The notes beneath the pieces are model-generated. The model worked only from the letters and a program-made list of their open reading frames with translations. It had not been told where the DNA came from and searched no databases. From NCBI GenBank assembly GCA_019454045.1, contig SKCR01032773.1, positions 186,001-250,000 on the forward strand: a DNA stretch of 64,000 nt. The letters run 5' to 3'. The DNA is from Zanthoxylum bungeanum. Taxonomy: Eukaryota; Streptophyta; Magnoliopsida; Sapindales; Rutaceae. A program made the position numbers and the translations under genes. Shown here in pieces: positions 1-64,000 of the stretch (within the stretch, counting starts at the first letter, position 1; every line of letters begins with the position of its first letter).

Positions 1-3000
1 CGGTGGCACTGGCACTTTTACCAAGTAAATAGTGTTTTAGGCACTTTGCGCAATAAACTAGATTCGTAGACTTTATTTGATTGGAATCAAATCTAACCTA
101 GTACCCACTCTTCGAAAGTGTGGATATACGATTCTTGTTTAATAGTGTCCCTAACAACTATGCCACAATTAGTTTCTTAATTGATCAAATCAGTATGAGC
201 TATTTATTTGTCATGTTATATATTTGAGATATTTATTTATATTCAAAATATAAATTCTGTTATTCACATCTAATGTGTTTTATCTCAATATCATCTTTAT
301 ATAATAAAACACTTTAGTGTTCTAGAATATAAAGGTACACCCGCAGCGGGTTACACGCGATATAGAGATAATGTTTCTAGTCAAACTAGATACATTATAA
401 CAGTTTCCTAATTTAAGTACATACCCTTAGGGTAGTTTCTAAACTTAGCTATCTATGGTTAAAACAGCGACTTTCGTCCCGTTTACAATTCACAGATATA
501 ATCTCAATTGAGGTCAGTATCCTGCTCATAGCAAATTCTGAACATCAGTACATATTTATGTACCACACTAAGTATTTAAAATCCAATTTTAATATTAGTA
601 GTGAACATAATTATGACAACCATATTTGAAGTTAGAGCCTTGCTCGTCTTCAATTCCTTCTTGGGATATGTCCTTTTATCTTCCTAGAAGATTATAATGA
701 TTTTGCCTTTGCTCTTTTTCAACATTCCAGTAGCCTTTGGCCAAGCCTCGGGTTTCTAGAATATCGAATTAAGGTGTGCCTTGCGCTACTTGCCTTATTG
801 CAAACATTGACTTTATCTCCTCGAGATTAGTCATTAATTCTCCAAGAATTATTTATTGCAATTTTAGTATTTCAAAGATCTAAAATAGATCCATGAAAAT
901 CCTTCAATTTCATTATCATACTTTAAGGATCTAATCCTTAGTTCTGATTCAGAAATTAAGGAGTCTACTGCGGTAAGTATAATGGATCAAGCACTTAAGT
1001 TATCATTACGTGATCTTCCAAAGATCATGCTCTACTATTTGCTTAACTCCAGGCTTAGGCTTAATACGTTATTTTATCAAATAAAGTAACTTATTAGTTT
1101 CCAGGACCATCCTGAAACTTAAAACCCAATTTGAAAATTATAGTCGTTTAAATACATTTTCACCTAGGATTATGTTTTAAACACTAATCTTTCATTTATC
1201 TTGATTCTAATAGTCCAACTATTTAATCAACGATTTGTGGTACTATATATTATAATGATTATTATAGTCCAACTATATAATCAAATATAATTTAAATTAA
1301 TTAACCCCAATTACATTGATTACTATAATCCAATTATAAAATCAACTGTAAATTGAAATTAATTAATTCAAATATATTGATTACTATAATCCAATTATAT
1401 AATCAACTATAATACAGTCCAACTGTTAATTAAAACAACAATTTAAATATTAGTCCAACTAACATTTAATTTAATGACGAAATAATATTTGAATGAGCGC
1501 GTATGGCAAGTAATTAAACGAATATTGCAAATTCAATTCTTGCCTCCCACTATTTTTCGGCGAGCCTCTAACTATCTGTCGAGTACTCGGGAAACCGCGT
1601 TTCCTAGTGGGCTAGGATCCCGTTAAATATCACACAATCTTGACTTTGGCCAACAAATTGTATGATAATTAACTAGGTAGATCTCTAAGATCAATTGGAT
1701 CCAATCCAATTCCTAGATCCGGTAGGGGGACATCCAAGTCCGAAACATATATCTTATATATGCCAATATATCCAATATATTATCTAACATTTTTCCTCTG
1801 AATCAACTAAGCATTGGCTTTGGCATAACAAACTTAGTGATCCCAGTTAAGAGCGGCCCATTGACCATGGAAAGCTTCGTAATCAATGTCGATGGACAAG
1901 AAGTGGTCTTGACTTTGGCCAACAAACAACAACTTGGACAAGACACTGATATGGAACAAAGCCCTCGTGATTCAAACACATCTTCAACAGACAAAGGCCT
2001 TGACTTTGGCCAACAAACCAATGCCGTCTCGGATCTTGAGTGAGAATCACTCAATGAAAGGGAAAACGCTTAATATTGAGCGAGGGTTTTCGCGTGCAAA
2101 TTGGCAACCAATTTATTATCTTTGTCAAGGTCTCATCAACATACACCCTTAAACATGCATTCTAAACACATAATAAAGCGCATATGAAAAATAATAATGA
2201 TATGCGGATGGATACTTTACACAATGATCCTAGATCAAATCTCTCCATTTTCTCTCTCCCGCTAGCACATGTATTACTTCTACCTGTTACATAACACTTC
2301 TAAAGAAACCTCATTTACATTGAGGGGAATAGGTGATAAGAGAATACAAAGAGTATAGAGGTGATAAGGCTGGACACGCAGGTCCAATTAATAAATCAAA
2401 TTTATTACAACAATTTCTAAAATTGCCCCACCCATCTAACATCCATCCGATATACATTATTCATGCATCGCAACCATGTATTCACACAAGCATGTTATCA
2501 ATCAATCTAATCCAATTAATTAATTTGATAATTAGTGATCATCCAATGTTCAAACAACGATTTGATTTTGCGCGAGTCAAACTCGTTTTGCGAATAAGTA
2601 CTCAAAGTATGAATTCTTGAATTAAATTAAACTACAAAATTAAATCCAATTCAATTTGTATTTAATATTAATTCACTATTTAATTCCAAATTAAATATTA
2701 CACTTTATTAACGAACCTTTACGACTTAAATTCCAAATTTAATCGCAACGGGTCTCAAAACCCGATTAACGTCCAACGTTTATTTAATTAAAGTCCAATG
2801 GGCTTTTAATTAATTTCTTTAAGGCGTGGACTTTTGGTCAACTCGGGTCAAACCGATAACCAAAGTCCAATCCGGGATTTACCTCATAAGCCCAGAAATC
2901 AATTTTGGCCCATTAGGCCCAATTAAATAATTAAGGTCCATTAAATCATAATTGGACTTTATGGATGCGGTTTTGGGCCCAATTGGATCCAACCAAATTG

Positions 3001-3706
3001 GCCTAAACCTAACTTGGTACAACCAAGCCCAAAAGCCCAATTACAACCTATAAGGCCCAAATCCAATTTCAACCCAATTAATTAATTTATAAAATTCCAA
3101 ATTCCACAATTAATTAACCTAAGTGTGATACACAATTAATCACCCAATTAACATTTCTAAAACATCAATTAGCCTAATTAATCATGCACTTTAACATCAA
3201 ATAGTGTCCAACACAATTTAATCAAAATCAAACTCAATACATGCTTCATTATTTTCGGCAATTATGGGTTTTTTTTTTCCGATTCGGTTTCAATCCAATT
3301 GAATCCACAATCATTATTTCCCAAATCATTTCAACTCATCCAATGAATCAAAATCAAAAAATCACCATGAATTTTTATATCACATAGAATTCGGCCAAGA
3401 CATAATTTGGGAAAAATTTGTCCAATTCAAAATTCAATTCAATTAAACCTCAAATCAACATTACCCTATTGTTTTAAATCATCCAATGATCAAACAAACA
3501 AAAATTACCAAGACATTAGGGTTTATTAATTTTCGGCCAAGCCTTCAATTTGGGGGAAAATTGATCCAATCCAATTTTCTTGAAATTGATCATGCACAAC
3601 TTCAATTCAACCTCATTCAAGCATACTAAATCAAACAATTTAACCAATTGATGCTCAAATCAATTTTGCCCAATTTTAAACCCTAAAAATTTCATGCTTG
3701 ATATAA
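1..3706 (-). mobile_element. Copia element copy 1: leader and degenerate internal region (truncated by window edge)
   Basis: Read on the minus strand this is the region downstream of the primer-binding site at 3707-3719. It is AT-rich with no long reading frame. It shares an ordered set of blocks with 13906-16187: the same spaced CTTGACTTTGGCCAACAA motifs, the same block near 1550-1620 containing GTGGGAGGC on the minus strand, and the same purine/pyrimidine-poor leader. The leader block order also matches the leader of copia element E (33240-33650). A short lysine-rich stretch on the minus strand near 650-760 faintly resembles the basic linker of the gag protein of the copia at 45600, but frames are broken. 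The 3' part and 3' LTR must lie left of position 1. I see no host gene here. A non-autonomous derivative is an alternative to a decayed autonomous element. Confidence 0.5.
1639..2016 (-). repeat. Spaced leader motif, three exact copies plus one degenerate
   Basis: CTTGACTTTGGCCAACAA (plus-strand reading) occurs at 1639-1656, 1908-1925 and 1999-2016, and a looser form lies near 1806-1826. The same motif recurs at about 14311-14330, 14562-14579 and 14653-14670 in the second copia leader, with a loose form near 14464. On the element's own strand the core is GCCAAAG. Function unknown. Confidence 0.8.
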
Positions 3707-3719
3707 GCTCAAGATACCA
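3707..3719 (-). other. Primer-binding site, copia copy 1
   Basis: On the minus strand the sequence TGGTATCTTGAGC follows the LTR end ...CCAACA with one spacer base. It resembles the initiator-Met tRNA complement (TGGTATCAGAGC) used by plant copia elements, with two mismatches. The equivalent site in copy 2 (16188-16200) is a perfect match. Confidence 0.7.
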
Positions 3720-3720
3720 T

Positions 3721-5600
3721 TGTTGGTTTCTAATTAGGTCCCAAGAATCATCAAATCAAGCACAAAAACGCATGAATACACAAAGGAGAATGGCGGAAAC
3801 ATACTCACAATGAACGGATCTTGCGACGCGAAGAACACAAGTCTTCAAGCTCCCTCAAAACCTCACGGCAGCAGCTCCCTTTGGCAGTGGACTGCACGGT
3901 GGTGGGTGGTGTGGCTCCTCCAAGATTCGGCCATTGAAGACTCCATTGAAGTTCCAAGCTTTGTGATTCCAAGCTCACGAAATTGTTTCCCTATCACCTT
4001 GTATGCCTCCTAGAGTGTGCAAGCACTTTGTATTTTGCAACAAAATACTCTCTTGCTTCTCTTTTGTGTTCGGCAGAACCAGAAATGGAGAAGGGAAGAA
4101 TCGGCTCCAAGCCGTGAAAGAGAATGAGGGAAAATAGATGGTTTCCTTGAAACCGATTGGGAGAGAGAGAGAAAAAGAAAAAGAAATGTATTATATATAT
4201 ATTTATTTTTATTTTCCAAAAACAAAAACAAATACACAAATCATTTTCCATTTATCAAAAAGTCAAAAAGCAAAAAGCAATTAATGCTTTTCAACTACCA
4301 CATCAATCACTCAAATCAATCAATAAAATTGTCACATCACTCAAAGTGACATGTGATTTGACGCTTGATGTGACTAGCGATTTGACGCTTTATGTGACTT
4401 GCGTGCCGCACTCGAATTCGAAATGCGAATGCGCTCACAAACACTCTCGGGCTCGGGTTCGCTAATTCCAAATTAACAAATTTTTCGTCGCGACATAATT
4501 AAACGATTATGCCTAGCGAAATCACTATTCACGTCGCTAACGAATTAATTCTAAATTAATTCGTTCGCCCGAATTAAAATCTAATTTTAATTCCGCGTCG
4601 AAATCTAATTTCTCATAATATATCGAATATATTATTTTATCGATTAATTCTAAATTAATCGTTCTCTCTCTTTAATTAATATTTTATCCCAGATAAAATA
4701 TCTCTGTAATTAATCCCAGATTAATTTTCTCTCTCATCAAATTAATCCCAGATTAATAAAGTGCGAGTCATACATCATCGATGAATTTTCGGGAAGCGAC
4801 CCATGAGATCCCCGGATATGTTGGCAGTAAATACGGTTGTCGGACTATCCGAACACGTAAGTACCTCGTACTACGTTTATACCGATTTACAAGACAATGT
4901 TGGCTTCTAGCAAAGCGCCATGCCTACCCAATTCTCCAGAAATATCCTTATAGGAATATGTGATCTATATCAAGCGTAGTATACCATAGTATTGTGTATG
5001 TCGATCCAGCATCGAATAATCACGTGCTAGGCCTGGGGCTGGAATTGTGTCTGCCCCGTACGAAGCACATATCGGATGTCTGGTAACTAGTCTCTATAAT
5101 CGGATATACATGACCTAGTCATAATATCCCGATAGCTCGAGCATTTAAGAGAACGAGTTCCGTATCCTATGTGACCATGATCTCCATATGACTGGAGTGA
5201 TACTTCCGTCTTAACATCACACCCAACACACTACGATTCTCAATATACCCAGCATTGGCGTACACATAACCTGTTAAAGCCTTGGACGACCTCAACCAAA
5301 GTATATTGATTGTCGCAAGTATTAGTGGTGCAAGTCTCAGGTTAAGACCAAATACACCTACCCTTATTTCGGACTTCCATGGACACATAGTCATACTACC
5401 AATGGAATTCTGAGGGGGTCTATCCAGAGCGAAGCTGTTTCCCGTACCATCGGTAAAACACAACCTCATATTACACTTGTATGAGTATCTTATACCCAAA
5501 TATATGATAACTATGCCGTTGTGCCCTCACAAACGTGCACAAGTGTAATACTAGTCTTTTACATATTATCGATGTCCAATCTCGATAATACTCTGTTCGA
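3721..5600 (-). repeat. 5' LTR of copia copy 1 (outer boundary approximate)
   Basis: The LTR begins (plus strand) TGTTGGTTTC directly beside the primer site. Its second half is closely similar to 17800-18630, with shared runs on conserved order (for example the stretches around 4800-4990 and 17830-18000, and 5160-5500 and 18200-18540). Homology between the two copies stops after GATAATACT at 5592 and 18633, so the outer end near 5600 is an estimate. Around 4345-4400 there is a short internal duplication of a block containing GATTTGACGCTT. AT-rich U3 with TATA-like runs on the minus strand near 4185-4210. Confidence 0.65.
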
Positions 5601-5807
5601 AGTAACAGTTCGGGAATGGACCACCTCACAGTAACGGTTCAGGAATGAACCAGGGGTCGGAGCACCTCACCACTATATCAACTCAGTTCGAAGCAACAGG
5701 CAAGTCAGGTGGCAGCTGGCGAGCCAGGTAAATAAAAATGCATTGCATAACTTTGATAGGATTGTCATTGTCACATACTGCACAAGTCCCATCAAAGTGG
5801 GGGCGAC
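5601..5807 (+). mobile_element. Remnant internal 3' end of an LTR element, with polypurine tract
   Basis: A roughly 200 bp piece between the copia LTR and the LTR at 5808. It holds an imperfect duplication (GTAACAGTTCGGGAATG / GTAACGGTTCAGGAATG) and ends in AAAGTGGGGGCGAC immediately before TGTAGGCAC, which is what a polypurine tract beside a 3' LTR should look like. No protein match seen. Confidence 0.5.
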
Positions 5808-7952
5808 TGTAGGCACTATATTTTTGCATATAAGCCCCGATGATGAGTCTCACATGGAGGCACAGCCATTTAAGTCGTGGAAGTCGCGGGAAACGGACGT
5901 TCGGAAGGGAAAAGTCAGAAATCCATTTCTTGTTGGACTTAATTCGTTTGCTCAGCTGTGGGCTCGCTCGTTGGACCTCTGTTTTAACTGTTAGCCTTGG
6001 CCCAAAACCCCCCACAAGCCACACACCAAGCCCACACACCACCAAGCCACACACCAAGCCCACCAAAATGAACCAAACCCACGCCCAAGACCCCTTAACG
6101 CACGCCCAAGCCTTCTAAAATAAAAAATTCACATTAAACACATGTTGAAAATAAATCAAATCACCTTCCCAAATTAAAAGATTCAAATTAAATCTCATAA
6201 AACACTTTCCTAATCCAATTAAATCACCTTCCTAAACTAAATAAAATCAAATCAAATCAAATCAATTTATCTTCCTAAAATGAAGAGATCTTTTTCCTTA
6301 TGATACGCAAATTAAATATCCTCCTAATTACACAATATTCTTTCCCTATTCGCATAAGGATAACCTCAACCCTTGCCTATAAAAAGAAGCATAAACCAAC
6401 TCGGCTAGCTCATTCTCACGTCCCCTTACAACTCTAAATCCTAAAAATAACACCAAATCTACACGGCATCACAGCCCCTCCCTCACGTCCCACAAAGCAG
6501 CAAACCATCACAAACCCTTCACGCAATAACACTCAGCAAGCCCTCCATTCAACGCACCAAATACCTCACAACAGCAGCCTTTATTCACGCCTAAGGACCC
6601 CTCAACACAGCCTTTATTCACGCCTAAAGACCCCTCAACACAGCCCTCAATTCACGCCTAAAGACCCCCCCAGCAAGCCCTCCATTCAACGCACCAAACA
6701 CCTCACAACAGCCCTCAACTTCAAGCCCAAAGACCCCTCACAGCAGCCCGAATTCACGCCTAATAACAGCCCCCCACAGCAGCCTTTATTCACGCACAAA
6801 ACACCCACACAGCAGCCTTTACTCACGCACAAAATAGTCCCCAAATCAGCCCCCTAAACTACCAAAAAACAGCCCATGAAAACTGCATCTTAACCACCGA
6901 AAATTAGACCCTGAACTGCATTTAAACCATAAAAAATCTGCCCAGCAAATCTGTCTAAAAAACTGCACTTAATTACCGCAAAAATAGTGACCAAAAACAG
7001 CAGCAAAACAACAGCAAAACAGTGAGCAAATAGCAACTTAACACAACGAACCATTAAACCGGAGGAGTTGCGGAGCATTAACCCTTCCAACGGCCGTGTA
7101 ACGCGCTTCCAAAAGATGACTTAAGAGGTTAGACCTGAGGGCACCCTTTTTTATTCATTCCCCTTTATTTTTATTTATTTTCTTATTTTAATTCGCATGA
7201 GTATTGTTGATTGGTGTATTATATGACCTTCGGATGAATGGAATATGTGTTCTCTCTTGCGGTATATCGGATGGAAACTCAGACGTAAATTCCGTAACCG
7301 AATTCGAATGGACGGTAGTGCGGTTTGTACTTGGGAAACAACTCTACGTACCACTTGAGAGACACATAAATTTCGTTTCATCCAATCTTATGTTTATGCA
7401 TGATTTAGTCGTTTAGTATGTTATTTATTTTTCTAAGCATGATATAGTCGTTTAGTATGTTATTTATTTTTTATGTATGATTTAGTTGGTTATTTCCGAG
7501 CATGATTAGTTATTTCTTTTGCATTAGGAATTTAATTTATGTTTATGTTTAGGTTGTTATTTATTTTTCGTGTTTGATAATTAAATATGTTCATGAGAAT
7601 ATTGTGTGTTTGCCGTTATGACGACTTACTTTTATGCATGCAAACTTAGATATAGGTTTTATTTTCATGCACGTGAACTTAGAAGTAGGTTATTTTTACG
7701 TATGAATATTGCGTAGACTTGGTTAGATTATTGCAAAAATCTTTTCATTACAAGTGGCATAAGTAAGGGACCATTCCGAACCCAACGGTTTGAGGTATTC
7801 CTTTGCGAGGGGTGAGTGCGGCCTTAAATCATTTTCCCGTTTCACACCGAGTGGTGACTCCTTTATTCTCCGGTTTAGTCCCCCGCGGGCTACTCCGTAC
7901 TCCTGACTAGGCCGCGAGCCTAGAACATCGTCATCAAGTTCTGTGTCCTACA
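5808..7952 (+). repeat. LTR A (3' LTR of an unassigned, probably Ty3/gypsy, element)
   Basis: A 2145 bp unit starting TGTAGGCAC and ending GTGTCCTACA. The same LTR occurs in reverse orientation at 38904-50623, where 5 bp target duplications confirm its ends. A TATA-like box CCTATAAAAAG lies near 6379. Downstream of this is a C-rich tandem array (6540-6840) and two short AT-rich duplications (7385-7490). The bases flanking this copy do not form a target duplication (GCGAC left, ATGGG right), which fits a 3' LTR whose 5' partner has been lost. It abuts, in mid-codon context, the integrase of Athila-1. Confidence 0.75.
6540..6840 (+). repeat. C-rich minisatellite in LTR A
   Basis: Imperfect tandem units of about 40-60 bp built around CAGCCTTTATTCACGCCTAA and GACCCCTCA. 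It lies downstream of the TATA-like box, so it would be in the transcribed part of the LTR. Six-frame readings here are low complexity and I do not call a gene. Confidence 0.7.
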
Positions 7953-8445
7953 ATGGGCCAACCGAACAGCTTACAAGACACCCATTGGTATGTCCCCATA
8001 TCAAATAGTGTTTGGGAAAGCATCTCATCTGCCAGTTGAGCTTGAACACAAGGCGTATTGGGCACTGAAGAAGTTGAATCTTGATCCACAAGCTGCAGGA
8101 GAGAAACGACTTCACCAACTCAATGAATTGTATGAGTTTCGTCTACAAGCATATGAGAATGCCAGATTATACAAATGGCATGACCGAAAAATAGTGCACA
8201 GATAATTGGAACCAAGGCAGCAGGTGTTGTTGTAAAATTCAAGGTTAAAACTTTTCCCTGGAAAGTTGAAATCAAGGTGGTCAGGTCCATTTGTGATCAC
8301 TCAGGTTTTACCATATGGAGCTGTTGAGTTACTAGATCCCAACACCAATGAAACATTCAAGGTTAACAGTCAGCGTGTCAAGCACTACTGGGGAGAATCA
8401 TTTGAACGACAAAAAGAAAGTGTCAAACTTTCAGATCCAGCCTAA
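7953..8445 (+). pseudogene. Athila-1 integrase C-terminal end (5'-truncated)
   Basis: Ty3/gypsy Athila-lineage polyprotein end. The frame opens directly at the junction with LTR A and reads [20 protein letters not shown], a typical integrase core end of Athila, followed by the [13 protein letters not shown] block and the SH3-like C-terminal region (GPFVI..., VNGQ-type motif VNSQRVKHYW). In-frame stops are at about 8203 and 8234, so it is dead. After the stop comes the string GCAGGGAGGCAACCC, which commonly follows pol in Athila elements. Everything 5' of this (gag, protease, RT) is missing. The same region in Athila-2 is at 28450-29000 on the minus strand. Confidence 0.85.
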
Positions 8446-8557
8446 TGTTCGAGAAGTCACGTCTAGCTGACGATGTTAAACTTAGCGCTCGCAGGGAGGC
8501 AACCCATGCAATTTGTATATATATTATGATCTGGTGTGTTTTATTTTTGTGTGTTTA

Positions 8558-8567
8558 GTTTTTACAG
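8558..8567 (+). promoter_or_regulatory. Putative 3' splice site before ORF X (copy 1)
   Basis: A T-rich tract ending TTTTTACAG lies 17 bases before the ATG of the cargo ORF at 8584. Athila env-like ORFs are thought to be made from spliced RNA, so a splice acceptor here is plausible. Copy 2 has a similar site (TTATTTCAG) 36 bases before its ATG. Confidence 0.4.
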
Positions 8568-8583
8568 GTAAAGTCATTTCAAG

Positions 8584-9066
8584 ATGGAAGAAGTTCTCGC
8601 AAATCTTCATAAGTAATTTTCTGCTCTCCCTCAAAAATCTTTGATGAAAGTCTACAAAGCTCGCTTGGAACGAATGAGGCTACTGATGATCAAAGGTATT
8701 CCAACTGACATTCGTTGGATTATTGAAGCACGGATCCGATTGGCAGGTGAGTCTTCTGACTCTTTTATTTCACATCTGCCTGGTTTAGGAAGAAGCACAT
8801 ATGCTAAAAAGAGAAGAGCCAAAAGAATGTGTGTTTGTTATAAATGTGCTCGTATGTTTGGTGATAATCATTGTCATTCTTTAGGAATGGTGTCTGATAA
8901 CCGCGAAGATAAGATTAATTTCATTAGGGATGGCTTGAGTAAGGAGTCTTTGGATGATATATCTAAAACTCTTGAGACGCATCCCAATGGATATGTGTAT
9001 CACGAAATTCATGTGTTATATGCACAATTCCAAAAGGAAAGACAACAATTAAGTCCGGGAATCTGA
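8584..9066 (+). pseudogene. ORF X, copy 1: unknown Cys/His-containing protein in env position of Athila-1
   Basis: About 160 codons from ATG 8584, with one in-frame TAA at 8614 (aligned residue in copy 2 is Tyr). The rest is open to 9066. The N-terminal third is basic and helical-looking (KVYKARLERMRLLMIKGIP), followed by an Arg/Ser-rich stretch, a cysteine cluster (CVCYKCARMFGDNHCHSLG, about residues 99-117), and a C-terminal part with SLGMVSDNREDKI and ETHPNGYVYHEI. It is about 65-70% identical by eye to the ORF at 27715-28263, so it belongs to the retrotransposon family, not to chance. I do not recognise the protein. It is not an obvious membrane (env) protein: no clear hydrophobic segment. 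Nucleic-acid binding through a small zinc site is possible but speculative. Confidence 0.7.
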
Positions 9067-9380
9067 CTCAAAAAGACCCTGTTTGCCAATTTATAAGAAA
9101 ATTGGATGGGGAGCTTGTCCCTGGCGCATAGACGTCAATCAAGCCGCTACGTTTCTTGTACATATTATATCTCTTTGTCTTTTCCTAATAATTGTGATTT
9201 TTTTATTGTTTTCTTTTATTTTCTCCGACATGATCCAGACCTTTTTTACTATCACGATTTATTTTACTATTTAACTAATAATTTTCATTTGGCCAGTACT
9301 AGTGCTATTATTTTTACTCACCCTTTTCAGGTTTTATAAATTCAATTCATCATTGCACTTTTGAAGGCATCCAGATAAAA
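9067..9380 (+). other. Spacer between ORF X and LOG-like gene, with conserved splice acceptor
   Basis: T-rich, non-coding. Near its end is ACTCACCCTTTTCAGG (9317-9331), conserved in copy 2 (on the minus strand, 27500-27514), each 50-65 bases before the LOG ATG. This looks like a polypyrimidine tract plus AG acceptor. Compared with copy 2, copy 1 appears to lack a block after CAAGCCGCTAC near 9150. Confidence 0.5.
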
Positions 9381-10034
9381 ATGGAAGCCATTTCAAGAAG
9401 ACGAGTTGAAAACATCTGTGTGTTTTGCGGTACTAGTGTTGGTACTAAGCCATAATACGTAGCAGCAGCACAGGAATTGGGACGAGTCATAGCTGAGAAG
9501 AATATGCACCTAGTATATGGCGGAGGCAGTCTTGGACTAATGAGGATAGTTTCAAAGGCTGTACAGGATGGAGGCAGTCAAGTTCTGGGAATCATCCCAA
9601 AACCCTTGGCAGAGGCAGATCTTATAGGATCATCAAATGGAGAAGAACTAATCGTGTCAGGTATGTCTGAACGACTGGTGGAAATGATTAACCGTGCTGA
9701 TGCTTTTATTGATTTACCAGGTGGTTTAGGTACGTTGGAGGAGATTTTTACAGTACTATCTTAGGCGAACTTGAACATACACCAGAAACCAATTGGATTG
9801 TTCAACGTAGATAGATTTTATGATTTTCTTTGTGTATTTCTTGATGATGCCCGGAGAAATGGGTTCGTGTCAAAACCTTTAAAAGAACTCCTCTTCACTG
9901 CCAGAACTGCCCAGGATTTAATTGAACAAATCTTAGCCTATGAACCACAAATTGACCCTATCATTTCCAAGATAAAATGGTCTGATGATGATCGTGGTAA
10001 GAAACGTCGGATAAATATGGATCTTAACCTTTAA
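9381..10034 (+). pseudogene. LOG-like: LOG-like cytokinin phosphoribohydrolase homologue captured by Athila-1 (two nonsense codons)
   Basis: LOG enzymes release active cytokinin bases from cytokinin riboside 5'-monophosphates. The 217-codon frame has the family's order of motifs: ENICVFCGTSVGTKP near the N-terminus, LVYGGGSLGLM, IIPKPL, ADAFIDLPGGLGTLEE (PGGxGTxxE signature) and LNIHQKPIGLFNVD. Length matches plant LOGs (about 210-225 aa). Two in-frame stops break it: TAA at 9453 after GTKP, and TAG at 9762 in place of the conserved Trp of the (S)W.xLNIH motif (TGG to TAG). It starts at the ATG of MEAISRRRVENICVF and ends at MDLNL. No introns, unlike host LOG genes, so it derives from a spliced RNA. 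It sits between the unknown ORF and the 3' repeats of Athila-1. A second copy lies at 26786-27436. Confidence 0.9.
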
Positions 10035-10157
10035 ATTTCCCATTTAGATGTAGAATTTCAGCTAACCAGGTACTATCTTCTAAACTCTTCTTCTACTGTT
10101 TAAGAAATTAGGGACAATGTCTTATTTAGGTTTGGGGGTGGGGAATAGTTGATTAGT
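10035..10157 (+). other. Untranslated spacer after LOG-like gene with internal purine tract
   Basis: Contains GGACAATGTC and a G-rich run GGTTTGGGGGTGGGGAAT at about 10129-10146, which resembles a second polypurine tract upstream of the tandem repeats. The copy-2 equivalent keeps the GACAATGTC block (minus strand near 26700). Confidence 0.35.
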
Positions 10158-10922
10158 ATCTTGTTTGTATTTTGTTTTTATTCCAAAATTTTTCGAAAAA
10201 TACAAAAAAATTAAAAAAATTTAAAAAAAATCAAAAAACTATTTTGTGTTTTTGCGAAATTGGTAAGAGATAGTTGTGTAAGGAGTTTCCACTCTTGAGA
10301 CGTATCTCAAACCTATTTCGAAACAAGTTAATTTTTGTTTATTTCCTTTTAAATTATTTAATTTGTGAATTCTCCATAATACTGACTAAAATGGATCTTC
10401 ATATGCTCAGTTGGAAGTATCTTGTTTGTATTTTGTTTTTATTCCAAATTTTTTCGAAAAATACAAAAAAAATTGAAAAATTTTACAAAAAAATATTTTT
10501 TTGTTTTTGTGAAATTTTTAAGAGATGGCTGTGTAAAGAGTTTCCACTCCTGAGACGTATTTCAAACCTATTTCGGAACAAGTTAATTTTTGTTTATTTC
10601 CTTTTAAATTATTTAATTTGTGAATTCTCCATAATACTGACTATAATGGATCTTCATATGCTCAGTTGGAAGTATCTTGTTTGTATTCCAAAATTTTTCG
10701 AAAAATACAAAAAAAATTGAAAATTATTACAAAAAAATCAAAAACATATTTTGTGTTTTTGTGAAATTGGTAAGAGATAGCTGTGTAAGGAGTTTTCACT
10801 CCTGAGACGTATCTCAAACTTATTTCGGAACAAGTTAATTTTTGTTTATTTCCTTTTAAATTATTTAATTTGTGAATTCTCCATAATACTGACTAAAATG
10901 GATCTTCATATGCTCAGTTGGC
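10158..10922 (+). repeat. Tandem repeat A, three ~250 bp units in Athila-1 3' region
   Basis: Units start at about 10158, 10419 and 10672, each opening TATCTTGTTTGTATT and containing GGAGTTTCCACTC..GAGACGTAT and CTCCATAATACTGACTA. The long reading frame through 10274-10720 is only the repeat translated twice and is not a gene. Athila-2 holds a single unit of this type at about 26390-26560. Confidence 0.9.
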
Positions 10923-11834
10923 ATGTATTATCAACATGCATGGTAACATACGGACATGAGCTATAATTGAAAAGTTTGTAATATTCAGTGCTCTAGTTTA
11001 ATTGGAGGAAGCATCTATGAAAAACGATGGAGTTAAAAAAAACGTCTGAGATCCGAGTTATTAAGTCTGTAAGGGTGTGTTAACACCTAGTGCCCTAAAA
11101 CCAACTGATTTGGGAGTCACTGGCCTAAAGCTCGCTACATGGATCAAGGATGTTGCAAAAATATATATATCTGAAGTATGCGTAATTAAGTCCGTAGGGG
11201 TGTCTTAATACCTTATTCCCTAAAGCCAACTGGTTTGGGAGTCACTGGCCTAAAGCTCGCTACATAGACAGAAGATATTGTATATAAATAAAAAAAAAAA
11301 TCAAAAAGAAAGAAAAAATCAGAAAAATCAGAAAAATTATTCCATTGCTGTAAAAATGTGTGAATTCTGATAAAACTTTAGGACAAAAATATTACTCTCT
11401 TATCAACTGCACTTGTGACTATTATGGGAAAAAATGAGTTGATTAATATTTTGTTGGTTGTGTATATGGAGAATGATAAATATAATCGGAGAATTTACTT
11501 ATTCGATAATTTAGAAAGAAAGAAAACAACTAGTAACTTGGAGTAGAAGTTTCACCTGCTTAATCACTAACTTCTTTATTCTCTTTTCTCTTGTCTTTTT
11601 GCTTTTGTGTGCATTAGTTTTACTTTCATTTTACTTTTGTAAAATGTTTGTGGGTACATTGCTATAAACCCTCACGAGACTACAACTCGTCCACTAGGGA
11701 TACCTAGGGGTATAAAGGCTTGTTGCATAAGCTAAATGCAACCGTGATCCCTACGAAAGTGGCTTAGCTTAATTTATTTAAGTTATTTTATTTTATGCTT
11801 TGCTCGAGGACTAGCAAAATATTAGGTTTGGGGG
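10923..11834 (+). repeat. Athila-1 3' untranslated region with tandem repeat B (two units) and polypurine tract
   Basis: Two ~120 bp units at about 11046-11165 and 11170-11280, each carrying TTGGGAGTCACTGGCCTAAAG and GGGTGT.TTAA.ACC. The remainder is A-rich non-coding sequence. It ends in the tract TTAGGTTTGGGGG at 11822-11834 beside the 3' LTR, the expected polypurine primer. Athila-2 has four units of the same repeat. Confidence 0.8.
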
Positions 11835-12057
11835 TGTGATGAGTGATTAATGTATCACTATTTCCACTCATTTGACCTAATATTTTGAATAGATTCTTGA
11901 GTTTTTTGAATATTTTGATGTGATTTGTGTTATTTTGTACATAAATAAAGTTTCAGGACATTCTGGAGGTGACAAAATCGTCTTTTGTCACGACACGCAA
12001 ACCTTCCCGCGTCGTGACGTCTAACGTGCGCCGCCTCATGTTAACATACACCAGAGA

Positions 12058-12465
12058 CACGTGTCGGAATCTAAAAAGCGTGGCTTTACTAACATGCGCC
12101 GAATCTGCTAACGTGTGTCATGCCACGTGTCAACATCAAATCCCATCGCTAACATGCACCGTGCCATGTGTCATTATCCTATGGTGCCGACAATCGCCAT
12201 CGTCATGTGTCGCCACGTGTCACCCCACGTGTCAACCACATCATCGCCATGTCAGTAGAAGACCGAGTCAACTTTGCCACATCACCACCACATCATCATC
12301 AGGCAATCATAGAGCGCCATGTGTCACAATCCTATGGTGCCGACAATCGCTATCGCCACGTGTCGCCACGTCATTGCCATGTCAGCTCAACTATTGAATT
12401 AATCATCTAAAATACCACGTCATCGGATAAGAATCTCGATGGAACCAATCAGAGCGTGACACGTG
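12058..12465 (+). promoter_or_regulatory. Cluster of six CACGTG (G-box) motifs upstream of LTR TATA box
   Basis: CACGTG at 12058, 12124, 12214, 12226, 12357 and 12460, most in the form CACGTGTC, plus several one-mismatch copies (CATGTGTC). In plants CACGTG with these flanks is bound by bZIP and bHLH factors (ABRE/G-box). The TATA box is at about 12524-12530. The Athila-2 LTR has three such motifs (25076, 25110, 25167). Confidence 0.6.
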
Positions 12466-12799
12466 TCCGCGTCACAACGTAAGAACAACTTGCGCGTCAT
12501 GACGCAGAGACCTTATTGACGCCTATAAATTCAGCCCAAAATTTCAGTTTCAGATGTACCTTCCTCTCTGAATTCTCTAATGTAAATAGGGAGTTTTATA
12601 TCTAGTTTATTTTAATTTCAGTTTCGTAATTAATTTTAATTACTTTCTGTAATAATAATTTACTTTCTTTACTTTTCAGTTTTTACCATTCAATATGAGG
12701 AGGTAACTTCCCCCTGCTAGGGTGAAATGTAAATATTTTATTACTGCTATTTAGATTAATCTCCCATAATTATAATATATTTACTATTTAAAACTTGAC

Positions 12800-13005
12800 T
12801 TAACAAGGATACCGCTATATTGGTCGGTTGGTAATCAATTATAAACTGATTTTAAGCTGACTAAGCATGGATACCGCCTGGTTGGTCGGTTGGTAATTAT
12901 CGCCTATATGGCTGGTTTATAGACAAATTGCGATACCGCCTTTATGGTCGGTTGGACTTAATCTGACTTAATCAGGATACCGCCTATATGGTTGGTTGGT
13001 AGGTA
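12800..13005 (+). repeat. LTR minisatellite, GGATACCGCC..GGTCGGTTGG units
   Basis: About five degenerate units of 40-60 bp containing GATACCGCCTATATGG and GGTTGGTAAT. A homologous array with shorter units lies in the Athila-2 LTR (24430-24745, minus strand). Confidence 0.75.
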
Positions 13006-13905
13006 ATATAACACAAGTTAATATATTATATTAAGGGAGATATCTAAAATAGTAGTGATAAAAGTGGATCCTTTTACTCTAGCATTTTATTTTATTGTAA
13101 TTTTACTTTTCAGTATTTACTTTACCGCATTTACTTTTCAGCATTTTACTTTATGTCTTTTATTTTTAAGTTTTTACTAGCCCTAGTTATGTGTCATAAC
13201 TAAGTTAGTTATATGGGATTGTGATGAATTTTAATATCACCGGTTTATAAAGGGTTATTTTATAGTTTGGGTAATTTAAAGGTTTACTTATTAAATCTTA
13301 AACTTAATGCTTCTTATTAACTGGCCACTAATAAGATTGATCTGGTAAATCTAAAATAAACTTGACAAAGAAATTTTAGGTTTTAGCCTTAGACTTAATA
13401 GCCTACGATCTTTCTTAATGATAGATAACCCTTTAATAGATTTCCTTACAGGATAGACATATACCTGTCGGGCGGGGGTAACCATAATTGGAACTTAATC
13501 TTAATGAATCCAGGTAATTTGGTTGACATAGACATATGGTTCAATTGGGTTAAACTGGGTATTTGCATCTGACCATCGACAGAGGCTTTTGCATAATTTC
13601 GTGTTCCAGGTTAGTTTACCGATATATTACACAAACATTACATAACCACTTCATCTTTTAAAAGATATTAGAAAAATTCACAACTCTGGATAGTTTCTTA
13701 ATATTGAATTTTATTTAATTTAATTTTTAGTATTTTTATTTACTTGTTTTTAAGTTTAAAATCATCACCATTTCAAATCAAGCAATCAACCTGTTAGATA
13801 CTAGTAATCATTTGACCTCATAAAATTAATAGATTAGGTATTAAGTCCTCGTGGGATCGATACTTTTTATACTACTTGAACGATACGTGCGCTTGCGTTA
13901 TAGGC

Positions 13906-16187
13906 ATGTGATTACGTCGGTCAAGCCGTTAAAGACATTATCGCCCATGACGATGTCCCTAACGCTAATCTTTCCAGCCATCTCGATTGCAATAGTCCAA
14001 CTATCCAATCAACGATATCGGGTACACTCAAAATGTAATGGTTACTATAGTCCAACTATATAACCAACTACAAGTGGAGTAGTGTCTTGTACAGTCTAAC
14101 TGTTCAAAGAAAGCAATAAAACAATATAAGTCCAACTAATATATTTATAACGACGATAAATAATTAAAAGAGCGCATATTAGCAAGTATTAAACGAAATT
14201 GCAAATTTAATACTGGCCTCCCACTATTTTTCGGCCAGCCTCTAACCCTCCGTGAGTACTCAGGAAACCTAGTTTCCTAGTGGGCTAGGATCCCGTTAAA
14301 TAATAAAAAACCTCGACTTTGGCCAACAAGCTGTATAAGATTTAACTAGGTAGATCTCTAAGATCAATTAGATCCCGTCCAATTCCTAGATCCGGTAGGT
14401 GGACCTCCAAGTCCGAAACATATATCCAATATATCATCTTAACATTTTCCTCTGAATCAACTGAGCCTTGGCTTTGGCTCAACAAGCTTAATGATTCCTG
14501 TTAAGCGCGACCCATTGACAGTGGGAAAACTTTGTAATCCACGTCGATGAATAGAAGTGACCTTGACTTTGGCCAACAAGTCACAACTGCCCAAGACATG
14601 CGATGTATAACAAAGCTTTCATGGTTCAAACACATCCGCGATGGACAATGATCTTGACTTTGGCCAACAAATCAAAGTCAATCTTGGATCTTGAGAAAGA
14701 ACCACTCAATGGAATGAAAACGCTTAATATTAAAGTGAGGGTTTTTCCGTAAATTGGCAACCAATTTATTATCTTTGATTAGGTCTCATCATACACTCTT
14801 AAACATGCATTCTAAAAGCATAATAAGGCGTGATAAAATTAATAATGATATGCGGATGGATATTTAAACAAATTGTTCCTAGAGCAAATCCTCTTTCTCT
14901 CTCCCGCTAGCACTTTACATTCTTCTACCCAATTACATAGTACATAAAGAGACCTCATTAACATTGTGAGGAATTGGTGAGAAGAGAAATACATAGAGAA
15001 TATGAGGTGAAAGGCTGGACACGCAGGTCCAATTTAATAAATAAGTACCATACTTATAACAATTTCCAAAATTGCCCCCACCCGTCTAATATCCATCTGA
15101 TATACATTATTCATATAAATACATCCAAGTATTCACACAAAGCATGTTTTCAATCAATCTATTCCAATTAATTAATCTTCAATTAATGATCATCAAATGT
15201 TCATACAACGATTTGATTTGCGCGAGTCCAACTCGTTTAAGAATAAATACTCAAAGTAAGTATTCTTGAATTATATCGAAATACAATATTAAATCCAATT
15301 TTAATTGTATTCAATACTAATTCTAGATTAATTCCAAGTTAAACAATTACACTTATTTTAATTAATGGCCTTTTAGACTTGGATTCCAAATCCAATCTAA
15401 ATGGGTCTCAAAGGCCCAATTAGCATACAATGCCAATTCAATTTAAGTCCAATGGGCTTTCAATTAATTCTTTAGGCATGGGCTTTGGCCATTATGGATC
15501 CAACCCAAGTTACCAAGGCCCAAGTTAGGAATCACCCTATGCCACAAAATCAATTTAGGCCAATTAAATTTTTAAAGGCCCAAAAGTCATATTTGGACTT
15601 TATGGAAATGGTTTTAGGCCCAATTGGATCTAACCCAATTGTCCAAAATCATACTTGGCCCAACCAAGCCCATTAGCCCAAATACAATAAATTAAATTAA
15701 TATATTATTCCAAATTACATATTAATCTAATTAAAGTGCAATTAACACAATTAATCAATTAATATAATATTTCCAAAATACTAATTAATCCAATTAATCA
15801 TGCTTAAATATTTCAATTCATGTCCAACACAAATTGAAGCAAAATCAACTCATTCAACATGCTTCAAACTCACGGCAATTACATGAAATAACATCCAATT
15901 TTTATTTCAATCCAATTAAATCAACAATCAATATTCATTTCATGCATTTAATATATCCAATTGTCAAATTTCAAAAAACACCATGAGTTCTTCCTAGGGT
16001 AACATTCGGCCATGTCATAAGATTTGGGGAAATTTTTGATCCAATCAATTTCTCAAATCTAATGATGCACAAATCCAATTCATCATCATCTAAACACAAC
16101 CAAACAATCAATTTGGAAAAATCATGCTCCAAGCAAAAATACCCAAATTAAAGTCATGAACCCTAGAATTCAAATCATGCTTAGATT
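13906..16187 (-). mobile_element. Copia copy 2: leader/internal region
   Basis: Collinear with about 1180-3700 of the window (same leader blocks, same CTTGACTTTGGCCAACAA motifs at 14311, 14562, 14653). Non-coding, AT-rich. It is cut at its inner end by the junction with the Athila-1 LTR near 13905, so gag and pol are absent. No independent gene seen. Confidence 0.55.
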
Positions 16188-16200
16188 GGCTCTGATACCA
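16188..16200 (-). other. Primer-binding site, copia copy 2
   Basis: Minus-strand TGGTATCAGAGCC, a perfect initiator-Met tRNA complement, next to the LTR end. The hAT element has inserted within one base of this site. Confidence 0.85.
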
Positions 16201-16207
16201 TTGTTAG

Positions 16208-16977
16208 TAGGGGTGGGCGCGGTTCGGTTTGGTTCGGTTTTTGCTAAAAACCGAACCAAACCATATTTTACGGTTCGGATTTTTTACCTCTCAAACCAAA
16301 CCATTCAATAACAATTTGGTTCGGATTGAAAATTTTTTAAACCAGCGGTTTACGGATTGGTTCGGTTCGGTTTACGGATTATTATATTTAAAATAAATTT
16401 TTATCCACTTAGGTGAAAAGAAAAAAAAATCTAGTCTATTAAACAAATAGTATGAAGTACTAGGGTGTAAGTTGTGACTCCAGGAAACACATGCACTCCA
16501 TAAAGGATTGAAAAATGAGACACAATTAATTCTTGTATTTTTTAAAAAATAACTCGAATAATAATGCTACCATCATTCTAATTAAGAAACAAATCCAACA
16601 TCTTACTTTCAAGAATAATGATTCTACCATAAAACAAAAAATTTAAGAATAAAAGTATTAACAAATAAATTGAAGAACAAAAGTATTAATAAATAAATAT
16701 ATTAACAACAAAATTAAGAATAAAAATATTAACATGCTAATAAAATTAAAAGAAAAATACAAATTTTTTAATAAAAATATATAATTTTTTAAATATAACG
16801 GTTCGGTTCGGTTTAACAGGTGCGGTTCGGATTAGCTCCTGAACCGAACCGTAAACCGTTTGGGGTGGGCCAATCCGAACCGTAAACCGAACCGTTAGAA
16901 AAAAAACCGTAAATTCGGTCCGGTTTGGTTCGGTTTGCGGTTTGGTTCGGTTCGGTCGGTTTTTTTGCCCACCCCTA
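16208..16977. mobile_element. Non-autonomous hAT element, 770 bp, 8 bp target duplication
   Basis: Terminal inverted repeat TAGGGGTGGGC at 16208-16218 and its complement GCCCACCCCTA at 16967-16977. The 8 bp sequence ATTGTTAG flanks both sides (16200-16207 and 16978-16985), the size typical of hAT elements. Both subterminal regions (16215-16375 and 16800-16965) are packed with GGTTCGG / CCGAACC hexamers, probable transposase binding sites. The interior is AT-rich and has no transposase; the apparent minus-strand reading frame across the right end is just the translated repeat. Confidence 0.93.
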
Positions 16978-16979
16978 AT

Positions 16980-18690
16980 TGTTAGTGTCCTAGACATGCC
17001 AAGGATCTCTAAATAAGATTTTTGTGTGAATAAATCAAGTGAAAGTAGCGGAAATACTCACATTGATCGGTTTAGGAATTCTAAAAAATCCTTGAATGTA
17101 GAAGCTACAAGCCTTGTTGTTGAGTTCCAAACTCTTGGGTGAGTTTCCCTAACACCTTAATTTGACTCATTTAAGTGCTAGCTTGAACAAAATTGAAGCA
17201 AAAAATTTCCACCTCCAAGGTTGAGAATTCGGCAATGGGAGAGAAGTAGGAGAGAATGAATAGTTTATATTTTGTTTTCCAAAAACTAATACCAAAAATT
17301 AACTTTCAAAGTGTTTACTTGGTTGTTGTGTGCATTAAAGTCCAACCACTATTGCCAACTATTTCCATCACCAATAGTGACAAGTGATGTAAGTAAAGTG
17401 GGTCCCACCATTTTCAAATTCCAAATTTGAGTTGGCGCAACACACTTTGGGTCCGGGTTCGTTTAATCCGACTAAACGAATTTTCCATCGCTAAATAATT
17501 AAATCCAATTTAATTAAATAATAATGTCTCGCAAAATTATTACGATAGTCGCTTACGAATTAATTCCAAATTAATTCATTCGCTTGAATTAAAATCCAAT
17601 TTTAATTCTGTATTGAAATCCAATTTCAATTAATATGTCCAATATATTATTTTAGCCCAAATAAATAAATTAAATATAAAAATCCAATTTAACTATTAAA
17701 TTTATTTTACCGATTAATTCCAAATTAATCGCGTTCTCTCTTCTAGTCAAATTAATCCCAGATTAATTATTGCCGCAATTAATCCCAGATTAATTTCGTT
17801 CGAGTCAAATGTCATTGGTGAATCTTTGGGAAGCGATCCAAGAGATCCCTGGATATGTTGGCAGTAAATACGATTGTCGGACTATCCGACATGTGCGTAC
17901 CCCGTTCCACGTTCTCACCGATTTACAAGACATGGTTGGCTTCTAGCAAAGCACCGTGCCTACCCAATTCTCGAGAAATATTCAACGAGGAATATATAAT
18001 TTGTATAAGGCGTAGTATATAATGTATTGCATAATACGATCCAGTATCAGATGTCACATGCTAGGCCTAGGCCTGAAATTGTGTCTGCCCCGTACGAAGC
18101 ATATATCGGATCATCAGCAACTAGTCTCTATAATCGGATAATCATGACCTAGTCATACTATCCCGATAGCTGCAACATTTGAGAGTACTAGTTTTGTATC
18201 ATACGTGATCATCATCTCCATATGACTGAAGTGATACTCTCATCTTGACATCACACCCAATACACTACGATTCTCAGTAAACCTAGAAGAGGCGTACACA
18301 GAACATGTTAAAGCTCCGGACGACCAAAACCAAAGTATATTGATTGTCGCAAGTATTAGCGATGCAAGTCTCAGGTTAAGACCACATACACCTACCCTGA
18401 TTCGGATTCCCATAGACACATAGTCATACTACCAATGGGACTCCGAAGGGTCTATCCAGAGCGAAGCTGTTCCCGGTCCAACGGCTAACAAAACCTCCTA
18501 TCACACTTGCATAAGTATCTAATACTTAAATATATGAGAACTATGTCGTTAAGCTTCTATAATGTGTACAAGTGTAATACTAGTCTATTCCGCATTATCG
18601 ATGTCCGGTCTCGATAATACTACGACTAGGGATATTTAATGATTAAACCTTTCGTGGATTAATATTGTCTCATATCCTATTAATCTGGTA
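16980..18690 (-). repeat. 5' LTR of copia copy 2 (outer boundary approximate)
   Basis: Starts TGTTAGTGTCCTAG (re-created by the hAT target duplication) and is homologous to 3721-5600. Beyond 18633 it carries 60 bp not found in copy 1 and then meets copia pol sequence in the opposite orientation at about 18690. Confidence 0.65.
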
Positions 18691-18927
18691 CTAATCATAT
18701 GGACTTTTATCATTTATATATCCAAGTAATCCAATTACAAAATGATAAAAGAGCAATTTCCTTTGTCACATGGTTAATTTGTACAAAAAATACCATGTCT
18801 TTTACAAATAATGATGTTATGGGTCTTAATTGTCCAATAGTAGCAGACCCGCTTACGAAGGCCATACCTCCGAAATCGATGGGTATTAGATACAATCGAT
18901 ATTGGCATTAGAGCAAGTGGGAGATTT
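18690..18927 (+). pseudogene. Copia polyprotein C-terminal end (RNase H tail) and polypurine tract
   Basis: Reads VADPLTKAIPPKSMGIRYNR then YWH and a stop at about 18909, the typical end of a copia polyprotein after RNase H (compare the end of the element at 42391-42500). It is followed by GCAAGTGGGAGATTT, the polypurine tract, and the 3' LTR. Only the last ~80 codons remain; the upstream portion reads degenerately. Confidence 0.75.
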
Positions 18928-21303
18928 TGTTAAGGTTGGTGCTCAGAGCGCCAATTCCCCATTGTATTTTCTTGTAAATACTCTTGTAAACATTTTATTA
19001 TGAATAAAATAAGCAGTTTCTATAATATAATATATCTCTTTATATGGTAAAGAAGTAATTGACTTTAGAATGATTAGTCATGATGCAGTTGCAAAAGCGT
19101 CGCAACTGACATTGAGTTGTATCATGACGTTGTCATTCTTAGACAGTTTCTACTCAAGGTTTACACTACTTGGTCAGTAAAGTAAACTCGTTGAGACCGA
19201 TACATGTCGTATACTGGAATATTGGATTCCAATGGTTTCTCAATGAACCGTGAGTCCTGGAGACTCGTGTAGACGTGTCGGTGTTTATAGCGGATAAGTA
19301 CTGAACGACTCACCAAAGATTCTTAATGGATGGTACACCAACGTCAATAAGAATCTTCTCGGGATGAGTAGCATTTATGATTCTTCGACTTGAGATACCA
19401 CTGGGGGCACATTATACATCTTCCACACTTAGATGGCAGTCACGTCACCGATCTATTTAGGTCAGACCTCCGTCTGTTCGTTGGGTGTGGATAGATCCTC
19501 AGGGTGTCCTGTGTGAGTCGAGATAAGATCCGTCAGTTCTATGTATAGAGCATAGGTAGTCCATATATGATTAGCAATCAGATAAAAACCATGGGCCCGT
19601 GGTACACTTTAGAAGTAAGTTCTAAGTGTTCTTTTAGATATTGCTAATAGAGACGTCGACGAGATTGTCCCTATAGAGATTTGACGTTTACATCTATATC
19701 TCTGGGATATATCCGGATACCTATGACAGAGGAATTGAACATATGCCATGACCTCGACCTGTATGATTCAGTGAGTTTATCCGTGGTCGTCATAATTTAC
19801 GGGTGGGTAAATTATGGGCACGAAATTGGATTTCGTGATGGATATGCCTGAATTTAGAGAGTCTCTCTAGTGAAATATACTCGTAGAGCATTAGGGAAAC
19901 TCTTATGAATAATGCTGATTATTTATAAGTCGTTTAAAGGTTAATCGAAAAATACATGCATAGGGACCTAATGGTCATTTCCTAATTAATATGTATTTGT
20001 ATTTAATGAAAGAATTTATTAAATACACATTAATTAAATGTCAAATTGAGATATTTGACATATATCATAAATATATATATGTTTTTGGATATTTAAAGTA
20101 AATATGATACATATATTTAATATATTTGTATTTAAATAATTATTTAATTATTTAATTATTAAATAATTAAAGTAATTAAAAATATAAATATCTTTAGTTA
20201 TGATATTTTTGGAGATGACTTTAGTTGCTTTATTTACTTGTTGTAAATCATTAAATGATGTATTGATCAAATACACAACTTGATTAAAGCTTTAATGAAA
20301 CAAAAAATAAATATCTAGATATTTGTTTTTGCTCCCAATTTTCGGCCAAGGGAAATTTTGGGGAGTATATATTGTTTTGTTTCATTTTTCATTCATTAGG
20401 TCAAGTTACCAAAAACATAACAAAAGGAAAGTTGAGAGCAAAGTTAAAGAACAAAGAAAAAGGCTTGAAAATACCTTGATTTTGTAAGTTTTTTCATAAA
20501 CTTTTCAACTTGAAAATATTTCTATCATACTTAGCTTCAACATGTGTTGCTAGGATGTTGTCTCTACACTTTTGGTTTGTGTTTAAATGGTTGGAAACTT
20601 GTATGAAGGATGTTTGCATGTATATGGATTCAAGTGAGCTTATAATAGGTTATTAAGCTCTCTTTTGATTATTTGATAATCAAGTTGCCATTCTAGAGTT
20701 GCTAAGCCACTCATTGATGACCTAGAATTGTTCTTGAGTTGTTTCATGGTGGTGAGACTTGTTTGGTGTGGTAAAGATTGAATTAAAGTGTTGGATTTAA
20801 TTGATTTGGTGTATTTTGTCAATTTGAAGAAATTCTAAAATTAGGGTTCTTAACCCTTTCCAAATTTGGGTATTTTCATATATATGATGTATTATGGTGT
20901 GTATATGATGCATATTAATTTTTGGGTTGATTGAATTTGATCTTGACATATTTTGAACAAAAATAGACCAAATTGCAAAAAACTGAAAAATGAAGGGGTT
21001 GTTCGGCAATTTGAAAAATTTTGGGGATTTTGCTGTAATTTATTTTTGATGTGTTGGACATGTTGGAAATCATTTTAGAATTGATTTAGAATCATACAAA
21101 ATTGTATTTAACAATTTGAGGACTAAAATGATCAATTTGCAAACTATTGGGCCAATTCTGTAATTACAGAGAAATTTGATTTCTTGGGTAAAAATTTCAG
21201 TTCTTAAGTGTTGGATAATTAAATAAATAAGTTTGTTAAATCGGAAAATTTTAATTTTCCGCGTTCCAATGTGTTACCAGATATTTCCTATAAAATCCCT
21301 ACA
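18928..21303 (+). repeat. 3' LTR of copia C
   Basis: A 2376 bp unit from TGTTAAGGTTGG to AAAATCCCTACA. It is homologous, in opposite orientation, to the 2412 bp LTRs at 39979-42390 and 47078-49489 (shared blocks such as GTACACCAACGTCAATAAG and GTCACGTCACCGATCTATTTA). The 3' quarter (20400-21250) contains the LTR transcription start region and downstream AT-rich sequence. No partner LTR in the window. Confidence 0.8.
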
Positions 21304-22690
21304 CTTTGGGTATATGGTTTAGCGTGTAGCTGTGGAAATTTTACATAGATATGGAGTTCACTCATTCTTGCGAGAAGTAGAAGAATATCTTCCTTAAGTG
21401 TTGATTTGATACTTGAACGATTAAAGCGCTCTAGTCTTTCGATTGCGAATAGAAAGATTTTATTCATAATAGTTTTGATTAAACCATTAATTAGAGAATC
21501 AATGGTACTTAAGGTAAAAATAATTAGAGGGGTAAAACAGATATTTTGACCCGGTTATAATTATGAGATACTTGTGAAGGGTCAATCCGTATTTAATGAC
21601 TATATCAATGGAAACCGACGTAGTTCGGATTATTTTTTATATATTTACAGCGACGAGAGTGCAACTTTAGGTTTTTAGTATAATAAACTAAAATAAATAA
21701 TTCAGAATATTTAATTAAAAAGTTCAATTAATATTCTGGGATTAATGGAGATCGGAATTTTAGGTCTATTTGGTCCTCGTGCTAGCTCGATATACATAGC
21801 AAATTATATATAATTGGATCCAATTATAAACTCACATGTATTAAAGTTATTATTGTGATTAATAATTAAAGTCACACTTGAAACTTATATTAAATTTAAT
21901 ATATAGTTTTTTTCTAGAATTAATGACTATAAGATAATCATTTAATGTATTAAAAAGTTTGTAATTATTAAATTATGTTTTATAATTTAATATATAATTT
22001 TTGGAAATGAATGAGTTTAATTATTTGATTTTAAAACTCATCATTACAAAAATAGTAGTTACATCTTTTTAATTGGTAACATATTAATATCATTATTGAG
22101 ATATTAAAAATAAAATCAATTTATTGTTACAAATTGGGGGGTGGCCGAATGTCAAATGGTTTTAGGGGAGAGTTTTATAATTTTGTTACAAATTTGATAA
22201 CTCTAAACCCTAGGTATAAAAAGAAAAACATGTTTTCTTTTTACCTTAATCTCATTTCTCCAAACCCTAGTCTCATTGTTCTTCATTTTTTCTCAGGAGT
22301 TGAGATAAAAGAAAAGAAAAGAAAATTTATGTGTGACATGTTTTAATCTCTAAATTCTTTAGGGATTGTTTTTTAGTGTAGCCCACACTACCTTTTGCTG
22401 GTAGCGAGTTATAGCACGTACGATCGTTTGGATTGCGAAGCTAAATCTATATTCTTATGTTCTCTTGAACTCACGATAGTGAGCAGAAAATTTTGCACAT
22501 TGCCGCCACTTTTACTTGCTATTTGTGAGTTTTTTGTGTTATGTTTTTTAGCATAAATGTTTTGTGAATATTAGAGGCAGTATTAAGGGTGTTGTAGGCA
22601 CCCAAAACAGTACAGTTTCGCTATTATTTTGGGGTTGTTCTTGGGGGGGGGGGGGCTGTTTAATGTTGTTAAAAACATTAGAAATTACAA
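21304..22690 (+). repeat. LTR-like AT-rich region, not firmly assigned
   Basis: Contains GGTATAAAAAG at about 22213 followed by a pyrimidine-rich leader, and sequence like GTAGCGAGTTATAGCACGTA that recalls the R/U5 region of copia LTRs. I cannot define either end or a target duplication. A run of 13 G lies at about 22643. No coding capacity seen. Confidence 0.3.
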
Positions 22691-23880
22691 ATGACAGTGG
22701 TTAAAGGGGCGGCACAGATTCAACAATATGGAGGGAAGAGCAGAAAATTTATTCAAGTCGATTCTGGTGCCTATGTCGCTTCCGTCACGTGGGAAATCAG
22801 TTACGATTCGCCTAGAGTTTGTTAGATGGTTAGATACCAACAGAGGAGAGGGTTATTGAAATAGTTAGAAATGATTATCCTATCGAGGAAAGGGTTATTG
22901 AAGTTGCTGCTACTGTTCACAGGCAACCAAATCCGCCAACCTACATAAGGATTCTTGTATTAGCTGCATGTCTTGAATAAGATCGTCTTCACCACTTGCC
23001 GCACTTGAATTTCCAAATGATTTCATGGAGTATTTGATGGAATTTGATAAGATTGAGGGTTACTGAATTATAGAAGGGGTATTTTTATAAGAATCTGGGT
23101 TGTTATAGGCCCTAATTATCTAGGTTTGTCTAAAGGCTGGTTAGGTAGTTAATTACGATTGTGGGTAAGTATTGGAGCAATGAGGTTGGGTTTTGAGGCC
23201 ATGGAGTTGGGTTTCCGTTAAAAGTCACGTGTATGACTGTTGTTACTTATATCATGTATTATAGATGGCTCACTAACTTGTTGTTAAAGTTTCAACCGAA
23301 TCTTGATCAGAAGCGGAGAATGTTGGGTGCTGATGATCATGGTTTTCTGATTGGTGTCTAGTACTACAAATAAAATACCTTGGTGGCAATGCATCTTGTT
23401 CCTTGTTAGATGAAATGGGAAAGCTTGGGCATTGAATGAGATATACACATTGGTATCATTATATTTAGAAGGTAGGGTGAGAGGCTTTATCATGATTTTC
23501 ACTGGTACTAAACCTGTACTGATGGTCCTGAATTCTTAAGGAAATGGTCTTACGATCATGAATGGAGACATAGGTATCAGAAGGCCGAACGAACGATGTT
23601 ACTAAGAACCTATGGCGTGATCACGAAACCTGACTGATTTCCTGTACTGAGCTTTGAGGTTTGCTGGACTAAGGGTTTACTGTTCGCCGCTAACTGTCAT
23701 GTATTGTCTATGGGAAATGATACCTGCTCATGCTACAAATGAATTCTAATACATAAGATTTTATAAATAATAAAAGGAAACTTACTTGGAGTCAATGGAA
23801 CCTGGAGGGGTGACACCTCATATACGAGTATCCCGGTCATGCATCGCATGTAAGACATCATGACCCTACCGCTGTAGTCA
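22691..23880. other. Unassigned degenerate sequence
   Basis: Less AT-rich than its surroundings, with short broken reading frames on both strands and no motif I recognise. It lies inside a putative minus-strand gypsy element whose primer site is at 23904, so it may be decayed gag. Confidence 0.25.
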
Positions 23881-24109
23881 TATACCATAAGATCGTGCGT
23901 TCTGATACCAACTTAAACACATCCCAATATATCTAGGCAAGACCGACAGGAGACGGCATGACCATCCCCTAAGCCTCTGACATAAATATGCAAGACCTGT
24001 GTAACCTATATTAATGCTGTGAACGAACCTGTAAAATATGAATTTATTTCAAAAAATAAATGTGAAACCATGCATAACTTGCTCATTAACACAACATCAT
24101 CAAATATAA
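23881..24109 (-). mobile_element. Gypsy-type LTR end with primer-binding site (fragment)
   Basis: Minus-strand reading gives TTGGGATGTGTTTAAG followed by TTGGTATCAGAACGC (about 23900-23915), an initiator-Met primer site beside an LTR end that resembles GGGATGTGACA at 62745-62755. It is cut at about 24110 by the Athila-2 LTR. Confidence 0.4.
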
Positions 24110-25411
24110 TCAATTCTCATACGCATATTGACACGCTCGAAAAAGTGGTATTTTACTCCCAAATATAAGAGTGTCGAAGTAATAAAATAACCTGGTGAGT
24201 TCGGGGTCGATCCATATATAAGAGATTTAGCAAAATAGAATAATGAACAATGCAGAAATGAAAAGTTTGCTTTGTTGAAGTAGTTGGAGGATTTTAGGTT
24301 GGAATACAATAATGGAAGGAAATGCTGGAGTTAGGGGATCCACTTTTAGTCTTTTAAACATTTAGAAATCTCGCTTTATCATAATTTATAAATTACCATT
24401 TTTACCCACTTAATCTATTACAGGAATTAATTATGCCAATAAAAAGAACCAGTCATAAAAGTGGTAGTCATTTCTGTCAATAATTAGTCCTACCAAGGTA
24501 CTAAGCATGCCAAAAACATAAAACCAGCCATAAAGGCGGTGATACCGTTTGTCTATAACAAGTCCTACCAAGGTACTTAATTATGCCAAAATTGTATAAA
24601 ACCAGACATATAGGTATTGGAAAGATAAAATCAGCCATAAAGGCGGTAGAAAGATAAAATCGGCCATAATGGCGGTAGAAAGATAAAACCGGCCATAAAG
24701 GCGATAGAAAGATAAAACCAGCCATAAAGGCGGTAGAAAGATTGTCAATAATTAATCTAGTATTAAATCAAGTTTTAATCATTAGATTTCAATTTATTTA
24801 TTATAATATAAGCGAGTTTAATCTATGTTTCCATTATAAAAGCTTCACCCTTACCCCAGCATAAAAGAAATGAGCTACTCATTTTGTAATAAAACATACT
24901 CGTACTTTTATTATTGAAATAAAAAGACATTACAAAAACTTTGAGTAAATAAACTAAGAAGACTCTCTCCAAGATTTACAAAGGAATCAGGAAAGAAAGT
25001 ATGAAAATTTCTAATGCCGGACGCTCCTATTTATAGGCAACTTGGCCACCCAGACCAGCGAATGCATGTTGTGGACACGTGTCAGAGAATGGTGAAGCCA
25101 CGTTGGGGACACGTGTCAGAGAATGGTGAAGCCACATTGGGGACACATGTCGCGACGCAAAGGTTCCACGTGTCATGACGTGCTTGCATAATTTCCGTTT
25201 TTTATTATTTTTTTTCACTTCTGATTTGTCCCGTCGAGCTTCCGAGCAGTATTTTTCCTGACAAAAACATAAAATAATACAGTAAAATCACTCAAAGCAT
25301 AACTTTAAAATATTATTTCAAAAATGTGTCAATTTAAGGGGATTAGTGAAACTATAAGTGTAAAATGATTAACTTATCGTCTAATAAATATACACTTTTT
25401 AGTATTCATCA
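24110..25411 (-). repeat. 3' LTR of Athila-2
   Basis: Begins (minus strand) TGATGAATAC at 25411 beside a G-rich polypurine tract and runs to about 24110; the far end is approximate. It has three G-boxes (25076, 25110, 25167), a TATA box TATAAATAG at 25027-25035, an array of ~25-60 bp units with TAAAGGCGGTAGAAAGATAA (24430-24745) and a U5 end near 24120-24200 like that of Athila-1. Two 37-40 bp tandem units containing ACACGTGTCAGAGAATGGTG lie at 25074-25145. Confidence 0.7.
25027..25172 (-). promoter_or_regulatory. Athila-2 LTR promoter: TATA box and G-box repeats
   Basis: TATA box (minus TATAAATAG) at 25027-25035 with CACGTG at 25076-25081, 25110-25115 and 25167-25172, two of them inside a tandem duplication. 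Same arrangement as Athila-1 (G-boxes upstream of TATA). Confidence 0.55.
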
Positions 25412-26190
25412 CACCCCCCCCCCAACCAGCTTATTACTAGTCCTTAGTAATTCAAGCGGAAGAAAAATTATTATCTAAGTCAACAATTGTTTTATTTCTT
25501 TCTGAATGATCAAATAAATGACTTCTCCTATACTTTTTTACCATTCTTCCATATACTCATAAAATAAGGTATTAATCAATATATTGTGCCCACAATATCA
25601 CAGGTATTTATTGAAAAGAGAGTAATATTTTTGTCCTGAAATTATATTAGAGTTTACACATTTTTTGGCAGTGAGAGTTTATTTATAAACATATCTTCAA
25701 TCCATGTATCGAACTTTGGGCCAGTGACTCCCAAACCAGTTCGTTTTAGGGCACTAGGTGTTAAGACACCCCTACAGGCTTAATTGCTCGGATCTCAGAT
25801 AAATAGTGTCTAAAACATATCTTCAATCCGTGTATCGAACTTTAGGCCAGTGACTCTCAAACCAGTTGGTTTTAGGGCACTAAGTGTTAAGACACCCCTA
25901 CGGGCTTAATTGCTCGGATCTCAGATAAACAGTGTCCAAAATATATCTTCAATCCATGTATCAAATTTTGGGCCAGTGACTCCCAAACCAGTTGGTTTTA
26001 GGGCACTAAGTGTTAAGACAACCCTACGGGCTTAATTGCTAGGATCTCAGAGAAACAATGTCTGATTTCCTTAAGCTTTCTTTTTAACCATTGTAACGAG
26101 CTTTGGGCCAGTAATTCCCAAACCAGTTGGCCTTAGGGTACTAAGTGTTAAAACACCCCTTCGGACTTAATTGCTCGGGTTAGAAAGGCT
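25412..26190 (-). repeat. Athila-2 polypurine tract and tandem repeat B, four ~125 bp units
   Basis: The polypurine tract is a run of G on the minus strand (25414-25423) next to the LTR. Repeat units begin at about 25686, 25813, 25938 and 26062, each containing (plus strand) GGGCCAGTGACTCCCAAACC and TTAAGACACCCCTA. The fourth is the most diverged. Homologous to 11046-11280 in Athila-1, which has two units. Confidence 0.88.
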
Positions 26191-26785
26191 ACGAAACGAA
26201 CTTTATTCAAACTTCTCCCTTTTTTTTCTTTTTTTTTCTTTTTTTTTTTGTTTTGCATAATAAAAAATTTCACTGCTTTTATGTGTTACCTCCAACAAAT
26301 TAGAGAACTGAATATTACAGAATTTTCACTTACCACCCATGATCATATGTTACCATATTGTTGATAATATCTGCCAGACGAGCATATAAAGATCAAATTT
26401 AATCAATGTTATGGAGAATTCATAAATTTAAATGATTCAAAAAGAAAGGAACGATAAATAACTTGTTACGAATTATATTGAGATGCGTCTGAGGAGTGAA
26501 AACTCTTTACACAGCCACCTCTAAACAAAAATTCTACTTGGTTTAGAAAACAAATTTGTTGGTAGTTTGTGTATATATATATGGATATATATTTTTACAC
26601 ACAAAATAACAACACAGTAAAAACTAACATCAATGAAACAGACATAAACATGAAAATTATTTATTTCCTAAACTATCCTCTCCTCTTAACCAAAACGAGA
26701 CATTGTCCCCAATGTTTAAAGAAAGAAAGAAAGAGTTTAGAAGATATGACCTGGTTATTATGGAATTAACAGTTATAACTAAAGA
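26191..26785 (-). other. Athila-2 3' untranslated region, single repeat-A unit
   Basis: AT-rich, non-coding. 26390-26560 is one unit of the repeat present three times at 10158-10922. A pyrimidine run of T and C lies at 26218-26250. No gene seen. Confidence 0.65.
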
Positions 26786-27436
26786 TTACAGATTAAGGTC
26801 CATGTTTACTTTGCGCTTTTTACCACGATCGTTATCAGACCAGATCAACTTGGAAAGAATAGGGTCGATTTTTGGTTAATAAGCTAAGAGTTGGTCAATT
26901 AAATCATCAGTTGTTCGTGTAGTTAGGAAGATATCTCTTACCGGTTTTGAAATAAACCAATTCCTTTTGGCATCTTCAAGAAATACAAAAAGAAAATCGA
27001 AAAATCCATTAACATTAAACAGCCCAATAGGTTTTTGGTGAATATTCAAGTTTTCCCATGACGCAGTGAATATTTCTTCCAACGTTCCGAGCCCACCTGG
27101 TAAAGCAATGAAAGCATCAGCATGATTGATCATTTCAGTGAGTCTTTCAGACATACCTGGGACAATACATTCTTCTCCATTTGATTTTACGATGATGTGG
27201 CTTTCTGTTAAAGGTTTTGGGATTATCCTCAAAACTTGACTTCCACATTCTTGTACAGCTTTTGAAATACACCACATCAATCCAAGATTGCCACCGCCAT
27301 ATACTAAGTGCATATTTCTGTTTGCCATAACTCTACCCAATTCTCTTGCCCCCTCAACAAATTCTGGTTTAGTTCCGCAGCTAGTTCCACAAAATACACA
27401 GATATTAGTGAATCGTCGTTTTGAAGTTGTCTCCAT
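26786..27436 (-). pseudogene. LOG-like: LOG-like cytokinin phosphoribohydrolase homologue captured by Athila-2 (core open, late stop)
   Basis: Family role: hydrolyses cytokinin riboside monophosphates to free active cytokinin. From ATG 27436 the frame is open for 186 codons, then a TAA at 26876-26878 and 30 further aligned codons to the family stop at 26786. Motifs: NICVFCGTSCGTKPEF, LVYGGGNLGLM (phosphate-binding), ADAFIALPGGLGTLEE (PGGxGTxxE signature with its Glu), W present before LNIHQKPIGLFNVNG. The Lys that normally follows Arg in the M-x-x-R-K motif upstream of the signature is Leu here (MSERLTEM), and also in copy 1 (MSERLVEM). The lost 30 residues lie outside the Rossmann-like core and so may be dispensable. 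Intronless; preceded by a conserved acceptor-like site at 27501. Whether it is expressed or active is unknown. Confidence 0.9.
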
Positions 27437-27714
27437 TTGTGCTACCTCTCTTAGCTAGATGTGTTGAGGAAAGGGAGATGATGAGCTAAATTTATAGATC
27501 CTGAAAAGGGTGAGTGAGAAATGCACTAATATTTGCAAAATGACAACTATCAGAAAAATAGATCGTGAACAAAAAGGTTAGATACTGTCGGCAAAAAGTA
27601 AAGGAAAACAGTAATTTAAAGTAAAGAAAGTCAATGCAATAATATGTACTGGTAGTTGTGATTGTGGCTCACATCTTCCTCTGGTTTTACGTCCAGTAAC
27701 GGCTTGAACGCCCT
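27437..27714 (-). other. Spacer between ORF X and LOG-like gene, with conserved splice acceptor
   Basis: Minus-strand CTCACCCTTTTCAGG at about 27500-27514 matches 9317-9331 in Athila-1, while the flanking bases are less alike. The ATG is 65 bases downstream. The 5' part is T-rich on the minus strand. Confidence 0.5.
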
Positions 27715-28263
27715 CTATGGGTCGGGGATAGGCTTCCCATCCAATTTTCTTATAAATTGGCAAACAGGGTCTTTTAAAGTCAGATTCATGAGACTGTATG
27801 GTTGTCTTTCCTTATGAAATTGTGTGTGTAATCTGAGAATTTCACGATGAACATATCCACTAGGATGCGTCTCAAGAGTCAATGATATATCATCAAAAGG
27901 CTCCTTACTCAGTCCATCCATAATGAATTGTATTTTATCCTCACGATTATCGGACACCATTCCTAAAGAACGACAACGAGTGTTGCACGTACAGCGTGTA
28001 CACTTATAACAAACACCCATTTGTTTAGCCCTTCATTTTTTAGAATAGGTGTTTTTCCCTGAACCAGGCATGTAAGGAATGAAGGAGTCAGATGACTCAC
28101 CTGCCAAACGAACCCTTGATTCGATTACCCAACGAATATCACTAGGAATACCATGAATCATAAGAATTCTCATTCTTTCTGTGCGGGCTTTGTAAATTTT
28201 TATCAGAACATTTCGGGGAAGTGCAGGAAAATATTTATGGAGGGTTGCGAGAGTTTCTTCCAT
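27715..28263 (-). pseudogene. ORF X, copy 2: unknown Cys-rich protein in env position of Athila-2
   Basis: About 182 codons from ATG 28263 with one in-frame TGA at 28033-28035 (the aligned codon in copy 1 is Arg). Order: basic helical N-terminus (KIYKARTERMRILMIHGIP), SSDSFIPYMPGSGKNTYSKK, then VCYKCTRCTCNTRCRSLGMV with six Cys, then SDNREDKI, ETHPSGYVHREI and a longer tail DPVCQFIRKLDGKPIPDP. Copy 1 has the same tail but in a shifted frame. Different stops in the two copies imply that the ancestor was open. No family recognised. A 3' splice-like TTATTTCAG ends at 28299, 36 bases before the ATG. Confidence 0.7.
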
Positions 28264-29013
28264 GCCTTGGTTTGTAGGGTATCAGTATTTTTAGGAAACT
28301 GAAATAACCGACTTGAGTTACGGAGTACCGTTATCCGTTGCTTTACTGGGGTGTGAGATAAAATAAAAGAACAAGAACACTGCAAAACTAAGAAAAATGG
28401 AAATTACAAAAATATTAAACAGCACATGAAAGAAACTACATCAATCAAGGTATACTGGGTTTAACAGGAAAAAAGTTTCTTGAAATTTTGAGTACTCCAA
28501 AAAGGGTTTCAGACGCTGTCCATTTACTTTAAATACATCACCGTCCATAGGATTCTCAATGTTAATAGCCACGTATGGGTAAACGTGTTTCATAATAAAT
28601 GGACCACTCTATTTGGATTTTAACTTTCCAGGAAATAAATGAAGACGAGAATTATAAAGCAAAACCTTTTGACCAACTTCAAATATTTTTCGTGAAATTC
28701 GACTATCATGAAAGGCTTTAGTTTTAGCTTTAAGAATTTTCGTATTCTCATATGAATCATTCCTTAACTCTTCAAGTTCATTTAGTTGCAATTTACGTTC
28801 ATGACCAGAATTTTCAAGGTTTGAATTAAATGCTTTAATAGCCCTAAATTCTTTATGCTCAAGTTCTACAGGCAAATGACAAGGTTTTCCATAAACTAGA
28901 CGATATGGAGACATACCCAAGGATGTTTTGAAAGCTGTTCCATATGCCCAGAGTGCATCAGTTAGTCGAAGAGACCAATCTTTGCTATTTTGGTTAACCG
29001 TTTTTTCTAGAAT
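28264..29013 (-). pseudogene. Athila-2 integrase C-terminal region and spacer
   Basis: Contains the open stretch 28609-28920 with [20 protein letters not shown], the core end of Athila integrases, then broken frames carrying the C-terminal domain to about 28450 (motif VNGQRLKPFL). Between 28920 and 29013 the reading shifts frame. 28264-28440 is a non-coding spacer before ORF X. Confidence 0.8.
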
Positions 29014-29652
29014 TTATTTAATTTCCCTATTTGTTAATTCTACTTGTCCGTTTGTCTGGAGGTGATAAGAGGTGAAAACTTTGTGTGTAACTCCATACTT
29101 TTTCATTAAGGATTCAAAGGGTCTATTACAAAAGTGTTTACCTCCATCACTTATGATGGTCCGAGGAATTCCAAATCGAGTCAACAAGTTTTCTTTTAAA
29201 AATTTGATCACAGTTGTGTGATCATTATTTTGACAAAAAATTTCCTCGACCCATTTTGAAACATAGTCGACTGCAACTAAAATATATAAGAATCCAAATG
29301 ATGTTGGAAATGGGCCCATGAAATCTATCTCCCAACAATCAAAGATTTCGATGACAAGGATGGGATTTAAAGGCATCATGTTTCTTTTTGAAATAGATCC
29401 CAACTTTTGACAATTTTCGCAAGTTTTGCAGAAAGTGTATGTATCTTTAAAAATAGTGGGCCAATAAAATCCACATTGCAAGATTTTTACAGCGGTTTTC
29501 TTATATGAGAAATGACCTCCACATGCTTCTAAATGACAGAATTGAATAACACCACTTATCTCACTGTCAGGAATGCATCGTCTAGAAATCTGATCGGGGC
29601 AGCATTTAAACAGATAAGGATCATCCCAGTAGAATCTTTTGACTTCGGTCAA
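29014..29652 (-). CDS. Athila-2 integrase N-terminal and catalytic domains
   Basis: Ty3/gypsy integrase inserts element DNA into the genome. In this 212-residue open stretch the zinc-binding HHCC module is complete (H..H in [11 protein letters not shown] in CKTCENC), and all three catalytic acids can be seen: Asp in EIDFMGPFP, Asp in IISDGGKHF, Glu in [11 protein letters not shown]. Sequence character ([37 protein letters not shown]) is that of the Athila lineage. The stretch overlaps the end of the RNase H frame by 4 bases, so the polyprotein is frame-shifted between the two. Confidence 0.92.
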
Positions 29653-30215
29653 AAATTTTCTCTTATCTTGTTGGCTCCAAATGGGGGTATCTTTCCTGTT
29701 GCAAGAAAATTGACAATATTAGCATACCAAGGCATTAAGTTTACCGAAAATAAAAATTCATCAAGAAAAAAATCATTGATGGGAGTGGTATCGATTAGTG
29801 ACTCATTTGTGAGTCTCGATAAGTGATATGCAACCACGTTCTTTGCCCTTTTTTTGTCTTTGATTGTGAGATTGAATTCTTGAAGCAACAAAATCCATTG
29901 TATTAATCTTGGCTTGGCATCCTGTTTAAACATCAAATATCTAACAACAGCATGATCAGAGTACACAAAAGTTGAAGAACCGATTAAATATGATCGAAAT
30001 TTATCCAATGCAAATATTACAGCAAGTAGTTCTTTTTCTGTGGTAGTGTAATTCATTTGCGCACTGTTTAATATTCTACTAGCGCAATATATCACATGCG
30101 GCTTACCTTCCTTTCTCTGCCTTAGAACTGCACAAACTGCATAAACACTAACATCACACATTAGCTCAAAGGGCAATGACCAATCAAGGGATTGCATAAT
30201 ATGAGGAGAAGTCAA
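29649..30215 (-). CDS. Athila-2 RNase H domain
   Basis: Degrades the RNA strand of the reverse-transcription hybrid. Reads [20 protein letters not shown] (normally CDASDYAVGAVLGQ; the second acidic residue is changed to Val), [30 protein letters not shown] and the connection AYHLSRL. The 188-codon stretch is open but begins inside the pol frame. Typical gypsy order RT-RH-IN. The Asp-to-Val change suggests that the enzyme is impaired. Confidence 0.9.
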
Positions 30216-31369
30216 AAGACTGATAATTTTTTTGAATGATTTTTGACATTATTCTGTCCATTCAAATGTTGCATCTTTTAATAGGAGGTTACATAAGGGT
30301 CTGGATATGGTACTAAAGTCTTTAATGAACCTCCTATAAAATCTTGTATGTCCTAAAAAAGAACGAATGTCCCTAACTGTTTTGGTGATGGTAATTTAGA
30401 AATGACCTCTATTTTTACTTTGTCAACCTCAATACCTTTAGACGACACAACGTGTCCTAAAACAATTGCTGAATCAGTCATGAATTGGCATTTTTCCCAA
30501 TTTAACACAAGTCATTTTGCTTCACATCTTTTCAAAACATTTTCCAGATTAGTCAAGCAATTATCAAATGAATTTCCAAAGACAGTTATATCATCCATAA
30601 AGACCTCCAAACAGTGTTCAACCATGTCACTAAATATGCTCAACATGCATCGTTGGAATGTTACAGGTGCACTACAAAGTCCAAAGAAAATTTTCCTAAA
30701 TGCAAATATTCCAAAGGGGCGTGTGAATGTGGTCTTTTCCTGGTCTTCTAAAGCAATGGGAATCTGATAATAACCCAAGTAACCATCAAGAAAATAATAA
30801 TAAGGGTGTCCAGCTACTCTTTCTAAAATTTGGTCAAGAAATGGCAAAGGGAAATGATCTTTTCTAGTTGCGTCATTCAATTTTCTATAATCAATGCACA
30901 TACGCCAACTAGATGAAATGTGAGTTGAGATTAATTCCCCTTTATCATTTTTTACAACAGTGATTCCAGACTTTTTAGGTACAACCTGTGTAGGACTTAC
31001 CCACTTACTATCAGAAATATGATAGATAATGCATGCATCAAGAAGTTTAAGGACCTCAGTTTTTACTACTTCTTTCATGTGAGGGTTTAATCTTCTTTGG
31101 AGTTGACGATATGTCCTAGCATTATCTTCTAGATGTATTCGGTGTGTGCAGATTAATGGATTAATACCTTTTATGTCTTTTAAAGTCCATCCAATTGCCA
31201 GTTTATGTTCTTTCAACACATTTAAAAGTTTACCTTCTTGATCGCTTGTGAGAGAAGAAGAAATTACCACAGGGTAAGTTTGATTATCTTCTAGAAATGC
31301 ATATTTCAGTCCTTCTGGCAAAGCTTTTAACTCCAAATTGGGTGCTTCTTCATGTTTTTCTTCTTCCAA
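30216..31369 (-). pseudogene. Athila-2 reverse transcriptase
   Basis: The open stretch 30512-31369 covers RT fingers and palm: SKWVSPTQVVPKKSGITVV, WRMCIDYRKLNDATRKDHFP, GYYQIPIALEDQEKTTFTRP, PFGIFAFRKIFFGLCSAPVT and the catalytic box VFMDDITVFG. After 30512 a TGA and shifted frames carry the thumb (GHVVSSKGIEVDK) to 30215. The D-D pair of the active site is intact. Belongs to the Athila lineage by its flanking motifs. Confidence 0.9.
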
Positions 31370-31783
31370 TGTTCACAGTTCTTCCAAATTTTTAATCTTT
31401 CCATCGTCTTTCAATACCTGAATATAGTCAAGTACAAAATCATTAGTAATATCTGAATCTATTTACGCACTTGACTCAACATAATTAGCAGTAAAAAAAT
31501 TCCATGGGATCAGATAAATTCCCCTGAATATGCTCATCCATAATATGTTCAATTGATTCTGCGCTTTCGTTTTCATTATCTTCATCATATGGCTGTTTGC
31601 ACATGTTAAAAATATTTAACTCTAATTTCATGTTGCCAAAAGAAAGATTCATAATTCAATTCCTGTAATTTATTAAAGCGTTAGCTGTCGCTAAAAATGG
31701 TCGACCAATTATTACAGGGATTGGCTTAAAACTGCCTGCCACAGGTTGTGTTTCTAAAATAATAAGTTTATTATTATTAATTA
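31370..31783 (-). pseudogene. Athila-2 protease end / gag-pol junction (5'-truncated)
   Basis: Minus-strand pieces read VAGSFKPIPVIIGRPFLATA, the C-terminal flap-side motif of gypsy aspartic proteases ((I/L)GRPFL.T). Frames are interrupted. The element stops at about 31783 where the truncated LTR of copia E begins, so gag, leader and 5' LTR are missing. Confidence 0.75.
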
Positions 31784-32879
31784 ATTGGATTTGTTAACTT
31801 AAAGGTTATTATTATTAATTAATTAGATTAATTGACCAAATGACCAAAATACCCTTCTTTCTCTCCCTAAGTCGGTTTGGCCTTGATATTTAAAGATGAA
31901 AATTTTATTTTCTCATTTCACAAGAATCCATGGCCGAACCTAACTCCAAAAAAAGGCCCCAAAATTTTCTTGAAGATACAAGGAAGAAAGTGAAGAAATT
32001 CAAGAAAACGTTTAAGGAAATTACAAGATTTGGAGGTAATCTTAAACTTAGAAAGCTTGTTTCTTGTTCTTGAATATCTAGAATAGTTCTAGGATTTCTT
32101 CATTTCTTAGATTTTGGGGCTTTTTGATTTGGAGGATGGATTCGGAGGCTAGATGCATATGTGAAGTTAGATTGGATAATATTATTGTAATATTAGTTCA
32201 ATTTTATCATTTGATGACTTGTTGCCATTCTAGAGTGTTATGATCACTCTTGTAACTCCTAGAATTGTTCTTGAGTTCTTCATTTGTGGTGACTTTGGTT
32301 GGTGTAATTATTAATATTATTAATGTTGAGAAAATTTGGATTTAAAGCATGAAAAATGATATTTTTGGTTACCAAATCAAATCTGGAATTTTTGTGATTT
32401 TTGTGATGCAAAGTATGTTTTATAAATATATTGGATGTATTTTGGGCATTGGAACAATTGCCGGAAATTATTTCAGAGTTGAAATATGCGAAAATGGTAA
32501 AAAATGACGTTACCGGGTGAGTTTTGGGCTTACCGGGTGTCCACTATCCAAACAGTGAATTGGTCACTATTCGGGCAGCCCATGAACTTCCCAAGCACTA
32601 TTGGAGTTGACATGGGTAGCCCCCATGTGTGTTGGTTGGTCGGTTCAGACAAAAACATGTTTTATGCCATTTTACGGAAAAACATTTTCATAAAAGTTTC
32701 GTAGTGTTTCTAACTTAATTATGTCGTTATTTGATATCAAATAAATATGTTTAGGTGAAATATGAATGAATTATATATATTTGATATTGAATAATTTATT
32801 TGGTAACTTTAAAAGTTTTTAAAATTACGATTTCGCCCGAACCGCAAGCTTCCACTGCGCCCGCGCTAAAACCCCAACA
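31783..32879 (+). repeat. 5'-truncated 5' LTR of copia E
   Basis: From AATTGGATTTGTTAACTTAAAG this matches 38578-38898 continued at 50629-51371, but the first ~1.4 kb of the LTR is absent. Ends CCCCAACA at 32879, followed by the primer site. The breakpoint lies in a TTATTATTATTAATTAATT tract that occurs on both sides. Confidence 0.85.
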
Positions 32880-32883
32880 AAAA

Positions 32884-32895
32884 TGGTATCAGAGC
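32884..32895 (+). other. Primer-binding site, copia E
   Basis: TGGTATCAGAGC, complementary to the 3' end of initiator-Met tRNA, four bases after the LTR. Confidence 0.9.
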
Positions 32896-35800
32896 AGGTC
32901 TGATCCTTCATCCATTATATTTGTAATGCTTGAAATATGATATATAATCCAATTTTGAAATTTGTACATGCATGTAATTTAGATGTTTCTTAATTTTTGG
33001 TTCTACGCTAACAAAAAACATAACGGAGATTTAATGGTTAAGTTAAGTTATGTTTTCCCAGGTAGAATTAAACCGTTGAGAAATTGATCTAGATTAAAAT
33101 CTGCATTTGATGTAGAATAAAACCCTATTTAGGAATTCCCCCACTTAAATAAGGCATTAAAGTAACTAGTATTAAGAATACTTGTTTCTTGGTTCGCCTT
33201 GTCAGTACAGATGCAAATGATTTCCTGATGTTGTAGTTGTATCGTGCCAAAGCTGTGCAGTTATTGTTGATGGTAGATCATTTACTCCGGTAGAACTTAT
33301 ATGATAAGAGACAAATTCAAGTGAAAGTGGAAATCCTGAACGTGCCAAAGCTGTCAAGACTACATCGGTAGCTTGAGTTTGTCACTGACAAGTGAATCCT
33401 TGATACGCCTTCTTATGAACATGCCAAAGCTGTCACAACAAGAAACGGTCAAGACCAAAATCAGGAGTCACATTGAGTGTGATTGTCAATGAGTTGTCCA
33501 CCTATGAATATACGTAGGCGAGAACGTGTCAAAGCTGTAAGTCGAAATATATTCATGGGGTCCACTTCTCACTATGGAATTCAATTTAATTATTAGATTC
33601 TCATTTTCCATTGGGGATTTCGGTATTATGTAAAGTAGTGGGAGGCGCTGTTGGGTTAAAAATCCATAACTAAGGCAGTGTGTAATATATGAAAATTTTC
33701 GCTTATGTTTCCTTTATTCTATTATGTATATAGAATTAAACTTCTAATCCACTGCATGCATGTTATTTATATATGTTTTCTGACTTTCCTTTTGGTTGCA
33801 GATTTCTAAAATAGGTTATAGATTAAGAGTAGGCTTAGATATTGTTAGATTAGTAAAAAACATCGAGAATTGTGTTTTCGATTTTCTTGAAAACTCAAGA
33901 TGGTTAGTGACTTAGTTACTAAGTCACAATAGGTAATCTAATACGATATCCGTTTTAGGATATAATAGTGTAGAGAAAATAGTTTTTTTTTTGCAGTAAG
34001 AATTAGTTCATGTCTCGAGATTCTTGACTGGCATTAAGAAAATCTCATTAGGTATTTGTTTATCTGATAATGACGTTTCATGGCTTTAGTGACCTTTAGA
34101 GGTAGTGTGTCTGACATAATTTGCTAATCAATTATTTACAATTGTTGTGAATAGTTGAAGGCAAATTATAAAGCTAAAGAAAGGAGATGTGTATAGTTGT
34201 CTATAAAGAATATTGATTTTCACAACACGGCAACTATAGGTATTGGATACTAGATCTCCCGTCTAGTTATTTAAAATAATGGTTAATGATTGTTTTGATA
34301 TTTGATATCAGAACTTGTGACTATTGGATAGTTACTTGTTCTTTATAAACAATTATTTCATATTTTAATATGACTAGTAGTGTCACTTATGAAGAAATAA
34401 ACATTAAGAAATATATTCGGTTAAGTAAATAACTTAGAACAGTGCTTTATGAGATTTTATCACTTAATTATTAGATGATTATTCCTTATGGTAAATGATG
34501 GTCTGATACGAGTCACATCATATATCCTTATCCATTTAATGAGTATTGTATTTGGGAAGTGATTAAATCTCATTTAACCAATGATTATCATTGGACCACA
34601 AGATTTATTAAACTAATACATTAGATGTATGTGGTTTAATGAATTATAAATTGCCTTCAGTAGTTTTCTTTACTTCGTAACATGGTTAATGAGTAGTCAT
34701 GACTTAGTTATGCATTTCTGAAAGAACATATATTGAACGTCTTGAAAGGTTCGAGAACTTTCAATCTGTTCTAATGAAATGTGGATCGAATATTTTGATT
34801 GGTTCAAAGATTTTCGATCTTAAGTTTTGAAAACTGTATCTTTAAAATTTATCATGATTCTTTGAATAGTTCAAATATGTTTGATACGATCAAACATAGG
34901 AATTTATGGCAATCTGTCTAAGGTTATTTAATAAATATGATTATTACTCAATATTATTCTTCTATGATTCCATCGTTATGGAATTGATCAGTGGGAGAAA
35001 TGGAATATTATATGATTTGGTTCGTTTGATATTGAGTGTTACCGAATTAGTTTCAATACTCTTGGGGATATGTTCCAGTAACACTAATTCATCATTTTAA
35101 TTAATGTTCCATTAGTTTCTACAGTTACATATATGATATGTATACGTAGAAAATTCGAATCTTGAAAATTTTGAGATTTGAATCTTTCTTTTATATAATG
35201 GTTATATAATTGAAAGTACTTGCGCCTCGGAGGTACAAGAAAAAGTTTATCATTTATTCTATTTAATAGAATATTATATTCTATTTGATAAAATATCTTT
35301 TCTATGATCCCGAGTAATAAAATTGTTTTATTATTTGGTGTGTAACATCGGATGTTGACCATTTTAAAAAAGACTTGACTTATGGAAGTCAAATGTGAGA
35401 GTGATAAACTATAAATGGAACTACGTAATTAATAAGATGAAAAGACCCTTAGATATCTTCCGTATAAGTTCAATAGGATGTCAGAATCATTTACAAAGTA
35501 TTTGTTGCTTAATGATTCTGTTGTTTTCTTATCGAAGAAAATTATCATATAACTTATAGTGGGAGCGATATTTGATATCGATTTCGGAAGTTAGCATTAA
35601 ACCATAGATCTAAAATTGTTCATAGCTTACTACGATCAAGTTTGGAACTTGATTGAGATGTCATTATGAATCGTTCATAAAATATGCAAATGGTTTCCAC
35701 AGCGAAAGCAAAATGAGCTTATTAAAGGTTTGACCTCTATAGTATGACAGTGAGAAATGTTATACTCAGCAATCTATTGTAGATTCTGAGGAAACTTGTC

Positions 35801-37175
35801 TTTAGTCACACTAATTGAACAATTAAAGATATGTTGGTTAATGTTGATATTAAACTATGTATTTTGGCTAAAGAATGCAAAGTGGCATTCCTGAATGCTT
35901 TCTTCGAAGAAGAGATCCATTGTGATTTCTTTGTTTGAAGAGTTCGTTCTTGAATAGCCCTGGAGTTTGTATTTTTCTAAGATCACAGTTTAATATACTA
36001 GCTTATAGAGCCTATTGTAGACTTAGATGAGCTTTCCGGAAATATGTGTTATCTAATTTTGATAACCGTCAGATTGTCTGATTTTATCAAAGCATAGAGG
36101 ATATAAATGTGATAGTACAGTTAGTGGGAGTGTACATATTTCTTTCTAGTGTTGTATATTCTAACCACATTATCATTATTAATGTAATAATGAGATGTTT
36201 GTGAGGTAAAAGGTTTATCTAAGTCTTCTTTCCTCCATGAAAGCAATGTGAATAGTCTTTGTTATATTTGATATAAAGTTTCATATACGATATAAAACAA
36301 GAGACTTGTGAGATACTCCCATTAGTCGTGCATTAGATATGATCTAATAAAAGACAGAGCAAGACTAACTGTGTGACAGTTAGTATAACTGTTTGACAGT
36401 AAGTATGTCTCTTGTATATAGTATTTATCTTTCGTAATGGATGATTCCTTTGTCGAAAAAGAAATTGATTAGAATGTCCAGTCAATTTTATGCATTATAG
36501 GATGATGGCATAATGAATACTATATTATGTGCGATTAAAGATATCAATTTAATCGTAATTGTTATGAGCTGTTTTGATATGTTGTAGACCATATGATGTG
36601 TCTTGAAACATGTTCTTTGTTATCTTTGAGATATTAAGAATGAGCTTCTTATTCATTGAGAATATAATCTGCAACCATTAGGATCAAATTAGTTTTGAGT
36701 CTAATTATGACATTAGATGGTATGTGTCATATAGAGTCAGAAAAGATGCAGTAGGAGTGTCACGATTGATTCTACTGTATTAGTGGAATTAGTTGTAACT
36801 TATGAAGTATTGACTTATGAAGTTGCATAATGACCTTATAGATTAGAAGTTTTGATATTAGTGTTGTATTTGTGGTTGTCTCATAATATTTAAATTTGAT
36901 CTCTAAATACATAGACAACTCAGTAGGTGTGGGACATTATTGATGTCGCATCTGAGTCATATTGATGTATAACTTAGTTTATACAATATATATGAATGAT
37001 GTTGGCTAAGGGAAACGATTGAGTTTGTTGGACGAACTCAATATGTTATAGTGGGCTTACTTGTTGTTGCCTACCTCTTGAGTGCTAGGTCAACTCTTGA
37101 GGACCATGCGTATGTAATACATATTTAGATGTGTATGTGATACCATGGATTGGCACTAGAGCAAGTGGGAGAAAT
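32896..37175 (+). pseudogene. Copia E internal region, heavily degenerate gag-pol
   Basis: No long frame survives, but order and short matches agree with the copia at 42391-47077. The leader (33240-33650) has four CGTGCCAAAGCTGT-like motifs and AGTGGGAGGC. An RT remnant at about 35880-35940 reads KVAFLNAFFEEEIH (normally KTAFLNGFLDEEIY), followed by pieces of the YVDD region near 36120. The polypurine tract GCAAGTGGGAGAAAT is at 37161-37175. Dense stop codons indicate an old insertion. Confidence 0.7.
33243..33538 (+). repeat. Spaced leader motif in copia E (4 copies)
   Basis: CGTGCCAAAGCTGT at 33243 and 33341, CATGCCAAAGCTGT at 33420 and CGTGTCAAAGCTGT at 33525, spaced 79-105 bases. Equivalent but mutated positions are seen on the minus strand of the nested copia at about 46539, 46645, 46730 and 46812. 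Confidence 0.8.
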
Positions 37176-38903
37176 TGTTATAGTTGGTGCTCGAAGTGCC
37201 AATCCGGATCGTATTTATGTCCGATTCATGAATACGAACAATTCTTTTTTCCATAATATTACTTAATTATGGTAGTATTTCTTGCTTTTATATACATATT
37301 TGATCTAATTACGATTAGATCGAAACTAAATATGGTTTAGTGATATGTATATATTAGATAAGGACCCGATAATATATTATGTAGTGCCAGTTACAAAGTA
37401 GTTTGGAATTGATATCGGGAAGTGTCACTACTAGAAGTATATTGTCAAATAAAGTTCCTAGTCAAAATTTACTAACATGGGTCGGTTAGTAAAATCTGCT
37501 GAGACCAGTACATGTCGTATATTGAGACTTGGTCCGTTGATTTATCCTAATGAACCATGAGTATTGGGAGACTCGTATAGATGTGTAGGTGTTTATTTGA
37601 TAAACAATGAACGACTCACCGAAGATTTCCTAATAGATGGTACACCAACGTCAATAGGAATATTCTCGAGTTGAGTAGCATAGTGGTCCTTCGACTTGAG
37701 ATACCACTGTGGATATATGAGATATCCTCCACACTTTGATGGCAGTCACGTCACCGATCTATTTAGATCAAAACTCCGCATGTTCGTTGGGCGTTGACTG
37801 ATGCTCATGATATCCTATAAGTATCAGATAGAATCCGTCAGTCCTGAGTACTAGGCATATTATCATGTACGTATTTGCGATCTAGTAAATCCATGGCCGT
37901 GGTATACTTCGGAAGCGAGTTCCGAGTGTTATTTAGAGATCATAAATTTAAAATTCGACTATATTATACCTTAAGGATTTGACGTTCTTATCTATATCTC
38001 CGATATAATATTGATAGCTTGTGACTGATGGATTATATGTATGCAATGGCCTCGACTTGCATAGTTTAGCGAGATAATCTGTGGTCATCATAATTCATGA
38101 GTGGGTAAATTATGGACATGAAATTGGATTATGTGATGGATAAACCTAAACTTAGAGAGTCCTACAATATGAAGTGTACTCGTTGAGCACTTGGACAACG
38201 CGTTATGAATAATATAGATTATTCATAATACTTCACCAGATTAAATGAATTTATTCGAATCGTTTAAATGGTTAAACGAAAATACATGCATTAGGGGCAT
38301 TTCAGTCAATTAATAATTAATGTGCATTTGTATTTGATACAAAATTTAATTTGATACATATTAATTAATTATCAAATAAGACTTTGACGCATGTCATTAA
38401 TATATGATTTGTTATTTAATGTAAATAAAAAATACATATATAATAATAATCACATTAATTAATTATTTAAATGTTAAATATCTAGATAATTAAATTATTT
38501 CAATATTAAATAATTATTATGCAATATGTTTGATTATTATTGGTTACAAGTGGCATGATTTTATTAAGTTTAAAGTTTACAAATTGGATTTGTTAACTTA
38601 AAGGTTATTATTATTAATTAATTAGATTAATTGACCAAATGACCAAAATACCCTTATTTCTCTCCCTAAGTCGGTTTGGCCTTGATATTTAAAGATGAAA
38701 ATTTTGTTTTCTCATTTCACAAGAAGCTATGGTCGAACCTATCTCTAAAAAAAGGTCCCAAAATTTTCTTGAAGATACAAGGAAGAAAGTGAAGAAATTC
38801 AAGAAAATGTTTAAGGAAATTACAGGATTTGGAGGTAATCTTCAATAATCTTAAACTTAGAAAGCTTGTTTCTTGTTCTTGAATATCTAGAATAGTTCTA
38901 TGG
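37176..38903 (+). repeat. 3' LTR of copia E, first part
   Basis: Starts TGTTATAGTTGGTGC after the polypurine tract and is interrupted at 38903 by the solo LTR. It resumes at 50624/50629. TATGG is duplicated at the break (38899-38903 and 50624-50628). Related to the LTRs at 18928 and 39979. Confidence 0.88.
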
Positions 38904-39429
38904 TGTAGGACACAGAAATTGGCGACGCTGTCCCAGGCTCGCGGCCCGGTCGGGAGTACGGAGTAGCCCGCGGGGGACTAAACCGGAGAATAAATGAGTC
39001 GCCACCCAGTGTGAACTGGGAAATGATTTAAGGCCGCACTCACCCCTCGCAAGGGAAGACCTCAAACCGTTGGGTTCGGAATGGTCCATTACTTCTGCCA
39101 CTTGTAATGAACGGATTTATGCGATATTATAACTGAGTCTACGCAACATACATACGCAAGAATAACCTATATATAAGTTTGCATACAACCTATATCTAAG
39201 TTTGCATACATAGGAGTAGAACCTATATCTAAGTTTGCATGCATAAAAGTAAATCGACATAATGGCAAGCACACAATTTCATGAACATATTAAATAAATA
39301 AATGCGGAAAGATAAATAAACAATAACGGTAAAAGCATAAATATTAAAGAGAGATAACTAAGCATATGATGTGGAAAGGAATAACTAAGGAGACAAACAT
39401 GCATAAAACATGATGAAGGAACATGTTCA

Positions 39430-39580
39430 GTATGTGCGCGTTCGTGTAGCGTTCGTAAACGCGTTCGAACGGTAAACAGAATACACGCATTCGAGTAACG
39501 TTTGATAACGCGTTCTAATGGGTCGAGGTAGAATGCATACGTTCGTGTAGCGTTTGATAACGCGTTCGAACAGGATCACA
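39430..39580 (+). repeat. CpG-rich tandem repeat in LTR B
   Basis: Three ~60 bp units centred on GTTTGATAACGCGTTCGAAC. LTR A has no clear counterpart at this position. CpG-rich against an AT-rich background. Confidence 0.7.
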
Positions 39581-39978
39581 AAAATGACATTTATAAGCAT
39601 ATAAACACATGCACGAGTGTTTCCCCAAGCGGTACGTGGAGTTGTATCCCAAGTACAGAACGCACTACCGTCCATTCGGATTCGGCTTCAGAATTTACGT
39701 CTAGGTATCCATCCGATATACCACGAGGGATAGCACAAAATCATTCATCCAACGACAATAACATACATGAACCAACAATATGCATGCGAAGAAAAACTAA
39801 TAAATAATTAAAAAAGGATGAACGAGAGTAAATAAAAGGGTGCCCTCAGGTCTTACCTTTGAAGTCGCCTCTTGGAAGTGAGTTACGCGGCCGTCGGAAG
39901 GGTTAATGCTCTACAACTCCTCCGGTTCACTGGTTCAATATCCTTATTCGTCGCCTCGTTGTTTTGGGCTGCTGTTTC

Positions 39979-42390
39979 TGAATGGGTTTTATTGCGAGAA
40001 TCCGGTAACGCTACGAAATAGTGGAAAATCAAATTTTCCGATTTGAAAACTTTTTCTCGGATTAATAAAATAAACTTATTTATTTTATTATCCAATAATC
40101 AAATTATTAAATAAAACACTATAAATCAAATTTATGTGAATTTACCGAATTACCCATATACCTTGTATTTTGTTCATTTTAGTCCGAAATTGTTCAAAAC
40201 AATTTTGAATGATTCTAAATCATTACTAATATGAATTTAACATATCCTAAATGTTAAAATACAATTTGTAACAAAAATCCCAATTTTTGCCCACCAAGGC
40301 CGAGAGCCTCATTAGGGGGGATTAAGTGAATTTTTCACTTCCATTGTTCAAAACACATGCAAGTGAAATCCAATCAACATAAAATTTAATATGTATCATA
40401 TACACATCCAAATACACCATATAAATGAAAATCCCCAAATTTGGAAGTGGTCTTAAACCCTAATTTTTCAATTTCTTCAAATTGGACAAATTAGACCAAA
40501 TTAACAAAATCCAATACTTCAATCATGTTTCTTCCATTACAATCAAGCCTCACCATAATGAAATAACTATAGATCAAATTTAGGTTATTTAAGAGTGGGT
40601 CAACAACTCTAGATTAGCAACAAGTTTCAAAAACTTCAAAAGAATGCTGGTTAACATCTTATAAGCATTCTATGAACTTAATACATGCTCAACCCCATTA
40701 TCAAACTTCCATCCACCAAAAACACAAAGAATAAGGAATAGAAAAACATAAGAAACTCATAGCATGAAGCCTAGAACTCAAGGAACATTTTCGTCTCTAA
40801 TAGCAAGTTTGAAAAACTTACTAAATTTCAAGCTTTCCTTTGTTTTCTCTTCTTTTCTCCCCAGCTTCTTTTGTTTTCTTTTAATGGAGTTATTTGATAA
40901 GTGTTGATGGTGATAAAACCCTAATGAAAAACAAAACAATATATACCCTATCAATTTTGCCTTGGCCGAATTTGGTATATACCAAATATCAAGATATTTA
41001 ATTTTTGCTTTATTAAAGTTCAACTTGCCAACTTGTTAATAATGATCATTACACTTTAATGACATTTTCAAATTAGTCAACAATTGCAACTTGGTCATTA
41101 AAACAAATATCATAACTTTAAGATATTTATATTTTAATTAATTTAATCATTTAACAATTAAATAATTAATTAATTAACTAAATATAAATATAAATATATT
41201 AAATATATGTATCATATTTACAATAAATATCAAACACATATATATTTATAATATTAGTCAAATATCTCAATTTGACAATTAATTAATGTGTATTTGAATT
41301 AATCTAATATTAAATGAAAATACACAAAAATTAAGGAAATGACTATCGGGTCCCTACACATATATTTTTCGTTTAACCTTTAAACGACTTTATAAATAAT
41401 CAATATTATTTATAATTGTTGCCCTAGTGCTCTACGAGTATATTTCATTAATGAGACTCTCTAGATTCAGGCATATCCGTCACGAAATCCAATTTCGTGT
41501 CCATAATTTATCCACCCATAAATTATGACGATCACAGATAAACTCGTTGAATCATACAGGTCGAGGTCATGGAAAATGTATAATTCCTCCGTCACAGGTA
41601 TCCGGATAAATACCAGAGATATATATGTAAACGTCAAATCTCTATAGGGATTATCCAGTCGACTATTCTATTAGCAATCTCAAAAAGAACATTTAGAACC
41701 AACTTCTAAATTGTACCACGGGCCCATGGTTTTTATCTGATTGCTAATCATATGGACTATCTCTGCTCTGATACACAGAACTGACGGATCCTATCTCGAT
41801 ACTCACAGGACACCCTGAGGATCTATCCACACCCAACGAACAGATGGAAGGCTGATCTAAATAGATCGGTGACGTGACTGCCATCTAAGTGTGGAAGATG
41901 TCTCATTCGTCCACAATGGTATCTCAAGTCGAAGAATCACAAGTTCTACTCAACCCGATAAGATTCTTATTGACGTTAGTGTACCATCCATTAAGAATCT
42001 TCGGTGAGTCGTTCAGTGTTTATCCGTTATAAACACCTACATGTCTATACTAGTCTCCAAGACTTATGGTTCATTAAGAAACCATTGGAATCATATATTC
42101 CTGTATACGACATGTATCTGTCTCAACGGGTTTACTATACTGACCAAGTAGTGTAAACCTTGACCAGGAACTGTTTGAGAATGACAACGTCATGATACTA
42201 CTTAATGTCAGTTGCGACGCTTTTGCAACAGCATCATGACTAGTCATTCTTAGGTCATTACGTCCTTACCATATTAAAAGATACATTATATTATAGAAAC
42301 TGTATATATTATTCATAATAATAATGTTTTACAGTAGTATTCATAAAGAAATACAACCGGGAATTGGCGCTCTGAGCACCAACCCTAACA
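39979..42390 (-). repeat. 3' LTR of nested copia D
   Basis: 2412 bp, (minus strand) TGTTAGGGTTGG to CCCATTCA. Flanked on the outer side by GTTTC (39974-39978), repeated at 49490-49494. Same length as its partner 47078-49489, with scattered substitutions and a few compensating indels. Confidence 0.95.
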
Positions 42391-42574
42391 AAAACTCACA
42401 CTTGCTCTAGTGCCAATAACGATTGTATCTAATACCCATCGACTCCACGTGTTTATCGAACAACTTCGGAGGTATGGCCTTCATCAGTGGTTCTGCTACA
42501 TTATCTTCACTCGGTACCTTGGACACGATAATATCCCCTCATGACAAAATCTCTCGAATGATGTGGTATTTGCG
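42391..42574 (-). pseudogene. Nested copia D: RNase H tail, stop and polypurine tract
   Basis: Continues the RNase H frame after an in-frame TGA (42572-42574), where about a dozen residues are also missing compared with related elements. It ends VESMGIRYNR then YWH and stop. The polypurine tract (minus strand GCAAGTGTGAG) lies at 42394-42410 beside the LTR. Confidence 0.75.
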
Positions 42575-42934
42575 TCATGCTTCGACAATGGCTCCAATAT
42601 TATCACAGTATAGCGGAATTACATTCTTGATACTTGGGACAACTCCCAATTCTGTGATAAAGTTCTTTATCCACTCAGCCTCTTTTGCAGCTTCAGAAGC
42701 TTCAACATATTCCGCCTCAGTGGTGGAATCTGCTGTTGATCCCTGTTTGGAACTCTTCCAACAAACTGCACCTCCGTTAAGGGTAAATACGAATCCAGAT
42801 GTAGACTTTCTATCATCGGGATCCGATTGGAAATCGGAATCCGTATACCCGTTAACTTGCAGTTCGTTTCCTCCATAAATAATTAACTTATCCTTAGTAC
42901 CTTTAAAATACTTGAGGATATGTTTAATGGCCAT
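42575..42934 (-). pseudogene. Nested copia D: RNase H
   Basis: Copia RNase H with GYTDSDFQSDPDDRKSTSG, FTLNGGAVCWKSSKQ, STTEAEYVEASEAAKEA and YCDNIGAIV: catalytic Asp/Glu/Asp residues visible. Same frame as the RT stretch above it but separated by a TAG at 42935-42937 that replaces the Trp codon of the usual (N)DHW motif (TGG to TAG). The stretch ends in a second stop at 42572. Confidence 0.9.
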
Positions 42935-43999
42935 CTAATGGTCATTACCTGGATTGGACTGATTTCTGTTAGTTATGCTAACAGTGAAACTGATATCAGG
43001 CCTTGTACATAACATGACATACATTATGTTACCCAAACACGAAACATAAGGTTGGTTAGACATTCTAACCTTCTCATCTTCTGTTTGTGGACTCATCTTC
43101 TTTGAAAGATGAATCCCATGTCTGAATGGTATATTTGTTATCTTACAATTACCAAAATTATACCGTTCCAAGATCTTATTTATGTACGTTGATTGGGATA
43201 ACCCAATCAGCCTCCTTTGTCTATCTCTATAGAGTTTTATCCCTAAAACATATGAAGCTTCTCCCAGGTCCTTCATGGAGAAATTCTTACAGAGGTACGC
43301 TTTGACGCTTTGTAACATACCTAAATCATTCCCAATGATTAGGATGTCATCAACATATAGGACTAAAAATACGACCATGCTCCCACCGGCCTTCTGATAC
43401 ACACAGGATTCTTCAGAATTCTTGAGAAAACCAGACAATCTAATAATCTCGTCGAATCGAAGATTCCAACTTCGTGAAGCTTGTTTAAGTCCATAAATGG
43501 ACTGCTTAAGCTTACATACCATACCCGAGTTTTCGCTGGATGCAAAACCTTCCGGTTGTTCTATATATATTTCTTCATCAAGAAATCCATTTAGAAAAGC
43601 CGTTTTGACATCCATTTGCCAAATCTCGTAGTCATGATACGCACCTATAGAAAGCAAAATCCGAATAGACTTAAGCATTGCAACTGGTGAAAAAGTTTCA
43701 TCGTAGTCGACGCCAGGTCGCTGCGTGTAACCTTTTGCTACCAGTCGGGCCTTGTAAGTTTCAACCTTACCGTTAGGCCCGCGTTTCCTTTTGTAAACCC
43801 ATTTACAACCGATAGGAACAATTCCTTCGGGAAGCGGAACCAAGTCCCAAACTTGATTCTCATGCATTGAGTCTAACTCGGATTTCATGGCACTTTGCCA
43901 TTTCACGAAGTCGATGTCCAACATCGATTCTCTATAGGTGAAGAGATCAGTCTCTTCAACTAAGAGAACATCCAGACTCTTTTCTTGTATCAAATACAA
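42935..43999 (-). CDS. Nested copia D: reverse transcriptase
   Basis: A 354-residue open stretch with the full copia RT (RVT_2) order: VPIGCKWVYKRKRGPNGKVE, YKARLVAKGYTQRPGVDY, TFSPVAMLKSIRILLSI, WQMDVKTAFLNGFLDEEIY, GLKQASRSWN, and the catalytic box VLYVDDILIIGND. Both active-site Asp are present. It sits in the usual gag-PR-IN-RT-RH order of Ty1/copia. The gag type and long LTRs suggest the Tork/Angela side of copia, but I am not sure. A TGA upstream near 44060 separates it from integrase. Confidence 0.93.
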   Translation of the reverse strand: MYLIQEKSLDVLLVEETDLFTYRESMLDIDFVKWQSAMKSELDSMHENQVWDLVPLPEGIVPIGCKWVYKRKRGPNGKVETYKARLVAKGYTQRPGVDYDETFSPVAMLKSIRILLSIGAYHDYEIWQMDVKTAFLNGFLDEEIYIEQPEGFASSENSGMVCKLKQSIYGLKQASRSWNLRFDEIIRLSGFLKNSEESCVYQKAGGSMVVFLVLYVDDILIIGNDLGMLQSVKAYLCKNFSMKDLGEASYVLGIKLYRDRQRRLIGLSQSTYINKILERYNFGNCKITNIPFRHGIHLSKKMSPQTEDEKVRMSNQPYVSCLGNIMYVMLCTRPDISFTVSITNRNQSNPGNDH

Positions 44000-44626
44000 G
44001 CGTTCAGGAGGTCTAGATAACCTTTCTGACCTATGGAGTGTGTGTGTTGAATGTCATTCATCTACTTGAACTTCAGGTTCCTCCGTTGGTTCGTTGTTTT
44101 CAGGTTGGACTTCATCAAGTTCAACATGTCTATGATTACCTCATTCTGACAAAAATTCTACTTCTAGAAATTTTGTGAAGCGAGCTACGAATAAATTTCG
44201 ATGCTCGGTATCATAGAACAAATATCCCATCATATTCGAAGGATATCCGACGAACCTAAACTTTTGCACTCGAGGCGAAAACTTATCTTGCTGAGTCACC
44301 CTGACATAGGCAGGACAAACCCAAACCTTAATGTAACTAAGATTTGGTCTCCTACCGAACCATATCTCATACGGTGTCGTAGGAATAGCTTTTGAAGGAA
44401 TGTTATTCAAAAGATGTGCAGCTGTTAAAAGAGAGTAGCCCCATAAGTAATAGGGTAAATCTGTGAAACTCAACATTGATCGGACCATATCCAATAAAGT
44501 CTGATTTCTCCTCTTAGATACTCCATTGTGCTGTGGAGTACCTGGAGGAGTATATTGAGCGAGAATCCTATTCTCCTTCATATAATCCATGAACTCACTG
44601 CTCATATATTCACCCCCTCGATCGGA
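44000..44626 (-). pseudogene. Nested copia D: integrase C-terminal half
   Basis: The 154-codon stretch 44141-44605 has TPPGTPQHNGVSKRRNQTLL, RSMLSFTDLPYYLWGYSL, LNNIPSKAIPTTPYEIWFGR and the FVGYPSNMMGYLFYD end. The catalytic Glu of the HNGVxER motif is Lys (GVSKRR), a G-to-A change. The second catalytic Asp is in SDRGGEYM, immediately after a TGA (44624-44626) that replaces an Arg codon (CGA to TGA). 44000-44140 is a broken linker to RT. Confidence 0.9.
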
Positions 44627-44992
44627 TCAAAGGCATTTAATATATTGACCAGTTTGTTTTTCTACTTCATTTCGGAACTCTTTGAACTTTTCAAAGGTTT
44701 CTGATTTATGTCGCATCAAATAGACATAACCGTACCGTGACAGATCATCGGTAAAGGTAACGAAGTACGAATAACCACTGTGAGCAGTCTGACTTAGTGG
44801 ACCACATACATTAGAATGTACGAGTTCCAGTAAGTTAGTGGCGCGGTGTCCAACACCAGAAAATGGGGCTTTGGTCATCTTACCCTGAATACATGATTCA
44901 CAAGTTGGATATGATTCAATGGTGAGATCTGGTATCAAACTATTCCTAACCAATTGGGTAAGGTGTTTAACGCCTATATGACCTAGTCGCAT
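44627..44992 (-). pseudogene. Nested copia D: integrase N-terminal half
   Basis: Zinc module HMRLGHIGVKHL ... CESCIQGKM (H..H, C..C present). The first catalytic position, normally HSDVCGP, reads HSNVCGP (Asp to Asn), a second active-site loss. Then GYSYFVTFTDDLSRYGYVYL. It is joined to the upstream frame by a shift near 45010. Confidence 0.9.
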
Positions 44993-45460
44993 GTGCCAAA
45001 GTTTAGTACTATTAATACAGGTAAACTACGTTTATTAACTCCAGTATTTAAAATATCTTTTGAAGTTTGCAATGTATAATGACCATGCTGGTTTGGACAA
45101 CAAAGGATCTGAATATTACTTTTGTCATACAAATACAAAGAATAGTTCTTAATATTAGTACGAAAGCCTTCTGTATCCAATATAAAAAGTGATATAATAT
45201 TAGCTACACATCCTGGTACAAAATGACAGTCATTTAACAAAAGTGTCCCATTCGGCAATGAGATCTCGCATACTCCCACTACAACTGCATCCAGAGAGTC
45301 TCCACTCCCGAATCATAACTGCATCTCTCCAGGCTTCAGTCTTCTACTTTCCTTCAGCACCTGCAACGAATTGCAAATGTGAATGGGACAAGCAGAATCT
45401 AAAATCCAGATGGATGTAACGGCTTCACAAGCCAAAGATAAATCAATAACTGGAAAAATA
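44983..45460 (-). pseudogene. Nested copia D: protease / pre-integrase region
   Basis: Protease motif WILDSACPIHICNSLQ at about 45400-45450 (the active-site triad normally reads DSG or DTG/DTA; here DSA), then a stop, GSGDSLDAVVVGVCEISLPN, LNDCHFVPGCVANIISL and the pre-integrase stretch HGHYTLQTS. Two frame breaks. Confidence 0.75.
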
Positions 45461-46374
45461 AATGTACCTGATGTAGATGCTCTCTCCCTCCTCAGCTGGG
45501 CAATATAGTCAGGACAGTTCCTTTTCCAATGCCCGACTTTGCTGTAGTGATGGCATTTGTCTTCAGAAACCCTTTTGGGCTTAGCTATCTTTGCCTGTGG
45601 TTGAGGACCGAAACCCTTCTTCTTCTTCCCTTTCTTTTTCTTTCCCTTTGGCCAGGCCTAGGAAGAAGCAGAAAGAGAAGTAGGTCTCGGAGGGCGAGTT
45701 AGTACTCCCTTCTTAAGGTCATCCTCCGCCGTGAGCAACATCCTATGCAACTCATGGTAGGTACAGATAGTCCCGTTCATATTGAAGTACATCACGAACT
45801 AGCGATAAGAAGCTGGGAGTGAACCAAGAATGACACTCCTACCGAGAATGTCATTCAGGATGAGATTATGTTGTCTCAATTGATCGATCAAATCGATCAT
45901 TTGAAGAAGATGCGGGCTTACAGCTTGCCCCTCATCCAACCGCGCATGGAACAGTTTCATTGCAACTTTGTGAACAATCACTTGTTCTTGGTTCTCAAAC
46001 GATTGTCTTAATCGTGTCATCATACGAAACGCATCTAACATACCATAATATTGTTTCTTGAGTCCCGGAGTCAGTGAACTAAGGATGTATGATTTAACTT
46101 TTAAATCATCATCCTTCCAAGATTCAAAAACTTGGGGTTCCTCCAGTGTGGCATCCGCACCCACAACAATGGGCAACAGACCCTCAAGAACATATCTTAA
46201 CTTCTCGGAATTGAGGACAATCCTCAAATCCAAGTCCCAATCAGTGACGTTCTCTGCGCCTTTAAGTTTGTTCGCATCAAGCATACGCGCAAACTGATTA
46301 GTGAATGGTCCCACCATCGCAAATCTATCATATAGATCACGAAAAACGGTTAGCAGATATTTAAGTAGTTTCAT
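45461..46374 (-). pseudogene. Nested copia D: gag (nucleocapsid) protein
   Basis: The open part 45799-46374 (191 codons) is a copia gag (UBN2-like): WKDDDLKVKSYILSSLTPGL, QYYGMLDAFRMMTRL, KLFHARLDEGQAVSPHLLQM, GSLPASY. After a stop at 45796-45798 the frame continues with FVMYFNMNGTICTYHELHRM, the Lys-rich KGKKKKGKKKKGFG linker and a zinc knuckle KCHHYSKVGHWKRNC whose second Cys is Tyr (CX2C changed to CX2Y). Broken by at least two stops. Starts at the ATG about 700 bp from the primer site. Confidence 0.88.
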
Positions 46375-47060
46375 ATAATATCATAAGAATAAACTAGATC
46401 ATGGATTTTTAATCTAAAAATGCCTTTCCCACTAAATCATGCAATACTGTAATCCCCAAACAGAATACAAAGATTTAATAATTAAATTAAATACAAATAG
46501 TGAAAAGTGGATCCCGTGAATATATTTCAGCTCACAGTAGATGCACGGTCTCGCCTACGTATATTCATCAGGTAGACAACTCATTTGTCAATCACTCACT
46601 AGTGACTCCTGGGTTTCCGGTCCTGGTCGTTTCTCGTTGTCGCTGCTAAGGCAGGCCCACAAGGAGACGTACCAAGGTTAAACTCATCAATGATAAACTC
46701 AAGTTACTTGCGTAACCCTGACAGCTAGGGCACGTTCAGGATTCCGCTTTCGCTTGAATTTATCTAGTATCTTATATACATCCGGTATAAATAAATCTCT
46801 ATCGGCTACATCATTACAGCAGAGGCACGGTCTCGATGTAGTCACAGAGAAATATTCAAAATCATATTGACAAGACGGACCATATAACATGCATCAAATA
46901 CATAATTACATTTAAACCTTATTAATTATGGATTTTCCGCCAAGTGTCAAACACCCTAAATCTAATCAAATTAGATTAAAACATGCATGTATAAAGTTAA
47001 GAAAACATGATTAAACATTGAATTAAAGGGCTAATCAGATTAGAGGGCCTAGAATCAGAC
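46375..47060 (-). other. Nested copia D leader
   Basis: Non-coding leader between primer site and gag, with mutated copies of the spaced CGTGCC...GCTGT motif near 46539, 46645, 46730 and 46812, in the same order as copia E. Confidence 0.6.
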
Positions 47061-47074
47061 TCGCTCAGATACCA
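47061..47074 (-). other. Primer-binding site, nested copia D
   Basis: Minus strand TGGTATCTGAGCGA, three bases from the 5' LTR; an initiator-Met tRNA match with one change (CAGAGC to CTGAGC). Confidence 0.85.
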
Positions 47075-47077
47075 TTT

Positions 47078-49489
47078 TGAATGGGTTTTATTGCGAGAAT
47101 CCGAAAACATGAAGCCGAATAGTGGAAAATCAAATTTTTCGATTTGAAAACTTTTTCTCGGATTAATAGAATAAACTTATTTATTTTATTATCCAATAAT
47201 CAAATTATGAAATAAAACACTATAAATCAAATTTATGTGAATTTACCGAATTACCCCTATACCTTGTATTTTGTTCATTTTAGTCCGAAATTGTTCAAAA
47301 CAATTTTGAATGATTCTAAATCATTACTAATATGAATTTAACATATCCCAAATGTTAAAATACAATTTGTAACAAAAATCCCAATTTTGCCCACCAAGGT
47401 CGAGAGCCTCATTAGGGGGGATTAAGTGCATTTTGCACTTCCATTATTCAAAACACATGCAAGTGAAATACAATCAACATAAGATTTAATATGTATCATA
47501 TACACATCCAAATACACCATATAAATGAAAAACCCCAAATTTGGAAGTGGTCTTAAACCCTAATTTTTCAATTTCTTCAAATTGGACAAATTAGACCAAA
47601 TTAACAAAATCCAATACTTCAATCATGTTTCTTCCATTACAATCAAGCCTCACCATAATGAAATAACTATAGATCAAATCTAGGTCATTTAAGAGTGGGT
47701 CAACAACTCTAGATTATCAACAAGTTTCAAAAACTTCAAAAGAATGCTAGTTAACATCTTATAAGCATTATATGAACTTAATACATGCTCAACCCCATTA
47801 TCAAACTTCCATCCACAAAAAACACAAAGAATAAAGAATAGAAAAACATAAGAAACTCATAGCATTAAGCCTAGAACTCAAGGAACATTTTCCTCTCTAA
47901 TAGCAAGTTTGAAAAACTTACTAAATTTCAAGCTTTCCTTTGTTTTCTCTTCTTTTCTCCCAAGCTTCTTTTGTTTTCTTTTAATGGAGTTATTTGATAA
48001 GTGTTGATGGTGATAAAACCCTAATGAAAAACAAAACAATATATACCCTATCAATTTGGCCTTGGCCGAATTTGGTATATACCAAATATCAAGATATTTA
48101 ATTTTTGCTTTATTAAAGTTCAACTTGCCAACTTGTTAATAATGATCATTACACTTTAGTGACATTTTCAATTTAGTCAACAATTGCAACTTGGTCATTA
48201 AAACAAATATCATAACTTTAAGATATTTATATTTTAATTAATTTAATCATTTAACAATTAAATAATTAATTAATTAACTAAATACAAATATATTAAATAT
48301 ATGTATTATATTTACAATAAATATCAAACACATATATATATATATTTATAATATTAGTCAAATATCTCAATTTGACAATTAATTAATGTGTATTTGAATT
48401 AATCTAATATTAAATGCAAATACACAAAAATTAAGGAAATGACTATCGGGTCCCTACACATATATTTTTCGTTAAACCTTTAAACGACTTTATAAATAAT
48501 CAATATTATTTATAATTGTTGCCCTAGTGCTCTACGAGTATATTTCATTAGTGAGACTCTCTAGATTCAGGCATATCCGTCACGAAATCCAATTTCGTGT
48601 CCATAATTTATCCACCCGTAAATTATGACGATCACGGATAAACTCGCTGAATCATACAGGTCGAGGTCATGGAAAATGTATAATTCCTCCGTCATAGGTA
48701 TCCGGATAAATCCCAAAGATATAGATGTAAACGTCAAATCTCTATAGGGATTATCCAGTCGATTATTCTATTAGCAATCTCAAAAAGAACATTTAGAACT
48801 ACTTCTAAATTGTACCACGGGCCCATGGTTTTTATCTGATTTCTAATCATATGGACTACATATGCTCTGATACACAAAATTGACGGATCCTATCTCGATA
48901 CTCACAGTACACCCTGAGGATCTATCCACACCCAACGAACATGCGGAGGTCTGATCTAAATAAATCGGTGACGTGACTGCCATCTAAGTGTGGAAGATGT
49001 CTCATGTGTCCACAGTGGTATCTCAAGTCAAAGAATCACAAGTGCTACTCAACCCGATAAGATTCTTATTGACGTTGGTGTACCATCCATTAAGAATCTT
49101 CGGTGAGTCGTTCAGTGTTGATCTGTTATAAACACCTACATGTCTATACTAGTCTCCATGACTTATGGTTCATTAAGAAACTATTGGAATCATATATTCC
49201 TGTATACGACATGTACTAGTCTCAACGGGTTTACTATACTGATCAAGTAGTGTAAACCTTGACCAGGAACTGTCTGAGAATGACAACGTCATGATACTAC
49301 TCAATGTCAGTTGCGACGCTTTTGCAACAACATCATGACTAGTCATTCTAAGGTTATTACGTCTTTACCATATTAAAAGATACATTATATTATAGAAACT
49401 GCATATATTATTTATAATAATAACGTTTTACATTAGTATTCATAAAGAAATACAACCAGGAATTGGCGCTCTGAGCACCAACCCCAACA
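47078..49489 (-). repeat. 5' LTR of nested copia D
   Basis: 2412 bp, outer end CCCCAACA followed by the GTTTC duplication (49490-49494). Near-identical to 39979-42390. Includes a dinucleotide expansion (TATATATATA) near 48330 not present at that length in the other LTR. Confidence 0.95.
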
Positions 49490-50623
49490 GTTTCCTCTGT
49501 TTTTGCTGTTGTTTCTGATTGTTGTTTTTGGTTACTGTTTGCGGTATTCAGGGGCTGATTTAGGGACTGTTTTGTGGTGGTTTATGGGGTGATTTGGGGA
49601 CTGTTTTGCGGTTATTTTGGGGGTGATTTGGGGACTATTTTATGTGGTTTAAAGGTGTGTTTATGGGACTATTTTGTGCAGTAATTTGAAGAAGTTTGTT
49701 ACGCGAAGGAGGGCTGCTGAGTGGGTTCTTTTTGGTCGGTTATTTGTGTGAGTGGCATGAGGGGCTGGTTCATTTATGAAGGGCGTGTTCTGTGAAGGGG
49801 TGTGAGGAGCGTGCTGCTTTGTGGGACGTGAGGGAGGGCTGCTGGACTATTTTGTTGTTTGTTACGTGCAAGGTGTCAATGGGCTGAGTTGTGGGCAGTT
49901 TGTGAGTCGGTGATGGCCGTGTAAGAGAAGAGAGAAGTGCAGGTCAGAATATTTGTGAGTAGTCGGTGAGTGGACTTTAGGGTTTATTTGCTTTTCTGTT
50001 GAGAGACTTTTTTTGTTGTGGTTGTTTGCGTGAGAGTTAGGGCCAAAGAACGTGTCTTGCCGTGAATCAGCTCTAGTCCTCAAGGGTTTGGTTTGTGCTC
50101 CTTTTTATAAGAGAGGGTTATGGTTGTCCTTATTTGGGTAGGAAAGAAATCATGCAATCATGGGGGGTATCTTTTAATTAGTTTGTTATAAGGAAATGAT
50201 TTGTTTAATTAGGAAGGGGATTTGTTTTAGTTTAGGAAAGGGATTTATGGGATTTGATTTGATTTATTTAGTTTAGGCATGTGATTTGATTTGATTTATT
50301 TAATTTGGGAAGATGATTTATTTAGATTTTAACATGTGTTTAATTATTTTGGATTGGGCTTGGAGGCTTGGGCGTGTGGCTTGGACTTTTTTGGTGGACT
50401 TGGGCGTGTGGGTTGGTATAGGTTGCGGGGGTTTTGGGCCGAGGATAACAGTTAAAACAGAGATTAATCGAGCGAACCCGAGGCTAAGCAAACGAATGAA
50501 ATCTAGCAAAGTACTGAGTTTTCCCTTCCGACGTCTGTTTCCCGCGACTTCCGCAACTTAAAGGGTAGTGCCTCCATACGAGGCTCATCATCGAGACTTA
50601 TATGCAAAAATGCAGTGCCTACA

Positions 50624-51371
50624 TATGGTTTCTTCCTTTCTTAGATTTCGGGCCTTTTTGATTTGGAGGATGGATTCATAGGCTAGGTGCATGTGTGAAG
50701 TTAGATTGGATAATATTATTGTAATATTAGTTCAATTTTGTCATTTGATGACTTGTTTCCATTCTATAGTGTTATGACCACTATTGTAACTCCTAGAATT
50801 ATTCTTGAGTTTTTCATTTGTGGTGACTTTGGTTGTTGTATTTATTAATATGATTAATGTTGAGAAAGTTTGGATTTAAAGCATGAAAAATGATATTTTT
50901 GGTTACCAAATCAGATCTGGAATTTCTGTGTTTTGGGCATTGGAACAATTGCCGAAAATTGTTTCAGAGTTGAAATATGTGAAAACGGCGAAAAATGGCG
51001 TTACCGGGTGAGTTTTGGGCTTACTGGGTGTCCGCTGTCCAAATAGTGAATTGGTCACTGTTTGGGCAGCCCATGAACTGCCCAAGCACTATTGGAGCTG
51101 ACCTAGGCAGCCCCTTATGTGTGTTGGTTAGTCGGTTCAGACAAAAATGTGTTTTACGTCATTTTACGGAAAAACGTTTTCGTAAAAGTTTCGTAGTGTT
51201 TCTAACTTATTTATGTCGTTATTTGATATCGAATAAATATGTTCAGGTGAAATATGAATGAATTATTTATATTGGATATTGAATAATTTATTTGGTAACT
51301 TTAAAAGTTTTTAAAATTACGATTTCGCCCGAACCGCGAGCTTCCGCTGCGCCTGCGCTAAAACCTCAACA
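50624..51371 (+). repeat. 3' LTR of copia E, second part
   Basis: Resumes after the duplicated TATGG and runs to CCTCAACA, matching 32090-32879 of the 5' LTR over its whole length. Confidence 0.9.
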
Positions 51372-52722
51372 ATTCCCTCACCCTAAAAAAAAATGAATGA
51401 CTCTTTTTTTCTCAGACCAATTCAAGTTTTCTTTTACTTTCTTTTCTCAAGCCAAGATGATGATTGAACACTTTTCGAAATTTGTATCAGAATGGCTTCA
51501 AAAATGTGAATTTTTGAGAACGTTCCATGACAGGGGCCTGATTTTAATTTTCGGGACCAGAGTGTAAATTTCAGAAACTTCACTTTAAATACCCATTGTT
51601 TTCATAAATTTCCAAAATGGCAAAGCCTTTATAAATCCCCAACACGCCCTCTCACATCCCTAAACGTGTTTGAGTTTCCATGGTCGCACCTCTGGCTTGC
51701 CAGCCACCCCGGTCGGTGCGACCAGTTAGAGGGTACGCCGGCCACCCCTCCACTTTGTGGTGGCCAGCGGCAGCCCCAGGACGCCGACGAGCGACGAGAG
51801 AGAGAAGGAAATACGCGTGTCATGGGTTGTTCTATCCAGGCTCGTCGTTTCATTTCACAGCCCGAGCCACCTGCCAAATCGAAGCTCTCAACAAGATAGC
51901 AGTGACGATTTTTCCAATCCGTGCTCGGTTGCACGCGAAACGATAGAGGATGATTCAGATGAATGGTGACTTATAGTGAACAGTAGCTCCGATCGGGATT
52001 CCGTTGATTCCAGCGCGTTCGTGGGATCGTTTGGAGTCCGTATATGGCCTCGAAATTTCGGTAAGTCCTCCCGGTATAAATCCACAAATTTCAAATCTAT
52101 AGTTAAATGATCGGATGTATCTAATAGCTTCGTAGCCTATAGTTCCGATATAAATTGAATTGTTTAAGTATTAGTATATTGAATATGTGTATTTGGTAAA
52201 ATCTGAGTGAAAACGGAACGAATTAGATCGATCTGATAGATTATGTAAGTTTCTGGTAAAAGTGGCTTTTCCGTGTATTAATATATTTTTTATCGTGATG
52301 ATGGATATGAGTCATATGTGATGATAAGATAGTGTTTAGATAAATCCGGGTAGGTTCAAAGGGTTCCGGACCCTTCCGTAGCATTTGCGGAAATTTTTTC
52401 GGAAGATTTTTCAAAAACACATAAACTGAAAATTTAGGTTAAATAATGGCTTGGAATAGTTTGTGATGGTGTTTTAAGATTATTGAAACATAAAAAATTG
52501 AAAACGGACTTGATTTAGTTGTTCTGGTAAGATATGAGATTTTATCGTAGTTAAGTGGAGAATATAGTAAATCGCAATTCTGACGGCTTTTCGCCATTTA
52601 TTTTGACAGATGTGACTAAGACATGGAGTGCTCGCGAAGCCAAGTAAGTAACCCATGCGATGAGTTCTCGAATTGTTAATTTCATAATTTTTTTTTAAAC
52701 ACACACAACATATATATATATA

Positions 52723-52764
<42 letters not shown>

Positions 52765-54448
52765 TGTGTGGAGACGATTGAAAAGTTTATGATAGTTATA
52801 AGATGGATTTGAGAAAGGATTTCGAGATTGTGGATAGTTGAGTTAGTTGACCCTCACAGGTATGGATTTTCTTTATTGCTATGAAATGTATTTTGAAAAG
52901 ATTGTTGAGTTTAATGGCTACATGTATGTATTGATGCATGTAACTGCATAGACTCGTAATGGTATGTGTATGTATGGATTTATGTAAGGGTATGAACTCG
53001 TATCGATATGAACGCATGTATATAAATGAATATGGAAAGGTATAAGTATATGAACATGTATTCATATATGCATATGATGTTAAGATATGAAGATTGATAA
53101 AGGCTATGGTACTTGAAATTGAAGTAATATGTATATTCGTATGTTTGAAACATATGTATGTATGTGAGTGTTTGAATGATGTTTTAGAGTGTTTGTTATA
53201 GATGTGCTTGTGTATGAGAAGTCGTACGATGAGTATAATGTGCCTTGATATGTATGCATGAATGTAGGTTTAATTGGTTGATGATTTCGTGATATAGTAG
53301 TTGAGCTAGTTAGGGATATGTTCGGAAGGAATTCATCTCATACCTATTTTAAAATAGATAATGAGTCCCGTACGAGCATTGTATGTACAAGCCAACCATA
53401 TGTGTGTATTGTTTGGTTATGTTTTCTTTGATGTATTGGCTGTTATGTGTGCTCGTGGTTGGTTGCACGATGATTGTGTGTGTGACTGTGTGTATGTACA
53501 TGTATGATAGAATTCGTAGATTATATGGATGGTGAATGTTTATATGAAATGAATGAATGAATGAATTTGAAAACTAATGTGAGTATTAGATGTTATAAAG
53601 CGCATTTGTTAAGTTGTATTGGTATGTATGTATATGTATAAGAATTATGATATTGTATTTGCATGTATATAAGAGAAGTATGTTTTGAATTGAAAGAAGT
53701 GTGATTGTTTCATCAATTTGATGATATTTCAAAGATGCTTAATCGTAATAAAGTATAATAAGTTTGACCCCACGTCACATATAATGTAAAACGACTTATG
53801 TGTGATGTTCGGGTCGATGCTTTGTGTAATTTGAATGTTTGGCTAATAGATTGACATATATGTAGATTTGAAAATTTTTCATGGTAAAGTTTAAAGGATA
53901 ATAAAAGTTGATAAATCTGAACTTGTAATAATTTATCAATTTTGTTAATCTATTGAAATGTTTGACTCGTTTGTTGCAATACTATCATGATTACTTATCG
54001 AGTCTTTAAAACTCACACCAAATTAGTTTGCTAGTGTTGGAGATTGGCTTCCAGATGGGTCAACCACTTCAGATTTGGAAGTCATGATCGAGACGCGGAT
54101 CACCCAAGCGACAGTCACCCTCGCAAGTGTCCTAAAAGAAGTTTAGAAGTTTAATAAGTTTAGGATATTTGGTTATTGCTTTATTTGTCGTGCTAAGCAC
54201 GCTGTTTGTATATATATTAGTAAATTTTTTGATTGTTTATGATGTGGTGGGCACATATGCCCTTGAGTATTGATAGATGATATGGGCGGAGCCCTTATGA
54301 TATGATTTTGATGAGATTTGTGTGGACCTGAGGTCCTTTTATTTATTTGAAGTCTTCTCAGGTTTGTTTTGATGATGGACTGAGATCCATGTTATCCGGT
54401 TTTAGGATACATCATGTCGAATTTTCGGTAATTCAGAGGCTTATGAAG
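51372..54448 (+). repeat. Gypsy-type LTR X / AT-rich region (ends not defined)
   Basis: TATA-like CTTTATAAATCCCC near 51629 is followed by a GC-richer leader (51660-52060) and a long AT-rich stretch, the layout of Tekay-type gypsy LTRs. The likely right end is ...GAGTGTTACA at 59992, after the inserted element at 54454-59938. The short frames at 51629-51969 on both strands have no recognisable product and overlap one another. Confidence 0.4.
52710..52761. repeat. (AT)n microsatellite
   Basis: About 25 AT dinucleotides with one C interruption near 52723. Confidence 0.95.
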
Positions 54449-54453
54449 ATGGG

Positions 54454-56136
54454 TGTAACACCCCGGATTATTTTTACCCATATTTTATTTTATTATTTTT
54501 GGTGGATAGAATTTTGAGAATTAAATTATTAAATTGGGGAAGTTGGAATTAAAAAGTGGTTAAGGACAAGTGTAGGGTGGCAAACGAATTGTGCCATATT
54601 ATTATATATTATTATTTTACACTGTTAGCATTTACGAAAAGGAAAGAAAGAAAATAAATGAAGGAAAGTAAAGAGATAAGATAAGAAGGAAAATAAGAAA
54701 TAAAGAAAAAGAAGAAAGAAAAGATAAGAGACAGCAGACGCGTAAGAAGAGAAAGAAAGAAATAATAAAGAAACAAAAATAATAATAGAAAGAGATAGAA
54801 TAGAGGAAAGAGAAAGAATAGAAAAGTGAGATATACTTGAGTCAGAGAGAGAGGGACGTGAGGCAGAGGAGAGAAAGAAAGAGAAAAAGAAGGAAAAGAG
54901 AGGAAATTTAGTTTTAGTCCCGATCCGACCAATCCGTAGCTCAAATCCGACTGAGTCCTTAAGGAAAAGTGTAGATCTCGACAAGGGGATCATTTTGGTG
55001 GTGGTTTCATCTTGGGAAACTTCCAATTTTCAGAGAAATCTCGGTGATCATGATTTTGTAAGCGGGGACGGTCCTGCTACCTAGTTCCTTTCTCAGTAGT
55101 CAGCTCACCAGGTGCGTGGATAAACCTGTAACATTGATGTTTTCAAAAGTATATAGTATGTATGTTTTCTTAAATGAATTTTAAGGTAATGCATTAAATG
55201 AGTTTGATTTTAGAAAGTTTATATTTTTGCTATAAGGTATGGATCGAATATTGATTATGTTGAAATCATGTGTTTGTGATATATGAGAAACTTGCATGAT
55301 TTGAGATATATGAGCATGGGTTTGAAAATGATTTTTATGTTAGGATGCACCCCGTGTACTTATATGTGCCAGATTATTGCCATGAGATAAGGTCTCATGT
55401 TGCCAGTTATTGCCGTGAGATAAGGTCTCACGTTGCCAGTTTGCTCCGGATGCCAGTTTTGCCGTGGGGAAGCCCCATGTTGCCAGTTTTGCCGTATTTG
55501 TCATGAGGTTGTGCATATAGATAAATAAACAGATTTATCATTACAGAGTATTTTTGAGCAGTATGAGTTTTATGAGAAATGAGATTTTGATTTGAGTTTT
55601 ATGAGAAATGAGTTTATGAGAAATGAGATTTATGATTTCAAGTAAATGTTTGAGATAACGATTTACAGCTTATGTAATATATATATTATGAAAGACTTGT
55701 TCGATCCACTTTGTTACTTGATTATCCACGACACTGAGCTGTGATCCATTGCACTAAGCGTGAGCTTACCCCCCATTCCTTAACATTTCAGGTTCAGCAG
55801 TTTAGTAGATCATCTTTTCCATCTGCTATTTCGTCATCATTTCCTGCCAGTAGAGAAAGGTTGTGCCAACAGTAGAGTGTCTTTGTTATGTATTTTCTTG
55901 GAAGAATTTGTTGTCTAATGTTAGGCATTGAGCCTTATTTGTTATTGAGGATATTGTGTTTCCTTTATGGATATTATGTTGAGTTGGATCATGGAGATCC
56001 TAGTTTTATGATGATAAGATATTTTCAGTTTAGATTTTTCCTTGTATTTGGAGGATTAGTCCATATTACAGGGGAAACTCTGCCAGTTTCTAGTCTCCGT
56101 CTCACCCCTACCCTACCTAAGGGGACGGGTGTGACA
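54454..56136 (+). repeat. 5' LTR of chromovirus-like element
   Basis: TGTAACACCCCGG to GGGTGTGACA, 1683 bp; ATGGG duplication at 54449-54453 and 59939-59943. It contains a ~270 bp purine-rich tract (54640-54910) and two 30 bp units with TTGCCGTGAGATAAGGTCTC around 55376-55440. The TGTAACACCCCGG start is typical of Tekay/Del chromoviruses. Confidence 0.95.
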
Positions 56137-56560
56137 TTTAATGGTATCAGAGCCCAGGGTTCATAGATTCTGTAGACACTTCATTTTCTTGTTCAGTTAT
56201 TCTATGTCTTCTAGCGGTTGACATCTTTCATGTGTTTTAAGATGCCTCCGCGTCTCAGAGTTTAAGGTTCAGGTCGAGTTCGTACTTGTAAGATAGCAAT
56301 GTTGGCAAACCTTCTAGGGCACCTCCAGTTGATGAGGAGGTTAATTCTTATGATGGGGAAACCTTTGAAGGGAACCCTAATTCTGTTGTAAGAGATTCGC
56401 TAGCCACGATTTTCGGAGATGGTACTCCAGTTCATCATCTTCCAGTAGTTTCGATAGTTGCCCTATCGTTAATCCTATAGTTGAATCCGACGTGATTTCT
56501 ATGGTTGTACGTAACATGTACCTTCTGTCATAAATATGATATCGTTGTGAATTAGTAGGA
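56137..56560 (+). pseudogene. Primer-binding site and 5' gag remnant of chromovirus-like element
   Basis: Primer site TGGTATCAGAGCCC at 56142-56155, then at 56241 ATGCCTCCGCGTCTCAG (MPPR-type start seen in chromovirus gag), then an early stop. The remainder has no frame. Most of gag and all of the protease-RT-integrase core are absent. Confidence 0.65.
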
Positions 56561-56647
56561 CGAAGGCATTAGAACTTTGGCGTTTAAGAAATGAGAAAGA
56601 ATACCTTATTGATAATCGTATTTGATTAATCAATATTTATGATTACA

Positions 56648-57696
56648 TTATGGAATATAACAACTGGGTTGTGTTGCGAGGACAGGATCATCTTCGAATT
56701 GATAATCTTCCCATTGACGTTTCGCGCGTAGAGACATTGGTATGAGGCCGTCGATGATTTGAATTTCGAGACTGTCAGGAAACTTGATTTTGTTGTAGCC
56801 TTGAACGATACTTCTATGTGATTCTTCGATAGTAGTGAAGATTTGCCAGTCTTTATCATTAGTATTGCTTTCTAGACTTCGACGGACTGAGTCTGCAGAG
56901 AGAGCTCTAAGATCACAGGATTGACGAAAAGTAATCTCTTCTGGGAAAATATCATCGTATCCATAGTAAGCTCTAAGTTTCGGTCTAGATGGCCAACAAG
57001 TGAGTCTCCAATTAGTGAGTTGACGTGATGGTATGATTCTTATAAGATGAATTGGGTGGTAGACGAGCGAATAGTCATTCGACCATTCTGGGGTAATGGT
57101 TTCGATCCAGACAGTAATACTTTTGTGGGTTTATACCATCGATACAAAATATTACTGATGAATGGAGGAAGCTCACCAAGGCTATCTTCTGAGATACCAG
57201 GATAGTTGGGATGGATTGGACTTGGTCCAAGAATAAATCCATTTAGGAAACCGAGTTCAAACAAGGTGCCGAGACTCCACTGGCAATGATTGAAGAAATC
57301 ATGACTGTTGATGAAAACTGTGGAGTGGAATCTGTGATATCCACAATGAACAATAGCTGAATTATTTTTGTATTGGGATAAACCATCTGTTTTTCCATTC
57401 CAAATGGTTCTAAGAATGTAACACCACCTCATGAAATTGGTAGGAACTCTTGCTACGATATCCATTGCAATCTCTTTAGGCAAAAGAGCGGTTGGAGCTT
57501 CATTGAGACAATCATAGATATCTCTCCAAAGGTCTCGGACATATTTAGAATCTATGACTGCTCGATCAATGACTGGCCATTTACAAAGCTTTTGGTATAT
57601 CACCTTAGCTCTGACAGATCTTGAATAGGGGTTAGGATTGGCAGATGATGATGCCATTGAAGAAGTTTTTGAGTAATACCTTAAGAACTCGTGCAT
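56648..57696 (-). CDS. Antisense ORF inside chromovirus-like element, unknown product, one frameshift
   Basis: On the strand opposite to its host element. The first part, 57040-57696, is 218 codons; the second-frame ATG-MASSSANPNPYS (57657) is a likelier start because a TATA-like CTCTATAAAGAG lies only about 12 bases before the first ATG. Near 57092 a one-base shift moves the open frame, and the new frame stays open to a TAA at 56648, so the ancestral protein was about 335-350 residues. Visible features: WPVIDRAVIDSKYVRDLWRD, FMRWCYILRTIWNG, a Cys/His-containing stretch HCGYHRFHS ... FFNHCQWS, and YHPIHLIRIIPSRQ in the second frame. I do not recognise the family. It shows no RT, integrase, gag or chromodomain signature. 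It could be a captured host gene or a piece of a viral genome. Confidence 0.55.
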
Positions 57697-57980
57697 CTCT
57701 TTATAGAGAGAGATATCAATAATTCTTCATGACAAGATACTTTCACAGTATCTATGCATATTTGGAAGGGTTAATAATTGTCGAACTGATTAGAGGTAAA
57801 GCAGATATTTGAGGGACATGCAAATCCTCTTTTCAATAATGGGAAACTTAAGATAGTGGATTTTGCGTAAATTGCTAAAAGCTCTTTACAGCTGTTGTCT
57901 ATGCAGTACCCTAGGTGGAGCCTTTTCTTTATGTGATGAGATAGTTGGTTTGTAAGTTGGGGTTCAGGTTTTAAAAAAAA
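57697..57980 (-). promoter_or_regulatory. Upstream region of the antisense ORF
   Basis: About 280 bp without coding signs on either strand. On the minus strand it ends in CTCTCTATAAAGAGATG, a TATA-like element just before the ORF. It may be promoter sequence carried in with the ORF. Confidence 0.35.
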
Positions 57981-58252
57981 AGCAGTGATTGGAAAGAATG
58001 CGACTACTACTTTTAGATTAAGTTGAGAAAAGATTTGACTTATGTTGAAGAACCAGTGGAAATTCTTACTTGAGAGTTAAAGACAATTGAGAAGCAAGAC
58101 GATTCTTTTGGTAAGAAGCCCTTTGGGGTAAACACTTGAAAGCAGAAGTATTATGGGAACGTGAGAAAAACATGAGGAATAAATATCCCCATTTGTTTCC
58201 ACCCTATGGTATGTGAATTTCGAGGACGAAATTCTTTTAAGGGGGAGAGAGT
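57981..58252 (+). pseudogene. Chromovirus pol C-terminal end and polypurine tract
   Basis: A broken plus-strand frame reads LTYVEEPVEIL and, after shifts, NIPICFH near 58185, matching the tail of Tekay-type polyproteins around the chromodomain (..YEE.PV.ILD.., ..YPHLF). It ends with GAATTTCGAGGACGAAATTC and the polypurine tract TTTTAAGGGGGAGAGAG (58236-58252) beside the 3' LTR. Confidence 0.75.
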
Positions 58253-59938
58253 TGTAACACCCCGGATTATTTTTACCCATATTTTATTTTATTATTTTTG
58301 GTGGATAGAATTTGAGAATTAAATTATTAAATTTGGGGAAGTTGGAATTAAAAAGTGGTTAAGGACAAGTGTAGGGTGGCAAACGAATTGTGCCATATTA
58401 TTATATATTTATTATTTTACACTGTTAGCATTTACGAAAAGGAAAGAAAGAAAATAAATGAAGGAAAGTAAAGAGATAAGATAAGAAGGAAAATAAGAAA
58501 TAAAGAAAAAGAAGAAAGAAAAGATAAGAGACAGCAGACGCGTAAGAAGAGAAAGAAAGAAATAATAAAGAAACAAAAATAATAATAGAAAGAGATAGAA
58601 TAGAGGAAAGAGAAAGAATAGAAAAGTGAGATATACTTGAGTCAGAGAGAGAGGGACGTGAGGCAGAGGAGAGAAAGAAAGAGAAAAAGAAGGAAAAGAG
58701 AGGAAATTAGTTTTAGTCCCGATCCGACCAATCCGTAGCTCAAATCCGACTGAGTCCTTAAGGAAAAGTGTAGATCTCGACGAGGGGATCATTTTGGTGG
58801 TGGTTTCATCTTGGGAAACTTCCAATTTTCAGAGAAATCTCGGTGATCATGATTTTGTAAGCGGGGACGGTCCTGCTACCTAGTTCCTTTCTCAGTAGTC
58901 AGCTCACCAGGTGCGTGGATAAACCTGTAACATTGATGTTTTCAAAAGTATATAGTATGTATGTTTTCTTAAATGAATTTTAAGGTAATGCATTAAATGA
59001 GTTTGATTTTAGAAAGTTTATATTTTTGCTATAAGGTATGGATCGAATATTGATTATGTTGAAATCATGTGTTTGTGATATATGAGAAACTTGCATGATT
59101 TGAGATATATGAGCATGGGTTTTGAAAATGATTTTTATGTTAGGATGCACCCCGTGTACTTATATGTGCCAGATTATTGCCATGAGATAAGGTCTCATGT
59201 TGCCAGTTATTGCCGTGAGATAAGGTCTCACGTTGCCAGTTTGCTCCGGATGCCAGTTTTGCCGTGGGGAAGCCCCATGTTGCCAGTTTTGCCGTATTTG
59301 TCATGAGGTTGTGCATATAGATAAATAAACAGATTTATCATTACAGAGTATTTTTGAGCAGTATGAGTTTTATGAGAAATGAGATTTATGATTTGAGTTT
59401 TATGAGAAATGAGTTTATGAGAAATGAGATTTATGATTTCAAGTAAATGTTTGAGATAACGATTTACAGCTTATGTAATTATATATATTATGAAAGACTT
59501 GTTCGATCCACTTTGTTACTTGATTATCCACGACACTGAGCTGTGATCCATTGCACTAAGCGTGAGCTTACCCCCCATTCCTTAACATTTCAGGTTCAGT
59601 AGTTTAGTAGATCATCTTTTCCATCTGCTATTTCGTCATCATTTCCTGCCAGTAGAGAAAGGTGTGCCAACAGTAGAGTGTCTTTGTTATGTATTTTCTT
59701 GGAAGAATTTGTTGTCTAATGTTAGGCATTGAGCCTTTATTTGTTATTGAGGATATTGTGTTTCCTTTATGGATATTATGTTGAGTTGGATCATGGAGAT
59801 CCTAGTTTTATGATGATAAGATATTTTCAGTTTAGATTTTTCCTTGTATTTGGAGGATTAGTCCATATTACAGGGGAAACTCTGCCAGTTTCTAGTCTCC
59901 GTCTCACCCCTACCCTACCTAAGGGGACGGGTGTGACA
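58253..59938 (+). repeat. 3' LTR of chromovirus-like element
   Basis: 1686 bp. I can spot about a dozen differences from the 5' LTR, most of them single-base indels in homopolymers, so the insertion is young. Flanked by the ATGGG duplication. Confidence 0.95.
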
Positions 59939-60445
59939 ATGGGTCAATTATGTCTCCTGCCGGTAGCATCCTGCCTCTGACAGAGTGTTACATTATGCAT
60001 TTACCTATGTTAATTCAGCTTAAGTTATTTGATATCGTTCTTGCCTTTGGTTTACACCCTCAGTGTTGGTATATTTTTATGTATACCGATTATGTAGCCA
60101 TGCCAATTTTCAGTGCATGTGTCAGTTTATGTATCATAGCTTATATATTCAGTTCTTAGTTTTAAGTTCAGTTACGCTATGTGTTTCACATTTATGTCTC
60201 ATGTCTCAACATGCATTAGTTTTAGTTCTTCATAATTTACAGTTCATCTATAAACTTACCGATTAAGAATTTAGCATCTCCACCAGTTGTGTTCTAAAAT
60301 TAGACCTATTAGTCCCAAGCTAGTCATTAATCATATATGTCAGTTTTCAAAACTTATTTTTCATTTTTCAAAATTATGACATGGTTTATCTTTTGTTTTT
60401 GGAATTGATGGATAATTGGAATTGACGGTTACAACAGACATATGT

Positions 60446-60880
60446 ACATGTAGTTTCAGGACTAGGGGACAGTGCTATATGAACCCCTTAAATCCTAGTT
60501 TGAGAGTCGGGATGACAATATTGATTAGCACTCCTGACTCTAGTTCAATGACTTGGGGGACGACGATACGTAATGTCCCAATGCACTAGTTTAGACGTAT
60601 TGGGGGGACGACGATACGTAACGCCTCTATGTGTCAAGTTTTCTACCAGATATAGTAGTCATGTTCACATGTAGTTTTTGGACTATGGGAAGGTGCTAAA
60701 TGACGCCCTTAGATCCTAGTTTCAAGGCCAGGATAACAACATTGATTAACGCTCCTAACTCTAGTTCAGTGACTCGAGGGACAACGATATATAACGCCCT
60801 AAAGTACTAGTTTAGGTATTTTGGGGCACAATGATATGTAACGCCTCCATACATCAGATTTTCTACAAATTCTTCAGTTA
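60446..60880 (+). repeat. Tandem duplication, ~221 bp period
   Basis: Units 60446-60656 and 60667-60880 share ACATGTAGTTT, CCCTTA(A/G)ATCCTAGTTT, CTCTAGTTCA and GTAACGCCTC. About 75% alike by eye. Confidence 0.8.
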
Positions 60881-61063
60881 CTTGAGATTTTAGATTTTCA
60901 CACCATGATTTCCATATAGAATTTTTAGAATGAACTTAGTTTATATTTTTATGAGTTCATATTTTCTACAAATTTTCCAATTACTTGAGATTTCATATTT
61001 TCACATCAAGATTTCCACATAAATTTTTTAGAAGGAACCAAGTTTATATTTTTATGAGTTTAG
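60860..61063 (+). repeat. Tandem duplication, ~102 bp period
   Basis: Two units opening TTTTCTACAAATT and closing TTTATATTTTTATGAGTT. Confidence 0.85.
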
Positions 61064-62755
61064 AAGCGGTTTTTACAGCACTGTTGATTTTAATATCGAT
61101 TTTCAAATATGAATTTCATACTTTCATAATTAATTACATTACTAAAAGTAATGCATCCACATCATGTTACATTACAACTTTAGTTATGCATGTCATGTTT
61201 CCTGATAGTTATGTCTAACTCATGCAGAATGTAGATTTAAGTCATTCAGATTCGGGTCTGCATATAGCATTTTAGCTCATGATAGTTTCAAGTTCGTAGG
61301 TTGCGGTTCATGTAGTCAATCCAAGATTTCATAATTCATGCGCGGGCTAGATTAGAACCATGACACCATAGGTTTGAGATGGCTTTTGCCGAGTATAGGT
61401 GGTTTGGTTTTAGCATGCATTAGTTTCATACATTCCAGTCCAGGTAATCAAATCAGTCCATGCATGTTTAGTTCAATTTTTAGGTTCATCCATTCCCAGT
61501 TCAGGTAGTTAGACCTATATTCTAGTTCAAGTAGTTAGGCGCAGTTCATGTCTATCCAACTTAGACATTCAGGACATGTATGTTCAAGTTAGATATTCAA
61601 GTTAACTCATGCACCATCAGTTAGGTAATCAAGAATAACGAATGTATATTAGTTAGTATTCAAATTTAGCTCACATATTTACAAATCAGAGAAGCAGATG
61701 TGGTTTATGCATTTCATGTTCAGTTCATGCATTTTAGTTTAGCATTCAGATTTAGCTCAAGCATATTCAGTTTAAGTGTTCAGTGCCTAATCATGCAGGT
61801 TCAGTTTAAATTACAGATTCAGCACATGTACTTTAAGTTCAAGTAATTCCAGAAGAAGTCAGTTTGGATTAAGTCATGTTCATTAGGCAGTTTTCATTGC
61901 GGGTAGATCCAGTATATGTCATGTAGATTTCAAAATCAGATTCAGTTCATATAGTTTCAAGTCAAATCACGTCGGTTCAGCCCACATTAGCATATTATGA
62001 TGTCAATAGTTAGTTCTCAGCTCAGACAGCTCAGTATAATTTATGCAGACTCAAGTCACCATACAACATTTAGGCCATGACAAGACGCATATTATTAGGT
62101 ATATGATAACTCTCGGTCACGTTCAGGGGCAACATCTTAGAATAGTAAAGCTAGGTTCAATCATGTACCCAATTATCATTTGGATTAAGTTCAAGTTCTT
62201 TATGTCATGTATCCAGATTTCAGTTACCTCATTTGATTCCCAGTTTATTATTTATGTTGTCGTGATTCAGTACTTTAACACTCTTTTATATTATATCTTA
62301 GTTTAATCATGTATTTCACTACAGATTATTTCATTGGCCCTACATTATTCACTCACCATGTCTTTTAAAAGACATTTCCCACCTCATTTTCCAGTTTTTT
62401 ACAGGCCACATGTTCATTCATTGCTTAGAGGAGACATGACCCAACGACAGTCATTACACACCTCAGGCGTTAGTTCAGAGTCGAGCCCATTCGTCAGTGA
62501 CAAATGATGTCAAGATAGGCTATAAGGCCATATATATGCGTAAAGTATTATGTTAGTTGTATGTAGATTTTTTTTTATGTGTGTACAGATTTGTGATATG
62601 AAATAGATAAGAATTCAGGTTTATGATGTTATGTATATACGATTGTGTGCTGTGAGTCAGTCATTTCAGTACAGATAGTAGTGCATATCAGAGGTTTGGG
62701 TAATGACTAAGCCATCTCCTACCCATCACATGCCTGGAAATACCGGGATGTGACA

Positions 62756-62780
62756 ACGACGCTAATTATTAATAGTAGTA

Positions 62781-62824
<44 letters not shown>

Positions 62825-63041
62825 TACATGTATTTTAACGTCGTCTATAAAAATTCAATGTTAAATGTATTTCATATAGCGTCGCTAAATTTATAGGCGA
62901 CGCTAAAACTAACATACAACATCGCTAATAAGTTCGATGTAAGATGTTGTTACTTTTAGCTTTGCTTGTTTTTTGGCGACACTAAATGATATTTTTATCG
63001 ATAATTTTCGTGGCGACGTCAAATTTTTGGTTCTTGTAGTG
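62756..63041. mobile_element. CACTA transposon end (remnant)
   Basis: Right terminus TTCTTGTAGTG at 63031-63041 is the complement of CACTACAAGAA, the plant CACTA inverted repeat. Inward lie several GGCGACGCTA / TAGCGTCGC-like subterminal repeats (62876-62945, 63012). No matching left terminus in the window. The (TAA)n array 62781-62823 lies within it. Confidence 0.75.
62781..62823. repeat. (TAA)n microsatellite
   Basis: About 14 TAA units preceded by GTAGTAGTAA. Confidence 0.95.
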
Positions 63042-63059
63042 TAATGTCAGTCACATGCA

Positions 63060-64000
63060 TATTTCTCAGTCATATTGCTCGATTATAATGATAGTTACAA
63101 ATGCTCAATCACAATGTCACTCAAACACACAATTTATTTTGATGACATATTTGACTATAAAGCTTCATTGTACACGACATGATAATGCTTTTTAGCATCT
63201 TTGAATTGGCCGCTTGCATGACCACAAACATATTCTTTTCCAACTGTTGCTTCAATAAGGATGACCCCCCAATATTCATCACTAGCATATGTCTAGAGGA
63301 TGCGATGGCCATCATGAGGGATCTTTAAAGCTGGTGGATCTTGTGTGATCTTTTTTAGTTCCTGGACAGCTGTTGTTTAAATAGGCCCCCATAAAGGAGC
63401 ATTATTATTTAAAATTTTGGATAATTGGCTGGTGTAAATAGTAACATGAGGAATGAATTCATTAAAATAGTTAACTATTCTAAGGAGTTGTTGACTGCTT
63501 CCCAGTTAAGTTTTCATCTGGGAAATGAAACAATTCTTGAGCTATGTGAGGTCTCGAACAATATTTACCTTCTTTAAATATCATACCTAAAAATTTAATG
63601 GAAGTTTTCCCAATTTGACTTCTTCCTTGATAATATAATCCCATGTTGATTTACGATATCTCTAAATTATAGAAAAAATTGCTTGTGAATCTGGTCATTC
63701 TGGGAGAAATGAAGAATGTCATCAATGTCCATAGAGTGTGCAAGTCAAATTTATAATATCCTGATATGAGAAAAAAATATTTTCAAATTTAATATATCGA
63801 AATATCAAAAAATGGAAGGATGAGAAAAAATTGCTTCGCATCCTTCGATTTTTTGGTGACAAGATGTAGTGATACGATCTAATGTGGCCAAGTTTTTTTT
63901 CACATTTCAAACTTAGGCCATTCATAGAAACAAATAAAATCAGTTTCCTTGCACTTAATTGAGGTTATGAAAGATGAGCGTAACCCAATGAAGCTATATA
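63060..64000 (-). pseudogene. Endogenous pararetrovirus (Caulimoviridae-like) RT / RNase H fragment
   Basis: Minus-strand fragments in several frames carry the pattern of caulimovirid polymerases: an active-site region near 63710 reading DIDDILHFS, then KFLGMIFKEGKY near 63575, a thumb-side FPDENLTGKQ near 63530, and RNase H pieces near 63200-63290 (SDEYWGVILIE, then CGHASGQFKDAKKHYH). Many stops and shifts interrupt it, so it cannot make a polymerase. Such sequences are old viral DNA in plant genomes. It continues beyond the right edge of the window. LTR-retrotransposon RNase H does not have the SGQFK..KHYH pattern. Confidence 0.75.

Follow-up and report, generated by a model that had tools for sequence, protein, structure and literature searches.

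In 2011 Steinbauerova et al. reportedly found LOGL4-like extra ORFs in two Athila-like elements. A LOG (YgdH) domain has also been reported in LTR-element consensuses from Citrus sinensis, C. clementina and the unfiltered set of Populus trichocarpa, a result said in the relevant parts of PMC9289625 to agree with that earlier survey (Steinbauerova et al. 2011). Because YgdH in LTR elements of Citrus and Populus had thus been published, LOG as a cargo is not the novelty for which an earlier note on the present DNA had taken it. Those elements resemble the ones described here in bearing a LOG domain within a plant Gypsy-type element; the parts of PMC9289625 concerned leave unmentioned a viral-type neighbour, a test of selection on LOG, a splice site and a non-autonomous LOG family, and those of its main text do not name a viral nucleic-acid-binding protein. 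The same parts describe Ty3/gypsy elements of orchids that contain an AlkB m6A demethylase domain, which is also found in flexiviruses; here again a cellular-type enzyme is carried by a plant gypsy element, although both enzyme and host are different. On the viral side, the passages of PMC12172455 on cysteine-rich proteins describe those of carlavirus type as silencing suppressors, and those of mandariviruses and allexiviruses as possessing a nuclear localisation signal and a zinc finger; the chrysanthemum virus B protein is presented there as a hyperplasia-inducing transcription factor. Neither LOG nor carlaviruses come up in the passages of a review on the additional ORFs that plant LTR elements carry (PMC7264820), and in the parts of PMC5967125 concerned ‘Athila’ and ‘carlavirus’ occur only in a virus list and in the references. 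In the titles and abstracts searched, with subscription journals mostly outside that scope, nothing was found that joins a viral nucleic-acid-binding protein to a retrotransposon or to Athila. As far as the literature was searched, the viral-type neighbour, the evidence of long purifying selection, the huge family and the LOG-carrying non-autonomous family appear to be new. The reading that we prefer, and to which as a whole we give a probability of about 0.6, is that an Athila-like lineage of eudicots acquired, kept and uses both of the accessory genes described below.

The window is a stretch of 64,000 nucleotides of the Zanthoxylum bungeanum genome (contig SKCR01032773.1). It holds two elements, copy 1 and copy 2, both truncated at the 5' end within the window: copy 1 begins inside its integrase, and copy 2 a few hundred bases 5' of its reverse transcriptase. 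Their features are as follows.

7954..8442, plus strand: C-terminal part of the integrase of copy 1, where the 5' truncation falls (sequence comparison).
8584..9132, plus strand: ORF X of copy 1, broken near both ends; its open piece, 8641-9063, matches PF05515 (2.2e-8) and PF01623 (7.7e-6).
9324..9330, plus strand: splice-acceptor-like TTTTCAG of copy 1; the interval up to the LOG start contains no ATG.
9381..10034, plus strand: LOG homologue of copy 1 (lineage A) with two in-frame stops, 86% identical to P0122.
10155..10921, plus strand: 3' array of tandem repeats in copy 1, with a period of 255 (repeat analysis of the sequence).
11837..13925, plus strand: 3' LTR of copy 1, bounded by alignment to the LTRs of locus L038.
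24110..25411, minus strand: putative 3' LTR of copy 2, its outer end taken from the earlier note and its inner end set by eye from the polypurine tract, both on this one LTR with no second for comparison.
25687..26178, minus strand: 3' array of tandem repeats in copy 2, with a period of 126 (repeat analysis of the sequence).
26786..27436, minus strand: LOG homologue of copy 2 (lineage B), matching PF03641 and 92% identical to P0121.
27501..27507, minus strand: splice-acceptor-like TTTTCAG of copy 2, 64 nt 5' of the LOG start codon, with no intervening ATG.
27715..28263, minus strand: ORF X of copy 2 with one in-frame stop, from alignment to P0004 and relatives; putative homologue of carlavirus-type nucleic-acid-binding (cysteine-rich) proteins.
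28609..28920, minus strand: C-terminal part of the integrase of copy 2, from tblastn with the L001 integrase ORF; taken alone, it reaches no Pfam cut-off.
29014..29652, minus strand: integrase of copy 2 (H2C2 and core domains), PF00665 3e-16 and PF17921 5e-12.
29649..30215, minus strand: RNase H domain of copy 2, PF17917 2.8e-32.
30512..31369, minus strand: reverse transcriptase of copy 2, PF00078 3.7e-18.

The LOG homologue that the earlier note had placed at 26786-27436 is indeed one, as judged by PF03641; its orientation had to be corrected, since gene and element lie on the minus strand and frame 1 of the plus strand has stops throughout. The site of the cargo, 3' of a gypsy-type integrase and of ORF X, is the same in both elements, and so is the order integrase, ORF X, LOG, 3' repeat array and LTR, as that note had described. 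The order in copy 2 of reverse transcriptase, RNase H and integrase (PF00078, PF17917, PF17921/PF00665) is that of gypsy-type elements. There are extra ORFs 5' of the 3' LTR, as for Athila membership, and the related non-autonomous copies L033 and L034 have a primer-binding site, TGGCGCCGTTGCCGGGG, of the TGGCGCC... kind, which we take to be typical of Athila. The elements thus look Athila-like, a label drawn from the layout, the primer-binding-site-like motif of related copies and the earlier note, and not from a reverse transcriptase tree. Elsewhere in the window, a Ty1/copia-type element lies in pieces on the minus strand at 42935-46374 (RVT_2 at 42935-43999, 1e-73; SH3_retrovirus at 44141-44605; a copia-type gag at 45799-46374). 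Two ORFs of 133 and 137 aa, also on the minus strand (54625-55026 and 58412-58825) and 3.8 kb apart, are nearly identical over their first ~40 residues (MEVSQDETTTKMIP...) and so represent a repeated unit.

The 3.96-Gb assembly, of 51,709 contigs, was searched for further copies. The best 150 candidates of the Pfam LOG search all match the domain over 1-131 or 1-130, and 147 of these score-picked matches have no stop inside it; the best 150 from a search with P0121, an intact relative of copy 2, all match LOG along the whole query or almost all of it, at 87-98% identity, and 47 of them are stop-free. Uninterrupted full-length LOG copies therefore exist elsewhere in the genome, unlike the two in the window. 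The LOG-bearing elements fall into two lineages, A (the type of copy 1) and B (that of copy 2). A motif of 33 bases taken from ORF X of lineage A has 7,436 matches in the genome with at most two mismatches (reversed control, 0). As to the linkage of the two genes, with 1.5 kb of flank, ORF X lies upstream in 23 of the best 30 LOG loci, which are of lineage A and include two pairs with identical LOG, and integrase is present in 16; with 6.9 kb, 13 further loci give 13 for ORF X and 11 for integrase; and lineage-B loci drawn down the ranking have ORF X in 15 of 15. The remaining seven of the best 30 (L032-L038) lack ORF X even within about 10 kb. The earlier note had named in advance, as one outcome that would count against it, that LOG be confined to these two copies; this did not occur, all 150 candidates of each search being LOG, and together with the 7,436 ORF X motif matches this rules out mere segmental duplication of two copies.

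There is evidence that LOG entered the family before lineages A and B separated. The interval between ORF X and LOG aligns between copies 1 and 2 with a score of 169 (best of 200 shuffles, 66) and the stretch following LOG with a score of 106 (best, 61). Because LOG is thus flanked on both sides by sequence that is homologous in the two lineages, it was probably captured once and then copied family-wide, as the earlier note had proposed. A relative, L001, has the end of an integrase and an intact ORF X, yet LOG is absent from its remaining 983 bases, so LOG would be dispensable for some relatives; L001 may either never have had the gene or have lost it. (L001 1-3330 is plant retroelement sequence within a public Candidatus Nomurabacteria genome bin, that is, contamination.) The LOG-less L001 aligns with the flank that follows LOG in copy 1 (score 81) and with that preceding it in copy 2 (score 165), in each case with none of 200 shuffles reaching the score; the alignments with the flank following LOG in copy 2 (score 64, 11/200 shuffles) and with that preceding it in copy 1 (score 69, 16/200) are not significant. 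In lineage A, a short direct repeat, CAGGTAYTAT, precedes LOG in at least 19 of 35 copies and follows it in at least 13 of 35; it is not seen in lineage B. L001 carries its counterpart, CAGGTAATAT, once. The repeat and its single counterpart hint at the site of LOG insertion, and loss of LOG in L001 would look alike.

ORF X was the env-position ORF of the earlier note. An env-like identity was dropped in favour of a nucleic-acid-binding protein (NABP) on account of the matches to PF05515 (Viral_NABP) and PF01623 (Carla_C4), which point instead to flexivirus nucleic-acid-binding proteins. The PF05515 cut-off of 23 bits is passed by copy 1 and by four of the five intact relatives tested (L001, 3.3e-8; P0004, 7.7e-7; P0006, 1.9e-6; P0095, 1.9e-6). 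P0071 has only a match of 16.5 bits to PF01623, below the cut-off of 20.9, and copy 2, searched as two separate open pieces, matches no Pfam family. A protein search gave 280 relatives; among the 120 listed, each has a precomputed PF01623 match and most also have PF05515, many are 182 aa long, and Xanthoceras, Populus, Acer, Rhamnella and Orobanche are among the hosts named. Searches beyond plants gave no confirmed viral contig (IMG/VR) for relatives of NABP or of LOG, and no near match among plasmid sequences. The conserved features of ORF X are a KKRRAK stretch and four cysteines. It is unlike the viral cysteine-rich proteins in its 182 residues, in an extra conserved C-terminal half, in being borne by a retrotransposon and in the spacing of its cysteines, which is C-x2-C-x4-C-x3-C and in the viral proteins C-x2-C-x12-C-x4-C. 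It shares with those of carlaviruses, allexiviruses and mandariviruses the basic stretch followed by a cysteine motif, and the PF05515/PF01623 families (PMC12172455, in its passages on these proteins). Structure prediction of ORF X gave low confidence on both of two occasions (pLDDT 63.8 in the later one), and the low-confidence model had no match at E <= 0.001 in a library of viral folds (best E, 0.14). Among the six top rows, which are non-significant and not independent of the sequence, five are plant-virus proteins that suppress silencing or bind nucleic acids, presumably all from flexiviruses; chrysanthemum virus B, potato virus H and sweet potato chlorotic fleck virus are among the viruses in the top rows.

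Thus, ORF X resembles the nucleic-acid-binding or cysteine-rich silencing-suppressor proteins of flexiviruses closely enough to be regarded as their putative homologue. Alternatively, it might be a zinc-finger gene of retroelements that happens to look like these profiles, or the viruses might have taken the gene from a retrotransposon. The profile match is partial, with nothing above cut-off for the copy 2 pieces or P0071, and this, the different cysteine spacing and the non-significant fold result speak for such an alternative; against it stand the several members that exceed the cut-offs of both PF05515 and PF01623 and, with the dependence on sequence just mentioned, the viral proteins that make up five of the six best fold rows. 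We consider a non-viral origin of ORF X unlikely, though the strongest of the alternatives to the preferred reading, in which the gene is of viral type.

The second accessory gene is recognised more readily. The LOG of copy 2 matches PF03641 with an E value of 9.5e-30, and the domain is covered completely (1-131 of 131). Copy 2 is broken by a premature stop at 26876-26878 and is one codon shorter than P0121; copy 1 is broken by its two stops within a frame otherwise of full length. P0121 itself is an uninterrupted protein of 217 aa, the nearest solved structure to which is that of Arabidopsis At2g37210 (2a33; E 9.8e-59). The element LOG is like the plant enzyme in homology over the whole length and in most residues of the catalytic motif, and unlike it in belonging to an element, in forming a sequence clade of its own and in its uninterrupted 217-codon frame; cellular plant LOG genes contain introns. 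The PGGxGTxxE motif and Arg98 of LOG have catalytic roles. The motif is conserved in the element copies with exceptions in single copies; among the other motif residues, Gly48 is kept in 31 of 37 lineage-A copies and Gly117 in 13 of 16 of lineage B, and Arg98, Glu120 and Glu121 are retained in every readable copy (A, 37/37; B, 16/16; non-autonomous, 12/12). The element LOG can accordingly be described as a putative cytokinin riboside monophosphate phosphoribohydrolase.

In a tree of 123 proteins, in which the cellular members are LOG1/LOG3-type and LOG8, those 104 of the 120 best matches of the P0121 search that a length filter retained make up a single clade (support 0.944), separate from both cellular groups. 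It takes in proteins of Populus, Xanthoceras, Reevesia and Paulownia, known here as protein sequences alone. The parental host LOG was not found among the LOG1/LOG3-type and LOG8 members of the tree, and in other plants there may have been several captures from another cellular LOG clade beyond those included. It might be supposed that LOG is selected in the elements for a different job, in which the SLOG fold acts on nucleotide pools or RNA-related substrates. That the fold binds nucleotides, that the clade is divergent from the cellular groups and that two database relatives, P0126 and P0130, have glutamine at the conserved Arg98 position would all suit such a role; the presence of Arg98, Glu120 and Glu121 in every readable copy examined, and of the other motif residues in most, argues against it, and we regard a changed function as rather improbable. 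The preferred reading keeps LOG as a cytokinin-activating enzyme, and the sequence upstream of the gene suggests how it might be expressed. In 54 of 64 copies, TTTTCAG is present within the 130 nt that precede the LOG start (31/35 in lineage A, counting the 35 of 37 copies with a placeable LOG start; 11/16 in B; 12/13 non-autonomous), a count taken without a chance control. In 52 of the 54 no ATG intervenes, and in all 11 of the lineage-B copies that have it the distance is 64 nt. This position fits a spliced subgenomic RNA for LOG and is not by itself evidence of splicing.

Selection was assessed between the window copies, which were not picked by score, and between and within lineages. For copy 1 against copy 2 (NG86), LOG has dS 1.62 and dN 0.167, hence dN/dS 0.10; NABP has dS 1.05 and dN 0.19; and the integrase has dS 1.98 and dN 0.42, a ratio of about 0.21. 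The high values of dS are near saturation. Between lineages A and B the mean dN/dS of LOG is 0.116 (592 pairs) and the dN/dS of NABP 0.287 (523 pairs). Neutral decay, with a ratio near 1, is therefore not seen in LOG; it was the other outcome that the earlier note had named as refuting its reading. Within lineages, changes shared by two or more copies were contrasted with singletons, as nonsynonymous to synonymous changes per site (N/S). The shared and singleton values are 0.27 and 0.63 for LOG in lineage A, 0.35 and 0.71 for LOG in B, 0.55 and 0.91 for NABP in A, 0.57 and 0.79 for NABP in B, and 0.21 and 0.54 for the integrase in A. The lineage-A set of 37 used in these counts and in dN/dS held two identical pairs (L006/L007 and L019/L020), so some singletons were counted as shared. 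Codon-model omega for LOG is 0.22 for A and B together, 0.25 for A and 0.56 for B, and for NABP 0.41-0.47. Stop-free LOG is found in 27 of 37 lineage-A copies and 10 of 16 of lineage B, and an uninterrupted full NABP in 9 of 37 and 3 of 16. Since these A and B copies were chosen by LOG score, the intactness and constraint of their LOG are inflated; NABP and integrase were not chosen by their own scores. LOG dN/dS is low, the constraint on NABP is weaker, and within families it is weak. Both genes nevertheless show signs of long-kept selection, suggesting some benefit to the element from each.

The seven loci without ORF X (L032-L038) also lack reverse transcriptase and integrase, have LTRs or parts of LTRs on both sides, and keep LOG (L032:6418-7068, plus; L033:2799-3449, minus; L034:4068-4715, plus). 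They carry a gag-like ORF; that of L033 is 418 aa long, contains a CxxCxxxHxxxxC motif and has no Pfam match. L033 and L034, read by eye, have the primer-binding site together with a decayed remnant, or scar, of ORF X. A pattern made from the scar has 1,226 matches in the genome with at most two mismatches (reversed control, 0), so that copies could also be sampled independently of LOG: six were taken from the 100 places listed, all of them exact matches. LOG follows in all six, extending for at least 211 codons in five and being cut after 46 in the other (L069); it is stop-free in three, and none is fully intact. Between the paired LTRs of L032-L035 and of L038 the Jukes-Cantor distance (JC) is 0.02-0.11, a range that leaves out the nested or partial pairs of L036 and L037. 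Among the seven copies found by score, shared N/S is 0.58 for the gag-like ORF and 0.23 for LOG; among the six picked by the scar it is 0.27 for LOG, from eight synonymous and seven nonsynonymous shared changes, with a codon-model omega of 0.44. L069 is included in the shared and singleton counts and was removed by the gap filter from the LOG tree and codon model. In the LOG tree the non-autonomous copies do not form a single clade and are intermixed with lineage A, so exchange with full elements is likely, and such recombination may keep their LOG readable without selection of its own. The idea that LOG in this family is under its own selection is weakened by the same mixing.

The least probable of the alternatives is that LOG is a passive passenger, picked up by template switching and copied without benefit between essential cis regions: the many broken copies, the LOG-less L001 and the possible explanation of readable non-autonomous LOG by recombination are in its favour, and against it stand a LOG dN/dS lower than those of NABP between lineages and of the integrase in the window, and the lower shared N/S of LOG than of the gag-like ORF in the non-autonomous copies found by LOG score, to which the scar-picked copies add a similarly low value from few changes.

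The preferred reading can thus be set out as a scheme. An Athila-like Ty3/gypsy lineage of eudicots would have gained two accessory genes between integrase and 3' LTR, one of the flexivirus nucleic-acid-binding or cysteine-rich type, of 182 aa, and the other a host LOG that was spliced and hence intron-less. Judging from the acceptors directly upstream, NABP and LOG would be made from spliced subgenomic RNAs. By analogy with their families, the viral-type protein would damp RNA silencing of the element, act in the nucleus, or both, and LOG would free active cytokinin where the element is transcribed; cytokinin would then favour dividing, meristem-like cells, in which new copies of the element are inherited. 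A stronger version is that the two genes form a long-kept set for manipulation of the host, in which a suppressor or nuclear zinc-finger protein and a cytokinin enzyme let the element evade silencing and push division, and in which LOG alone is worth keeping for derivatives that have neither polymerase nor integrase; this we put forward tentatively and think somewhat doubtful. If the dS of ~1.6 is read at usual plant rates, the set would have been retained for tens of millions of years.

It is largely an open question whether plant LTR elements are served by the cellular-type genes that they carry. Here a hormone-activating enzyme and a homologue of viral-type suppressors adjoin in a family of thousands of copies, with marks of selection. 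Should both proteins function, retrotransposons would rank with viruses and pathogens among the manipulators of hormone signalling and RNA silencing.
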